Below, in pieces: positions 1 to 64,000 of a stretch of DNA of 64,000 bases (its first letter is position 1; each line of letters begins with the position of its first letter). Under the pieces are notes generated by a model that was not told where the DNA came from, made no database searches, and was given only the letters and a program-made list of their open reading frames with translations. The position numbers and the translations under genes were made by a program. Origin of the DNA: Pseudofrankia saprophytica (GTDB lineage Bacteria > Actinomycetota > Actinomycetes > Frankiales > Frankiaceae); assembly GCF_000235425.2 (NCBI RefSeq), contig NZ_KI912266.1, positions 1,936,154-2,000,153 on the forward strand, read 5' to 3'.

Positions 1-9066: not shown

Positions 9067-9607
9067 GAATTTGATCTAGTCTTTTCACATCGATGATCGT
9101 CGATGTGTGCTCATTGTGTGCTCATTCCGCACGACCGTGCCATGGGGCATGATCATTCCGGATGAGATGGGCCCGGATTTCTTCACTCTCTGTCACATGG
9201 GGTCGTGACCGTCTGTCACAGCATGTCCTGACGGACTGTAGTTGGCGCTGGTTGTGTGAGGTAGCGCTGCGATGCCCTCTCTCAGCTCCGGTCGCCGCAC
9301 CGGCGCCGAGGCCCCGGCGTACAGCGTCGCCATCGTCCTGCCCCAGCTCGGCGACTGGGAGCCTGCAGCCGACCTGTACCGATATCGGTCCTCGACAGAG
9401 GTGACATTCTGGGCTGCGGCACGACGGGTTGCTGATGTTCCTGTGCGTTGACGACGAGCGGAGCGTGGCAGCGGACGCATCGCGCGGTTGTTCCGGATGA
9501 CATCGGCAGGAAGCGGGCTGGAAGGGCGAAGGCCACGAGGGCTTGGCGTGGTCTCGTGCAGTCGCGCACCGCAAGGTCGGAGGACATCGGTCTCGACCCT
9601 CGTCCGA
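9067..9607. other. Region between tRNA and CRISPR leader
   Basis: Contains a near-perfect inverted repeat at 9086-9107 (CACATCGA...TCGATGTG, one mismatch near the centre) and a repeated GTGTGCTCATT at 9105-9125. The only coding candidate is a 59-codon frame at 9272-9451. The composition is less GC-rich near 9062-9130, which would fit an old integration site, but no integrase remnant is present. Confidence 0.4.
9272..9451 (+). CDS. Possible small ORF
   Basis: A 59-codon frame starting at ATG with GAGG eight bases upstream. The product would have a protein-like centre (YSVAIVLPQLGDWEPAADLYRY) and a basic end. It matches no family I know and could be a remnant or chance. It lies directly upstream of the CRISPR leader. 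Confidence 0.2.
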   Translation: MPSLSSGRRTGAEAPAYSVAIVLPQLGDWEPAADLYRYRSSTEVTFWAAARRVADVPVR

Positions 9608-9661
9608 GACGGACCGATGTATTTCACCCTTATCGCCCGCTAAACTCCCAGGTAATCAAGT
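9608..9661 (+). promoter_or_regulatory. Leader of CRISPR array 1
   Basis: These 54 nt align without gaps to the 54 nt in front of array 2 (24222-24275), with about 34 identical positions by hand count. Shared blocks are GACGGAC at the outer end, TTC-CCC in the middle, and CTAAA..CCCAG.T.A.CAAG next to the first repeat. Such conservation fits the leader that directs spacer integration by Cas1-Cas2 and array transcription. Which bases matter is inferred. Confidence 0.75.
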
Positions 9662-12600
9662 GTCGTCCCCGCCCGCGCGGGGATCTTCCGACCATCCTCG
9701 GATCCCGCCCACTTGATCAGGTGTCGTCCCCGCCCGCGCGGGGATCTTCCCCTGCACCAGAACCCGATGCAGAGTTCTCTGATGTCGTCCCCGCCCGCGC
9801 GGGGATCTTCCCCGCCGCCGTGGCGTCATCTCGCCGAGATGCGCGTCGTCCCCGCCCGCGCGGGGATCTTCCGTCGGCGTCACCTTCGTCACCTACGAGA
9901 ACCCGGTCGTCCCCGCCCGCGCGGGGATCTTCCCCCGCGCCTGGTCGCGGCGCTGGTCGCCGGGCTGTCGTCCCCGCCCGCGCGGGGATCTTCCGCCGCC
10001 GGCGTCCTCGTTACCCTGGACGACGAGGTCGTCCCCGCCCGCGCGGGGATCTTCCCAAGAGCGGCACCGCGATGTTCAAGCTGCGGATGTCGTCCCCGCC
10101 CGCGCGGGGATCTTCCGAGCAGTTCCGGACGTGGATGGAGACGAAGAACGTCGTCCCCGCCCGCGCGGGGATCTTCCGCTCACCACCGAGCCGCACCCGA
10201 TCCTCGAGGAGTCGTCCCCGCCCGCGCGGGGATCTTCCGGGCGAGGGGCCGGAGAGCCCGCCGCCCGCCCCGTCGTCCCCGCCCGCGCGGGGATCTTCCC
10301 CCAGGGGATCTCCGGGCTGACGTCGTTCGGCGGGTCGTCCCCGCCCGCGCGGGGATCTTCCGCAGTCCTCCGACGGCAAGGCCGGGCCGGCATGGTCGTC
10401 CCCGCCCGCGCGGGGATCTTCCCGCCTCCACGTCGGGGCGCAGCCACAGCCTGATGTCGTCCCCGCCCGCGCGGGGATCTTCCCGTGAACGGCGTCGCCG
10501 CGGCGACGAAGGCCGCGTCGTCCCCGCCCGCGCGGGGATCTTCCGACCGAGGACTCTCGGTCCTTGGGTCGTCGTGTGTCGTCCCCGCCCGCGCGGGGAT
10601 CTTCCCACGTGATCGAATAGCTACCCCCAGTGATTGTCGTCGTCCCCGCCCGCGCGGGGATCTTCCGTCCTGTTGAATCGGACCGATACCCTGGCTGGCG
10701 TCGTCCCCGCCCGCGCGGGGATCTTCCCACGTTTGTACCGCCCCTACGCGGGTCGCGAGCGTCGTCCCCGCCCGCGCGGGGATCTTCCCCTGCACGTCAA
10801 GACGGTGCTGTGCGACGAGGCGTCGTCCCCGCCCGCGCGGGGATCTTCCCCCGACCAGGCCAGTTGGAGCGCAGCCCCGGACGTCGTCCCCGCCCGCGCG
10901 GGGATCTTCCGCGGCTGGTCGGCGTGCCGTCGCCGGGCCAGCGGTCGTCCCCGCCCGCGCGGGGATCTTCCCCGCCCGGCATCCTCGCCGACCTGATCGA
11001 CCTGGTCGTCCCCGCCCGCGCGGGGATCTTCCCTCGCGATCGCCGCGATCGGTTTCGGTGGCACGGTCGTCCCCGCCCGCGCGGGGATCTTCCAAACTCG
11101 CGGTCGTGCGGGGTCATGCACGCGGTGTCGTCCCCGCCCGCGCGGGGATCTTCCCTTGGCGGATCTGGCCTTTGGCCTTGGCCCGCTGTCGTCCCCGCCC
11201 GCGCGGGGATCTTCCAGCATCTGCGGCTGGATCTTGTCGGCCGCGTCGGTCGTCCCCGCCCGCGCGGGGATCTTCCCACCGCCGGGCTTCCTATGCCGCC
11301 CTCGGAGAGTCGTCCCCGCCCGCGCGGGGATCTTCCGCGTTCGACCGGCTCGCCCTCCGATGGGGCGGCGTCGTCCCCACCCGCGCGGGGATCTTCCGTG
11401 GAACTCGCGCGTCGAGATCTTGCCGAACAGGTCGTCCCCGCCCGCGCGGGGATCTTCCCTTCCCGGTCACCAGGTTCCGCGGCTACTTCTCGTCGTCCCC
11501 GCCCGCGCGGGGATCTTCCTCCGGTGTTCGGGCCGTACCACCAGGTCGCAGAGTCGTCCCCGCCCGCGCGGGGATCTTCCTCAGCCGCCCGAGTAGCGGC
11601 CCAAATCGAGGCCGTCGTCCCCGCCCGCGCGGGGATCTTCCGCACGTCAACGACCTGTTCCCTGAGGTCCAGGGGTCGTCCCCGCCCGCGCGGGGATCTT
11701 CCCGTCGCCCGGCACTCCCTGGCGACCCAGGTTCAGTCGTCCCCGCCCGCGCGGGGATCTTCCCGTTTCCAGCATCTCGGGCGGCATCTCAGAATGGTCG
11801 TCCCCGCCCGCGCGGGGATCTTCCCAGGCGTTCACGCCCGCCCCGGCGGCACTGTTCGTCGTCCCCGCCCGCGCGGGGATCTTCCGGCACGATGCCGCAG
11901 CAGGGAGCTGTGCAGGCAGTCGTCCCCGCCCGCGCGGGGATCTTCCGATGGGCCGCCTGGTGGCCGGCGGGCTCCTGGAGTCGTCCCCGCCCGCGCGGGG
12001 ATCTTCCGCCGTGGTGCCGCTGGATCGGCCACAGTGGCGTGTCGTCCCCGCCCGCGCGGGGATCTTCCGCAGGGCGCGCGCCTTGATCTCTTTTTGCTTC
12101 AGTCGTCCCCGCCCGCGCGGGGATCTTCCCCTCATCGAGGCGGAGCGGCAGCGGCAGCACATGTCGTCCCCGCCCGCGCGGGGATCTTCCCGCGCTCGGG
12201 GTGGGTGCCCAGTTCGCCGGTCAGTCGTCCCCGCCCGCGCGGGGATCTTCCCGGCACCTACATGGCGTGGGGCGGCGGTGTCGGGTCGTCCCCGCCCGCG
12301 CGGGGATCTTCCCTACGCTGCGATGCGACGTAAAGAACGCAAGACGTCGTCCCCGCCCGCGCGGGGATCTTCCTCGCGGACCCCACGCGCGTCCGGCTGA
12401 CGTACGGTCGTCCCCGCCCGCGCGGGGATCTTCCTCACCTGCCGGAAGTGCGGGAAGGCGGGCCGAGGTCGTCCCCGCCCGCGCGGGGATCTTCCCCACG
12501 TGGTCGAACGGGATGAGCCGAACCCGGCGTCGTCCCCGCCCGCGCGGGGATCTTCCCCCCGGGACCTGGCCGCCATCCGCGACTCCGGAGTCGTCCCCGC

Positions 12601-14157
12601 CCGCGCGGGGATCTTCCCCGTGCCGGTTACCTGCTCCGCGACGTCGAGGGGTCGTCCCCGCCCGCGCGGGGATCTTCCCTCCGAGCCGGCCCCTGGGGCG
12701 ATCCCAACCCGGTCGTCCCCGCCCGCGCGGGGATCTTCCCTACAGCGGAGCCTCCCTCGGAGTTCCCGCCAAGTCGTCCCCGCCCGCGCGGGGATCTTCC
12801 CACCCTGGTCACCCGACTTCGGGACGTGTGGCGGTCGTCCCCGCCCGCGCGGGGATCTTCCCCTGCGGCAGTCGACGCCGGTGACCTTCTACCAGTCGTC
12901 CCCGCCCGCGCGGGGATCTTCCCTTGACCGGGAACTTAACGCCATCTGGTCTCGTGTCGTCCCCGCCCGCGCGGGGATCTTCCCGGCTTGAACTCACCAC
13001 CGGCGGTGTCTACAACGTCGTCCCCGCCCGCGCGGGGATCTTCCGTACTGGCGGAACAGCACGTTGCTCTTGATGACGTCGTCCCCGCCCGCGCGGGGAT
13101 CTTCCCACCTCCAGGATCCGATTGCCGCCGTAGTCGAGGTCGTCCCCGCCCGCGCGGGGATCTTCCGCGATCGGAGATGCTTCATCGCGCACCGATCACG
13201 TCGTCCCCGCCCGCGCGGGGATCTTCCCCACGTCTACGGCGTGCGCACGCCGGCGCCGGAGTCGTCCCCGCCCGCGCGGGGATCTTCCGGAGAACCTCGG
13301 CAGCACGATGCTCCCGAAGATGTCGTCCCCGCCCGCGCGGGGATCTTCCTCGATCGGGCTGAGCGCGGACGAGGTCAAGGCAGTCGTCCCCGCCCGCGCG
13401 GGGATCTTCCCCGCGTGATCTTGCCCGGCACCAGGTGGTACACGTCGTCCCCGCCCGCGCGGGGATCTTCCACGGTCGGCGCGACGCTGCTGACCGCGCT
13501 GCAGGTCGTCCCCGCCCGCGCGGGGATCTTCCCCGCGTCACGTGATCACTGTGAGCGGGGCCGCGGTCGTCCCCGCCCGCGCGGGGATCTTCCCTCGGGC
13601 ATCGGGTCCAGCCATTCGACGTCGCGGTCGTCCCCGCACGCGCGGGGATCTTTCACCATGGCCGAGCCGAGCCGAGCCGAGCCGATCCGGCGCCGGTCGC
13701 CGGTCGTCCCCGCACGCGCGAGGATCTTCCCGACGACCAGAACGCCCAGCTCGACCCCAAGGGGTCGTCCCCGCACGCGCGGGGATCTTCCCACGTCCCA
13801 ACCCTGGGCACCCCATTCGTTTAGGTCGTCCCCGCACACGCGGGGATCTTCCCCGCTGACCAGTGTCGATCCGCACCCACCGACGGTCGTCCCCGCACGC
13901 GCGAGGATGTTCCCGTCGTGTCGCCGGTGACGGTGATCGTCTTGGTGTCGTCCCCGCACACGCGGAGATCTTCCTCAGTCGTCCTGGACTCCGTCGCGAC
14001 GAAGTCTGTCGTCCCCGCGCACGCGGGGATCTTCCAGGCTGGATCCGGGTGACGAGCGGCGCGCCGTGGTCGTCCCCGCACGCGCGAGGATCTTCCCGCG
14101 AGGGCGGTCTCGTTGTCGGTCGTGGTCTCGTCGTCCCCGCACGCGCGGGGATCTTCT
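9662..14157 (+). CRISPR. CRISPR array 1 (type I-E; 74 repeats, 73 spacers)
   Basis: 28-nt repeats start every 61 nt, with 33-nt spacers. The repeat has the I-E hairpin CCCCGC-N4-GCGGGG and ends in ATCTTCC. Exceptions are a 34-nt spacer before 10334, a 32-nt spacer before 11309 and a 48-nt spacer at 13655-13702. Repeats 1-65 carry C at position 12; one of these (11370) has a G-to-A change at position 10. Repeats 66-74 (from 13627) carry A, as in array 2, or a further variant, and most of them have extra substitutions. This decay marks the right end as leader-distal and sets transcription rightward. The repeat count was made by listing every start. crRNAs would be cut by Cas6e (22230-22988). 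Confidence 0.98.
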
Positions 14158-14265
14158 CCAGAGTCTTACCCCTCGCCCCGGCGTGGACCTATCAGGACGC
14201 CCACTGCCAGGGTTGTGCGCCGTTGATGGTTTGATGTGTGCGACAACGTCGATACGGGGGACGTG
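14158..14265 (+). promoter_or_regulatory. Array 1 trailer and presumed cas3 promoter
   Basis: About 108 bp between the last repeat and cas3. No clear terminator hairpin separates them, so read-through from array 1 into cas3 is possible. GGGGGACG just before ATG 14266 serves as the cas3 ribosome-binding site. Confidence 0.4.
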
Positions 14266-17154
14266 ATGCTCGAGTCAGCCTTGGGCGTGGTGTGGGGAAA
14301 GTCGGACGCGCAGGGGTCGCCGCACCTTCTGCTGGGGCATCTGTTCGACACTGCTGCGGTCGGTGAGCTCATCTGGGACCGGTTCCTTGCTCCGGCTGTC
14401 AAGGAGCATCTTGACGGTGCCAGCGACGGGCGGGGCCGCTCGTTGTTCGCTTTGCTGTGCGGGCTGCATGACGTGGGGAAGGCATCGCCGGCGTTTCAGT
14501 CGAAAGACGAGCGGCTCGCCGCGCAGGTTCAGCAGGCGGGTCTCACCTGGGGGCCGTTGAGCCGGAATGACTCGGCGCGTTGGCATCACACCAAGGCGGG
14601 CGCTTCGATCGTCTGGAGCCGGTTCGGGACCGCCGGGTGGTCTTCCTCGGCGAAGAAGTGGGTATGGCCGCTCATCGCGGGGCATCACGGCGTCATCCCC
14701 ACTGCGGGTGCCGCGTTGCAGGTACAGCGTCGTTTGCACGGCGAGGGGGATGTTTGGCGGCAGGTTCAGGACGGCTTCGTCGACCAGGTCGCGACCGGCC
14801 TTGGTCTTGAGGTCGGCGCATTCGCAGAGTTGGGGACGCCGCGCCGAGGCGGCCAGCTCGCCGTGTCAGGTCTGATCATCATGGCGGACTGGATCGCCAG
14901 CGACGAGAAGAATTTCCGCGGCCTGTCGGATCTCGCGGACATCTCCCTCGACAGTGCCCGGGAGCGGGCCGCTTGCGCGTGGGGGAAGCTCGGGTTGCGC
15001 GGCGGCTGGCGTTCGGCGTCGTTGGTACCGTGCGCGACCGCCGAGCTGGTCGAGCGCCGGTTCAGGGTTCCAGCGACCCGGCCGGCGCAGGCCACGGCTG
15101 TCCAGCTCGCGCAGGAGATGCCCGGCCCGGGGTTGCTGATCCTGGAAGCGCCGATGGGCGAGGGGAAGACGGAGGCGGCGTTGGCCGCGGCCGAGGTTCT
15201 TGCGCGGCGGTTCGGCGCGGACGGGCTGTTTGTTGGCATGCCGACGCAGGCGACCTCCGATCCGATGTTCAGCCGGGTTCGGGAGTGGCTGGCCTCGGTC
15301 GATCCCGAGGTGCCGATCGGGCTGTTGCATGGCCGGGCGCGGTTCAACAAGGAGTGGGCGGCGCTGCGCGACCATGTCAGCTTCGCGGGCGTCGCCGACG
15401 AGCAGGACAGCTACGGGATGGACGACTCGTACGGCTCTACTGGAGGCAGCGTTTCTGTGGCTCCGGACAGGACCGCGCATGACGGGGTGGCAGCGGCGGA
15501 CTGGTTCTTCGGCGGGAAAAGAGGGTTGCTTGCGCCGGTGACCGTCGGCACGGTCGATCAGCTGCTGCATGCCGCTACCAGGACCAAGCACGTGATGCTG
15601 CGGCATGCGGGCCTGGCTGGCAGGGTCGTCGTGCTTGACGAGGTGCACGCCTACGACGTCTACATGGCGCAGTTCCTGTTCGAGGCGCTGCGCTGGCTCG
15701 CCGACGCCGGCGTTCCGGTCGTCCTGTTGTCCGCGACGCTGCCGCCCGCCCTTCGCCGGGCGCTGGTAGTCGCGTACATGCAGGGCGCACTGCGGCAACC
15801 CGAGATTGATCTCAGCGACCTGCCCGAGCCGTCTGGCTATCCGAGTACGACGACGGTCTGCGCCATCGACGGGGAGCTGAACGTTGCGGTCAGGTCCGAC
15901 CCGCCGTGGCGGGCGTCGGAAACAGTAACGGTCGACGTGCTCGACGAGACCGAGGACTTCGCACCCCGAACCGTGGCCGAGGCCGTTCTCGCGGAAATCG
16001 GTCGAGACGACGTGGCCGGTGAGCCGCTCGGCTGCGTCCTTGTCGTCTGCAACACCGTCGCCCGTGCGCAGGACATCTACGAGGAGCTTCGGCCTGCGCT
16101 GGGCGACAATCTGGTGCTGCTGCATTCCAGGTTCGTCGCCACGGAACGCGCCCGGCGCACAGAGACGATTGTCGACCAGCTCGGGCGGCCTGGCCGCCAG
16201 GGAGCTGCCGCCAGGCCGCGCCGGCTCGTCGTCGTCGCGACCCAGGTCGCCGAGCAGTCGTTCGATGTCGATGTCGACCTTCTCGTCACCGACCTGGCCC
16301 CGATCGACCTGCTGCTCCAGCGCATCGGCCGACTCCACCGGCACGAACGGCCAGCGAGCGACCGGCCCACCCGGCTGCGACGCCCCCGGGTCCTCGTCAG
16401 CGGCCTGCGACTCGACCCGAACGACCGACCGCCGACCTTTCCCAGAGGGAGCCAGCACGTCTACGGCAACCATCTCCTGCTCCGCTCCGCCGCGCTGGTT
16501 CGCCAGGCCGCGAGCGCGAGCGGCTGGTCGGTACCCGCCGACGTTCCGCGCCTCGTCGCCACCGGTTACAGCGACGACGCCATCTGCCCGCCCGAATGGG
16601 CCGATGCGATCTCCGCCGCCGAGGCCGAGCGGAACGACAAGGAGAGCACGCGTAGGGAGAACGCCAGCGCGTTTCTGCTCGCCGGCAAGCATGATCTCGG
16701 CCGGCCTACGCTTGATGGCCTGCACGAACGGTCGACCGCCCCACTCACGACTGACGAAAGAGTCGCCGCCGTCGTCCGCGACGGCGACGAGTCCGTCGAG
16801 GTCGTGCTCGTCTGCCCCGCCCAAGGCGGCGGCTACCGCACTCTCGGCGGCACCTGGCTCGGCCAGCACGGCGAGGTCCCGACCCATGACGACGCCGTCC
16901 TGGAGGAGGTCGTCGGCGCGACGATCCGCCTCCCGTCCACACGACCGAAGCTCACCGCTGCCGCGCTGGCGCTGAGGCCACTGGACGCGTGGGGCACCCG
17001 CCGCGACCGCGACAACCACCACGACCCCTGGCTCCGGCACAGCCGAGCCCTGGCCGTCGACCCCGATCCGGCATCTGGCGAGTTCACCGCGGTTCTCGGC
17101 GGCCACCACCTCAGCTACCGCCAGGACCTCGGCCTCCGAGTGACGGGCCGATGA
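14266..17154 (+). CDS. cas3: CRISPR-associated nuclease/helicase Cas3 (type I-E)
   Basis: Cas3 is recruited by target-bound Cascade and unwinds and degrades the DNA. The 962-residue product has both halves intact. HD nuclease: H25 (LLLGHL), H68-D69 in HDVGKASPAFQ, HH around 107-108 and 140-141, D208 in MADWIASD. SF2 helicase: Walker A PMGEGKTE near 297-304, DEVH at 458-461, SATLPP at 489-494, and motif VI QRIGRLHRH near 685-693. The start was set at ATG 14266 because of the GGGGGACG site; the frame also opens ten codons earlier at a GTG. The length is usual for actinobacterial I-E Cas3. It is followed by a roughly 700-bp gap before the Cascade genes, so it may be regulated separately from them. 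Confidence 0.97.
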   Translation: MLESALGVVWGKSDAQGSPHLLLGHLFDTAAVGELIWDRFLAPAVKEHLDGASDGRGRSLFALLCGLHDVGKASPAFQSKDERLAAQVQQAGLTWGPLSRNDSARWHHTKAGASIVWSRFGTAGWSSSAKKWVWPLIAGHHGVIPTAGAALQVQRRLHGEGDVWRQVQDGFVDQVATGLGLEVGAFAELGTPRRGGQLAVSGLIIMADWIASDEKNFRGLSDLADISLDSARERAACAWGKLGLRGGWRSASLVPCATAELVERRFRVPATRPAQATAVQLAQEMPGPGLLILEAPMGEGKTEAALAAAEVLARRFGADGLFVGMPTQATSDPMFSRVREWLASVDPEVPIGLLHGRARFNKEWAALRDHVSFAGVADEQDSYGMDDSYGSTGGSVSVAPDRTAHDGVAAADWFFGGKRGLLAPVTVGTVDQLLHAATRTKHVMLRHAGLAGRVVVLDEVHAYDVYMAQFLFEALRWLADAGVPVVLLSATLPPALRRALVVAYMQGALRQPEIDLSDLPEPSGYPSTTTVCAIDGELNVAVRSDPPWRASETVTVDVLDETEDFAPRTVAEAVLAEIGRDDVAGEPLGCVLVVCNTVARAQDIYEELRPALGDNLVLLHSRFVATERARRTETIVDQLGRPGRQGAAARPRRLVVVATQVAEQSFDVDVDLLVTDLAPIDLLLQRIGRLHRHERPASDRPTRLRRPRVLVSGLRLDPNDRPPTFPRGSQHVYGNHLLLRSAALVRQAASASGWSVPADVPRLVATGYSDDAICPPEWADAISAAEAERNDKESTRRENASAFLLAGKHDLGRPTLDGLHERSTAPLTTDERVAAVVRDGDESVEVVLVCPAQGGGYRTLGGTWLGQHGEVPTHDDAVLEEVVGATIRLPSTRPKLTAAALALRPLDAWGTRRDRDNHHDPWLRHSRALAVDPDPASGEFTAVLGGHHLSYRQDLGLRVTGR

Positions 17155-17217
17155 CCGCCTGGCTGCGCTGCCTCGACGCTGATTTGGGCTGAGGTGGCGT
17201 TGGCTGGTTCCTTGAAC

Positions 17218-17233
17218 CCCGCTGTGGCGGGGA
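17218..17233 (+). repeat. CRISPR-repeat-like hairpin
   Basis: CCCCGC-TGTG-GCGGGG followed by A. The stem sequence, four-base loop and trailing A are the same as in the CRISPR repeats (CCCCGC-ACGC-GCGGGG-A), while the bases outside the stem differ. It lies 64 bp after the cas3 stop. It could be a cas3 terminator, a degenerate repeat, or a site read by Cas6e. Confidence 0.4.
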
Positions 17234-17385
17234 CGGCTTACGCCCGTGTCGGTGCTCGAAGAGCGCCTACGGATGACCCCGGCGATGGGCTGGGACCATG
17301 CCACGGTATCTCAGATCGACTGATCGTCGAGAGAGTCGCCTCTGTAAGAGAGCCTAATTGGCCGTTCATGTAGAGTGACGCCGAC

Positions 17386-17727
17386 TTGTCACGCTACGTA
17401 GCCGGGGGCATAGTGCGTCCAGATCTCAGTGCATCGCAGCTCTCAGGCGATGAGCACGCGCGACGGACACGGATCCCGGACGCGAACCCTCCGAGGCGAA
17501 CGCACAGGCGCTCCTCGAGTGTGCTCGGGGCGCCGGCGTTGACCGCCGTGGTCGCGACACAGTCGTCGCCAACGGTGATCGCCATCGTCGCCAGCGCCTT
17601 CGTAATCGTCCGCTTTATCGAGGCGGTGGCGCCGCAGGACTCCAAAGATCGCCGGATCTTATGGCTGCGATGGCTCGACCATCGCCGCGAACGACGTGGC
17701 CAGGCACACGATGGGAGCGAGCCGTGA
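17386..17727 (+). CDS. Possible small membrane protein between cas3 and cas8e
   Basis: A frame of 113 codons. The last 68, from an in-frame GTG at 17521, look most protein-like: a hydrophobic stretch (PTVIAIVASAFVIVRFIEAV) followed by a basic tail (LRWLDHRRERRGQ). Third positions are GC-rich there. No clear ribosome-binding site was found and no family was recognised. A single membrane helix is predicted. It may be a genuine accessory gene, but it may also be chance. Confidence 0.3.
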   Translation: MSRYVAGGIVRPDLSASQLSGDEHARRTRIPDANPPRRTHRRSSSVLGAPALTAVVATQSSPTVIAIVASAFVIVRFIEAVAPQDSKDRRILWLRWLDHRRERRGQAHDGSEP

Positions 17728-17858
17728 GCCAACGAACGAGATGGACGTCGCTTAGAAGCAACGACGGTCCTTGCTGAAGAGCAGAACTGTCGGTGGTGGC
17801 GAGTAGACATCAGGTGGTGCTCGACGACGAGGTCGGGCCGGCGAAAGACGGGGGTGCG

Positions 17859-19508
17859 ATGGTCACGTTCAGTCTCATTGATGAGCATTGGATACCGCTG
17901 GTTCGGGAAGGACGCCGGGTAGAGGTCGGCATCCGCTCGGCGCTGGTGGAAGCACACAAGTTCGATGGGCTCGCCCTCGACGATCCACTCGAGGCAGTCG
18001 CGGTCTTCCGGCAGATTCTTCTGCCGATCGTTCTGGATGCGTTCGGTGCGCCGGTGGACAACGAGCAGTGGTCCGCACGGTGGCACGTCGGAGAGTTCAA
18101 CAGCGGACCGATCATCAAATATCTGGAGGACCGCAGGGCCAGGTTTGACCTGTTCGACGACACGCAGCCGTTCGCACAGGTAGCAGGACTGCGGACGGCG
18201 AAGGACGAGACGAAGCCAGTGTCTCTGCTGATACCGCGGCTGGCCACCGGCAACAATGTCCCGCTGTTCAGCGCGCGCACTGAGGACAACCCGCCGGCGC
18301 TGTCGGCAGGGGCCGCAGCGCGTGCACTGCTGGCCGCGCATTGTTGGGACACGGCAGCGATCAAGTCCGGCGCGGCCAACGACCCGCGAGCATCGGCAGG
18401 GAAAACGACCGGCAACCCGACAGGTCCGGTCGGGCAGCTCGGGGTGGTGGTCCCGCTGGGAGCGAAACTCTTCCATACCCTGATGCTCAACGCGCAGATC
18501 CGGCCGCGTGGGTCTGATGACCGACCACAGTGGGACGCGGAGAGTCCCGCTGATGACACATGGTTCGAACGTTCCGCGAAGGGCGTTCTGGATCTGCTGA
18601 CCTGGCAGTCCCGGCGGATCCGCCTCATCCCCGAGCAGGTGAGCGAGGGGGGCGAGCTCGTCGTGCGCCAGGTCGTTCTCACCGCGGGTGATCGTCTGCG
18701 CGGCGCGGTCCACGATTTGGAACCACACACGGCCTGGAAGCAGGTGGAGAAGCCGAAAGCCGATGAGCCGCCCTTGCGGCCCGTGCGACACCAGCCGGGG
18801 CGTGCGGCCTGGCGTGGGTTGGAAGCGTTGCTCGCGACCAATGTGCAGACAAAGGAAGGCATCTCGGCACCGGCGTTGCTGACGCAGTTGGCGGGACTGC
18901 AGGTGTACGACCTCGTCCCAGAGAACCTGCCCTTGCGGGTACTGACCGTCGGGGTGCGGTACGGCAACCAGTCCGCCGTCGTCGAGGACGTCATGGTCGA
19001 CGAGATCCCGTTGCCTGTGGTCGCGCTGGTCGGAGTCTCGGAGGTCCGGGAGACCGTCCTGACCATCGCAGACCAGGCCGAGCAACTAAGGATCGCGGCG
19101 AACCAGCTCGGCAACGATCTGCGAGCTGCCGCCGGCGGCGCCAAGGTGCCCTGGGACAAGAGCCAACGGCTCGGCGACGTGCTGGTCCACGCTCTCACCC
19201 CGGCAGTGCGCCGACTGCTTACCGGGCTCGCGCGCAACCCTGACAAGACACGCGACGCGTTGAAAGCCTGGACGATCACGGCCCGCCGACTCGCCTGGGA
19301 AGTCGCCGAACCGGCGCTCTCAGACGCCCCTCCTGGCGCTTTCCTGGGCCGCGATCCCGACAAGCAGTATGGTCCGCGGCTCGCGACCGCGGAGATGTCG
19401 TTCACCCGGTCCCTCACCAACATTCTTGGCCTGCCCCAAGCGCCCGCCGGCCCGGCCCAGGCATCCGCCAGCCCAGCTCCGGCACCCGCCGCCGCGCCAG
19501 CACTCTGA
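17859..19508 (+). CDS. casA: Cascade large subunit Cas8e (Cse1/CasA)
   Basis: Cas8e recognises the PAM and recruits Cas3 in type I-E Cascade. The start was set at ATG 17859, giving the typical opening VTFSLIDEHWIPLV, with a GGGGG site upstream; the frame is open for 22 further codons. Family features seen: FDGLALDDPLEAVAVFRQILLPI, the LDAFG/W..R...G.F following it, FDLFDDTQPFAQV, PRLATGNNVPLFSART, and the C-terminal four-helix region (LAWEVAEPAL...FTRSLTNILGL). The length of 549 residues is usual. The last 25 residues are an Ala/Pro-rich extension not needed by the fold. It is the first gene of the tight Cascade cluster, with cse2 20 bp downstream. Confidence 0.95.
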   Translation: MVTFSLIDEHWIPLVREGRRVEVGIRSALVEAHKFDGLALDDPLEAVAVFRQILLPIVLDAFGAPVDNEQWSARWHVGEFNSGPIIKYLEDRRARFDLFDDTQPFAQVAGLRTAKDETKPVSLLIPRLATGNNVPLFSARTEDNPPALSAGAAARALLAAHCWDTAAIKSGAANDPRASAGKTTGNPTGPVGQLGVVVPLGAKLFHTLMLNAQIRPRGSDDRPQWDAESPADDTWFERSAKGVLDLLTWQSRRIRLIPEQVSEGGELVVRQVVLTAGDRLRGAVHDLEPHTAWKQVEKPKADEPPLRPVRHQPGRAAWRGLEALLATNVQTKEGISAPALLTQLAGLQVYDLVPENLPLRVLTVGVRYGNQSAVVEDVMVDEIPLPVVALVGVSEVRETVLTIADQAEQLRIAANQLGNDLRAAAGGAKVPWDKSQRLGDVLVHALTPAVRRLLTGLARNPDKTRDALKAWTITARRLAWEVAEPALSDAPPGAFLGRDPDKQYGPRLATAEMSFTRSLTNILGLPQAPAGPAQASASPAPAPAAAPAL

Positions 19509-19528
19509 CCCCGATCCCGGAGACCACC

Positions 19529-20107
19529 ATGACCACTGAGTCCGTCGCCCCGGCCCCGACGTCAGCGCAGGCGGAACCACCCCAGCCTGACTTCTTCTGG
19601 GAACGTCCGAACCGCGCCAACCCACGGAGTGGCGCCGATCTGGCGGCGCTGCGCCGCGGGGTGGGCCGGGAAGCGGGCAGTGTCCCGGAAATGTGGGGCT
19701 TCTACCGCATGCTCACCGCAACGGGCCGGGCCTCCGAAAAACTCCAGGCAGAGCACACCGCGCTGACCCTGTACGCCGTTCACCAGCAGTCGATCTCAGA
19801 TTCGATGCACCGACCTGGCGTCGGCCTGGGCAGGGCGCTGTTGAGGCTGCGCCAAAGCGGCACGTTCAGCGTGGACGCGGTCGATCGGCGGTTCAACGCG
19901 GCGGCGACCGCCACCTCCCTGGACGAGGCCTCATACCACCTCCGTGGCCTGGTCCGCCAGCTGCGGGGAATACCGCAAGGCCTTGACTACACCCGCCTGT
20001 TCCAGGACCTGGTCGCCTGGCAGGTCCCCGAGCAGATCAGCACCGTCCGCCGCCGCTGGGGCAGGGACTACTTCACCGGACGCGACCAGACAGAGAAGGC
20101 CATCTAA
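19529..20107 (+). CDS. casB: Cascade small subunit Cse2 (CasB)
   Basis: A small helical subunit present in two copies along the belly of type I-E Cascade, where it stabilises the crRNA-target hybrid. The 192-residue frame has the family layout. A 20-residue Pro-rich leader is followed by DLAALRRGVGREAGSVPEMWGFYRML, then HTALTLYAVHQQS, GVGLGRALLRLRQSG and VDRRFNAAATATSLDEASYHLRGLVRQLR, then the C-terminal YTRLFQDLVAWQ...VRRRWGRDYF. ATG 19529 is preceded by GGAGACCACC. It sits between cas8e and cas7; the 131-bp gap to cas7 is the longest inside the Cascade cluster and is relatively AT-rich, so an internal promoter there is possible. Confidence 0.95.
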   Translation: MTTESVAPAPTSAQAEPPQPDFFWERPNRANPRSGADLAALRRGVGREAGSVPEMWGFYRMLTATGRASEKLQAEHTALTLYAVHQQSISDSMHRPGVGLGRALLRLRQSGTFSVDAVDRRFNAAATATSLDEASYHLRGLVRQLRGIPQGLDYTRLFQDLVAWQVPEQISTVRRRWGRDYFTGRDQTEKAI

Positions 20108-20238
20108 CCACACAACCGCCGGACTCTCTCGGCGTTTCACCCGTCGTCGGCGCGACGCCCACGCCGTCTTGAACAACCACCCCACCCTGTTCTCGCGTAC
20201 CTTTTTCCTGTTTCGGGACAAGAAAGAGAGCCACTCCT

Positions 20239-21378
20239 ATGCGCTGCTACATCGACGTTCACATCCTGCAGACCGTCCCGCCCTCAAACCTGAACCGTGA
20301 CGACGCCGGAACGCCGAAGCAGGCGGTCTACGGCGGGACGAAGCGTGCCCGCGTCTCCTCCCAGGCGTGGAAGCGCGCGACGCGGACCGCGTTCGCCGAT
20401 CAGGTCGATGAGGCCCAGCTCGCGACCCGCACCAAGAAAATCTCCGAACTTTACGCGAAGCGGATCGCTGCCCGCTGCGGCCTCGACCAGGACGCGAGCA
20501 CCCGGCTTGCAACCAGCGTCCTGACCGGGGCCCTCGGCATCAAACCGGGCAAGAAGGCAACCGAGACCGCCTACCTGCTGTTCTTCGGCCGCCCGCAGCT
20601 CGAACGGCTCGTCGACCTGGTCGAGAACGACGCCGAGCGCCTCGCAGCATTCGACGACACCAGCCTCGCCGCCGAGGTCAAGGGCCTACCGGTCAGGAAG
20701 ATCCTCGGCAGTGGTCACCCGATCGACGTGGCGCTGTTCGGCCGGATGGTCGCGGAAATCCCCGCGCTGAACGTCGACGCCGCCACCCAGGTCGCGCACG
20801 CCCTGTCGACGCACGCCGCGGATGTCGAGTTCGACTACTACACGGCCGTGGACGACGAGAACCCGAAGGAGGAGACCGGCGCCGGGATGATCGGTACAGT
20901 CGAGTTCCAGTCCGCGACGCTCTACCGGTTCGCGACCGTCGGCCTGCACCAACTTGCCGACAACCTCGCGGGCGACGTGGAAGCGACCGTCGAGGCGCTG
21001 CAGGTCTTCCTCAGCGCGTTCGCGACGTCGATGCCGACCGGGCATCAGAACTCGTTCGCGCACCGCACGCCCCCCAACCTGCTCGCGGTCGCGGTCCGCG
21101 CAGACCAGCCAGTCAACCTCGTCTCCGCTTTCGAGAAGCCCGTCCGCGGCCAGGGCGTCCTCGACGAGTCCGCCCGGCGCCTCGCGAAGGAGATGACCGA
21201 CGTCGGCCAGCTGTGGGGCCTCACCCCGACCCTCACCGCCGCCACCTACCGCGCCCCGGACGACCAGCAGGACGCGAAAACACTGACCACCGCCTTCGGC
21301 CCGGCGGTCCCGTTCACCACGCTGGTCTCGACGATCGTCACGGCCGCCCGCGAACAGCTGAAGAACGCCGCCCAGTGA
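20239..21378 (+). CDS. casC: Cascade backbone subunit Cas7 (Cse4/CasC)
   Basis: Cas7 forms the six-subunit helical backbone that holds the crRNA spacer. The 379-residue product opens with CYIDVHILQTVPPSNLNRDDAGTPKQAVYGG and continues KRARVSSQAWKRATR, both diagnostic of the I-E Cas7 RRM fold. TGHQNSFAHRTPPNLLAVAVR lies in the C-terminal half. A ribosome-binding site (AAGAAAGAGAG) precedes ATG 20239. Its stop overlaps the GTG start of cas5 (GTGA), indicating translational coupling. Nothing suggests truncation. Confidence 0.97.
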   Translation: MRCYIDVHILQTVPPSNLNRDDAGTPKQAVYGGTKRARVSSQAWKRATRTAFADQVDEAQLATRTKKISELYAKRIAARCGLDQDASTRLATSVLTGALGIKPGKKATETAYLLFFGRPQLERLVDLVENDAERLAAFDDTSLAAEVKGLPVRKILGSGHPIDVALFGRMVAEIPALNVDAATQVAHALSTHAADVEFDYYTAVDDENPKEETGAGMIGTVEFQSATLYRFATVGLHQLADNLAGDVEATVEALQVFLSAFATSMPTGHQNSFAHRTPPNLLAVAVRADQPVNLVSAFEKPVRGQGVLDESARRLAKEMTDVGQLWGLTPTLTAATYRAPDDQQDAKTLTTAFGPAVPFTTLVSTIVTAAREQLKNAAQ

Positions 21379-22226
21379 ACGCCTCATCGTCGACGGCCTC
21401 GGTGGACGCCCCCCGCTCCTGCCTGGTGCTGCGCCTCGCCGGCCCGATGCAGTCCTGGGCCGGGCCCAGCATGTACAACCGCCGCGACACCGGCACCGAA
21501 CCAACCAAGAGTGGCCTGATAGGCCTGCTCGCCGCTGCCCAGGGCCGGCGGCGCACCGACTCGATCGAGGACCTTCTCGGCCTCGTCCTCGGAGTACGCA
21601 CCGATCAGCCTGGCACGCTGCTGCGCGACTACCACACCGTCAGCGACTATCGCGGCCGCCCGCTGCCGTCGGCGGCGGTGACCGGCAAGCACGTCCAGAA
21701 GCCCACATCCCCCGCGAAATACACGGGGGTCACCGAACGGTTCTACCTGCAGGACGCCGTTTTCGTCGCTGCCGTCGGCGCGCCCGATCCATTGTTGGCC
21801 GCCCTTGCCGACGCGCTGCGCAACCCTGCCTTCCCGCTCGCCCTCGGCCGCCGTGCCTGCCCACCCACCCAGCCGCTTCTCCTGCCTCCCAACCGCCGCG
21901 AGAAGCCTGACGCGGTGACATGGCCCGGCGCGGTTGACGAGGTCCTGCGCGAGGTGCCCTGGCAGGCCACCCCCAGCCACAAGGAGAAGTCCGACCGTCG
22001 CCCTGCCCGGCCGAATGGCATCGCCCTGCCCGTCACTCTCGATGACCCCAGGGGTGACGACGTCCGGATGGACCTTCCCAGCACCTTCGACCCGCTGTCC
22101 CGGTCGTTCACCAGCCGCCGCGTCCGCCAGGACTGGGTCCACCTCTCGTCCTCGCCGCCCTACGGGCCGGCCGGTGACGGTGGCGGCGCGGGCAGCCACG
22201 ACCCCTTCGCTCTTCTCGGATGGTGA
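21375..22226 (+). CDS. casD: Cascade subunit Cas5 (CasD)
   Basis: Cas5e caps the crRNA 5' handle in Cascade. The start was set at GTG 21375, which overlaps the cas7 stop; the frame opens further upstream inside cas7 but only as a shadow. The 283-residue product shows LVLRLAGPMQSWAGPSMYNRRDTGTEPTKSGLIGLLAAAQG near its N-terminus, the classic Cas5 RAMP signature, and FYLQDAVFVAAV and FPLALGRRACPPTQPLLL in the middle. The C-terminal region RSFTSRRVRQDWV fits family members. It is followed three bases later by cas6e. Confidence 0.95.
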   Translation: MNASSSTASVDAPRSCLVLRLAGPMQSWAGPSMYNRRDTGTEPTKSGLIGLLAAAQGRRRTDSIEDLLGLVLGVRTDQPGTLLRDYHTVSDYRGRPLPSAAVTGKHVQKPTSPAKYTGVTERFYLQDAVFVAAVGAPDPLLAALADALRNPAFPLALGRRACPPTQPLLLPPNRREKPDAVTWPGAVDEVLREVPWQATPSHKEKSDRRPARPNGIALPVTLDDPRGDDVRMDLPSTFDPLSRSFTSRRVRQDWVHLSSSPPYGPAGDGGGAGSHDPFALLGW

Positions 22227-22229
22227 CCG

Positions 22230-22988
22230 ATGCCCTACCTGTCCCGAGTCTGGCTCCACCCGCTGCGCCAGGGCGCCCAGAAACTGATCCGCAGTCCCGA
22301 GGCGATGCACGCGGCCGTCCTCGGCTCCATCGCCCGCCACCCCGTCACCGAACGCGTCCTCTGGCGGCTCGACACCCCGATCGACCGCGCCGATCCACGT
22401 AACCACCGAGCCGAGCTGCTCGTGCTCACCGACTCCCGCCCGTCCTGGGATCACGTCATCGAACAGGCCGGCTGGACCAACGCCGAGGACCCCCAGGCTC
22501 TCGTTCGTGATTATCAGCCGCTACTCGACCGCATCCAGGCCGGCCGCGAGTTCGGCTTCCGCCTACGCGCCAATCCGGTCTCCGCGACCCGCAACCCCGC
22601 GAGTCCAACGGCCAGGCAGAAGGAACGCCTGGCCGCCCCCCGGCCCCGTGGCGTACGCGTCGCGCACCGCACCGCGGCCCACCAGCTCGACTGGCTCACC
22701 AGCCGCCTCGACCGCTGGGGCTTCACCCTGCTCACGACCCCGGACGGCGGGGACGGCACGATCCCTATGGTCCAGCTGTCCGCACGCGACCGGCTCATCT
22801 TCTTCAAGAACGGCCATGACGCGGACGCCCAGACCCGCCGGGTCGTCCTGAACACCGCGACGTTCGACGGCGCCGTTCGCATCACCGACTCCGAGCTGGC
22901 CCGCCGGACACTGCTCGCCGGCGTCGGTGCCGGCAAAGCCTACGGCTGCGGCCTGCTCACCCTCGCGCCGCTCGCCGGAGGCGGCTGA
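22230..22988 (+). CDS. casE: crRNA endoribonuclease Cas6e (CasE)
   Basis: Cas6e cuts the array transcript at the base of each repeat hairpin and stays bound to the 3' handle. The 252-residue product starts YLSRVWLHPLRQGAQKL, has the likely catalytic His at about residue 27 (AMHAAVLGS, equivalent to His20 of the E. coli enzyme), and ends with the glycine-rich loop GVGAGKAYGCGLLTLAPL typical of RAMP proteins. It lies three bases after cas5 and one base before cas1. The repeat stem it should recognise, CCCCGC-N4-GCGGGG, is intact in nearly all repeats of both arrays. Confidence 0.96.
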   Translation: MPYLSRVWLHPLRQGAQKLIRSPEAMHAAVLGSIARHPVTERVLWRLDTPIDRADPRNHRAELLVLTDSRPSWDHVIEQAGWTNAEDPQALVRDYQPLLDRIQAGREFGFRLRANPVSATRNPASPTARQKERLAAPRPRGVRVAHRTAAHQLDWLTSRLDRWGFTLLTTPDGGDGTIPMVQLSARDRLIFFKNGHDADAQTRRVVLNTATFDGAVRITDSELARRTLLAGVGAGKAYGCGLLTLAPLAGGG

Positions 22989-22989
22989 C

Positions 22990-23982
22990 ATGTGGTGGCT
23001 GTCCGACCCGCAGGATCTGCACCGCATCGAGGACCGGATCTCGAGCCTCTACGTCGAGAAATGCCACGTCGACCGGGCCGACAACGCCGTCGTTCTCGTG
23101 AACAAGGAACGCACGGTCCGCGTCCCGGCGGCGTTCGTCGCCACCCTCTTGCTCGGCCCCGGCACCCGCATCACCAGCGGCGCCGTGCGCCTCCTCGCCG
23201 ACTCCGGGACCGCCGTGTGCTGGGTCGGGGAGCGAGGGGTACGGATGTATGCCGCAGGCCTCGGCCCCAGCCGCGGCGCCGGCCTGCTCATGCGCCAGGC
23301 CTACCTCGTCACCCGCACCAAAGAACGCCTCGCCGTCGCACGGCACATGTACGGGATGCGCTTCCCCGACGACGACGTCAGCGACGCCACCATGCAGCAA
23401 CTACGCGGCAGAGAAGGCGCCCGCGTCAAAAAGATCTACCGCGAGCATGCGAAACGCACGGGCGTCGACTGGACCCGCCGCGACTACAAACCCGGCGAGC
23501 CGTTCGCCGCCGGCGACGACATCAACCGGCTGCTCTCAGCCGGGCACAGCTGCCTCTACGGCATCTGCCACGCCGCGATCGTCGGCATCGGCGCCAGCCC
23601 AGCCCTCGGCTTCGTCCACACCGGCGGCGCCACCTCCTTCGTCCTCGACATCGCCGACCTCTACAAAGCCGAATACACCATCCCGCTCGCGTTCGACCTC
23701 GCCGCCCGAGGCCAGACCGACGAACGCGCCATCCGCACCGCCTTCCGCGACCGAGTCGCCGACGGTCACCTGATGGCCCGCATCATCCGCGACATCAAGA
23801 CCCTGCTCCTCGGCGACGAAGCCGACTTTCCAGACCAGGACTCGCTCCACCTCTGGGACGAGTTCGACGGCGCCGTAGCCGGCGGCGTCAACTGGGCAGC
23901 CGACCTCGCGGACCTCCCCGCCGAGAACACCATCGTCGGCGTCACCGGACCCGACCTCGACGAACAGCCACCACCCTGGTGA
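22990..23982 (+). CDS. cas1: CRISPR integrase Cas1 (type I-E)
   Basis: Cas1 with Cas2 inserts new spacers at the leader end. The 330-residue product has all three metal-binding residues: E142 (GREGARVKK), H210 (LGFVHTGG) and D223 (LDIADLYKAEY), aligned to E141/H208/D221 of E. coli Cas1. The start was set at ATG 22990, one base after the cas6e stop, giving the expected opening WWLSDPQDLHRIEDR. The frame is open upstream within cas6e but is not Cas1-like there. The stop overlaps the cas2 start by three bases (GTGA). An active adaptation module is plausible given the long arrays. Confidence 0.97.
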   Translation: MWWLSDPQDLHRIEDRISSLYVEKCHVDRADNAVVLVNKERTVRVPAAFVATLLLGPGTRITSGAVRLLADSGTAVCWVGERGVRMYAAGLGPSRGAGLLMRQAYLVTRTKERLAVARHMYGMRFPDDDVSDATMQQLRGREGARVKKIYREHAKRTGVDWTRRDYKPGEPFAAGDDINRLLSAGHSCLYGICHAAIVGIGASPALGFVHTGGATSFVLDIADLYKAEYTIPLAFDLAARGQTDERAIRTAFRDRVADGHLMARIIRDIKTLLLGDEADFPDQDSLHLWDEFDGAVAGGVNWAADLADLPAENTIVGVTGPDLDEQPPPW

Positions 23983-24257
23983 CCGTCGTCGTCCTCATCG
24001 CCACTGCCCAAGGACTCCGCGGCCACCTCACCCGCTGGATGATCGAAGTCGCCGCCGGCGTCTTCGTCGGCAACCCCAGCGCTCGCGTCCGCGACCGCCT
24101 CTGGGCCCTCCTCGCCGACCGAGTAGGAGACGGCCAAGCCATCATGATCGAACCAGCGAACAACGAACAGAAATGGGCAGTCCGCACCGCCGGCCGCGAC
24201 CGCGGCGAACCCATCGACTACGACGGACTAATACTGTTCGCCCGCCCCCGCCACTAA
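23979..24257 (+). CDS. cas2: CRISPR adaptation protein Cas2 (type I-E)
   Basis: A short gene hidden in a longer frame that begins in shadow inside cas1. The start is GTG 23979 overlapping the cas1 stop, giving 92 residues: TVVVLIATAQGLRGHLTRWMIEV...GVFVGNPSARVRDRLWALLADRV, a clear Cas2e opening, and GEPIDYDGLILFARPRH at the end, aligning to the PVDLDGLRLVSF end of E. coli Cas2. It bridges two Cas1 dimers in the integration complex. Only 18 bp separate its stop from array 2, and its last 12 codons coincide with the conserved leader of that array. Confidence 0.96.
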   Translation: MTVVVLIATAQGLRGHLTRWMIEVAAGVFVGNPSARVRDRLWALLADRVGDGQAIMIEPANNEQKWAVRTAGRDRGEPIDYDGLILFARPRH

Positions 24258-24275
24258 AACCCCAGCTCAGCAAGC
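24222..24275 (+). promoter_or_regulatory. Leader of CRISPR array 2, overlapping cas2
   Basis: Gapless alignment to the array 1 leader (9608-9661) gives about 34 of 54 identical positions. The first 36 nt encode the end of Cas2 and its stop codon, and the TAA stop is part of the conserved CTAAA block. TAATACT at 24229-24235 could serve as a -10 element about 41 bp before the first repeat. The function is inferred from conservation. Confidence 0.7.
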
Positions 24276-26775
24276 GTCGTCCCCGCACGCGCGGGGATCT
24301 TCCGGATCTTCGTCACGTCGTATGTGAACGCAAACGGTCGTCCCCGCACGCGCGGGGATCTTCCCGCCGTCGTGATGAGGCTGCCCAGCAACATCGGGTC
24401 GTCCCCGCACGCGCGGGGATCTTCCCCCCGACTTCTTCACGATGACCGCCGACGCGGAGTCGTCCCCGCACGCGCGGGGATCTTCCCGCAGCGCTGATGG
24501 CGTTACGCAGCGCAGTCAGGTCGTCCCCGCACGCGCGGGGATCTTCCCCACAGCGGGCGGTCGACCACCGTGCCGGTGATGTCGTCCCCGCACGCGCGGG
24601 GATCTTCCCCCGTCCGCGCGCCGGCCGGCCACGGCCACGGCGTCGTCCCCGCACGCGCGGGGATCTTCCGATCGACACCTGCGAGCAGCGCCTGCCCGTC
24701 CAGTCGTCCCCGCACGCGCGGGGATCTTCCGCCGGAACTCACAGTGAAGGTCATCCTGGCGGAGTCGTCCCCGCACGCGCGGGGATCTTCCGTAGTCCGG
24801 GTGCCGCTTAGACCGGCGCCATTCGTCGTCCCCGCACGCGCGGGGATCTTCCGTGCAACAGATCACCTACCGGCTTGCGGACGAGGTCGTCCCCGCACGC
24901 GCGGGGATCTTCCGTCTCTGGTAATCGGACGCAATCGAGCGGCTAGGTCGTCCCCGCACGCGCGGGGATCTTCCCGTTGCGCTGAAAAACGCCCGGTCGT
25001 GCGGGGTGTCGTCCCCGCACGCGCGGGGATCTTCCCGGATATCCAGCCGGACGGGCGACCCCGAAAGCGTCGTCCCCGCACGCGCGGGGATCTTCCTTCT
25101 CGCGTCCGGTCCCAATCGACCAGGCAAAGGTCGTCCCCGCACGCGCGGGGATCTTCCCGGCGAGGCCGGGCGCGCGGCGTGTCCCGCGCGGTCGTCCCCG
25201 CACGCGCGGGGATCTTCCGATCCTGTTCACGCGGGTGCCGGTCCGGGCTGGGTCGTCCCCGCACGCGCGGGGATCTTCCCTCTCCGATATCCAGCGGCAG
25301 CGGAGTGAAGTAGTCGTCCCCGCACGCGCGGGGATCTTCCTGCCGTTGCTACTGTTGCGGTGACCGAGGACTAGTCGTCCCCGCACGCGCGGGGATCTTC
25401 CTCCGAACCCGACCAGGACCTTGATAACGCGGATGTCGTCCCCGCACGCGCGGGGATCTTCCGTTGCGCGCCGCAGCGCTGGCCAGCGGTATGACGTCGT
25501 CCCCGCACGCGCGGGGATCTTCCTTCATCTGGCCTGGCCCGGCCGGCAACCTGCTGTCGTCCCCGCACGCGCGGGGATCTTCCCCCCTTGCGCGCCGCGA
25601 TGCTCTCCGCGAACGAGTCGTCCCCGCACGCGCGGGGATCTTCCGCCCAGCGCATCGCCCTCGAGGCCGCCCGGGGAGTCGTCCCCGCACGCGCGGGGAT
25701 CTTCCACCCACCTCACCGTTCATGAAGGTATCCGGCAGGTCGTCCCCGCACGCGCGGGGATCTTCCGTGGTGATCGCTCCGGCGTCGCGGCGGGGGCCGG
25801 TCGTCCCCGCACGCGCGGGGATCTTCCGGGATCGGCATGTCAGGTCACCCCGTTCACGCGGTCGTCCCCGCACGCGCGGGGATCTTCCGTCGCCGACGCC
25901 CTCGGCGTCCCGCTCGGCGACGTCGTCCCCGCACGCGCGGGGATCTTCCCGAGCCCATCACTGACTCGACGTCGTAGCGGCAGTCGTCCCCGCACGCGCG
26001 GGGATCTTCCCGGATCGCTTCCCACATCGCGACGTGGGACCCGGTCGTCCCCGCACGCGCGGGGATCTTCCGCTCGTCGCAGGCGTTGCATTGGCCCAGG
26101 TGGGGTCGTCCCCGCACGCGCGGGGATCTTCCGATGTGGACCTCACCGGGGTCGACGGCGCGGCGGTCGTCCCCGCACGCGCGGGGATCTTCCCCCGACT
26201 ATCGACGGGTCGGAACGGGCGCGCACGTCGTCCCCGCACGCGCGGGGATCTTCCTTCGCGGGTACGGTCCCACGTGACCAGGCAGAGGTCGTCCCCGCAC
26301 GCGCGGGGATCTTCCGACGGGCGAGCCCCTGCCGGCGGTCGTGCTGTGGTCGTCCCCGCACGCGCGGGGATCTTCCGTAGCCGACGTTCGGATAGATCGA
26401 CGTGAAGAAGTCGTCCCCGCACGCGCGGGGATCTTCCCGAGTTCGACATCGTCACCACGCCGATGTCGACGTCGTCCCCGCACGCGCGGGGATCTTCCTC
26501 CCAGCGCGCCCGCCCCACCAACCCCACCTATGTCGTCCCCGCACGCGCGGGGATCTTCCCGTCAGCACCGGCGGCGGCGCCGGATCGGGCACGTCGTCCC
26601 CGCACGCGCGGGGATCTTCCGGGCACCGCCGGCTACATGGTGATCTCGCCATAGTCGTCCCCGCACGCGCGGGGATCTTCCCCACGTCTACGGCACGCGC
26701 ACGACGGCGCCGGAGTCGTCCCCGCACGCGCGGGGATCTTCCCGCCGTGACGTACTCGGCCGTCGTGCGGTCGGG

Positions 26776-27019
26776 GTCGTCCCCGCACGCGCGGGGATCT
26801 TCCCGGCGACGGCGACGTGCGGCAGGCGCGGACGGAGTCGTCCCCGCACGCGCGGGGATCTTCCCCGACTGGCGGGAGGTCCAGCTCCCGTGGTGGAGTC
26901 GTCCCCGCACGCGCGGGGATCTTCCCGGCGACGGCGACGTGCGGCAGGCGCGGACGGAGTCGTCCCCGCACGCGCGGGGATCTTCCCCGACTGGCGGGAG
27001 GTCCAGCTCCCGTGGTGGA
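26776..27019 (+). repeat. Tandem duplication of a two-spacer block in array 2
   Basis: The 122-bp unit 26776-26897 (repeat, spacer, repeat, spacer) is repeated exactly at 26898-27019. This is best explained by unequal recombination between repeats. Confidence 0.95.
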
Positions 27020-27629
27020 GTCGTCCCCGCACGCGCGGGGATCTTCCCGGACCCGCGCCGCCGCCGAGGTGGCCGCCATGGTCGTCCCCGCACGCGCGGG
27101 GATCTTCCCGACGGGATATCCGGCCTCTGCGCGATGATGACGTCGTCCCCGCACGCGCGGGGATCTTCCGTCGATCTTGGGACGATCCGCGTCAGCGATC
27201 CGGTCGTCCCCGCACGCGCGGGGATCTTCCCCACGCGGGCCCTGGCGGCAGGGCTCGCAGGATGTCGTCCCCGCACGCGCGGGGATCTTCCCGGGCGCGC
27301 GACGCGATGGACCGCGCCGCGCAGGTCGTCCCCGCACGCGCGGGGATCTTCCCTCCATCGAATTCATTCTTACCTAGGTGTCAGGGTCGTCCCCGCACGC
27401 GCGGGGATCTTCCCGCGAAACAGACGATCCGGCATTCGGTCGCCGCGTCGTCCCCGCACGCGCGGGGATCTTCCCATCGCGAGCGGGCTAAACGTGGCGA
27501 TGCCGTTGTCGTCCCCGCACGCGCGGGGATCTTCCGGTCGACCGCCGGTACCGACTGCGGGAGCGGATGTCGTCCCCGCACGCGCGGGGATCTTCCGACC
27601 AACACGGCGAGGGTCGAAACCCAGAAGGG

Positions 27630-27812
27630 GTCGTCCCCGCACGCGCGGGGATCTTCCCACGGTCGATGACGGCGACGGCTGGGGCGAGGCGTCGTCCCCG
27701 CACGCGCGGGGATCTTCCCACGGTCGATGACGGCGACGGCTGGGGCGAGGCGTCGTCCCCGCACGCGCGGGGATCTTCCCACGGTCGATGACGGCGACGG
27801 CTGGGGCGAGGC
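27630..27812 (+). repeat. Triplicated spacer-repeat unit in array 2
   Basis: Three consecutive 61-bp units carry the same 33-nt spacer (27658-27690, 27719-27751, 27780-27812). This suggests repeat-mediated expansion after acquisition. Confidence 0.95.
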
Positions 27813-30280
27813 GTCGTCCCCGCACGCGCGGGGATCTTCCGTCCTCCGGGTCTATCTCCCTGCCGCTGGCCCTGTCGTCCCCGCACGCGCGGGGATCTTC
27901 CCCCGAACGGCACCCGACCGGAGCGCCGGACTCAGTCGTCCCCGCACGCGCGGGGATCTTCCTGACAGCACGGGCGCGACTCCCCCGACCGGATCGTCGT
28001 CCCCGCACGCGCGGGGATCTTCCTTGGACACGGTCACCGCCGAGCATGTCGAGCGCGTCGTCCCCGCACGCGCGGGGATCTTCCGCGGTACGTGCCCACG
28101 CGTCGGGACGGCCGGGGGTCGTCCCCGCACGCGCGGGGATCTTCCGTCGTTCCCACCCAGCGTGTAGATCAGCAGATGGTCGTCCCCGCACGCGCGGGGA
28201 TCTTCCCTCGCCGGAGTCGACGACGGCCACCGAGACGCAGTCGTCCCCGCACGCGCGGGGATCTTCCCGACTTCCAGCCGGTCTCGCCACGGTCGTCAAC
28301 GTCGTCCCCGCACGCGCGGGGATCTTCCGCGGCACGCCACGCGTCTTGGCGAGTCTGTCTTGTCGTCCCCGCACGCGCGGGGCTCTTCCGGCCAGCGCGG
28401 CGCGCTGCACGGCGAGAGCCTGGTCGTCCCCGCACGCGCGGGGATCTTCCCGACGATGCGGCGCACGCCGCGGACGTAGAGACGTCGTCCCCGCACGCGC
28501 GGGGATCTTCCGTGCCACACCGTCGTCCACAGGCTGTGGATGCTGTCGTCCCCGCACGCGCGGGGATCTTCCCGCCGTACCGCACCGCGAGGGGCGCACC
28601 ACGATGTCGTCCCCGCACGCGCGGGGATCTTCCCGTGGCCGGGTCGATCATGCCGGCTTCCCATAGGTCGTCCCCGCACGCGCGGGGATCTTCCCATCTG
28701 GGCCGCGGCGCAGGCGGTGGCGACGGCGTCGTCCCCGCACGCGCGGGGATCTTCCCTGATCGTGCTCGCGATCGTCGCGCTGGCTGTCGTCGTCCCCGCA
28801 CGCGCGGGGATCTTCCGTTCAGCGCGGCGCCGAACGCGGCGAACACGGCGTCGTCCCCGCACGCGCGGGGATCTTCCCAGCGACAGCGCGAGCTGGTGAG
28901 CGCCGATCACGTCGTCCCCGCACGCGCGGGGATCTTCCTCCCCTACGGGGTAACGGAAAACGCCCCCACACGTCGTCCCCGCACGCGCGGGGATCTTCCG
29001 GTCGTCCACGCGCTGATCCTGGATACCGGCGCGTCGTCCCCGCACGCGCGGGGATCTTCCGTCGGTCAACCAGGTCGCAGCGGAGTTCCTGCAGTCGTCC
29101 CCGCACGCGCGGGGATCTTCCGCCGTCGGACCCGCGGGGCGATCGCGGGACGAAGTCGTCCCCGCACGCGCGGGGATCTTCCCTGCACGGCGCGGGCCCA
29201 CGACGCGGGGTCGTTGTCGTCCCCGCACGCGCGGGGATCTTCCTGCTTGACGTCGTTGTGGTTGGTTCCGATCTGGGTCGTCCCCGCACGCGCGGGGATC
29301 TTCCCGGGATCGAGTGGCCCCCGGGTAGCTGGCCGACGTCGTCCCCGCACGCGCGGGGATCTTCCGTCATCCGGGCCGCGCGGGCTGTCAAGCATCTCGT
29401 CGTCCCCGCACGCGCGGGGATCTTCCGAGCTCCTGCCTGCCGGCCGCGTCCCGGGTGACGTCGTCCCCGCACGCGCGGGGATCTTCCGTAGGGCCGCCGC
29501 AGGGCCAGCTCCTGAACTGTGTCGTCCCCGCACGCGCGGGGATCTTCCGCGCGGCGGGACCGAAGACATCACGCTGGAGATGTCGTCCCCGCACGCGCGG
29601 GGATCTTCTCTTCTTGACGGCGCCGAGGTGACTTGGTGAGCGGTCGTCCCCGCACGCGCGGGGATCTTCCAGCAGCGTGTAGTCGTAGCCACCGTCCTCC
29701 AGGGTCGTCCCCGCACGCGCGGGGATCTTCCCGAGTCCGCCGCTCCCGCGCCCTACCCGAACGGGTCGTCCCCGCACGCGCGGGGATCTTCCCCGAGCAG
29801 GTCGTCGTCCATCGGCTCCAGCTCGGTCGTCCCCGCACGCGCGGGGATCTTCCCCAGACCGAGATCTGGATCGGCTCGTACCAGGCGTCGTCCCCGCACG
29901 CGCGGGGATCTTCCCTCGCCCGGGGGCATCGTTGTCAGGTCGTCCTGGTCGTCCCCGCACGCGCGGCGATCTTCCCACCGTCAGGGCCGGCGGCGCGGGC
30001 GGGCAGGTGTCGTCCCCGCACGCGCGGGGATCTCCCGGCCGCTGTGGACACCGCAGGGCTCATACGCGCGTCGTCCCCGCACGCGCGGGGATCTTCCCGC
30101 CTACGCGAAGACGCTCGGCGTCGTCCCCTAGTCGTCCCCGCACGCGCGGGGATCTTCCCCTCCCAGACCACTGGGTCGGGGAGGAATACCAGTCGTCCCC
30201 GCACGCGCGGGGATCTTCCCACGGTCTACCTGCGGGCGTACGTCTACATCGCGTCGTCCCCGCACGCGCGGGGATCTTCC

Positions 30281-30816
30281 CGGCGGCGGCTTCCAATTGC
30301 CGGCAAGTGGAAGGTCCACTCGGAAATGGAAGATCGTCAGGGGAACCTATGGCGGGCGCCGGAGGCGCATCACCGGACAGCAAGTCTGGTAACCTTAAGT
30401 GTTCATTTAGTGACAGTAAACGGGTCGTGTCTGAAGGTTAAGTCGCAATTGACAACGTGACGGGCCTGTAGTCGACACCTACGCCCAGCCCGGGTGGCAT
30501 CGAGGGGGATGGGTGCCGGTATGGACTCGCGGCCGAGACCCGTCTCGCGGGGGCACGGTGCGGGTGGTGGGTGTTCGGGGGTGTCCGGGGCGGCTGAGGG
30601 CCGTGGCGGCCCCGTCGCGGGCGTGGGTAACGCCGGCCTCGGGGTCCTACCGATTGGGTGGCACGGTAGGCATCCGCCGGGTGTTGGCCGTCGGGGTGCG
30701 GGTGTGGAAGCGGGGCCGGGGCGCGGCCCGGTGTCGGGCCGCGCCCCGGTGGGTGCCTCATTGGCGGGTTGTCCCACCCCGCCCCCGGGGCTGTGGCGGC
30801 CCCGGTGGCGGGTGGT
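30281..30816. other. Region between array 2 and the mobile element
   Basis: The first 150 bp after the last repeat are much less GC-rich (TAACCTTAAGTGTTCATTTAG near 30390). A single CTGAAGGT element at 30431 resembles the 11-bp repeats at 33.3 and 35.1 kb. The rest is G-rich with no convincing gene. An integration border may lie here, but I found no tRNA or attachment repeat. Confidence 0.4.
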
Positions 30817-31068
30817 TCAGCTTGTCGGTGTTGGTGGTGTGCCGACGGGGTCGGGGCTGGCGTACAGCGCCCGCTGGCTGAGGTGGTAGCCGGTTTTCCA
30901 TTCGTCGAGGCAGGCGGGGCAGACGGTTGTCTGGTGCGGCTGGTCGTAGTCGTCGGGGGTGTCGGGGTTGGGTTCGGGGCAGCCGTCGGGGTAGTAGTCG
31001 ACGGTTGCGGGTTCGGGATTGTCCTCGTCTTTGGCCGTGACTATCACGACCAGCCTTTCCGTGGGCAT
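30817..31068 (-). CDS. Small zinc-finger-like hypothetical protein
   Basis: An 83-residue protein starting at ATG 31068 with AAGGGG eight bases upstream. The N-terminus is a short beta-like stretch (ERLVVIVTAKDED). The middle is acidic and Pro-rich (YYPDGCPEPNPDTPDDYD). The C-terminus has VCPACLDEWKTGYHLSQRALY. With the upstream GCP Cys, the CPAC pair could make a metal site, but only three Cys and two His are present, so this is uncertain. It is downstream of the leftward recombinase gene, at the presumed edge of the element. Function unknown. Confidence 0.65.
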   Translation of the reverse strand: MPTERLVVIVTAKDEDNPEPATVDYYPDGCPEPNPDTPDDYDQPHQTTVCPACLDEWKTGYHLSQRALYASPDPVGTPPTPTS

Positions 31069-31333
31069 GGAAAAACCCCTTCAAGGGTGTGGGTTCTTTG
31101 TCCGGCCGATAGGCCGGGTGTTCGTACGGTAAACACCGTCTATTTCGCGGTCAAGCGTCCTTCGGAAATTGAACGAAACTCTTTCCGGCGGGTCTTTTTC
31201 GAGTCTGTCAAATATCGGGCCGGCCGGGTGTTTTCCGTTTGTACGCCGGGTCCGGCCGTGTGTGGTGGTGGGCCGTGTCGCCGCCCGTGCGGGACCGGGC
31301 GCTGGTACGGGGCGGGCCGGGCCGGCTGGGAGG
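31069..31333. other. Promoter region before the small zinc-finger gene
   Basis: Lower GC content than the neighbouring genes. Contains the inverted element GGTGTT...AACACC near 31107-31128 overlapping ACGGT-AAAC-ACCGT, a possible operator. It also receives the 3' end of the recombinase transcript. No gene seen. Confidence 0.35.
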
Positions 31334-32806
31334 TTAGGACGCTTGGCCGGGTCGTGGGGTGCGGGGGATGAGGCGGGCGACGTTTTCGGCGATTTCGCGG
31401 GCGAGTTCGGGCAGGACGTGGGTGTAGGTGTCGGCGGTGATGGTGATCGAGGAGTGGCCGAGCAGTTCCTGGACGGTCTTCAGGTCGGCTCCGGCGGCGA
31501 GTGCGAGGGTGGCGGCGGCGTGTCGGAGGTCGTGGAGCCGGATCGGTGGCAGCCCGGCTTCGGCCTGCAGCGCGCGGAAGCGGTCGGAGACGTGGTCGGG
31601 GTTGAGGGATGTGCCGGTGTCGTCGACGAAGACGAGGCCGGTGTCGGGCCAGCTGGGTCCGGCTTCGAGGCGGCGGGCGTTCTGGTGGGTGCGGTGCTCG
31701 CGTAGCGCGCGGACGGTGCCGGCGTCCAGGGGGATTTGCCGGTCGCCCGCGTCGGACTTGGGTTTGCGGAGGTGGGTGGCGGGGCCTTCCTGGACGATCT
31801 GCCAGCGCACGGTCAGGGAGGCGTGGGCCAGGTCGAGGTCGGCCCAGTGCAGGCCGCATCCCTCACCGCGCCGCAGGCCCCGGTGGGCGATGAGGTGGAA
31901 CAGGGCGTATAGGTCGTCGGTGTCGGCGTGGTCGAGGAACGTTCCGATCTGGGTGGGCGTCCAGACCATGACCGGCGACGGGATGTCGCCGGTGGTCTGC
32001 CAGCGGGTGACCCGTTCGTCGGTCCACAGCAACGCCTTGGGTCGTTTCCCGGAGGGCAGTTCGACGTAGGAGGCGGGGTTGTGGGTGAGCAGGCCGACGC
32101 GGATCGCGTGGTTGAGCGCGGCGCGCAGGGTGGCGCGGATCCGCTGCTTGGACGCCGCCCCGATGATCCGCCGTCCGGCGAGTTCCTTCTTCTGCTCGGG
32201 GGTGCCGGTGGCGCGGATGCGTCCGATGGTGTCGTTGCGGGTGTCGATGGCGTCGAACATGTCGTCGAGGTGGGCGACGGTGAGCCGGTCCAGACGTAGG
32301 TGGCCGATCGCGGGGTTCAGGTGCAGGCGGATGTTCGCCGCATACCCAGCGGCCGTCGAGGTGCCGATCTTGCGGCGGCCGGACAGCCAGGTGGCGAGCC
32401 AGTCGGCGACGGTGATCGTCGGGTTGAGGTCCGCGCGCCGCTGGTAGCGGCGCCGGATGTCCTCCACCTCCGGCAGCGGCTGGTTCGCGCGCAGGGTTTC
32501 CAGGATGAGGTCGGCGATCCGCAGCCGGGTGGCGGTGTCGTCGGCATCCGCGACGGCGATCAGGTCACGGATGCGGCCGATCTCGGCTTCGGCTGCGGTC
32601 TGGCTGGTCAGGCCGCCCCGGCGGGCGAGCTGGCGGCGGCCGTCAGCCGACGGGGGCAGGTCGACCTGGTAGACCCAGGCCCCGTGGTCCGAGCGCCAGG
32701 CGCCGCCCTTGCGGCGTAGCTTCGGGCACCGGTTGCCGAGCTGGCGGCCGCCCGCGTCGCGGCAGCCGCACCGCTTGTAAATAGTCCCATCCATACGTCT
32801 CACCAT
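31334..32806 (-). CDS. Tyrosine recombinase (integrase)
   Basis: A 490-residue phage/ICE-type integrase that would insert and excise the element. The N-terminus has a Cys-rich segment (KRCGCRD...NRCPKL) seen in many actinobacterial integrases. A SAM-like core-binding domain follows (TVADWLATWLSGRRKIGTSTAAGYAANIRLHLNP). The catalytic domain is complete: the first Arg in HRGLRRGEG, H425-x-x-R428 (HDLRHA), H451 (LLGHSS) and Tyr461 (ADTYTH). The start is ATG 32806, or ATG 32794 which has GGTGAG just upstream. The excisionase gene lies about 90 bp upstream on the same strand. Its position next to array 2 suggests the element's left end is just left of it. Confidence 0.95.
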   Translation of the reverse strand: MVRRMDGTIYKRCGCRDAGGRQLGNRCPKLRRKGGAWRSDHGAWVYQVDLPPSADGRRQLARRGGLTSQTAAEAEIGRIRDLIAVADADDTATRLRIADLILETLRANQPLPEVEDIRRRYQRRADLNPTITVADWLATWLSGRRKIGTSTAAGYAANIRLHLNPAIGHLRLDRLTVAHLDDMFDAIDTRNDTIGRIRATGTPEQKKELAGRRIIGAASKQRIRATLRAALNHAIRVGLLTHNPASYVELPSGKRPKALLWTDERVTRWQTTGDIPSPVMVWTPTQIGTFLDHADTDDLYALFHLIAHRGLRRGEGCGLHWADLDLAHASLTVRWQIVQEGPATHLRKPKSDAGDRQIPLDAGTVRALREHRTHQNARRLEAGPSWPDTGLVFVDDTGTSLNPDHVSDRFRALQAEAGLPPIRLHDLRHAAATLALAAGADLKTVQELLGHSSITITADTYTHVLPELAREIAENVARLIPRTPRPGQAS

Positions 32807-32897
32807 TTCTAGGTGTGAAGGTGTTTCCCGCCGGTCGGAAAATCGGGCGGGTAATTGGTGTTTCCGGCGCCGATTTACGCTCGCCGCGTTTTTGCTG

Positions 32898-33119
32898 TCA
32901 AGCGGTCGGGTCGGTCTTCTCGTCGATGTGCAGGAAGGTGATGAGGTTGGCGGTCAGGATTCGGTAGCGGCCGGCGATGCGCAGCATCGGGACGGGGAAT
33001 TCGTTTCGGCGGGCGAGTTCGTAGCTTTTGCTGCGGCCGATGCCGAGGATTTCGCCGGCGGTGACGAGGTCGGTGGTGACGCCGAGGGCGCGGATGTCGG
33101 CGACCGTCCAGGGCTTCAT
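32898..33119 (-). CDS. Excisionase-like helix-turn-helix protein
   Basis: A 73-residue MerR/AlpA-type winged-helix protein of the kind that acts as recombination directionality factor beside integrases. The HTH is LVTAGEILGIGRSKSYELARRNEFPVPMLRIAGRYRILTANLITFL. The start was set at ATG 33119 with GGAG a few bases upstream; the longer frame before it is Pro/Arg-rich and not protein-like. It is cotranscribed with the integrase. Direct 11-bp repeats with a CTGAA core lie about 200 bp upstream (33314-33410) and are likely regulatory. Confidence 0.8.
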   Translation of the reverse strand: MKPWTVADIRALGVTTDLVTAGEILGIGRSKSYELARRNEFPVPMLRIAGRYRILTANLITFLHIDEKTDPTA

Positions 33120-33313
33120 GGCGCTCCATACCTGCGAGCGGGGACGCACGGCCGGCGCAGGGTCGGGCCGTGCCAGGGGGTCGCTGGGACGCGGGCGGCC
33201 CAACCCGCGCCAGGGCGCGGTCGTGCCCGGGGCGCGCCGGGCGGCGTGGGCCGGCCAGGCCGGCCCACGCGCCCCAGGGACGTGGCCGCCGCCGGGCTGG
33301 CGCGGAGGCCGCC

Positions 33314-33410
33314 TGCCTGAAGATGATCTGAAAGTGATCTGAATATGGTTGTGGGTGCAACCTCATTCAGATGACCTTCAGATAGCGATACGGCCGGGCT
33401 GCTATCTGAA
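33314..33410. repeat. 11-bp-spaced CTGAA repeats, site A
   Basis: Upstream of the excisionase gene. CTGAA occurs on the + strand at 33317, 33328 and 33339 (starts within a base), each 11 bp apart, inside units of the form GATCTGAAAGT. Two inverted copies (TTCAG) follow at 33366 and 33377, also 11 bp apart, then one + copy at about 33406. This arrangement is typical of operators bound by SARP/OmpR-type regulators as head-to-tail dimers. Confidence 0.7.
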
Positions 33411-33429
33411 TGTCCAGGCCAGCGGCGGT

Positions 33430-34353
33430 TCAGACAGGATCCGGCCGGCGGTCGAAGGACTCCTCGGCCCGCCCGTCGGGCCGAGGAGCGAGCGTTAGGA
33501 GGAGGACGTCCTCGTGCGCCAAGACGTGTAGAGGCCGTCCGGTCTGCCAGGCGGTGCGGGCGTTGTGCAGCGCGAAGAAGGTGGTGCGGGGCACGAGTCC
33601 GGTGTCGCGGAGGCCGGCGAGGAGGGCTTCGGCGCGGCCGGCGCGTACCAGTCCGCTGGCGGGTGCCCGTTCGGTGATGGCGCCGGGGAGGTCGATGAGT
33701 TCGCCGTCGTGGCGGTAGGGGCGCACGGTGACGGCGACGAGTCCGTCGGGGCGTAGGAGGGCGGCGGTGGCGGTGAGAATGGTGCTGAATCCGGTGAGCA
33801 GTTCGGGTAGGTCGCTGTGGGCGAGGTTTCCGCGGCGGGGCTGGCCGTAGTGGTAGTCGCGTTTGTGGACGCCGTTGTCGCGGTGGGCGTCGACCTGCCC
33901 GTGGGTGGCTTTCCCGTATGGCGGGCTGGTGAGTACCAGTGCGATGTTTCCCGTGGCGGGTCGGCCGTGTACGGCGGGAAACTGGGTGGCGAGAGTGGAT
34001 AGGTCGCGGGCGTCGCCGGTGAGCACGGTGGCGGTTCCGGTGGCGCCTTGGCTTGCCGCGTGGGTGATGTTGGCGCGGGCGACAGTTGCCCAGCGGGGTT
34101 CGTATTCGATGCCGAGGCCGTGGCGGCCGAGGTGGATGGCCTCGACCAACGTGGTGCCGATGCCGCACATCGGGTCGAGGACCAGGTCGCCCGGCCGGGT
34201 GAACGTGGCGATGAGCCGGGCGGCGAGCGCGGGCAGCATCTTCGCCGGGTGGGCGGTGGACGCGGGGGTGTACCGGTCCTTGCGCTGGACGCGGGGATGG
34301 TGCTGGGAGACGGGCCAGACCGTCAGCGGTGAGGGCACGATTGGCTCAGGCAC
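33430..34353 (-). CDS. DNA methyltransferase (N4/N6-type)
   Basis: A 307-residue class I SAM-dependent DNA methylase. SAM-binding motif I is DLVLDPMCGIGTTLVEAIHLG and the catalytic motif IV is VLTSPPYG (the SPPY form of N4-cytosine or N6-adenine enzymes). The start was placed at GTG 34353 with GGGAGG upstream, overlapping the end of the upstream gene by eight bases. The large frame before it is shadow. No restriction endonuclease is adjacent, so it could be a solitary methylase protecting the element from host restriction. It is translationally coupled to a degenerate paralogue. Confidence 0.85.
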   Translation of the reverse strand: MPEPIVPSPLTVWPVSQHHPRVQRKDRYTPASTAHPAKMLPALAARLIATFTRPGDLVLDPMCGIGTTLVEAIHLGRHGLGIEYEPRWATVARANITHAASQGATGTATVLTGDARDLSTLATQFPAVHGRPATGNIALVLTSPPYGKATHGQVDAHRDNGVHKRDYHYGQPRRGNLAHSDLPELLTGFSTILTATAALLRPDGLVAVTVRPYRHDGELIDLPGAITERAPASGLVRAGRAEALLAGLRDTGLVPRTTFFALHNARTAWQTGRPLHVLAHEDVLLLTLAPRPDGRAEESFDRRPDPV

Positions 34354-34900
34354 GGTGGCCTCCCGGGGTGGTGAAGACCGCAAGGTCGACATGAACGGCC
34401 GTGAGGAACTGACCGGCGGTGGTGCGGCTGGCGGGCGGGGGTGTGAGCGCGCCGCTGCTGATCGGGGTGGTGAGGGCGACGATGTGCTGTAGGTAGCGCA
34501 GCCCGGCTGCCCGGGCGGCGGCGATCGTCGCGGCGAGTGGGTCGAGCGGCCCGCTGGCCGGTGGGTGGACGGTGAGCAGGAACCCGCCGGGCCGCAGCTG
34601 TGCGGCGAGGCCGACGAACCGTGGCAGGAGCGTCGTCGGCGCGGTCGGGGTCGGGGTCGGGTGGTCGATGACCAGCCCTGCCGGGCCGCTCCACCCGGTC
34701 CGGGAGGTCGTCTCCGCGGTGTCGAGGGCATGGTGGCGGCGCTGCAGATAGCTCGCGGCGTCGGCGAGCCCGGCAGGCCCGCCGACGGTGAGGACGAGGT
34801 CCTCGGAACTGGTGAAGGTCGCGATAGCTCTGGCCGCCGCCGCCGGCGGCAACAGCCCGGGCTGGGTGGGGGTGGGGGTGGTCCAGACGGTGAGGGGCAC
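34346..34900 (-). CDS. Degenerate methyltransferase paralogue
   Basis: A roughly 185-codon product related to the following methylase. LTVWTTPTP matches its LTVW start, AARAIATFTSSEDLVL matches AARLIATFTRPGDLVL, QLRPGGFLLTVHP matches LLRPDGLVAVTVRP, and the C-terminus ends alike. The SAM motif DPMCG is replaced by TVGGPAG and there is no SPPY motif (LVIDHP stands instead), so methyl transfer is unlikely. It may be a target-recognition partner or regulatory subunit. The start is uncertain: GTG 34900 is homologous to the methylase start, but TTG codons further upstream follow a GGGAG site. Confidence 0.6.
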   Translation of the reverse strand: MPLTVWTTPTPTQPGLLPPAAAARAIATFTSSEDLVLTVGGPAGLADAASYLQRRHHALDTAETTSRTGWSGPAGLVIDHPTPTPTAPTTLLPRFVGLAAQLRPGGFLLTVHPPASGPLDPLAATIAAARAAGLRYLQHIVALTTPISSGALTPPPASRTTAGQFLTAVHVDLAVFTTPGGHRA

Positions 34901-35074
34901 GAGACGGGCGGGGTCGCCGAGCTCGGCCCAGTGCTGTGCTGGCAAGGGGAACAACGCTCCCAAGAGGGGCGGCGGAACGCCGAGCGTCGCGAACCCGAAT
35001 CCGAACGACAGGAAAGGGTGGGCGTGCGCAGGCGCCGCCTGGGTGCATGCACCGCGTATTGCAGCACGGGCTGT

Positions 35075-35236
35075 CTGAAGGTGATCTGAACCGCCACCTC
35101 CGCCCTTTGCGCCGATGAAATGGTGCAGTCCGGCCGTGATCTGAAGGTCATCTGAATGTGATCTGAAAGTCGCGACGTGTGCTGCCTGAAACCGCTGGTC
35201 CCGACAGATTCGGCTGTGGGTTGAGATCACCTTCAG
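35075..35236. repeat. 11-bp-spaced CTGAA repeats, site B
   Basis: In the divergent promoter between the methylase pair and the transfer genes. CTGAA starts at 35075 and 35086, then at 35141, 35152 and 35163 (three perfect 11-bp steps), again at 35186, and inverted TTCAG at 35232. The units match those of site A, suggesting one regulator controls excision, modification and transfer. Confidence 0.75.
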
Positions 35237-35294
35237 ATGGGGTGTGGCTTTCTGGGTCCCGTCAGTGTTCCCCACACGGATGGGACGTTGTGTG

Positions 35295-36020
35295 ATGACG
35301 ACGGAGACCGGTGACAGCTCAGCGTTGGATACCGCCGAGAAGTCGTTCCTTTGCCTGACCGAGACGCCACCGGGATTGTCGCTGGACGGCCGGGCGGTGC
35401 ACGCCGCCCTGCCGCAGCGGCAGGTGGGCCTACGCGAGCTGCGGGTGCTTCTCTCCCAGCCCGCGCTGCCCGTCCGGGCGCGCGACGCGGTCTGGAACGC
35501 GGTGCTTTCCGAGCGGGACGAGCCGGCGTGGCTGATCGGCGCGGCCGGGCTCGCGGTCGCGCCGCTGCGGCATATCGCGGCCGTACTGACCACTCCCGCC
35601 GTCGAGCGGGCGGATACGGAGGGTGAGGTACTGACCGGGTTCGTCGCCCAGGCCCGCCGGACGTCGCTACCGACCCGGGAGGCGCCCCTGCTGTGGGCGG
35701 GGCTGCGGGCCGGGCTGGCCCTGGCCGCCCAGGACGCCGCGCAGCTGGGATTTGGGGTGTGGCTGCCGGTGGTGGCGGCGATCCCGCCGTCGCCGTGGTG
35801 GCCCGGGCCGCGCCGGGTCCTCGACCAGGCGCAGCGGGCGGGGCTTGTGACCGAGGTGGAGCAGCGGCTGCTCGTCGAGACCCGGCTGGAGGGCCGGTCG
35901 CTGGCCGGGGTGGACCCAGATGCGGCTGAGGAGTTGGCGGTATGGCGGGCCAAGGCCGAGAGCCGGCTCGCCCAGGCGATCATCGAGGGCCGGTTCGCCC
36001 CGAAGGGCCTGCTCCGATGA
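35295..36020 (+). CDS. Hypothetical protein at the head of the transfer operon
   Basis: A 241-residue protein from ATG 35295 (an in-frame start 17 codons earlier lacks support). No family recognised. The N-terminal half reads LRELRVLLSQPALPVRARDAVWNAVLSERDEPAWLIGAAGLAVAPLRHIAAVL, helical and Ala/Leu-rich. The C-terminal half ends in a charged helical segment (DPDAAEELAVWRAKAESRLAQAIIEGRFAPKGLL). No signal or clear membrane helix. Its stop overlaps the start of the pilin gene (ATGA), so it is part of the transfer operon. It may be a cytoplasmic regulator or structural partner. Confidence 0.75.
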   Translation: MTTETGDSSALDTAEKSFLCLTETPPGLSLDGRAVHAALPQRQVGLRELRVLLSQPALPVRARDAVWNAVLSERDEPAWLIGAAGLAVAPLRHIAAVLTTPAVERADTEGEVLTGFVAQARRTSLPTREAPLLWAGLRAGLALAAQDAAQLGFGVWLPVVAAIPPSPWWPGPRRVLDQAQRAGLVTEVEQRLLVETRLEGRSLAGVDPDAAEELAVWRAKAESRLAQAIIEGRFAPKGLLR

Positions 36021-37027
36021 GCGCGCCGACCGGGCGGGATCCGGGCGAGGACAGGGACCGGCGATCGCAGGAGAACGCGCATCCTCGGTCGCACGATGCG
36101 GGAGGAGCGCTACCGGCGCCGCCGCTGGGGTCGGGGGGCGAGATCGAGGCCGGATCGGCCGGCCGCCTCGGTGATCAGCTGCCGGCCAGGTTGGAGGGCC
36201 TACCGGCCGCGCATGGCCCCCGACCAGCCGAGGGTGGCGTTCAGGGCGGCCCGGGACCCGGCGAGTTCGAGGCTGATTCGTCGGACAGCACCTGGCCCCG
36301 GCTCATCCCCATCGCCAGGGAAGCAGCCCCCGCCCCGCAGCTCGCCGACCCGGCGGATCTCCATCCCACGAACGGCGCGGTGATGGGGCTGCTGCGCAGG
36401 TTCGGTCGTCGGCTGGCGGGGTGGTGGCTGGCCGGTGGCTGGTTCGGCGTGGTGATCGGCCTGGTCGGTGGGGTGTGGATGGTGATCGGGGTCGAGCAGG
36501 CGGCGGATCGGCCGGGGGTGGCGTTGTGGTGGCTGGTCGCGGGCCGCCCGCTGGTCGCCGCCGCGTTGGCGGCGTGCACGGTGCTGATCGCGGCGGCGGG
36601 TTCGGGCCCCGCGCCGTGGGACGGCGAGCCCTTGTCGCGGCGGGCGTGGCGGATCCGCGGCCTGATCGCGGTGGTGGCGCTGCTGGTGGTCTCGGCGGTC
36701 GAGTTCTGGGTCATCTTCACGGATCTGGCCTGGGCGTCGGCGGTGGCCCCGCCACCGCCACCGCCGCCTCCGGCTCCGGCTCCGGCGCCACGGGACACGG
36801 ACCTGCACCAGGTGATCACGAACCTGCGGAACTGGCTGATGGGGTTCCTCGCGGCGATCGCGACGTTGTTCTTCACGATCGGCGGGGTGCGGTATTCGAC
36901 CGCGAACGGCGATCCGGGCGAGATCGACGCGGCGAAGCGGGCGTTTCGTAACGCCGCGGTCGGCTACGGGCTGGCGATTTTGGCACCACTGATCCTGGCG
37001 GCGCTGCGCTCCGTGGTCGGTGGCTGA
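36017..37027 (+). CDS. Type IV secretion pilin-like membrane protein
   Basis: 336 residues. The first 120 are polar and Pro/Gly-rich. Three hydrophobic segments then lie around residues 130-245. After a Pro-rich spacer (APPPPPPPPAPAPAP), the last 75 residues match the actinobacterial T4SS pilin domain: ITNLRNWLMGFLAAIATLFFTIGGVRYSTANGDPGEIDAAKRAFRNAAVGYGLAILAPLILAALRSVVGG. It is VirB2-like: two membrane helices flanking a basic loop. The long N-terminal addition is unusual for a pilin and may anchor it. Starts at ATG 36017 overlapping the previous stop; its own stop overlaps the next start. Confidence 0.8.
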   Translation: MSAPTGRDPGEDRDRRSQENAHPRSHDAGGALPAPPLGSGGEIEAGSAGRLGDQLPARLEGLPAAHGPRPAEGGVQGGPGPGEFEADSSDSTWPRLIPIAREAAPAPQLADPADLHPTNGAVMGLLRRFGRRLAGWWLAGGWFGVVIGLVGGVWMVIGVEQAADRPGVALWWLVAGRPLVAAALAACTVLIAAAGSGPAPWDGEPLSRRAWRIRGLIAVVALLVVSAVEFWVIFTDLAWASAVAPPPPPPPPAPAPAPRDTDLHQVITNLRNWLMGFLAAIATLFFTIGGVRYSTANGDPGEIDAAKRAFRNAAVGYGLAILAPLILAALRSVVGG

Positions 37028-38331
37028 TGCGCACCGCCCGGCTTCCCCGCCCCGCCCGTGCCCCGGTGCCGACCGCCGCAGGCGCGATGGGCACGGTCCC
37101 AACACGGTTGGCGCAGTTCATCCGGGATAGGTGGCGCAGCGGGCGGAGGCGCGACCGGCGCCGCTGGGCCCGGCTGGCTCTGCTCGTCGCAGCACTAACC
37201 ATGGTGATCATCGGGGTGGTGGGTTCGGTGCCGGCGGGCGCGGTCACGGCGCCCACCTCGACGCCAGCACCCTCGCCCTCGCCTTCGGGGGCGCCGACGC
37301 CCGCGCCGGCCCCGCCTGCGCCGGCCGTGCCGGGTAGCGAGCCGGAGCCGCAGGTCCCGCAGACGCCGACATCGACCGAGCCGGGCCCGTCGCCGAAGCC
37401 GGGATCGGGGGGTGGCGGCTTTCTCGATCGCCTTTTCGGCTGGCTGCCGGGGGCCGGTGACGTGGCCGGCCTGGTCGGTGATGCGGTCAACAGGTGGCTG
37501 GTGGGGGTCGCGCAGGACGCCGCGCAGCCAGTGCTGCACCTGATGGGCCAGACGGTGTTGTCCACGCCGGACGTGACCGGGCAGGACCGGATCCGCGAGC
37601 TGTGGGGCGCCAGCCTGGTCATAGCGGACAGCCTGTTCCTGCTCGTGCTGACCGTGGGCGGGGTCGCGGTGATGGGGGAGGACCTGGTCCATGGCCGGGC
37701 GATGGCCCGGGAGTTCGCGCCCCGGATGGCGATCGGCTTCGGCGTGGCCCATCTGAGCCTGCTGGCGATGAGTCAGGGCACCACTTTGGCCAACGCGCTG
37801 ACCCGGGCGATCGTCGGCCAGCAGGTCACCGCCGACGGAGTCACCACCATGCTCACCACGAACCTGGCCGTCGGCGCGTTCGTCCCGATCTACCTGGTCT
37901 TACTGGAGTTCGGCGTGCTCGCGTTGGCGGTGGCGCTGATCGTCGGCTGGATCATCCGGATGATCGTGATGATGGGGTTGGCGGTCGGCGGGCCGTTGAT
38001 GCTGATCTGGCACGGCCTGCCGTGGACCGAGGGCCTGGCCGCGTTGTGGTGGCGGATGTTCGGGGGCTGCCTGGCGATCCAGATCGGCCAGTCGATGCTG
38101 CTCCTGCTCGGCACCCGGGTCCTGCTGTCGGCCGACGGCCGGCCGACATGGCTGCCGAGTACCGACGGGTTGTTGAACACCCTGGTCGCGGTGGCGCTGT
38201 TCTACGTGGCCGTACGCCTGCAGGGCTGGGTGCTCCAACTCGTGCTGCGCTCCACCGGCGGAGGCCGCTCCGCGGTCCTGACCATGGTCCAGTACCGCAC
38301 GATCCGCCGGGCCATGGCCGCCGTCGCCTGA
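37027..38331 (+). CDS. VirB6/TrbL-like conjugal transfer membrane protein
   Basis: 434 residues. A basic N-terminus precedes a hydrophobic segment (LALLVAALTMVIIGVVGSV) that could be a signal or anchor. A roughly 60-residue Pro/Ser/Thr-rich linker follows, then a polytopic domain with about six membrane helices (SLVIADSLFLLVLTVGGVAVMG; VGAFVPIYLVLLEFGVLALAVALIVGWIIRMIVMMGLAVGGPLMLIW; LLNTLVAVALFYVAVRL). The LALAVALIVGWIIRMIVMM core and the pattern of helices match TrbL/VirB6 channel proteins. It lies between pilin and PrgI genes, the order expected in a T4SS operon. Confidence 0.82.
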   Translation: MRTARLPRPARAPVPTAAGAMGTVPTRLAQFIRDRWRSGRRRDRRRWARLALLVAALTMVIIGVVGSVPAGAVTAPTSTPAPSPSPSGAPTPAPAPPAPAVPGSEPEPQVPQTPTSTEPGPSPKPGSGGGGFLDRLFGWLPGAGDVAGLVGDAVNRWLVGVAQDAAQPVLHLMGQTVLSTPDVTGQDRIRELWGASLVIADSLFLLVLTVGGVAVMGEDLVHGRAMAREFAPRMAIGFGVAHLSLLAMSQGTTLANALTRAIVGQQVTADGVTTMLTTNLAVGAFVPIYLVLLEFGVLALAVALIVGWIIRMIVMMGLAVGGPLMLIWHGLPWTEGLAALWWRMFGGCLAIQIGQSMLLLLGTRVLLSADGRPTWLPSTDGLLNTLVAVALFYVAVRLQGWVLQLVLRSTGGGRSAVLTMVQYRTIRRAMAAVA

Positions 38332-38475
38332 CACCAAGCCAGGCGGCCGCTCTTCGGTGCTGCCTGACGGCGTATCTCGCCGCCCCGGTTCCGCATTCAC
38401 CGTCTGTGGGTCCGCCTCGCGGTCCCGCGTCGCCGATCTCGTTTCCTTTCCCTCCTGCCCTGTGGGTGATCTTTG

Positions 38476-39549
38476 ATGACTTTCCCTGTCGATCCTTCAA
38501 CATCCCTCTCGGCCTCGCCGCCTACCGGCGGCGTGGACGGGTCGCGGGTACGTATCCCTGCCGATATCAACGTGGCGGACCGGGTGCTGGCCGGGCTTAC
38601 CGTCCGCCAGCTCGCCCTGGTCGCCCCGGCGGTGCTGATGGCGGTCTGCCTGTTCTGGTTGCTGTCGCCGTACCTGCCGGTGGCGGCGGTCGCGGCGGTG
38701 TGCGTGCCGGTCGCCGGGGCGGGGATCGCGGTGGCATTGGGCCGGTGGGGTGGGCTACCTGCCGACCGGTACCTGGCCGCTGCGGCCTCCTATGCCCGGG
38801 AACCCAAGCTGTACCTCCCCGCCACCGATGACAGCAGTGTCGGCGGTGAAGCGCCGGCGGCGGGCTGGTTGCCCGACGTCGATAGCGCGCGCCGCGCTGC
38901 GGCGCCTGCCCGGCCGCTGGCGACCAGCGTGGACGCGGCAGGGGTCCTCGACCTGGGCGCGGACGGGGTCGCGGTCCTCGCCGAGGTCGACGGGGTGAAC
39001 CTGACGCTGGGGTCGGTCGCGGAGCGGGCGGCGAAGGCGACCGCGTTCGCCCGGACGCTCAACGCCCTGGCCGGCCCGCTTCAGATCACCATCCGCGCCA
39101 CGCCGGTCCGCCTCGCCCCCCACATCACCCGGCTACGCGACCAGGCACGGATCCTGCCCGATCCGGCCCTGGCCGCCGCCGCCGTCGACCATGCCAACTT
39201 CCTCGACGAGCTGGCTGCCGGGCGCACGCTGCTGGCCCGGCAGATCCTGCTCACCGCCCGTGAACCCCTCCCGGCCGGCGTTCGGGGCCGGGGCGGGGTG
39301 GAGGCCGCGGCCGGGCGGGCGCTGCGTCGGCTGGAGGAGGCAGCTGCGCTGCTGGGTCTGGCTGGGGTGACGGTGCGGGTGCTGGATGCGGCGGCGGTCA
39401 GCGTGCTGCTCGCCGGCCTCGCCCAGCCCGGCAGCCCACCGTCGCCGGACACCGTCACCGCCACCGGTCCGATCAGCGGCCCACCACCCTCGCCGTCCAG
39501 GGACTGGTGGCAGGACCTGTCCGACCCGATGCCCGGAGTCGAGCGATGA
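38476..39549 (+). CDS. PrgI-family (VirB3-like) protein
   Basis: 357 residues from ATG 38476. The N-terminal 100 residues are PrgI-like: VRIPADINVADRVLAGLTVRQLALVAPAVLMAVCLFWLL followed by a second helix, with the DRVLAGLT/RQL motif that marks the family. PrgI proteins correspond to VirB3 and sit with the VirB4 ATPase at the inner membrane. The large cytoplasmic C-terminal part is also typical of actinobacterial versions (LDLGADGVAVLAEVDGVNLTLGS; FARTLNALAGPLQITIRA). Its stop overlaps the VirB4 start (ATGA). A 144-bp gap separates it from the TrbL-like gene. Confidence 0.85.
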   Translation: MTFPVDPSTSLSASPPTGGVDGSRVRIPADINVADRVLAGLTVRQLALVAPAVLMAVCLFWLLSPYLPVAAVAAVCVPVAGAGIAVALGRWGGLPADRYLAAAASYAREPKLYLPATDDSSVGGEAPAAGWLPDVDSARRAAAPARPLATSVDAAGVLDLGADGVAVLAEVDGVNLTLGSVAERAAKATAFARTLNALAGPLQITIRATPVRLAPHITRLRDQARILPDPALAAAAVDHANFLDELAAGRTLLARQILLTAREPLPAGVRGRGGVEAAAGRALRRLEEAAALLGLAGVTVRVLDAAAVSVLLAGLAQPGSPPSPDTVTATGPISGPPPSPSRDWWQDLSDPMPGVER

Positions 39550-41456
39550 GCCGCCCACCGCGGCGCCGGCCGCGTCGGCAGAGCGGCGGGGCGTCGAGTG
39601 CGGGGCCGCTGCTGTGGACTCCTCCGGGCCTGCGGGTCGCGGCACGGCAGGTAGAGGTCGGTGGGGCGTACGCGGCGACGGTCGCGGTCGTCGGCTACCC
39701 CCGCGAGGTCGGCCCAGGCTGGCTCGAGCCACTGCTGGCCTACCCCGGCCGCCTCGACGTCGCGCTGCACGTGGAGCCGATCCCACCGCCGCTCGCCGCG
39801 GTCCGGCTGCGCCGTCAGCTCGCCCGCCTCGAATCCGGCCGCCGGGCCGACAGCGCCTCGGGCCGGCTCGCCGATCCGCTGGTGGACGCGGCGACGTTCG
39901 ACGCCGCCGATCTGGCCGGCCGGCTGGCCCGCGGTGAGGCGAAGATGTTCACCCTCGCGCTCTACGCCACCGTCTACGCCGACAGAGCCGACGAACTCGC
40001 GGAGGAGAAGGCGCGGGTCACGGCGCTGGCGCACAGCCTGCTGCTCGCGGTCCAGCCCACCACCTTCCGCACCCTGGTGGGCTGGGCGTCCACGTTGCCG
40101 CTCGGGTCGGACCTGTTGCGGTTGCGCCGCACGATGGACACCGCGGCGCTCGCGGCCGGGTTCCCGTTCTCCACCCCCGACCTGCCGCTGCCCGACCCGC
40201 ACCGGCCCGGGGCTGGTCCGGTCGTCTACGGCACGAACCTGCGCTCCGCCGGCCTCGTCGCGCACGACCGCTGGGCGCAGCCGAACTACAACTCGGTCAC
40301 CCTCGCCCAAAGCGGCGCCGGCAAGTCCTACCTGACCAAACTCGACGTCCTGCGTTCCCTCTACCAGGGCGTCGAGGTCGCCGTCGTCGACCCGGAAGAC
40401 GAGTACGCGCCGCTGGCCGCCGCCGTCCGCGGCACCTACCTGCCCCTCGGCGCACCCGGCGTCACCCTCAACCCGCTCGACCTGCCCGTCCACGCCCGCC
40501 ACGACCCGGACCTGCTCACCCGCCGAGCGCTGTTCTGCCACACCCTGATCACCACCCTGCTCACCGGCGACAACCCGCCGGGCCGCTCCGACGGTGAGGG
40601 ACTGGACGGGGCTGGGCGGGCGGCGTTGGACCGGGCGATCCTGGCCGCCTACCGCGCCGCCGACATCACCGCCGACCCGGCCAGCTGGACCCGGCCGGCC
40701 CCGCTGCTGCGCGACGTCGCCACCGCCCTGGCCGCCGACCCCGACCCGGCCGCGACCGTGCTGGCGGGCCGGCTCGGTCCGTTCGTCGAGGGCACCCACC
40801 GGGCCTTGTTCGACGCCCCGACCTCGGTGAGTCCCGAGGGACACCTCGTCGTCTACTCGCTGCGTCAGCTCCCTGATGAGCTCAAAGCCGCCGGCACCCT
40901 GCTGACCCTCGACGCGATCTGGCGGACCGTCGCGGACCCGGCCCGGCGGTGCCGCCGGCTCGTCGTGGTCGATGAGGCGTGGCTGCTGATGGCCCACCCC
41001 GCCGGCGCCCGGTTTCTGCACCAGCTCGCGAAGGCCGCCCGCAAGCACTGGGCCGGCCTGGCCGTGGTGACCCAGGACGCGGCGGATCTGCTCGCGAACG
41101 ACCTCGGCCGGGCGGTGGTCGCCAACGCCGCCACCCACATCCTGCTGCGTCAGGACAGCTCCGCCGCCCGCCACGTCGCCGACGTCTTCGCGCTCTCCGA
41201 CGGCGAGACCACCCACCTTCTTTCGGCCCGTCCCGGGGACGCGCTGCTGCTCGCCGGGCCTGGACGGCGGGCGGCGTTTCGCGCCGTCGCCTCAGCCGCC
41301 GAACATTCCATGATCACAACCGATCCGTCTGAGGCCGTCCGCTCTTCGGACTTCCTGCGGCCCGCCGCGCAGCTGACGGGTGCGTCGCAGCGCCGGGTCC
41401 GCAGGCAATCCCCAGCCGCAGCCCCGCCGCCGGCCGAGGACGCCGACCCCTGCTGA
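39546..41456 (+). CDS. VirB4-like conjugation ATPase
   Basis: 636 residues, the energy-supplying ATPase of the mating channel. The start is ATG 39546 overlapping the prgI stop. The N-terminal domain has the VirB4 features HVEPIPPPLAAVRLRRQL and KMFTLALYATVYAD. Walker A is TLAQSGAGKSYLTK near residue 253, Walker B is RRLVVVDEAWLLM near 473, and VVTQDAADLLANDLGRAVVANAATHILLRQD is the conserved sensor region. DPEDEYAPL, the post-Walker segment typical of VirB4/TraC, is present. Complete, no frameshift. The spacing to the coupling-protein gene is about 50 bp. Confidence 0.93.
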   Translation: MSRPPRRRPRRQSGGASSAGPLLWTPPGLRVAARQVEVGGAYAATVAVVGYPREVGPGWLEPLLAYPGRLDVALHVEPIPPPLAAVRLRRQLARLESGRRADSASGRLADPLVDAATFDAADLAGRLARGEAKMFTLALYATVYADRADELAEEKARVTALAHSLLLAVQPTTFRTLVGWASTLPLGSDLLRLRRTMDTAALAAGFPFSTPDLPLPDPHRPGAGPVVYGTNLRSAGLVAHDRWAQPNYNSVTLAQSGAGKSYLTKLDVLRSLYQGVEVAVVDPEDEYAPLAAAVRGTYLPLGAPGVTLNPLDLPVHARHDPDLLTRRALFCHTLITTLLTGDNPPGRSDGEGLDGAGRAALDRAILAAYRAADITADPASWTRPAPLLRDVATALAADPDPAATVLAGRLGPFVEGTHRALFDAPTSVSPEGHLVVYSLRQLPDELKAAGTLLTLDAIWRTVADPARRCRRLVVVDEAWLLMAHPAGARFLHQLAKAARKHWAGLAVVTQDAADLLANDLGRAVVANAATHILLRQDSSAARHVADVFALSDGETTHLLSARPGDALLLAGPGRRAAFRAVASAAEHSMITTDPSEAVRSSDFLRPAAQLTGASQRRVRRQSPAAAPPPAEDADPC

Positions 41457-41508
41457 CCTACCTGCTCTCGTCCTGCCGCTGCTCGTCCCGACGCTTGTGG
41501 AGGCCGTC

Positions 41509-43983
41509 GTGTCCGGTCCACCTTTCCTTCCCCCGCCCCCGTTTCCGGTGGCTTTCTCTCGGGTGATTGACGATCCGGTTGGGGTGCTGTTCCCGATGGC
41601 GTCGTGGGTGGACTGGCTGGCCGGCGGCCACCGGCTGGCAGCCGGGGCGGCGCTGGCTGCCGTGGTGCTGCTCGCCGAGGTGCTGATCACCGTGCAGGCG
41701 CGGTTGCGCCACGCCCGCCTGACGCGGGACGCCCGCATCGTGGAGGTCCTGGTCCCGCCCGAGGTCGGGTCGGAGGCGGCCGGCGCGTTCTGGGGACAGA
41801 TGGCCGGGCTGCTGCGCCCGCCGCTGGCCCGGCTGATCTACGGCCAGCCACACCTGGGTTGGGAGATCGTCGCCAGCCAGGCCGGGACCGCGTTTCGCCT
41901 CTGGGTTCCTGGCCCGGTGCCGCCGGGGCTGGTGGAGCGGGCGGTGCAGGCCGCCTGGCCCGGCGCCCGCACCACCACCCAGCCCGCCACCCCACCCTTG
42001 GACGGCGGCGCGGCGGCGGTCGGTGGGCGGCTGTACTTCGGCCGCCGTGACGTCCTGCCGCTGCGCGTCGACTCGGGCGGGGATCCGGTGCGGGCGTTGC
42101 TGTCCGCCGCGGCCGACCTCGGCGACGGCGAGACTGCGGTCGTGCAGGTCCTCGTCCGTCCGGTGACGGGCCGCCGGCTGGCCGCCGCCCGCCGCGACGC
42201 CGCCCGCGAACGCGGCCACCAACCCCCCAGCGCACTGACCGGGCTGCTGTCCGACGCTCTCGACCTGCTGACCCCGCATAGCCCGCCCCGCTCCGGGGCC
42301 CGGGCGGGCCGGGTGCCGACCTCGCCGGAGGAGTCGGCCGCCTCCCGAGCGATCGGGGTCAAGGCGATCGGTCCCCGCTTCGCCGTCACCGTCCTCTACG
42401 CCGCCGCCATCCACCAGCCCGCCAACCCGCAGGCCGCGACACGGGTGCTACGGGGCCGGGCGCACGCGCTGGCGTCCGCGTTCGCGCTCTACTCCGGCCA
42501 CAACTACCTGCGCCGCGCCCGCCTGGCCCACCCGGTCCCGACCCTGGCCGCCCGCCGGCTCGGGCGAGGCGGGCTGGTCGGCGTCGACGAGCTCGCGGCG
42601 CTCGCGCACCTTCCCCTGGACACCGCTGTTCCGGGCCTGGCCCGGGCCGGCGCGGCGGCGGTACCCGCCCCCGCCGCGATCCCCCACAACGGCGCGGACG
42701 TGAAGATCCTCGGGGACACCGACGCCGGGCGGCGCCGCCCCGTCGGCTTGCGGGTTGCCGACGCCCGCCATCACGTCCATGTGCTGGGGGCGACCGGGTC
42801 GGGTAAGTCGACGCTGTTGGCGAATCTGATCCTCGATGACGCGGAGGCTGGCCGGGGCACGGTCGTCATCGACCCGAAGGGCGACCTGGTCAACGACCTG
42901 CTCGCCCGGCTACCCGCCGACGTCGCCGACCGGGTCGTGCTGCTCGACCCCGACGACCAGGCCCCGCCGCCGTGTCTGAACATCCTCGACGGCGCCGACC
43001 CGGACCTGGCCACCGACCAGCTGGTGGGGATCTTCCGCCGGATCTGGGCCGACAGCTGGGGCCCCCGCACCGACGACCTGCTGCGCGCGACCTGCCTCAC
43101 GTTGCTCACCCGCCCAGACACCGCCGCCGGGGCGGTGCCGACGCTGCTCGACGTCGTCACCGTGCTCACCGACGCGGCCGCCCGGCGCAAGGCGACCGCC
43201 GGCATCACCGACCCGATCCTCGCCGGGTTCTGGACCTGGTACGCCTCGCTGTCCGACGGCGCCCGCGCCCAGGCTATCGGCCCGGTGCTGAACAAACTGC
43301 GTGCCCTGCTGCTACGCCGCTTCGCCCGCCAGGCCCTGGCCGCGGGGCCTTCCACGGTCGATCTCACCGACGTGCTCGACCACGGCGGGCTGCTGCTGTG
43401 CCGGATCCCGAAGGGCACCGTCGGGGAGGACGCCTGCCAGATCGTCGGCTCGATCGTCCTGGCGAAGGTCTGGCAGACCGTCCTGACCAGGGCGCGGCGC
43501 GCTCCCGATGATCGGCCGGACGCGACGGTCGCACTGGATGAGTGTCAGAACTTCTTGACGTTGCCGGGGTCGATCGAGGACATGCTTGCCGAGGCCCGCG
43601 GCTACCGGCTTGGTCTCGTCCTTGCCCACCAGCACCTGCGCCAGCTGCCGACCGAGCTCGCGGACGCGCTCGCCACGAACGCCCGCACGAAGATCGTGTT
43701 CGCGTGCTCGCCGCAGGACGCCCGCACCCTGGCCCGCCACACCGCACCGGTCCTCTCCGAGCACGACCTGGCCCGGCTCCCCGCGTTCACCGCCGCGGCC
43801 CGGCTCGTCGTGCACTCCGCGGACACCACGGCGTTCACCCTGCGGACCCGGCCACTTCGTGCCGCAATTCCAGGCCGGGCCGGGCAGCTACGCCAGGCCG
43901 CCCGCCAGCGCACCGCCGCCGCCGCACCCACGTCCGCACCAGCGGGGGATCCCCGCCGCCGGCCGGCGGGTGGGTCGTCATGA
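41509..43983 (+). CDS. Type IV coupling protein (VirD4/TraG-like)
   Basis: 824 residues from GTG 41509, chosen because TGGAGG lies five bases upstream. Residues about 30-65 include a hydrophobic anchor (RLAAGAALAAVVLLAEVLITVQARL). The ATPase domain has Walker A LGATGSGKSTLLANL near 425, IDPKGDLVNDLLARL, and Walker B VALDECQNFLTL near 673, followed by GYRLGLVLAHQHLRQLP and NARTKIVFACSPQDARTLARH, which are diagnostic of T4SS coupling proteins. It would deliver the transferred DNA to the channel. The following gene overlaps by four bases (ATGA). The C-terminal 40 residues are a disordered Ala/Arg/Pro tail. Confidence 0.93.
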   Translation: MSGPPFLPPPPFPVAFSRVIDDPVGVLFPMASWVDWLAGGHRLAAGAALAAVVLLAEVLITVQARLRHARLTRDARIVEVLVPPEVGSEAAGAFWGQMAGLLRPPLARLIYGQPHLGWEIVASQAGTAFRLWVPGPVPPGLVERAVQAAWPGARTTTQPATPPLDGGAAAVGGRLYFGRRDVLPLRVDSGGDPVRALLSAAADLGDGETAVVQVLVRPVTGRRLAAARRDAARERGHQPPSALTGLLSDALDLLTPHSPPRSGARAGRVPTSPEESAASRAIGVKAIGPRFAVTVLYAAAIHQPANPQAATRVLRGRAHALASAFALYSGHNYLRRARLAHPVPTLAARRLGRGGLVGVDELAALAHLPLDTAVPGLARAGAAAVPAPAAIPHNGADVKILGDTDAGRRRPVGLRVADARHHVHVLGATGSGKSTLLANLILDDAEAGRGTVVIDPKGDLVNDLLARLPADVADRVVLLDPDDQAPPPCLNILDGADPDLATDQLVGIFRRIWADSWGPRTDDLLRATCLTLLTRPDTAAGAVPTLLDVVTVLTDAAARRKATAGITDPILAGFWTWYASLSDGARAQAIGPVLNKLRALLLRRFARQALAAGPSTVDLTDVLDHGGLLLCRIPKGTVGEDACQIVGSIVLAKVWQTVLTRARRAPDDRPDATVALDECQNFLTLPGSIEDMLAEARGYRLGLVLAHQHLRQLPTELADALATNARTKIVFACSPQDARTLARHTAPVLSEHDLARLPAFTAAARLVVHSADTTAFTLRTRPLRAAIPGRAGQLRQAARQRTAAAAPTSAPAGDPRRRPAGGSS

Positions 43984-44951
43984 CGGCCCGCCGCGCGCCA
44001 CGGTCGGCGTCGGGGGATCGGTTGCTGTGGGAGGTCGCGGGCCGGCTGACCCCGCGCGACCGGTGGCTGTTGACGATGCTCGCAGAACATCAGGTCCTGA
44101 CCGGCTCGCAGATCAGCCGGCTGTGTTTCACCAACCCACGCACCGCCCAGAGCCGCCTCGCGCTGCTACACCGTCTGGAGGTCCTCGACCGGGCCCGGCG
44201 CTACTACGGCCCGACCACCGGGCCGCACCACTACACCCTCGGCCCTGCCGGCGCCCGGATCCTCGCGGCGCAGCGCGGGGTCACGCCGGCGGAGTTCGGC
44301 TACCGCCGCGACCGGCTGCTCACCCTGCTCACCTCACCGCGCCTGGCGCACCTCGTCGGGACCAACACCCTGTTCACCGCCTGGGCCCATGCCAGCCGTA
44401 CCCTGCCCGCCGCCCATGGGCTGACGGTCTGGTGGTCGGAACAACGGGCCGCCGCGCTGTGGGGAGCGTTCGTCCGCCCCGACGGCTACGGCACCTGGCG
44501 CACCCCCACCCATCGCCTCGACTTCCACGTCGAATACGACACCGGCAGCGAATCCCTCACTCAAGTGATGGGCAAACTTCCCGGCTACGCCCGCCTCGCT
44601 GAGGCCAGCGGCATCGCCAGCCCGCTGCTGATCTGGCTGCCGTCCGCAGGCCGGGAAATCGCCCTCCGAGCGCGGCTCACCGCGGCCACGCACGGCACCG
44701 TTCCGATCGCCACAGCAAGCCCGACGCCCCTGTCCGCGACCCGGCCCGAAGAGGGACCCGCCGACCTGGAAGCGGCCCGGGCGCTCTGGCTACCGCTGGA
44801 CGCCACCCGACGGGCCACCCTGCCCCAGCTCGCCGACCGCTACGGCACCCCCACCGGCCCCGCCCCATTCCCCGACGCGGAATCGGAAGATAACGACGAC
44901 AGTGACGACCGGGATGCGCCCTTTCCCCGACCACCGGACCCGCGGCCGTGA
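43980..44951 (+). CDS. Replication-relaxation family protein
   Basis: 323 residues matching the replication-relaxation family, winged-helix proteins found beside coupling proteins in actinobacterial and firmicute elements. The HTH region is RDRWLLTMLAEHQVLTGSQISRLCFTNPRTAQSRLALLHRLEVLDR. HHYTLGPAGARIL, DFHVEYDTGSESLTQVMGKLPGYARLA and SPLLIWLPSAGRE are family-like and resemble the conserved C-terminal fold. The acidic tail (DAESEDNDDSDDRDAP) is disordered. It starts at ATG 43980 overlapping the coupling-protein stop. Its exact role is not established; it may process or bind the origin in the gene-free region immediately downstream. Confidence 0.85.
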   Translation: MTARRAPRSASGDRLLWEVAGRLTPRDRWLLTMLAEHQVLTGSQISRLCFTNPRTAQSRLALLHRLEVLDRARRYYGPTTGPHHYTLGPAGARILAAQRGVTPAEFGYRRDRLLTLLTSPRLAHLVGTNTLFTAWAHASRTLPAAHGLTVWWSEQRAAALWGAFVRPDGYGTWRTPTHRLDFHVEYDTGSESLTQVMGKLPGYARLAEASGIASPLLIWLPSAGREIALRARLTAATHGTVPIATASPTPLSATRPEEGPADLEAARALWLPLDATRRATLPQLADRYGTPTGPAPFPDAESEDNDDSDDRDAPFPRPPDPRP

Positions 44952-45213
44952 AATCCCACCTCGCCATTCCGTCGGATAGAACCAGGAGCTAAATACGTTG
45001 GAAAATAGCCGTCCCGGGAATGCGTGAACGGCGCTACCATGAAACCCGGGACCGGCCGGCGCGGATTGGCCGCCGCGTCGGGTGCGTCGAGCCGGGCCGC
45101 GTCCACCCGGCACGCCGTGCCCCGACGGCCGACAGCCGGAGGCGGCGCCGCCCTGCACAAAACGGGGCCGGAAAAGACCCCTCCATAGGGGTAAGGAAGA
45201 CCCACGAAAGACC

Positions 45214-45234
45214 CCTCGCTCTTTAAGAGCGAGG
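45214..45234. repeat. Perfect 10-bp-arm palindrome
   Basis: CCTCGCTCTT-T-AAGAGCGAGG. The single central base makes it a likely protein-binding operator rather than a hairpin. Confidence 0.7.
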
Positions 45235-45306
45235 ACGGATCGGCAGCCAAAACCCCAGGTCAGCGGCCCGCTGGGGGCTCACCTGCCCGGCCAGGCTCGC
45301 CGACGA

Positions 45307-45374
45307 GGAAGGACACACGTGCGGCGGGCGCCCACCCCTACCGGGGCGGACGCCCGCCGCACGTGTGTCCTTCC
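45307..45374. repeat. 24-bp perfect inverted repeat
   Basis: Arms 45307-45330 and 45351-45374 (outer end GGAAGGACACACG, inner end GCGGCGGGCG) are perfectly complementary around a 20-nt loop that itself can pair (CCCC...GGGG). No T-run follows on either strand, which argues against a simple terminator. Confidence 0.85.
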
Positions 45375-45863
45375 CAGCCGGCTATCCCGGCCCTACGGCC
45401 CGGTCCCTGCCCCGCACGTGGGCCTGGACGTCGGCCTGACGGGCCCGCGTGGCCGACCGTGCCGGCGGCGCGGTCGAAAGGCGCGACCGCCCGGACGTGC
45501 GCGCTCATCGCGTGGCGTCGCACCGGGGATCACCGCCTTTCTACGTGGGCATTTGCTAAAAGGCTACCGCCCGCCCCGTCGGGCAGCAAGCAGTTCCCAT
45601 GACTTTCTACGCCCTTTTCTATCCGGGCGCACGCGGCTACCTCTCGCGGAATGAATGGGCAAGCCGTTTTTCATGACTCTTTTCGTTAGTTCGGCTAAAA
45701 AGTCTTGAAAAGGGGCTTCCCGAATACCGATTCGGCGAGCTAGCGTTTGTGGTGTCGGAAAACGGAACACGGCGAACGGCGAAAAGGCATAGGACCTTTC
45801 CCCGCCGGATTCCCGAATCCGAAATCCTTTCCCGCCCCCCTGTAGGTAGAAGGTAGGTGTGCC

Positions 45864-46109
45864 GTGCCCGCGACCGTGACCATGGTCTGCCCCGAATGCG
45901 ATGAGCCGGTCGTGCCACGTACGCCGACCACGCCGGTGGTGGCGGGCCGTGTCCGCCAGCCCTGGTCACACCGCGACGGCGAACCTTTGTGCCCGGTCAT
46001 CGGGCCGGACGGCTACCAGCCTGCCGCCCCGGTCCCCGCACGCCGGCCGGTCCGGACGGTGGGCGAAGTCCGACCTGCCCAGGTCGGACCCGCCGCCCGG
46101 GCCACTTGA
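45864..46109 (+). CDS. Small zinc-ribbon-like protein
   Basis: 81 residues from GTG 45864, with AAGGTAGG upstream. The N-terminus is VTMVCPECDEPVVPRTPTTPVVAGRVRQPWSHRDGEPLCPVIGPDGYQPA: CPEC, a histidine and a further Cys-Pro make a plausible metal site. The C-terminus is basic and Pro-rich. No family name. It precedes the ATPase gene by 99 bp and is probably cotranscribed with it. It may be a small DNA- or protein-binding adaptor. Confidence 0.65.
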   Translation: MPATVTMVCPECDEPVVPRTPTTPVVAGRVRQPWSHRDGEPLCPVIGPDGYQPAAPVPARRPVRTVGEVRPAQVGPAARAT

Positions 46110-46208
46110 TCACCGTCACCTTCCCGCCTTCGGACGCGCCGCCCACCGGCCGCGCCCGCGCCCCGCCCTGCCCGCCACCCCCACATCCATGCCTGGGAGG
46201 ACGTACCC

Positions 46209-47498
46209 ATGAGCGCCGTGCCGTCGCCGGCCACCCCGCCGGACCCCACACCCCCGCCCCCTTCTGATCCACCGGCCGCCGCCGTCGCACCTACCCCGCC
46301 TTCCGCGCCGCCGGCCGGTCCGGCCCCGGACGTCGCCGCGCCGCCGGCGAAGGTGCCCCGGCTGTCGCCAGGTGAGCTGCGCCGTCAGGTCGCCGCGTTC
46401 CTGGTGTCTCATCCCGGTGCGCACACGCCCGGTGACATCGCCCGGGCGTTGGCTGGCCGGTCGTCCGGGGCGGTCGGCAACGCGCTGGACACGTTGGCCG
46501 CTCATGGCGCGGCGCGGCTGACCAGCGCCAAGCCGCGCAAGTTCAGTGCCACTGGCCTGACCGGGGCCGCCGCCTACAGCGCCCCGCCGAAGCCGACCGC
46601 ACCACCCCGGCCACGGACACCCAAGGCCATCCCGCCCACCCCGCCGGACACCCCGCCCGCGCCGGCACCCCGCCCGGCAGCAGCGTCAGATCCGGCGTTG
46701 CCGCCGGGGGCGGTACGCCGCCCGGGCGGGGGGATCTACCGGCCCCGCCAGCTTGCCGGGCTGCCCGACGTGGAAGCGCTGCGCAAGCTTCGGGCCGCCG
46801 GGGTGCCGGTCCTTCTATACGGGCCGCCGGGTACCGGGAAGACGTCGCTGGTCGAAGCGGCGCACCCCGACCTGATCACGATCGCGGGCGACGGCGACAC
46901 GACCGTGGGTGACTTTCTCGGGGAATACACCCAAGCCCCCGGCGGTGGCTACGAATTCGTCTACGGCCCGCTGGTACGCGCCATGATCGAGGGCCGCTGC
47001 CTGTTCATCGACGACGCCACGCTGATCAGCCCGGCGGTGTTGGCCTGCGTATACCCGGCGATGGATGGCCGGGGTGAGATCCAGGTCAAGACCCACAAAG
47101 GCGAAACGATCACCGCCGCGCCGGGGTTCTACCTGTGCGGCGGCCACAACCCCGGTGTGCACGGGGCGGTGCTGACCGAAGCGTTGTCGTCGCGGTTCGC
47201 GGTGCAGATCAAAGTCACGTCCGACTACGACCTTGCCCGCGCCCTACGGATCAGCCCCCGTGCGGTCAACGTCGCCCGTGACCTTGCCCGGCGGCGGGAA
47301 GCCGGCGGCATCGGCTGGGCGCCGCAGCTACGGGAACTGATCGCGTTTCAGAAGGTCGCCGCCGCCCTGGGTGAGGACGTCGCCGCCGCGAACCTGATCG
47401 GACAGGCCCCGGATGAGGACCGCGACGTCGTCGCGGACGTGGTCAAGACGGTCTACCGCAAGTCGATCAACCCCCTCGCTCTCGGCCGCCAGCTTTAA
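46209..47498 (+). CDS. MoxR-type AAA+ ATPase with N-terminal winged helix
   Basis: 429 residues from ATG 46209 (GGGAGG upstream). Residues 1-50 are Pro/Ala-rich. Residues about 51-115 form a winged-helix module (LSPGELRRQVAAFLVSHPGAHTPGDIARALAGRSSGAVGNALDTLAAHG...KPRKFS). A second Pro-rich linker precedes a MoxR/CbbQ-like AAA+ domain: Walker A GPPGTGKTS near 205-213, Walker B CLFIDDATLIS near 263-273, GGHNPGVHGAVLTEALSSRF as sensor region. MoxR ATPases remodel partners with VWA proteins, and the next gene encodes one. The winged helix on a MoxR protein is unusual and is shared with other cargo proteins here. Confidence 0.85.
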   Translation: MSAVPSPATPPDPTPPPPSDPPAAAVAPTPPSAPPAGPAPDVAAPPAKVPRLSPGELRRQVAAFLVSHPGAHTPGDIARALAGRSSGAVGNALDTLAAHGAARLTSAKPRKFSATGLTGAAAYSAPPKPTAPPRPRTPKAIPPTPPDTPPAPAPRPAAASDPALPPGAVRRPGGGIYRPRQLAGLPDVEALRKLRAAGVPVLLYGPPGTGKTSLVEAAHPDLITIAGDGDTTVGDFLGEYTQAPGGGYEFVYGPLVRAMIEGRCLFIDDATLISPAVLACVYPAMDGRGEIQVKTHKGETITAAPGFYLCGGHNPGVHGAVLTEALSSRFAVQIKVTSDYDLARALRISPRAVNVARDLARRREAGGIGWAPQLRELIAFQKVAAALGEDVAAANLIGQAPDEDRDVVADVVKTVYRKSINPLALGRQL

Positions 47499-47595
47499 CC
47501 CCCTCCCTGCCGGCCCCGGGCCCGCCCGCCCGCACCGCCCCGGTGAAAGCCCGGGGCCGGCCCCACCCTTGATCCGATCTTGTTGGGAGCCCGTG

Positions 47596-49509
47596 ATGAC
47601 CCGTCTACACGACGACCCGACCGCCACCGGCATCGTCGAACTACCCGAAGACTGGCTGATCCTGTCCGCCCGCCTCACCGGCGCGCTGCCCGCCCTGACC
47701 GACCGCGACGATGTGATCGTCAACTGCGCCCCGGGCGCGGGCCGGGGTTCGCCCGCCTGCTACCTGCCCCACCTCGGGCTGATCGAAATCGACGCGACCC
47801 ACCTTGACGGGCTGAGCCCGACCGGCCTGGACCCGATGCGGCCGGCCGACCGGGACCGCTACCCGGTGGTCTGGGGGCTGCTCGCGCACGAAACCAGCCA
47901 CGCCGACCACACCCGCTGGCGGCCCCCGGCGGGCACCCCGGCCCCGGTCACCGAAGCGGCGCTGATCCTGGAAGAAGCCCGGATCGAAGCCGCCCACCTT
48001 GCCCGCCGGCCCACCAGCCGGCGCTGGATACGCACGGCCATCACCCAGCTCATCCTCGCCGACTTCACCCCACCCACCCCCGAACCAACCCCAGATCCGG
48101 AACCAACCCCAGATCCGGAACCAACCCCAGATCCGGAAGCAGCCCCGGGTCCGGAAGCAGCCCCCACCACCCCGCCAGACCCGCCAGACCCGCCAGACCC
48201 GACGGATCCGGCGGCTACCGCACCGGCCGCTGCCTATCCGGCGTTGGCGTGGGGGATGACGGCGGCCGACGCCGCGCGGGCCGCGACCCTTTTGCTGGCC
48301 CGGGTGGACGCGGGCGTCCTGGACGCCGACGAAACCGCGAAGGTGCACACGGCGGTCGCCGACATCCTGGGCGAGGAGAAGTTCACCGACCTGCAGACAG
48401 TGTGGCGCGAAGCGCTGAGGACCGGCGACGAGGACGCCGACACGATGGTCGCTCTCGGGCGCCGCTGGTGCGACATCGGCGGGATCAACCCCGACCCGCC
48501 CCCCGCCGCCCCCGGCGAAGCTACCGACGCCGGTCAGCCGGGCGAAGGGGCGGGGCCGCAAGGCGAACCGTCACCGTTGGCACGGGCGGTCAGCGAAGCG
48601 CTCGGCGCCGTGCGCGAAGCCGACCGCCGCGACGATGAGCCACCGGACAGGCCGTCTGGTGGCGACCGGGAAGCGGAAAGGACGACCCGCGCCGACGCCA
48701 AGCGCCACGCCGACAGGGCGTCAAAGGTCAGCGATGATCATCGGTTCGCGGACGGCTACACCAACCTCGCCGGCCGCCGGGCGCCCACCGCGCGCGAACA
48801 GACCGCCGCCCGCCAGCTGGCCCGTGCCCTTCGCACCGCCGCCCGGCGTGAACCGACCACCCGCACGGTCACGTCGGCGACGCCGCCCGGGCGGCTACGG
48901 ATGCGCGCGGCGCTCGCCGCCGACGCGCAACGCGCCGCCGGGGCCGTCCCCACCGCCGAACCGTTCACCCGCACCTTGCGGCGGACCACCCCCAGCCCGC
49001 CGCTACGGGTCGGGATCGCCGCCGACGTGTCCCTCTCGATGCGGATGGCGGCCGGCCCGGTCGCGTCCGCCGCCTGGATCCTCGCCCGCGCCACCAGCCA
49101 CCTACCCGACGCCCACAGCGCCACCGTCATCTTCGGCCAACACGTCCGCCCCCTTGCCCGCGCCGGCCGCGCCCCCACCCACGTGACCGAATTCCAGACC
49201 GAAGACCTGACCGAAGACTTCGTCGGCGCCGTCGACACCCTGGACACCACCCTGGGCCTGTCCCGCCGCGACGGCGCCCGCCTGCTCGTCGTCATATCCG
49301 ACGGCATCTTCGCCGGGGACTACCAGCAGACAGTCGGCCGGGCCCGGATAGACCGACTGGCCGCCGCCGGCTGCGCCCTGCTGTGGCTCACCAACGCCGA
49401 CCACCTGAGCCGCTGGATGAGCGGCCTGACCGCCTACCGGCTCACCGACCCGGCCGCCACCGCCGACGCCATCGGCCGCGCCGCCGTCACCGCCCTACGC
49501 ACCGCCTGA
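47596..49509 (+). CDS. VWA-domain protein with HExxH metalloprotease motif
   Basis: 637 residues from ATG 47596 (GGGAG upstream; frame open earlier but shadow). The N-terminal domain has WGLLAHETSHADHTRW, an HExxH zinc site at about 98-102, and LILEEARIEAAHLARR about 25 residues later, which could supply the third ligand. A linker with TPDPEP repeats (encoded by 18-bp repeats near 48080-48140) follows. The C-terminal VWA domain has a MIDAS D-x-S-x-S (AADVSLSMRM, about 477-481) and LLVVISDGIFAGDY. CobT/NorD-type VWA proteins partner MoxR ATPases, and the two genes lie 97 bp apart. The combination suggests an ATPase-controlled protease or chaperone. Substrate unknown. Confidence 0.8.
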   Translation: MTRLHDDPTATGIVELPEDWLILSARLTGALPALTDRDDVIVNCAPGAGRGSPACYLPHLGLIEIDATHLDGLSPTGLDPMRPADRDRYPVVWGLLAHETSHADHTRWRPPAGTPAPVTEAALILEEARIEAAHLARRPTSRRWIRTAITQLILADFTPPTPEPTPDPEPTPDPEPTPDPEAAPGPEAAPTTPPDPPDPPDPTDPAATAPAAAYPALAWGMTAADAARAATLLLARVDAGVLDADETAKVHTAVADILGEEKFTDLQTVWREALRTGDEDADTMVALGRRWCDIGGINPDPPPAAPGEATDAGQPGEGAGPQGEPSPLARAVSEALGAVREADRRDDEPPDRPSGGDREAERTTRADAKRHADRASKVSDDHRFADGYTNLAGRRAPTAREQTAARQLARALRTAARREPTTRTVTSATPPGRLRMRAALAADAQRAAGAVPTAEPFTRTLRRTTPSPPLRVGIAADVSLSMRMAAGPVASAAWILARATSHLPDAHSATVIFGQHVRPLARAGRAPTHVTEFQTEDLTEDFVGAVDTLDTTLGLSRRDGARLLVVISDGIFAGDYQQTVGRARIDRLAAAGCALLWLTNADHLSRWMSGLTAYRLTDPAATADAIGRAAVTALRTA

Positions 49510-49540
49510 TTCGAAAACTCAGTGAGTCGGCCCCGTTTCG

Positions 49541-50800
49541 TCACCCAGGTGCCGGAACGGGGGCGGGCTGGAGGGTGACGTGGTAGCCGAGTTGGCCGAG
49601 CTGGTCGACGAGTCGGCGGGCGGTGCGGGCCTTGCCGCGGTCGTCGAGGCGGTTGATGAAGTGGTCGGGGCCGAGGTCCTGGTAGGGCAGGTCGGTGGTG
49701 AGCATGTGCCAGACGGAGATGAGAACGGAGTGGCCGACAGCGACCAGTGCTCGTTTCTTGCCGCGGCGGGCGGCGATCCGCCGGTAACGGGCCGCGAGGT
49801 AGGTCCCCTTCGTGCGGCCGGCCGAGACGGCGACCTGGCCGAGGGCGGCCTTGAGCCAGGGGTCGCCGTGGCGGGTCGGCCCGTTGCGGGCGGTGGCTCC
49901 GGACTGGTTGTTGCCCGGGCACATCCCTGCCCAGGACGCCAGCGCGGCGGCCGAGGGGAACCGGGCCGGGTCGGCGCCGATCTCGGCGAGGATGACCTGC
50001 GCGGTGCGCCGGCTCGCGCCGGGCACGGTCTCGATCAGGTCGAGCTGGCGGCGAAAGGGACGGACCTGTTCGTCGATCTGGGCATCGAGGCGTGCCTCGG
50101 TGGCGCGGCAGGCATCGATCCGGTCGAGCATCGTGCGGGCGATGAACGCGTGATGCTCGTTGAAGTTGCCACTGAGCGCGTCGGCGAGGATGGTCCGCTT
50201 GCGGCGCATGGAGCCCAGCGCGAGCTCGGCCAGCACCTGGCCGTCGCGTTCACCGGCGATCAGCGCCTCGAGCATCGCGCGGGCGGAGACCCCGAGCAGG
50301 TCGGAGACGACCAGGGACAGCTTGACTCCGGCATCCTCAAGGAGCTTCTCGAGCCGCTGGGCTTCCCGGGTCCGCTCCCGGACGATCTCGGTGCGATAGC
50401 GGGTCAGGTCCCGCAGCTGACGGATCGGCTCCGGGGGCACGAACGAGGGACGGACCAGGCCGTGCTCGACGAGCCGGCAGATCCACTCGGAGTCCAGCAC
50501 GTCGGTCTTACGCCCGGGGACGGACTTCATGTGCCGGGCATTGAGCAGCCAGCACTCCAGGTCGTGTTCGAGCAGGTAGAACACCGGCTTCCAGTAGGAG
50601 CCGGTCGCCTCCATCCCGACCACCGTGACCCGTTCGGCGAGCAGCCAGTCCCGCATCACCAGTAGATCCCGGGTCATCGTCGAGAACGTCCGGACCTCGC
50701 TCTTCCTACGTCGGCCCGCCCCCGGCAGCCGGACGCAGACCTTCACGTCGCCCTTGCTGATGTCGATGCCCGCGCACCGCTCATGCACCACGTCGTCCAC
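49541..50800 (-). CDS. IS110-family transposase
   Basis: 419 residues, full length. The N-terminal RuvC-like DEDD domain opens CAGIDISKGDVKVCVRLPG with further acidic residues in GMEATGSYW and KTDVLDSEWI. The C-terminal Tnp domain has FPSAAALASWAGMCPGNNQSGATARNG, where the Ser is the proposed nucleophile. HPLKAALGQVAVSAGRTKG-like (here GDPWLKAALGQVAVSAGRTKGTYLAARY) and KRALVAVGHSVLISVWHML complete the family signature. IS110 recombinases are guided by a bridge RNA made from the element's own non-coding end. The gene appears intact, so the copy may be active. Confidence 0.95.
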   Translation of the reverse strand: MDDVVHERCAGIDISKGDVKVCVRLPGAGRRRKSEVRTFSTMTRDLLVMRDWLLAERVTVVGMEATGSYWKPVFYLLEHDLECWLLNARHMKSVPGRKTDVLDSEWICRLVEHGLVRPSFVPPEPIRQLRDLTRYRTEIVRERTREAQRLEKLLEDAGVKLSLVVSDLLGVSARAMLEALIAGERDGQVLAELALGSMRRKRTILADALSGNFNEHHAFIARTMLDRIDACRATEARLDAQIDEQVRPFRRQLDLIETVPGASRRTAQVILAEIGADPARFPSAAALASWAGMCPGNNQSGATARNGPTRHGDPWLKAALGQVAVSAGRTKGTYLAARYRRIAARRGKKRALVAVGHSVLISVWHMLTTDLPYQDLGPDHFINRLDDRGKARTARRLVDQLGQLGYHVTLQPAPVPAPG

Positions 50801-50923
50801 GTGGCACCTCCCGCCTGGTCCCGACCGGGGCGGACCGCCCGGCGGGGATCTACCAGGTCAAGAGTCTGATTCACGTGCTCGAGGCAACAGTTCCGGGTGC
50901 CTGTCGATCAGATCCCCAGCGTC
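50801..50923 (-). ncRNA. Candidate IS110 bridge-RNA region
   Basis: In the IS110 subgroup the bridge RNA is encoded in the non-coding DNA upstream of the transposase, here to the right because the gene reads leftward. The stretch has pairing potential (GGGGCGGACCGCCCGG near 50825-50842). I have not folded it and cannot place its ends or guide loops. The call rests on position and family knowledge only. Confidence 0.35.
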
Positions 50924-51044
50924 CTACTAACCCACGGGCTCCGGAACGCGCCAAGGCGGCACGACGTCAGCCAGACGATCCACAGACAGTTTTCACCCGA
51001 TCAGGGTGCGCCGTCAGGCGCACGGGCTACTAACCCCCACAGGA
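50924..51044. other. Region between IS110 and the old operon terminator
   Basis: Contains two near-identical segments (CTACTAACCC then CAC.GG) at 50924 and 51027 and a hairpin GTGCGCC-GTCA-GGCGCAC at 51006-51023. They may reflect the insertion target or an ancestral duplication. No gene. Confidence 0.4.
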
Positions 51045-51080
51045 CCCGCCTGCCCGGCCACCACGGGCCGGGCAGGCGGG
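51045..51080 (+). terminator. Hairpin terminator, displaced from the VWA gene
   Basis: A perfect 15-bp stem (CCCGCCTGCCCGGCC and its complement) with a six-base loop. Without the IS110 element it would lie shortly after the VWA gene, so it probably terminated the ATPase-VWA operon. Confidence 0.6.
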
Positions 51081-51169
51081 CCCACGGGACCCCACCCCGC
51101 CCATATGTCTGCGCTGCAGCGGCGCGTCGTCGCCCTGCGCCGATCACACCCCTTGAAAGGAAGGCCACC

Positions 51170-51799
51170 ATGACATCCGAGCCTTACGTCCCGCCCGTCG
51201 TAGGCGAGACGGTCAGCCGCTTCACGGTCGTGCGTTACCGCGACGGTCAGCCAGACGGTGGCAAGGGCGGACTGGGCTGCGTCGTCGACGCGGTCGGAGA
51301 GGCCCGCCGCCCCTTCGACAAGGTCGTCGAGCTGCTGGAGCTGACCGACGGCCAACTGTCCGCCACGCACGTGTCCGCCGCGATCACGATCGATGATTTC
51401 GTGCCGGTGCTCTGGCTGGAACTCGCCTACCTCCCGCCACCATCCGACACCCCCGGCCGGTCCACCCCGCTCTACAAGGACGTCCTCGACCGGGGCGGCG
51501 CCTACACCGCCAACTACACCGACAGCGACCACCCCGACGTCGGGCCGCACCGCGACATCCTGCTCCCGAACGCCGCGTTCGCCGTCGAACTCGCCTTCGA
51601 CCACCTCGTACAGCGGCTCGCCGGGCTGCGCGGCGCCGGCGCCCGGGCCGGCCACCGGTGGCAGCTGACCGCCACCGTCGGCCTGCATGAGCACACCGTC
51701 GCCCGGCTGCTGTGCCGCTACCAGCCACCCCCGCTCGACACCGTGCCCGCCACCGATCCCGCCTTCCGCACCGCGCTCGCTCTGTCCACCAACACCTGA
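51170..51799 (+). CDS. Hypothetical protein
   Basis: 209 residues from ATG 51170, with a strong site (GAAAGGAAGG). No family recognised. Segments such as VSRFTVVRYRDGQPDGGKGGLGCVVDAVGEARRPFDKVVELLELTDGQLSATHVSAAITIDDFVPVLWLELAYLPPP suggest a compact mostly beta protein. HRDILLPNAAFAVELAFDHLVQRLAGLRG is a likely helix. No signal or membrane segment. The next gene lies 65 bp downstream with its own good ribosome-binding site, and the pair probably forms an operon ending at the hairpin at 52722. Function unknown. Confidence 0.75.
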   Translation: MTSEPYVPPVVGETVSRFTVVRYRDGQPDGGKGGLGCVVDAVGEARRPFDKVVELLELTDGQLSATHVSAAITIDDFVPVLWLELAYLPPPSDTPGRSTPLYKDVLDRGGAYTANYTDSDHPDVGPHRDILLPNAAFAVELAFDHLVQRLAGLRGAGARAGHRWQLTATVGLHEHTVARLLCRYQPPPLDTVPATDPAFRTALALSTNT

Positions 51800-51864
51800 C
51801 CCCGAATCCCGCCTCCGGGCGGCGGCACAGGCCACCGCCCGGGCGCGCAGAAGGAGAAATCGCG

Positions 51865-52671
51865 ATGAGGCTCGACCAGCTGGCGATTCGCCACGGTGAT
51901 CATGTCGCCGGGCGGGCCGTCGAGTACCTGCCGCTCGACGACACCGTCACGATCGCTTGGCCCGACGGTCCGACCATCTACCCCACGGCCGCCCTGCGCG
52001 GTGTAGACCGGCAGGCGAGGCTCGTGCCGTACGGCGACGGTCCCCGCTTCGACGTCGCCGAGGGCCGGTGGGCCGTCTACTACCACGACGACGGGCCGCA
52101 CCGTCGGTCCTACCGTTGCCACAGCGGGGTGCACTGGACCGCCTACCGGGCCGGGGACGCCGCGACCGCCTGGCAGATCTGGAACGACCGCGACAAGATC
52201 AGCAAGATTGTGCGGGACGTCGGTCGACGGATCACCGCGCTCGTCGTCCGCTACTACAACGACTACGCCGCCGTCCTCGACTTCCGCACCGGCGACGGCT
52301 TCCTCGGCGCGTTTACCTACCCCGCCGGCAGCCGCCACCAGGTGGCCGAGCCGCGCCATCGCTACCCGGCGGCGACCGTGCCCGAGGGCACCCGGCTGCC
52401 GCTGGCCGCGCTTCCCGCCGGGGCGGTGATCGACGCGACCGACGCCGCTGGCGCCGCCGACCGACGTCACCGGACCCTGCTGGTGCTCGACCGGCGCGGC
52501 CCGCGCACCGTCCGTCCCGGCAGGCCGACGCCGACGGTCACCCTCGCCGTGGTCGGCATGGCCGATGGCCAGCGCTGCGACCCCGCCGACGAGGTCATCG
52601 TCGACGACGGCGGCACCTACCGGATGGACCACTGGCCCCACACCCTGCCTGACCCTTTCCCAACCAGCTAA
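51865..52671 (+). CDS. Hypothetical protein
   Basis: 268 residues from ATG 51865 (AGAAGGAGAAAT upstream). No family recognised. It opens RLDQLAIRHGDHVAGRAVEYLPLDDTVTIAWPDGPTIYPTAALRGV and has several short beta-prone stretches with repeated R(R)Y/V patterns (RWAVYYHDDGPHRRSYRCHSGVHWTAYRAG; ITALVVRYYNDYAAVLDFRTGDGFLGAFTYPAGSRH). It may contain SH3-like or beta-barrel repeats. Cytoplasmic by appearance. Likely cotranscribed with the previous gene. Followed by a strong terminator. Function unknown. Confidence 0.75.
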   Translation: MRLDQLAIRHGDHVAGRAVEYLPLDDTVTIAWPDGPTIYPTAALRGVDRQARLVPYGDGPRFDVAEGRWAVYYHDDGPHRRSYRCHSGVHWTAYRAGDAATAWQIWNDRDKISKIVRDVGRRITALVVRYYNDYAAVLDFRTGDGFLGAFTYPAGSRHQVAEPRHRYPAATVPEGTRLPLAALPAGAVIDATDAAGAADRRHRTLLVLDRRGPRTVRPGRPTPTVTLAVVGMADGQRCDPADEVIVDDGGTYRMDHWPHTLPDPFPTS

Positions 52672-52721
52672 GACACCCCGATCCGGCTGGCCTTGGCGGC
52701 GCAGCTCGACACCAGAGAAGA

Positions 52722-52769
52722 ACAGGGGCGGGCCCCGACGGGAGACTTCCCGTCGGGGCCCGCCCCTGT
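52722..52769. terminator. 22-bp hairpin terminator between convergent genes
   Basis: Perfect arms 52722-52743 and 52748-52769 with a four-base loop (GACT). It ends the rightward hypothetical pair and can serve the leftward gene that stops at 52795, so it is probably bidirectional. Confidence 0.8.
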
Positions 52770-52794
52770 CTTGTGCGGAGAAAAGCCGCGGCGA

Positions 52795-53169
52795 TCAGCA
52801 GGCGGCTACCGAGGCCCCGGCGCGCGGCGCGCCTGGACCTGGCATCTCATCCGGGCTCGGTGCCGGGACGTGATGGTCCTGGGTAGGCGCCGGCCTGGCG
52901 GGGACCGGCGTGCCGGCCGGTGCCGCTGCGCCGGTCGGGTTACGGCGGAAGACCAGGACCGGTTCGACGTCCCCGTAGTGCTCCTCGAAGAACAGGTCGT
53001 TGGCGAGCCAGAGCAGCGCTTCGATGAGGTCGATGCGGTTGGCGCCTGGGCGGACCGTCACCTCCACCGCGTCCAGACCGGCGGGGCGGACGGTGACTCG
53101 CTTGCGGTCGTCGAGGGGAAGGTGGGGGACGGGCTGCGGGTCGGGGGTGTCGGGCGAGACGATGCCCAT
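52795..53169 (-). CDS. Hypothetical protein
   Basis: 124 residues from ATG 53169 (AAGGAGAG upstream). The first 75 residues look globular: VPHLPLDDRKRVTVRPAGLDAVEVTVRPGANRIDLIEALLWLANDLFFEEHYGDVEPVLVFRRNP. The remainder is a Pro/Ala-rich tail ending in Cys. No family recognised. A hairpin at 53213-53249 separates it from the leftward operon containing dprA, so it probably has its own promoter. Function unknown. Confidence 0.65.
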   Translation of the reverse strand: MGIVSPDTPDPQPVPHLPLDDRKRVTVRPAGLDAVEVTVRPGANRIDLIEALLWLANDLFFEEHYGDVEPVLVFRRNPTGAAAPAGTPVPARPAPTQDHHVPAPSPDEMPGPGAPRAGASVAAC

Positions 53170-53212
53170 GGGGCTTCTCTCCTTGGCTGTTGCAAGGGGT
53201 AGGGGTCTCTAC

Positions 53213-53249
53213 GCCCCGGCGCGGGTGCTGTGAACACCCGCGCCGGGGC
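53213..53249 (-). terminator. 15-bp hairpin terminator after the dprA-like gene
   Basis: GCCCCGGCGCGGGTG and its complement around a seven-base loop. It lies downstream of the leftward dprA-like gene (stop at 53413). Confidence 0.65.
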
Positions 53250-53412
53250 GGCCTGCTCCCGCCTGGGAAAAGACCCGGAGGCGCAGGCCGTGCCGGGGAC
53301 GGCGGCTACCGCTGCTCGCGTCCCCACGCTGCGGGCATGGGCCGAGAACAAGGCTCGGCGGGTGCCCCCGCGTGGGGTGGTCCGCGTATCCAGAGCCTGG
53401 CCGCGCCGGTGG

Positions 53413-54342
53413 TCATCGGCGTGGGCTTTCCCGATCGCCGGGCGGGGCGAGCGGCCGGGGTCCGGGAGACGGTGCGGTGACGGACGCGGGGGTGGGAGCG
53501 GTGTCGAGTTCGGTGCAGATGTGCTCGACGCAGGTGACGAGGCGGGCCGTCTTGTTGGTGCGCAGGAGTTCGTGGCAGCCGCCGCTCACGCCGCTGGTGA
53601 CCGGGCCGGGGACGACCATCACCGGGCGGCCCAGCGCGGTGGCGGCGCTGGTCGCCGCGAGTGACTTCCCGCCTCGGGCGGTCTCGACGAGGACGACGCC
53701 GCTGGCCAGGCCGGCGATGAGGCGGTGGCGGGCGGCGAGGCGGCGGCGGGACAGCGGCTGGCCGGGGACTGATGCCGTAACGACGACGCCACGCTCGCCC
53801 ACGGTGTCCAGCAGGGCTCGGTGTCGGTGTAGCTCGTCGGTCGAGGCCAGCACCACCACCGCTGGGGCGACGCGGGCGGCGGCGGTCAGTGCGGCGGTGT
53901 CGATCCCGTGCGCGGCAGCGGCGATCACGGTGCGGCCTCGGTCGGCAAGTCCGCCACCCAGCTCGCCGGCCACGTGCAGGCCGTAGCCGCTCGCCACCCG
54001 GGAACCGACGACGGCGACCGCGCCCGGCGCGGTCACGGTGGCGAGGTGCGCCGGGCCGCGTGCCCACAGCGCCAGCACCGCGCCGGCGCGAAGCTCGCCG
54101 TCGACGTCGAGGCCTGAAAGGCCCGTCGGCCACTCGTCATCGCCGGGGCAGATCGGCCGCCATCCCGCTTCCTGCGCGATCCGCAGGGCATCGGCCGGGT
54201 CCGGGGCTGGGTGGCGGGCGGTGTAGCCGTGCCACGCGGCGACCGGCCCGGCGGCCCGGATCGCCCGGTAGGCATCGGGCGTGCATGGCCCGACCGTGAG
54301 AGCCAGCCCCACCCGGGCCAGCCGCTCCTCGGACGTCGACAT
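53413..54342 (-). CDS. DprA/Smf-like protein
   Basis: 309 residues from ATG 54342 (GGAGG upstream; the frame is open 20 codons earlier). The Rossmann-like DprA domain is recognised by VAVVGSRVASGYGLHVAGELGGGLADRGRTVIAAAAHGIDTAAL, LSRRRLAARHRLIAGLASGVVLVETARGGKSLAATSAATALGRPVMVVPGPV and SGGCHELLRTNKTARLV. DprA loads RecA on incoming single-stranded DNA, and homologues also occur on mobile elements, where the role is less clear. VETARGGKS replaces the usual VEA....SGSL, a mild divergence. It is the last gene of a leftward operon with a DUF3846 and an unknown gene. A role in handling conjugated single strands is possible. Confidence 0.85.
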   Translation of the reverse strand: MSTSEERLARVGLALTVGPCTPDAYRAIRAAGPVAAWHGYTARHPAPDPADALRIAQEAGWRPICPGDDEWPTGLSGLDVDGELRAGAVLALWARGPAHLATVTAPGAVAVVGSRVASGYGLHVAGELGGGLADRGRTVIAAAAHGIDTAALTAAARVAPAVVVLASTDELHRHRALLDTVGERGVVVTASVPGQPLSRRRLAARHRLIAGLASGVVLVETARGGKSLAATSAATALGRPVMVVPGPVTSGVSGGCHELLRTNKTARLVTCVEHICTELDTAPTPASVTAPSPGPRPLAPPGDRESPRR

Positions 54343-54438
54343 GGACAGACCACCTCCGCACAGGGATAAGAGACGAAGAAGGAAGAACAAATCTCGGGGC
54401 AACGTCGCGGACAGCCAGGCGAGTGCGCAGGCTGTGGA

Positions 54439-54945
54439 TCAGGAGTTCCGTGGCGGGCTTTCCTGGCCGAGCCGGGTGAGGCGGACCGTCCGGTTGGGGG
54501 CGCGCCGCGCCATCCTGGCGACCAGTGCGAGCCCGAAGAAAGGTTCTCCGATCACGAGGGACATCGGAATCCAGGCCCCGGTGCGCTTCACCTGCTGTTC
54601 GATCTGGAAACGGGCCGGCCCGGCGCACAGGTCCCGAAGCCAGACCGGTGCCGAGGTTGTGGACCCGGTCCGGCTCGCCGGCCCGACCACGACCGCGTCT
54701 CCACACAGAACCGCCTCGGTGAAGTCCGGATCCAGCGACGCGGCCAGCAGCAGCACCCGGGGATTCATCGGCAGCCCGTTGATCAGCCCTTCGTCGTTGA
54801 CGAACAGAAAGACCTCGTCGTCCACATAGACCAGCTCGAAATTCCCGCCGACGAGCCGCTGGAAGCCGACCGGACTGTCGGCGTCGAGGCTTTCGACTCG
54901 GGCCGGCGTGGCCGGATCCGCCGGGATCACCACAACCTCGATCAC
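54439..54945 (-). CDS. DUF3846-like protein
   Basis: 168 residues. The first 100 match the DUF3846 pattern: IEVVVIPADPATPARVESLDADSPVGFQRLVGGNFELVYVDDEVFLFVNDEGLINGLPMNPRVLLLAA...VLCGDAVVVGPAS. Family members are small proteins of phages, plasmids and ICEs with unknown function. The C-terminal 60 residues are basic. The start overlaps the stop of the upstream gene (ATGA), so the two are translationally coupled. The dprA-like gene follows after 96 bp. Confidence 0.75.
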   Translation of the reverse strand: MIEVVVIPADPATPARVESLDADSPVGFQRLVGGNFELVYVDDEVFLFVNDEGLINGLPMNPRVLLLAASLDPDFTEAVLCGDAVVVGPASRTGSTTSAPVWLRDLCAGPARFQIEQQVKRTGAWIPMSLVIGEPFFGLALVARMARRAPNRTVRLTRLGQESPPRNS

Positions 54946-55304
54946 CAGGCCACCTCCGCCCCCGCCGACGAGTCCGACAGGTCGGCAGCGTCCGGCACTG
55001 TGGGTGTGGTGGCTCGGGGGTGGTCGACGACGTGGCGCAGCAGGGGCAGCGGGTTGTCGAGCGAGAGCATCAACATCCAGTCCGCGACCTGGATCGACGG
55101 CACCCCGCCAGCGGGCGAGTCCTTGAACTGGATGACAGTGAGAACGTGCCCGATCTCGATCTCGAGGTCGCCACGCACGAAGCGCGGCCGCTCTCCCGAC
55201 GGGTGGCGTCGGAACCCGGACTCGTGGAGAAACCCGACGACCGCGGCGATCGACCGGACCGGTGTCGAGGCGGCACCCGCCGGGCCGTGGTGATGGCAGG
55301 CCAT
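54942..55304 (-). CDS. Hypothetical protein
   Basis: 120 residues from ATG 55304 (GAGGAG upstream; the longer frame before it is in a low-GC promoter-like stretch). The N-terminus has a His run (ACHHHGPAG). The core is VRSIAAVVGFLHESGFRRHPSGERPRFVRGDLEIEIGHVLTVIQFKDSPAGGVPSIQVADWMLMLSLDNPLPLLRHVVDHP. No family recognised. First gene of the leftward operon with the DUF3846 and dprA-like genes. Function unknown. Confidence 0.7.
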   Translation of the reverse strand: MACHHHGPAGAASTPVRSIAAVVGFLHESGFRRHPSGERPRFVRGDLEIEIGHVLTVIQFKDSPAGGVPSIQVADWMLMLSLDNPLPLLRHVVDHPRATTPTVPDAADLSDSSAGAEVAW

Positions 55305-55635
55305 CCGAAACTCCTCACAGAAAAATAGGAAACGGAAAAGAATCGACCCGCATCCAGCCGGCATCGCGGGCGGAGACGCGGAAATCCCGATCGGTGTTCG
55401 ATGTGTGTGCCGTGGGCGCGTGGGAATGGTCGATCGACCGGACCATAACTTGATCAGAACGTGCACAGCAATCCCACCGCGAAAAGAGTCATGAAACCCG
55501 CCGATCGCGAACCGTCGGGAAAGGTTTTCCAAAGATATTTCTTGGCTGCAGACGGGTTAGCGAGGTACTGCTGAAAACGGCCCCAAATCCGGGGTGCATT
55601 CATCCCGCGCCGCATGCGTGAAGGGAACAATCCCC
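55305..55635. other. Divergent promoter region
   Basis: Lower GC content than its surroundings, between leftward (55304) and rightward (55636) operons. It includes the short inverted element GGAAAGGTTTTCC near 55519 and CCCCAAATCCGGGG near 55581. Likely carries both promoters and an operator. No gene seen. Confidence 0.45.
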
Positions 55636-56676
55636 ATGGCCGACCACGACGCCACCCCCGCGCCCGCCGCCGCCGTGCCCGATGACCTGGCCGACATCCT
55701 GGAGATCCTCACGACCGCCGACGGGCCGCTGACCGTCAGGCAGCTAGCCACCCAGGCCGGGGTGTCGCGGGCGACCGCGTCCACGTCCCTGGACCGCCTC
55801 GCCAAGATCGGCAGGGCTGGCAAGGCCGGACTGGACGCCACCGGGCCCGGCCGCCCCGCCGCCCGCTGGGCCGCCATCACGCCCGGCACCCCGGCCGGCG
55901 CCGACCCCGCCGACCCCGCTGCTGACGCTACCGGCGACCCGGACGGCGCCACCGCGCCCGCCACGACCCCCGACCCGACCGACCCGGACACCGCACCCGA
56001 TGAGGCCGCGCCGGGCGACACCGCCGCACCGGACGGCTCGGACGACACGACCTCCGACGAGCCGCTCGCCGACACCGACAGCGAGCCTGCGCTGGGCACG
56101 GCGGCCCCGCAGCCACCCGCCAGCCCGGACGCCGACGCGCAGCCCGACATGGCAACCGAGGCTGAGCCCGACAGGGCTGAGCCGGGCCTTCCCAGCAGCG
56201 CGGACCCGGACGAGGCGGCCGGCGAGCAGAGCCCGCCCCCGACCGGCGACGTCACCGTGGCGGGCATACCTGTGCAGGGCCCGGTGGCGGTGTGTGCGGC
56301 GTTGACGTGCCCGCTGGCGGCCTGCCCGATCCGCACCGGCACCGGCGCCGCCCCCGCCGCGCCCCGTTCCCGGGCGCGGGCCGCCCAGCCCCCGGCCACC
56401 GGGCCGGCCGAGCAGCGCGTCAACGGCAACGGCTCCGCCCGGATGCGGCCGGGCCAGCTGGCCGGACAGGTCCTGGATTACCTACGCGCCAACGATGACG
56501 TCGCGTTCACCCCCGGTGAGATCGCCCGCGAACTTGTCCGGTCCTCGGGCGCGGTCGCCAACGCCCTAGCCAGCCTCGCCGGCCACGGCGCCGTCACCCA
56601 GGTCTCCGACAAGCCCCGCCGCTACCAGCACCTCGATGGCGCCGCGAACACCACCGCCCCCGCCGCTACCGCCTAA
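55636..56676 (+). CDS. Protein with two winged-helix domains
   Basis: 346 residues from ATG 55636 (GAAGGGA upstream). An N-terminal MarR/IclR-like HTH (DLADILEILTTADGPLTVRQLATQAGVSRATASTSLDRLAKIGRAGKA) is followed by a roughly 150-residue acidic, Pro/Ala-rich linker. A Cys-containing segment (VAVCAALTCPLAACPIRTG, CxxxxC-like) comes next. A second winged helix closes the protein (MRPGQLAGQVLDYLRANDDVAFTPGEIARELVRSSGAVANALASLAGHGAVTQVSDKPRRYQ). The second domain closely matches the one on the MoxR protein and the two copies in the gene at 57114. DNA binding is likely; target unknown. Confidence 0.75.
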   Translation: MADHDATPAPAAAVPDDLADILEILTTADGPLTVRQLATQAGVSRATASTSLDRLAKIGRAGKAGLDATGPGRPAARWAAITPGTPAGADPADPAADATGDPDGATAPATTPDPTDPDTAPDEAAPGDTAAPDGSDDTTSDEPLADTDSEPALGTAAPQPPASPDADAQPDMATEAEPDRAEPGLPSSADPDEAAGEQSPPPTGDVTVAGIPVQGPVAVCAALTCPLAACPIRTGTGAAPAAPRSRARAAQPPATGPAEQRVNGNGSARMRPGQLAGQVLDYLRANDDVAFTPGEIARELVRSSGAVANALASLAGHGAVTQVSDKPRRYQHLDGAANTTAPAATA

Positions 56677-56704
56677 ATGCATCCCCGCGCGGCGGCGCGC
56701 CGGG

Positions 56705-56739
56705 CCGGGCGGGCGGCACCACCCGTGCCGCCCGCCCGG
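56705..56739 (+). terminator. 15-bp hairpin terminator
   Basis: CCGGGCGGGCGGCAC and its complement with a five-base loop, 28 bp after the stop of the winged-helix gene. Confidence 0.65.
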
Positions 56740-56789
56740 CTGCTCGGGCCGCCGCCTGCCTGCCCGCACCCGGTGAAGGAAGCCCTGTG

Positions 56790-57035
56790 ATGCCGCTGTT
56801 CGACCACGGCGCCCACGCCGCAACCCTGACCACCACCACCCACGCCGACAGCAAGATCACAATCCGGCCCGACACCGGCGACGCCGGAGACGCCGGACCG
56901 GTGATCCTGCTGCGGCTCGACGCGACGTGGACGCACACCGTCGCCGCGACCTACCTCGACCCCGACGAGGCCCGCCAGCTCGCCGCCGCCCTCACCCGCG
57001 CCGCCGACCACCCACCCACCACCCAGGCTGGCTGA
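56790..57035 (+). CDS. Small hypothetical protein
   Basis: 81 residues from ATG 56790 (GAAGGAAG upstream). The C-terminal VILLRLDATWTHTVAATYLDPDEARQLAAALTRAADHPPTTQAG is homologous to the end of the product of the next gene (VVLLRLDPDEARQLGGALTRAADHAPTTPAG). The pair thus shares a small domain, either free or fused to winged helices. Function unknown. Confidence 0.65.
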   Translation: MPLFDHGAHAATLTTTTHADSKITIRPDTGDAGDAGPVILLRLDATWTHTVAATYLDPDEARQLAAALTRAADHPPTTQAG

Positions 57036-57113
57036 TCCTCTCCCGCCGCGCGCCCGCCACAACGCCGGCCGAGCCACCTACGAGCAGCCACATTTCCAGG
57101 AGATCAGCCGCCC

Positions 57114-58052
57114 ATGCGCACTCCCGAAACCCCAGGCCGCCGGCCACGGACCCCGACCCCCCGACCGCTCGCCATGATCCCCACCGATATCCAGGTCGGG
57201 ATCCGCCCCGTCCAGGAGACCCCGGCCAACGGGGACGGCAGCCCACGGCTGCGACCTGGCCAGCTCGCCGGACAGGTTCTTGAACTGTTGCGTGCCCGCC
57301 CTACCGCGGCCTTCTCGGTCGCCGACGTCGCCCGCGAGATTGTTCGCTCGACCGGCGCAGTCGGCCCCGCCCTTGACCGCCTCACCAAGGCCGGCGCGGT
57401 CCATCTCGTCTGTCCTCGCCCCCGGCTCTACCAATGCGCCCCACACCCCGTGGAACCGCCGCCCGACGGCACACATCCGCACGACCAGCCAACTGTGGAC
57501 GTCCCCAACAACCCGACTCGCCGGCCCCTGATGCTTCGCCCGCTCGCCATAATCCCCACCGGCACCCAGGTCGGGATCCGCCCCGTCCAGGAGACCCCGG
57601 CCAACGGGGACGGCAGCCCACGGCTGCGACCTGGCCAGCTCCCCGCACAGATTCTCGAGCTGTTGCGCGCCCACCCCCACACGGTCGTCTCCGCGCCCGA
57701 CGTCGCACGGGAACTCCGTCGCTCCATCGGCGCCGTCACTACCGCCCTCGACCGCCTCACCACCATCGGCCTGGTCCGCCTCGTCAGCCCTCGGCCCCGC
57801 CTTTACCAACTCCGCCAGCACCCTGCCGAACCCGCCACCGCTGCGGCCCACGGCAGCACACCGGCGGCGCCCATGTCGCTCGACGACGAGCCCGCCACCC
57901 TCTCTCAAACCGACATCACGATCAACGTGCGCGTCCAGACCGACGGCCACGGCTTCGTCGTCCTCCTGCGCCTCGACCCCGACGAGGCCCGCCAGCTCGG
58001 CGGCGCCCTTACCCGCGCCGCCGACCACGCGCCCACCACCCCGGCCGGCTGA
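57114..58052 (+). CDS. Tandem winged-helix protein with recent internal duplication
   Basis: 312 residues from ATG 57114 (CCAGGAG upstream). Two similar halves each contain IPT..QVGIRPVQETPANGDGSPRLRPGQL and a winged helix (VADVAREIVRSTGAVGPALDRLTKAGAVHLVCPRPRLYQ; APDVARELRRSIGAVTTALDRLTTIGLVRLVSPRPRLYQ). The C-terminal 50 residues repeat the small domain of the preceding gene. A 76-nt stretch is identical in both halves (57191-57266 and 57566-57641) although the HTH parts have diverged. Probably a DNA-binding regulator or adaptor. The IS982 element lies just downstream. Confidence 0.75.
   Translation: MRTPETPGRRPRTPTPRPLAMIPTDIQVGIRPVQETPANGDGSPRLRPGQLAGQVLELLRARPTAAFSVADVAREIVRSTGAVGPALDRLTKAGAVHLVCPRPRLYQCAPHPVEPPPDGTHPHDQPTVDVPNNPTRRPLMLRPLAIIPTGTQVGIRPVQETPANGDGSPRLRPGQLPAQILELLRAHPHTVVSAPDVARELRRSIGAVTTALDRLTTIGLVRLVSPRPRLYQLRQHPAEPATAAAHGSTPAAPMSLDDEPATLSQTDITINVRVQTDGHGFVVLLRLDPDEARQLGGALTRAADHAPTTPAG
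57191..57641 (+). repeat. Exact 76-nt direct repeat, 375 nt apart
   Basis: 57191-57266 and 57566-57641 are identical, in frame with each other (125 codons apart). The flanking homologous sequence shows many differences, so gene conversion or a recent partial duplication is likely. Confidence 0.95.
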
Positions 58053-58074
58053 TCCGTTTCCCGCGCACCCGGGC

Positions 58075-59063
58075 CTAGACGAGTAATTCCGATCTCTGGT
58101 CAGTGGTCGTAGGCGATCAGGGAGCGGGTGACGGGCGCGGCGGTCTTGTTGTTGTGCCAGATCGCCGCGGCCATCGCCAGTAGGCGCTGGGCGACGCGGA
58201 CCGCGACGCCCTCGAAGGTCCGCCCGCCGTGTTGTTCCAGGTCGAGTTGGCCCTTGAGGGTGTCGTTGACCGACTCGATGAGCTGGCGGACCTTCTTGAG
58301 CATCGGCTCGCCGTTGCGCGCCGTCTCGTCCTTGCGGTGCGGACGGAGCAGGTCGATGCGCTGCTCGGACAGTGCCGCCTCGAGGTCGTTCGAGGCGAAC
58401 CCCTTGTCCGCGATCAGCAGGATCCGGTCTCGTTCGGCGATCAGGGCGGCGTCGTGGTCGAGCATCGCGGCGAGCACCTCCCGTTCGCCGATCTTCGGGT
58501 TGGCCAGTGCCCACAGGACGGGCATGCCGGTCGGGGTGCAGACCAGGTAGAGCTTGAGGCCCCAGTAGAACCGGGAGTGCGACGCGCAGTAGCCGTAGCC
58601 GGCCCAGCCGGCCATCTCGGAGCGCTTCACGGTCGGCCGGGACATCCCGCACGGGACGGGGGTGGCGTCGGTGATCCAGTGGTTGTCGAACCAGAAGTCG
58701 CTGTCGACCGCGACCGCCCTGATCGCCTCCTTGACCAGCGGCAGCGCCGTCTTCAGACGCCGGTTGTAGCCGGACTGGCCCGGCAGATACGGGAACATCC
58801 CGGTCAGATGCCTGCGGGCGTAGCGCAGCCAGCGGGCCTCGGAGTGGTGGCCGAGCAGGGCCTGGGCGACCGCGAGGCAGACGAGTTCGGAGTCGCTCAG
58901 CGTGGGTGGCCGTCCGGTCCGTCGTCTCCCTCCGATCCGGTCGTCGATCTTCACATAGAGTGCGGTCAGGAGGGTTTCCAGGTCTTGCGTCACAACTCGA
59001 TCTTGGAAACCCTCTCTCCATGCCCGACCACCGGTCACCCAGACTTCGGACTTACTCGTCTAG
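58075..59063 (-). mobile_element. IS982-family insertion sequence
   Basis: Bounded by imperfect inverted repeats. The left end reads CTAGACGAGTAATTCCGA at 58075; the right end, read inward, is CTAGACGAGTAAGTCCGA ending at 59063. A single transposase fills the element. No clear target duplication could be identified. Confidence 0.85.
58100..59038 (-). CDS. IS982-family transposase
   Basis: 312 residues, full length. The family opening DLETLLTALYVKIDDRIG, GRPPTLSDSELVCLAVAQALLG and RWLRYARRHLTGMFPYLPGQSGYNRRLK are seen, then a DDE domain (FWFDNHWITDATPVPCGMSRPTVKRSEMAGWAGYGYCASHSRFYWGLKLYLVCTPTGMPVLWALANPKIGERE; LLIADKGFASNDLEAAL) and the C-terminal ESVNDTLKGQLDLEQHGGRTFEGVAVRVAQRLLAMAAAIWHN. 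No frameshift, so possibly active. Confidence 0.95.
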   Translation of the reverse strand: MTGGRAWREGFQDRVVTQDLETLLTALYVKIDDRIGGRRRTGRPPTLSDSELVCLAVAQALLGHHSEARWLRYARRHLTGMFPYLPGQSGYNRRLKTALPLVKEAIRAVAVDSDFWFDNHWITDATPVPCGMSRPTVKRSEMAGWAGYGYCASHSRFYWGLKLYLVCTPTGMPVLWALANPKIGEREVLAAMLDHDAALIAERDRILLIADKGFASNDLEAALSEQRIDLLRPHRKDETARNGEPMLKKVRQLIESVNDTLKGQLDLEQHGGRTFEGVAVRVAQRLLAMAAAIWHNNKTAAPVTRSLIAYDH

Positions 59064-59156
59064 CCCGAAATCCCCGGTCAGCCCGGGAAGGGCGCTGCGA
59101 CCGCCGTTCCCGGGCGCTCATCCCCGTCCCCGCTCACCCATCCGCACGGAGGAACC

Positions 59157-59672
59157 ATGTCCACGACCAGCGAGAACCACGCGTTCGCCCGCGAGGTAGG
59201 CATCCGACTACGCACCATCCGCACCCAGCAGGGCTACTCCCTCCAGAAGGTAGAGGCCCTATCCCACGGCCGGTGGAAGGTCCCGGCGGTCGGCTCCTAC
59301 GAACGCGGCGACCGCATGATCAGCGTCCAGGCTCTCGCCGGGCTCGCCGCGTTCTACGGCGTCACCGTCCGCGACCTGCTGCCCGGCGGACGGCCCGGCC
59401 CGCTGCCACCGCGCACCGCCCGCCTCGTGCTCAACTTGCCCGCGCTGGCCCGCGTGCCCGGCGAGGACGCCGGGCCGCTGCGTCGCTGGGTCGCCGAGAT
59501 CCAACGGGAACGCGGCGACTACGCCGGCCGCGTCCTCTCCATCCGCCACGACGACCTACGCACCCTCGCCACCCTCTACGACCGCACCCCCGACCAGCTG
59601 ATCGACACACTCCGCCGGTGGAACGCCCTCGACCCCATGGGCGACGTCGGGAACCCCGCCGACACCGCCTGA
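59157..59672 (+). CDS. BldD-like transcriptional regulator with c-di-GMP motif
   Basis: 171 residues from ATG 59157 (GGAGG upstream). An N-terminal XRE-type HTH (REVGIRLRTIRTQQGYSLQKVEALSHGRWKVPAVGSYERGDRMISVQALAGLAAFYGVTVRDLLPG) and C-terminal domain both align with BldD, the master repressor of sporulation in streptomycetes. The bipartite c-di-GMP signature RGD-x8-RxDD is intact: RGD at 119-121 and RHDD at 130-133, with the same spacing as BldD. The C-terminal tail (NALDPMGDVGNPADTA) differs. It may be a paralogue rather than the chromosomal bldD. It lies 94 bp from the IS982 right end. Confidence 0.88.
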   Translation: MSTTSENHAFAREVGIRLRTIRTQQGYSLQKVEALSHGRWKVPAVGSYERGDRMISVQALAGLAAFYGVTVRDLLPGGRPGPLPPRTARLVLNLPALARVPGEDAGPLRRWVAEIQRERGDYAGRVLSIRHDDLRTLATLYDRTPDQLIDTLRRWNALDPMGDVGNPADTA

Positions 59673-59719
59673 TCCCCACGCCGTAGCGGCGTGATCAGGA
59701 CGGCACCGATAGCACGACC

Positions 59720-59751
59720 GCGCCCTCCCAGCGTCCACGCTGGGAGGGCGC
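59720..59751 (+). terminator. Hairpin terminator after the BldD-like gene
   Basis: GCGCCCTCCCAGCGT and its complement separated by two bases. A smaller hairpin (ACGCCG-TAG-CGGCGT) lies directly after the stop codon near 59679. Confidence 0.65.
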
Positions 59752-59947
59752 ACGGCCTGCCACAGCGAATCCGGGAAAACGGGTCGGCGCGCCCCCGTTC
59801 CGACGGCGGTCTCCGCATCCGACCGTCGGCCGTTGCCCGGCGGGCGTTGTGGCCGTGGCCGGATGCGCAGCGCACCGCCTTGAAGACGGTGCGTCTCCGA
59901 CGGATAGGGTGAATTGCACCGATCGTCGGCCACGCGGAGGGGGCGTC

Positions 59948-60814
59948 GTGACGGAGACGGACGACTCACAAACCAGCGACGCCGGCTGGGACTGGACGAG
60001 CTCCACCGAGGATGCCGTGCGGGTGGATCTGCAGACCGATCGGCCGCACTCGGCCCGGATGTATGACTACTACCTGGGCGGTAAGGACAACTTCCCGGCC
60101 GACCGGGAGGCTGCGGCGCAGGCGCTGGCCGAGTTCCCGCACGGGCGGACGACCGCTCAGCAGAACCGGGCGTTCATGCACCGGGCGATCCGCTACCTCG
60201 TCGACGAGGTCGGCATCCGCCAGTTCCTCGACATCGGCACCAGCATTCCCACCAGCCCCAACCTGCACGAGGTCGCCCAGCAGGTCGCCCCGGACGCCCG
60301 GGTCGTGTACGCGGACAACGATCCGATCGTGCTCATCCATGCCCGTGCGCTGCTGACCGGCACGCCGGCTGGGCGCACTGCCTATCTGGCCGCGGACCTG
60401 CGTGACGTCGAGGCGATCCTCACGTCGGCCGAGCTGCGCGACACCATCGACCTGACCCGGCCGGTCGCGGTGTCGCTCGTCGCGATCCTGCACTTCTTCC
60501 CGGACGCCGACGACCCGTACGGCATCGTGCAGCGGCTGCTCGACGCGCTGCCGTCGGGCAGCCATGTGGTGATCAGCCATGTCACCGGCGACTACGCGCC
60601 CGAGACCTGGACCCAGTTGATCGAGACCTATCGCAGTCGGGGAATCCCCGCGCAGGCCCGCGGCCGCGGCGAGATTGCCCGGTTCTTCGAGGGTCTCGAC
60701 CTGGTCGAGCCCGGGATACAGGTCGCGCACCGGTGGCGGCCCGACGGCGCCGTCCCGGCGGGTCTGACCGACGCTGAGGTCAGCGTCTACGGCGGCGTTG
60801 GCCAAAAGAAATGA
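59948..60814 (+). CDS. SAM-dependent methyltransferase (Methyltransf_19/DUF574)
   Basis: 288 residues from GTG 59948, with GGAGG upstream. Strong matches to the actinobacterial family: RPHSARMYDYYLGGKDNFPADREAA near the N-terminus (the family hallmark), QFLDIGTSIPTSPNLHEVAQQVAPDARVVYADNDPIVLIHARALL (SAM-binding motif I), VAVSLVAILHFFPDADDPYGIVQRLLDALPSGSHVVISH and a C-terminal HRWRPDG. Members occur in large numbers in actinomycetes and mostly lack known substrates. It is monocistronic, with a hairpin upstream. No secondary-metabolite genes adjoin it. Confidence 0.92.
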   Translation: MTETDDSQTSDAGWDWTSSTEDAVRVDLQTDRPHSARMYDYYLGGKDNFPADREAAAQALAEFPHGRTTAQQNRAFMHRAIRYLVDEVGIRQFLDIGTSIPTSPNLHEVAQQVAPDARVVYADNDPIVLIHARALLTGTPAGRTAYLAADLRDVEAILTSAELRDTIDLTRPVAVSLVAILHFFPDADDPYGIVQRLLDALPSGSHVVISHVTGDYAPETWTQLIETYRSRGIPAQARGRGEIARFFEGLDLVEPGIQVAHRWRPDGAVPAGLTDAEVSVYGGVGQKK

Positions 60815-61254
60815 CCTAGCTCGCCCTACGAAGCACGGCGCGTGGCGCGGCGCAACGGGTGGTCGGTTCGCCGCTTGCGCGACGGGGCAGGTACAAGCGC
60901 GACCGCTGCGGCCAGCCCGGCGTGCGGTGCGTCGTCGGACACCTAGTGCTCGACAGGCCTGCCGAGGGTGGAACAGGCCCGGGCAGGGTCGCGCCGCTGA
61001 TCGCGGGAACCGCGACAACGGTGCCGGTGGCGGGCGTCTGCCACCGGCACCGCGCTGGCGGGAAATGCGGTCGGTCCCGGGTCGACGTCGGCGGGGGGAT
61101 CGCCTCGGTGTGTGTCACCGAGCCATCGCGCGGCCATTTGCCACATGCCCCGGCGGGCAACCGGCGCGCGCCGGGGCGTACTGCGTCGGCGCTTGGCGTC
61201 CGCCGAAGAGGAGGCGTTGTTGCCGGCGAGAAGCCGGCCAACCCCGCCCTCGCG
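60815..61254. other. Intergenic region, convergent
   Basis: 440 bp between the methyltransferase stop and the stop of the leftward BTAD gene. Frames here are Arg/Gly-rich shadows. No strong hairpin or repeat was recognised, although short GC-rich inverted elements occur. Confidence 0.4.
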
Positions 61255-62406
61255 TCAGCCTGGGCGCGGGCGACGCAGCAGCCGGGCAAGCAGCTGTTGA
61301 GCCTCCGGGGTGGGGTCGACGCCGAGGTCGAGATGATCGAGGGCGTCGACGAGGCGTTGGAAGGTGCGCCGCACAGCGTCGGGCCGGCCGCGGGCGGCGT
61401 GGATACGCATGGCGTGGACATAGAGGTCCTCGACCTGGGGCGCGAGCGCGATGGCCCGGTCGAGGTGGACGAGGGCGTGGTCGGGGTGGTCGTCGGCGTG
61501 GAGATCGGCGAGGTCGACGAGCACGGTCAGGGCGCGGTGTTCGAGGTCGGCGGCGGGGGCGGCGGACCATTCGTAGGCGGCGTCGCCGAACGGCCGGGCG
61601 GTGATGAGGGTGGCGGCAGCGGTGAGGGCGGTGATCCGGTCGGCGTCGGTGCGGACGCGGCCGGTGTGGGCGAGGGCACGGTCGAAGTCCCATAGGTCGA
61701 CGGCGACGTGGGTCGGGTCGAGGCGGTAGCCGGTTTTCTTGTCGCCGGCGAGGTAGAGGGTGCCCGGCTCGCCGGTGGCGGCGCGCAGGGTGGAGCGCAG
61801 TTTCGCGATGTCCTGGTAGACGGCGTTGCGAGCGCGGGTCGGGTCGCGGTCGGGCAGGAGGTCTGCGGCGAGCTGGTCGCCGGGCACGCCGTCGGTGTGC
61901 AGAGCGAGGTAGGCGGCGATTTCGAGGCTGCGGGCGGACAGCCCGGCGCTGTGGGGCCGGCCGTCGAGGGTGAGCGCGGGCCTGCCGAACACGGTGAACC
62001 GCACCCGCGCTGTCCCTGGCGCCGGAGCCGGGGGCGGATCGTGCCGGGCAGACTCGACCGGCGGGACCGGGTCTGAGCGGGGCGGTGGCGCTTCGGGTGC
62101 GGGGCCGGGTGGGGCGCCTGGGATGCCGGCGGGGTCGGGGTGGAGATCTTGGACGAGGGTCAGCTCCAGCAGGTCGGCGGCCTGCTGGGGCGTGACCCGT
62201 AGCCACGGCGTGCCGGCGTCGGCGGGTGGGCTGGTCTGGCGGCTGTCGAGGTCGAGGGTGATCGCGTCGGGGGGCGGGCCGAGGGTGGACGGGTGCAGGC
62301 CGAGGCGGGCGCCGTCGCGGCCGAATGCGGCGACCTTGAGCAGGCCGAAACCGAGCGACCAGCAGATGATCGGCGACCACGGCGAGCGGTAGTAGTAACG
62401 GCGCAT
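61255..62406 (-). CDS. BTAD-domain (SARP-like) transcriptional regulator
   Basis: 383 residues from ATG 62406 (GGGAG upstream). The N-terminal 130 residues include a hydrophobic or disordered section (LGFGLLKVAAFG) and Pro-rich linker. From about residue 132 it has a winged-helix/OmpR-like segment (VRFTVFGRPALTLDGRPHSAGLSARSLEIAAYLALHTDGVPGDQLAADLLPDRDPTRARNAVYQDIAKLRSTLRAATG) and then the bacterial transcriptional activator TPR-like domain (VDLWDFDRALAHTGR...DRITALTAAATLITARPFGDAAYEW...LEHRALTVLVDLADLHADD...HLDRAIALAPQVEDLYVHAMRIHAARGRPDAVRRTFQRLVDALDHLDLGVDPTPEAQQLLARLL). SARP-like proteins bind direct repeats spaced 11 bp apart, and such an array lies 130 bp upstream. Confidence 0.8.
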   Translation of the reverse strand: MRRYYYRSPWSPIICWSLGFGLLKVAAFGRDGARLGLHPSTLGPPPDAITLDLDSRQTSPPADAGTPWLRVTPQQAADLLELTLVQDLHPDPAGIPGAPPGPAPEAPPPRSDPVPPVESARHDPPPAPAPGTARVRFTVFGRPALTLDGRPHSAGLSARSLEIAAYLALHTDGVPGDQLAADLLPDRDPTRARNAVYQDIAKLRSTLRAATGEPGTLYLAGDKKTGYRLDPTHVAVDLWDFDRALAHTGRVRTDADRITALTAAATLITARPFGDAAYEWSAAPAADLEHRALTVLVDLADLHADDHPDHALVHLDRAIALAPQVEDLYVHAMRIHAARGRPDAVRRTFQRLVDALDHLDLGVDPTPEAQQLLARLLRRPRPG

Positions 62407-62535
62407 AAGGACTCCCGCCGATGCGGAGAAAGTTTTGACCCGGCAATTCCCGGGGATCGCGTTTGCACTACCGAGTCTTCGCCGCCGCCGCTATCCGCGC
62501 CGTTCTCAGACTGTCAAATCGCCAAGGCCAATTCC

Positions 62536-62637
62536 GGCGCGATCCTGGCGCGATCCCGGCGCCGAGGCGGCGCCAACCCGGCGGCGCCAACCCGGCACGA
62601 ATCCGGCATGAACCCGGCGCCGATCCGGCGCCCGGCC
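62536..62637. repeat. Tandem 11-bp repeats upstream of the BTAD gene
   Basis: Nine adjacent units of the form GGCGCnAnYCC: starts at 62536, 62547, 62558, 62569, then (after three extra bases) 62583, 62594, 62605, 62616 and 62627. The consensus is imperfect, best in GGCGCGATCC and GGCGCCAACCC. It lies in the divergent region between the BTAD gene and the gene at 62806. Confidence 0.7.
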
Positions 62638-62805
62638 GCGCGGATCGGGCTTCCAGCTGCGTCCTGTGCCGCCTCGACGCCCAGCCGGCGGACGGCGCAC
62701 AACGGCGCCACAAGCCCCAGAAAATCGGCTGTCGTATCTGTTTGATGGCGAGCAGTGTCCGAAGGGTGCCCATCCGCGCACAGCCCGATCACGGAGGAGG
62801 GAACC

Positions 62806-63363
62806 ATGCGTCGCCCCGACACCGCTGGACCGGCTGATCTCGTCGACCAGCTCGACGCGCTGGTGCGCGGACTGCTCGCGCACGGGGTGTCGCACCCGGC
62901 CGATCTCGTGGCCTCCGCCGACGGCCGCGCGCTGACCGACCTGGTCTTCCCGGCCGGCAGCAGGGCAGGCAGCGCGCATGACCGGGCGATCCGGACGCAC
63001 CGGCTGATCGTCGCGGCGGTCGCCGCGCTCGGCCGGCCCGCCGCGCCCGCGCTCGAAGCCCTCCTCGACCTGCACCCGGCAGCCCGGCCCGCCAGTCGCC
63101 GCCCGATGCTCACCCGGACCGAACGGCGCGAGCAGGCCGGCACGTACTACCGGGTCGCGGGCGACACCATCCGCCGCCACCACGAACCCCGGCTTACCCG
63201 GATGCTGGCGCTGGAGCTGTACCAGCGGGCCCGGCTCGGCGACCTGACCACGCACGGCACGCCCGAGCACAGCCACCCCCGCCAGGCACCGCCCCCGCCC
63301 GACCGCTACCGACCCACCACGGCGACGCCCAACAGTCACCAGCCGCCCCGCGCACGCGGGTAG
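62806..63363 (+). CDS. Hypothetical protein
   Basis: 185 residues from ATG 62806 with a strong site (GGAGGAGGGA). No family recognised. ADLVDQLDALVRGLLAHGVSHPADLVASADGRALTDLVFPAGSRAGSAHDRAIRTHRLIVAAVAALGRPAAPALEALLDLHP is mostly helical. RRREQAGTYYRVAGDTIRRHHEPRLTRMLALELYQRA-like sequence (here TERREQAGTYYRVAGDTIRRHHEPRLTRMLALELYQ) is a second helical region. The tail is Pro/His-rich. It is divergent from the BTAD gene across the 11-bp repeats and sits 15 bp before the kinase gene, so it probably forms an operon with it. Confidence 0.7.
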   Translation: MRRPDTAGPADLVDQLDALVRGLLAHGVSHPADLVASADGRALTDLVFPAGSRAGSAHDRAIRTHRLIVAAVAALGRPAAPALEALLDLHPAARPASRRPMLTRTERREQAGTYYRVAGDTIRRHHEPRLTRMLALELYQRARLGDLTTHGTPEHSHPRQAPPPPDRYRPTTATPNSHQPPRARG

Positions 63364-63378
63364 CGGGGGCCGAGCCAG

Positions 63379-64000
63379 GTGACGCCACCCGGCAACCCCG
63401 GGCGCGTCGGCCCGTATACGGTCGTGCGCCGCCTCGGTGCCGGGGGCATGGGAACCGTCTACCTCGCGCGGAACCCCGACGGCCATCCGGTCGCGGTCAA
63501 GGTCATTCACCACGCCCCGCGCGGCGCGGCGTTCCGCGTCCGGCTCGCGCGGGAAGTCGACTACGCCCGCCGGGTCCCGCGTTTCTACACGGCCGCGATT
63601 CTCGATGCCGACCTCGACGCCGAGCCGCCCTACCTGGTGACCGACTACATTCCCGGACCGACTCTCGCCAGCGCTGTCCGCACCGACGGGCGTCTTTCCG
63701 CGCTGGAGGTTCTCGGGCTCGCGGTCAACGTTGCCGCCGCCCTCACAGCGATTCACGGGGTCGGACTCATTCACCGTGACCTGAAACCAGGAAACGTGAT
63801 CCTCTCACCGACCGGCGCGCGGGTGATTGATTTCGGCGTGTCCCGGGCGATCGACCCGGAACTGACTCTGATCACCGATCCGGGTCCTATCGGGACCCTG
63901 CCATTTATGGCGCCCGAACAGGTCACCGGCGGCGAGCCCACACCGGCCCTCGACGTCTTCGCGTGGGGCGGCCTTGTCATCTACGCCGCGACCGGTCGTT
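63379..64000 (+). CDS. Ser/Thr protein kinase (Pkn type), 3' end beyond the window
   Basis: Partial: only the first 207 codons are present. Starts at GTG 63379. Kinase motifs: glycine loop LGAGGMGTVYLA, the catalytic Lys in VAVKVIHHA, HRDLKPGN, DFGVSR and TLPFMAPEQ, all intact, so the enzyme should be active. Hanks-type kinases of actinomycetes usually have a membrane helix and an extracellular sensor after the kinase domain, which is not visible here. The preceding gene (62806-63363) ends 15 bp upstream, suggesting cotranscription. Confidence 0.92.
   Translation, partial: MTPPGNPGRVGPYTVVRRLGAGGMGTVYLARNPDGHPVAVKVIHHAPRGAAFRVRLAREVDYARRVPRFYTAAILDADLDAEPPYLVTDYIPGPTLASAVRTDGRLSALEVLGLAVNVAAALTAIHGVGLIHRDLKPGNVILSPTGARVIDFGVSRAIDPELTLITDPGPIGTLPFMAPEQVTGGEPTPALDVFAWGGLVIYAATGR

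Follow-up and report, generated by a model that had tools for sequence, protein, structure and literature searches.

A single polar switch of repeat sequence in a Frankiaceae type I-E CRISPR array, probably inherited from the leader end

Array 1 of Pseudofrankia saprophytica changes its repeat sequence once along its length; the polar block is real, and the order of the repeat types is tidy. The array occupies positions 9662 to 14157 of the window, by which we mean the whole 64,000-nucleotide stretch of DNA that was analyzed, and each of its 74 repeats, 28 nt long, was parsed. Position 12 is C in repeats 1 to 65 (65/65), of which 64 are exact copies and one, repeat 29, also carries G10A; it is A in repeats 66 to 71, 73, and 74 (n = 8) and G in repeat 72. 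The variant thus forms one contiguous block at the leader end, with the older type on the trailer side, and a random order would give this exact arrangement of 65 letters and then 9 with a chance of 9e-12. We regard it as probable that the switch reflects leader-first inheritance of a mutated first repeat, and below we weigh that reading against three others.

Array 1 and the type I-E locus

The type I-E locus is complete in the window, where array 1, the cas genes (14236-24257), and array 2 all lie on the + strand (Table 1). Each of the eight genes scores above the curated cut-off of a type I-E or core Cas model (8/8), cas3 doing so on its core and HD domain models; on the full-length I-E Cas3 model, the window cas3 scores below the cut-off, and the best-scoring named relatives of its product are from Frankia. 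The repeats are likewise of the I-E kind, being 28 nt long with a hairpin that has a 4-base loop, and nearly all spacers are 33 nt. The host genome amounts to 9.98 Mb in two contigs, and a whole-genome scan that allowed at most 3 mismatches returned 173 repeat sites, which is the total of arrays 1 and 2. The sequence-only reading had described C in repeats 1 to 65, A or a variant in repeats 66 to 74, and A throughout array 2; our parsing of the 173 repeats agrees. It also placed the switch between 13566 and 13627, and these are the starts of repeats 65 and 66.

Table 1. Features of the type I-E locus in the window
Feature	Position	Strand	Remarks
Leader end of array 1, 60 nt shown	9602..9661	+	58/60 nt identical to G001 array leader
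Array 1 repeats 1-65, C-type block (GTCGTCCCCGC-C-CGCGCGGGGATCTTCC)	9662..13593	+	65/65 C at position 12
Spacer 65, boundary spacer of C block and A tail	13594..13626	+	33 nt, repeat 65 (C) to repeat 66 (A)
Array 1 repeats 66-74, decayed A-type tail	13627..14157	+	Eight A, one G at position 12
Spacer 66, GCCGA tandem	13655..13702	+	48 nt
cas3	14236..17154	+	cas3 core and HD models above their cut-offs
cse1, cse2, cas7, cas5, cas6e (type I-E)	17793..22988	+	Each above curated cut-off of its I-E model
cas1e	22927..23982, start approximate	+	TIGR03638 364.8 bits (cut-off 215.6)
cas2e	23979..24257	+	TIGR01873 62.6 bits (cut-off 33.15)
Gap between cas2 stop and array 2, 18 nt	24258..24275	+	Resembles leader 1 end
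Array 2, A-type repeats	24276..30280	+	99 repeats

Because the leader lies on the left of array 1 and the decayed repeats lie on the right, the C block is the newer part and the A tail the older. Spacers 1 to 64 have a C repeat on either side, and therefore at least 64 retained acquisitions followed the switch. A spacer comparison that required a common 14-mer, and so misses some near matches, listed no duplicated spacers within array 1. The boundary gives an order rather than a date, since deleted spacers are uncountable and there is no rate to apply; the earlier proposal that it dates the switch to 65 acquisitions or duplications ago therefore stands as a minimum of 64 retained acquisitions and fails as a date.

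The A tail is decayed. Substitutions outside position 12, ten in all, affect eight of the nine tail repeats and only 1 of the 65 repeats of the C block (Fisher P, 5e-9), and the comparison with the last nine repeats of array 2, of which two are changed, points the same way (8/9 versus 2/9; P, 0.015). The switch had previously been taken to be independent of this decay, a view that we cannot uphold, as both break at one boundary. Since the switch and the jump in decay share one point, it is possible that array growth paused or that older material was joined on; either could explain the jump, which the loop mutation alone could not. Two changes recur in the tail, G19A in repeats 67, 70, and 73 and G14A in repeats 69, 71, and 72, each in tail repeats that do not adjoin. 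We rejected these as older leader-first switches because their order alternates along the tail. The chance that two positions would be struck at least three times among ten changes is 0.014 with family-wide position weights and 0.003 with equal weights, and hotspots or exchange between repeats are possible sources of the recurrence. Spacer 66, at 48 nt, is 15 nt above the usual 33 and contains a GCCGA tandem at 13661-13689; its extra length looks like slippage by three 5-nt units.

In array 2, position 12 is A in 99/99 repeats, and single variants occur only in repeats 68, 88, 94, and 95. Its leader probably overlaps the end of cas2, to judge from the sequence. The last 24 nt of the array 1 leader share 17 identical positions with the array 2 leader, and leader 1 (9602-9661) resembles the end of cas2 in the window (24200-24275) at 36/60 nt; a copy of the junction between cas2 and array 2 may have given rise to array 1. 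Array 2 contains internal repeat-spacer duplications at spacers 42 to 45 (26776-27019) and 56 to 58 (27630-27812). Spacer 59 of array 1 (13228-13260) and spacer 40 of array 2 (26682-26714) are alike at 30/33 bases, as if related invaders had been sampled by both arrays. Against 50,697 phage records, the spacers gave only weak partial matches, to 13 records for array 1 (best E, 3e-2) and to 4 for array 2 (best E, 1e-1); the matches being weak, no targets are claimed for either array. To the right of array 2 (30281-64000 and onward) are genes for a tyrosine recombinase (31334-32806), a DNA methylase, a type IV secretion pilin, TraG/TrwB-like proteins, a replication-relaxation family protein (43542-44951), and an IS110-type transposase (49541-50800), and this region is likely to be an integrative conjugative element.

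Repeat letters and blocks in related genomes

Of 35 family genomes, 19 contain the repeat in exact form when any letter is allowed at position 12. A locus scan found 27 loci, of which 18 were read for arrays; the other nine are distant and mostly from Firmicutes. Position 12 is nearly always uniform within one array among the arrays read, and it varies between arrays and between genomes: it is A in seven genomes (G010, G011, G012, G027, G029, G033, and G025) and C in six (G003, G004, G007, G008, G032, and G034), and a further genome (G016) has one array with G and a second with A. The G-type array of G016 (L069) has three more differences from the A type, and both of its arrays are fixed. Other arrays have further fixed variants, for example, T25G in 26/26 repeats of a G008 array. 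Among 31 arrays of at least 8 repeats, a minority variant is present in at least five repeats in three arrays, always as one contiguous block at the trailer end.

One of these relatives, the same-genus genome G001, has nearly the leader of array 1. Its array comprises 13 repeats, eight with C and then five with A, behind a leader 58/60 nt like that of array 1, and its left flank is colinear with window positions 953-9661. In no genome was the array 1 leader found with A repeats at the leader end; G001, the sole genome with the same leader, has C there. The shared-14-mer comparison listed no spacers common to G001 and the window's genome, and the A repeats of G001 are undecayed (0/5, versus 8/9 in the window tail; P, 0.003). 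The switches in the two genomes could be one old event with later spacer loss or two separate events, both of which are possible.

The array of G001 (L030, reverse strand, 7134-7893) has perfect repeats, and no Cas3 (E values up to 1e-5) or Cas1 (E values up to 1e-30) was detected in the genome. It ends 16 nt past its last repeat, inside a truncated gene that we take to belong to a SAM-methyltransferase-like family. The window's genome has a relative of that gene 36.6 kb beyond array 2, and therefore a deletion cut the G001 array. We considered G001 as a simple recombinant of arrays 1 and 2, in view of its order of eight C and five A repeats and its lack of a detected cas3 or cas1, and this is possible; however, its right flank is unlike that of array 2, and one deletion that started inside the array is the simpler account of its layout.

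A second relative, G025, has a block of the same layout at another position: in one of its arrays, the 11 repeats nearest the leader carry G4C, whereas the 10 older ones have G. Its second array has no such block and carries G4C in repeat 12 alone. These two arrays are divergent and lie about 400 nt apart (L096, about 3530-3925), with the end of a cas2-like frame between them; Cas1 gave no match in this genome at 1e-30, and the cas operon appears to have been deleted between the two arrays.

Other relatives depart from strict polarity. Across the 35 genomes, an exact search found C-then-A junctions in G001 and G003 and A-then-C junctions in G003 only; in G003, junctions of either kind surround one A repeat, repeat 25, which stands alone among C repeats. 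This search misses the window's own junction, because repeat 66 has a further change. In G019, a fragmentary array, located at the edge of a contig, shows T13 in repeats 2 to 9 and C13 in repeats 1, 10, and 11. The sequence-only reading had held that alternation of types in relatives would speak against it, and such alternation is seen weakly, in the lone A of G003 and the C13-flanked T13 block of G019. Together with repeat 12 of the second G025 array, these cases indicate that exchange between repeats or arrays probably takes place at some rate.

On the Cas1 tree (18 rows, 15 from Frankiaceae, each labeled by the array that adjoins cas2, with the G019 labels taken from arrays behind runs of N), at least four letter changes fall within Frankiaceae, and good support is confined to 5 of 15 inner branches. 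G003 and G007, which are the nearest relatives, have C throughout the arrays seen, save for repeat 25 of G003, and it is not certain that A is the ancestral letter of the genus.

Origin of the switch

The evidence for leader-first inheritance is the perfect polarity of array 1, with its single break, and its orientation: the C block stands at the leader, as it does in G001, and the decayed end is the trailer. The sequence-only reading had already proposed that a mutated leader-proximal repeat was copied onward, and this idea gains from the comparable blocks in G001 and G025 and from the published parts that we draw on, which describe both the copying step (PMC4081107) and stretches of variant repeats (PMC2886076). 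The leader-proximal repeat would have changed from A to C once the present repeats 66 to 74 stood in place. The change, lying in the hairpin loop, would have done no visible harm and would have been copied to every later repeat, of which 65 remain. Point mutations would have eroded the older A repeats, for the most part around the time of, or following, a standstill or trimming of the array. We infer the single mutational origin, this order of events, and the pause from the arrangement of the repeats. Several observations run counter to leader-first inheritance, namely, the jump in decay at the switch boundary, which is sharper than that at the end of array 2; the undecayed A repeats of G001, for which no spacer in common with the window's genome was listed; the presence in G003 (repeat 25) and G019 (the T13 block) of differences without polarity; and the prevalence of C in the arrays seen of G003 and G007.

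The first of these would be expected if no mutation had occurred in place and the A tail were what is left of a different or far older array, recombined between repeats onto a C-type array, because repeat type and decay level would then shift at one point, as they do. The genome does contain an A-type array, namely, array 2; the two arrays flank the cas operon and point the same way, so that exchange is possible; and G001, with its cut array and no match to Cas3 or Cas1, indicates that array-cutting deletions did happen. The joint itself, however, has no leader-like insert or leader remnant; spacer 65 is normal at 33 nt, and the 48-nt spacer one unit on is explained by its 5-nt tandem. Furthermore, the 14-mer comparison listed no tail spacer in common with array 2, and one G025 array shows this layout at position 4, the other array of that genome being without the block. 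We therefore consider a join of two arrays to be unlikely.

A different source for the C was also weighed: the leader-proximal repeat could have received it by gene conversion from a C-type array, either one then present in the same genome or one from a related strain, after which normal copying would have followed. C-type arrays are common among the relatives, and the block letter of G025 also occurs singly in repeat 12 of its other array, which hints at exchange. In addition, A and C commonly differ between arrays, yet A-to-C or C-to-A changes at position 12 make up only 2 of the 62 scattered variants. Array 1 is, however, the sole C-type array left in the window's genome, and one base cannot separate conversion from mutation. 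Gene conversion seems to us very unlikely.

The last alternative is functional, and it starts from the earlier suggestion that a C in the loop alters recognition by Cas6e. The tetraloop begins with position 12, and the predicted hairpin has the same structure with A (-15.5 kcal/mol) as with C (-15.1 kcal/mol), whereas the tail variant G19A gives -8.6 kcal/mol. The variant thus lies outside the stem and leaves the predicted fold unaltered, and A, C, and G are all found at this base in the family; the suggestion is not supported by these results. The position 12 letter is clustered on the Cas6e tree, where 19 of 500 shuffles were as low for A, and the Cas6e proteins of C-type genomes are closer to that of the window (66 to 80% identity) than are those of A-type genomes (59 to 67%). 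The identities are suggestive of Cas6e-specific coevolution with the letter, but this was rejected, since the Cas7 tree shows like clustering (12/500) and needs the same two changes. The clustering being equal on the two trees, the letter follows lineage. That the loop C would alter Cas6e processing, so that the two arrays were processed differently and the switch was selected, is highly improbable, despite the clustering and the closer Cas6e proteins of C-type genomes, given the like behavior of Cas7, the unchanged predicted hairpin, and the single Cas6e that handles both letters in the window's genome.

Leader-first inheritance of a mutated repeat leaves the matter of what kind of change sweeps an array. 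The three sweeping blocks (A12C twice and G4C once) are all transversions, whereas 48 of the 62 scattered variants are transitions, 43 of them C to T or G to A, in a tally that leaves out the window tail, G001, G025, and repeats with more than two differences. The chance that all blocks would be transversions is about 0.012 for three events and 0.05 for two, should a single event account for both G001 and the window. It is a doubtful proposition that array-sweeping switches belong to a mutation class other than that of scattered decay. Such a class would fit errors made in filling the duplicated repeat at spacer insertion, or exchange between arrays, and the requirement for an intact hairpin stem would filter such changes.

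Relation to known systems and significance

The process that would underlie the switch is already known, and array 1 is a clear new instance of it in Frankiaceae. In the type I-E system of E. coli, the relevant part of the published work describes both strands of the leader-proximal repeat as templates at spacer insertion (PMC4081107); the copying step is common to both cases, but that work is a reaction experiment and, in that part, concerns no natural switch. In Escherichia and Salmonella, stretches of conserved repeat variants suggest, according to the portion of the survey used here, that the new repeat is a duplicate of the adjacent one (Touchon and Rocha 2010, PMC2886076). Array 1 resembles those arrays in having a run of a common repeat variant within an array, and it differs in that the run extends over 65 repeats with one break, the older type forms a decayed tail, and the array belongs to an actinomycete. 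Terminal repeats are commonly degenerate, for example, in Streptococcus agalactiae (PMC4466440); trailer-end decay is found in both, but in the portion of that report considered here, it concerns the last repeat, whereas nine repeats differ in array 1, eight of them with further changes. The actinomycete I-E palindrome has been given as CC(T)CCGCNNNNGCGGG(A)G, with a loop of four free bases, in an account whose repeat for Frankia sp. CcI3 is identical to the A-type repeat of array 2 (PMC4762764); the C-type letter and a switch within an array were not met in the part of that account that treats the CcI3 repeat.

Blocks of this kind are natural markers. They allow the direction of array growth to be read from sequence alone, set a lower limit on the acquisitions that have followed a known change, and make it possible to trace array segments across strains even when these have no spacers in common. 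If sweeping changes do differ in class from scattered decay, array tails would record the error signature of the insertion step, and the fidelity of repeat filling, which is hard to measure directly, would be reflected in collections of such blocks.
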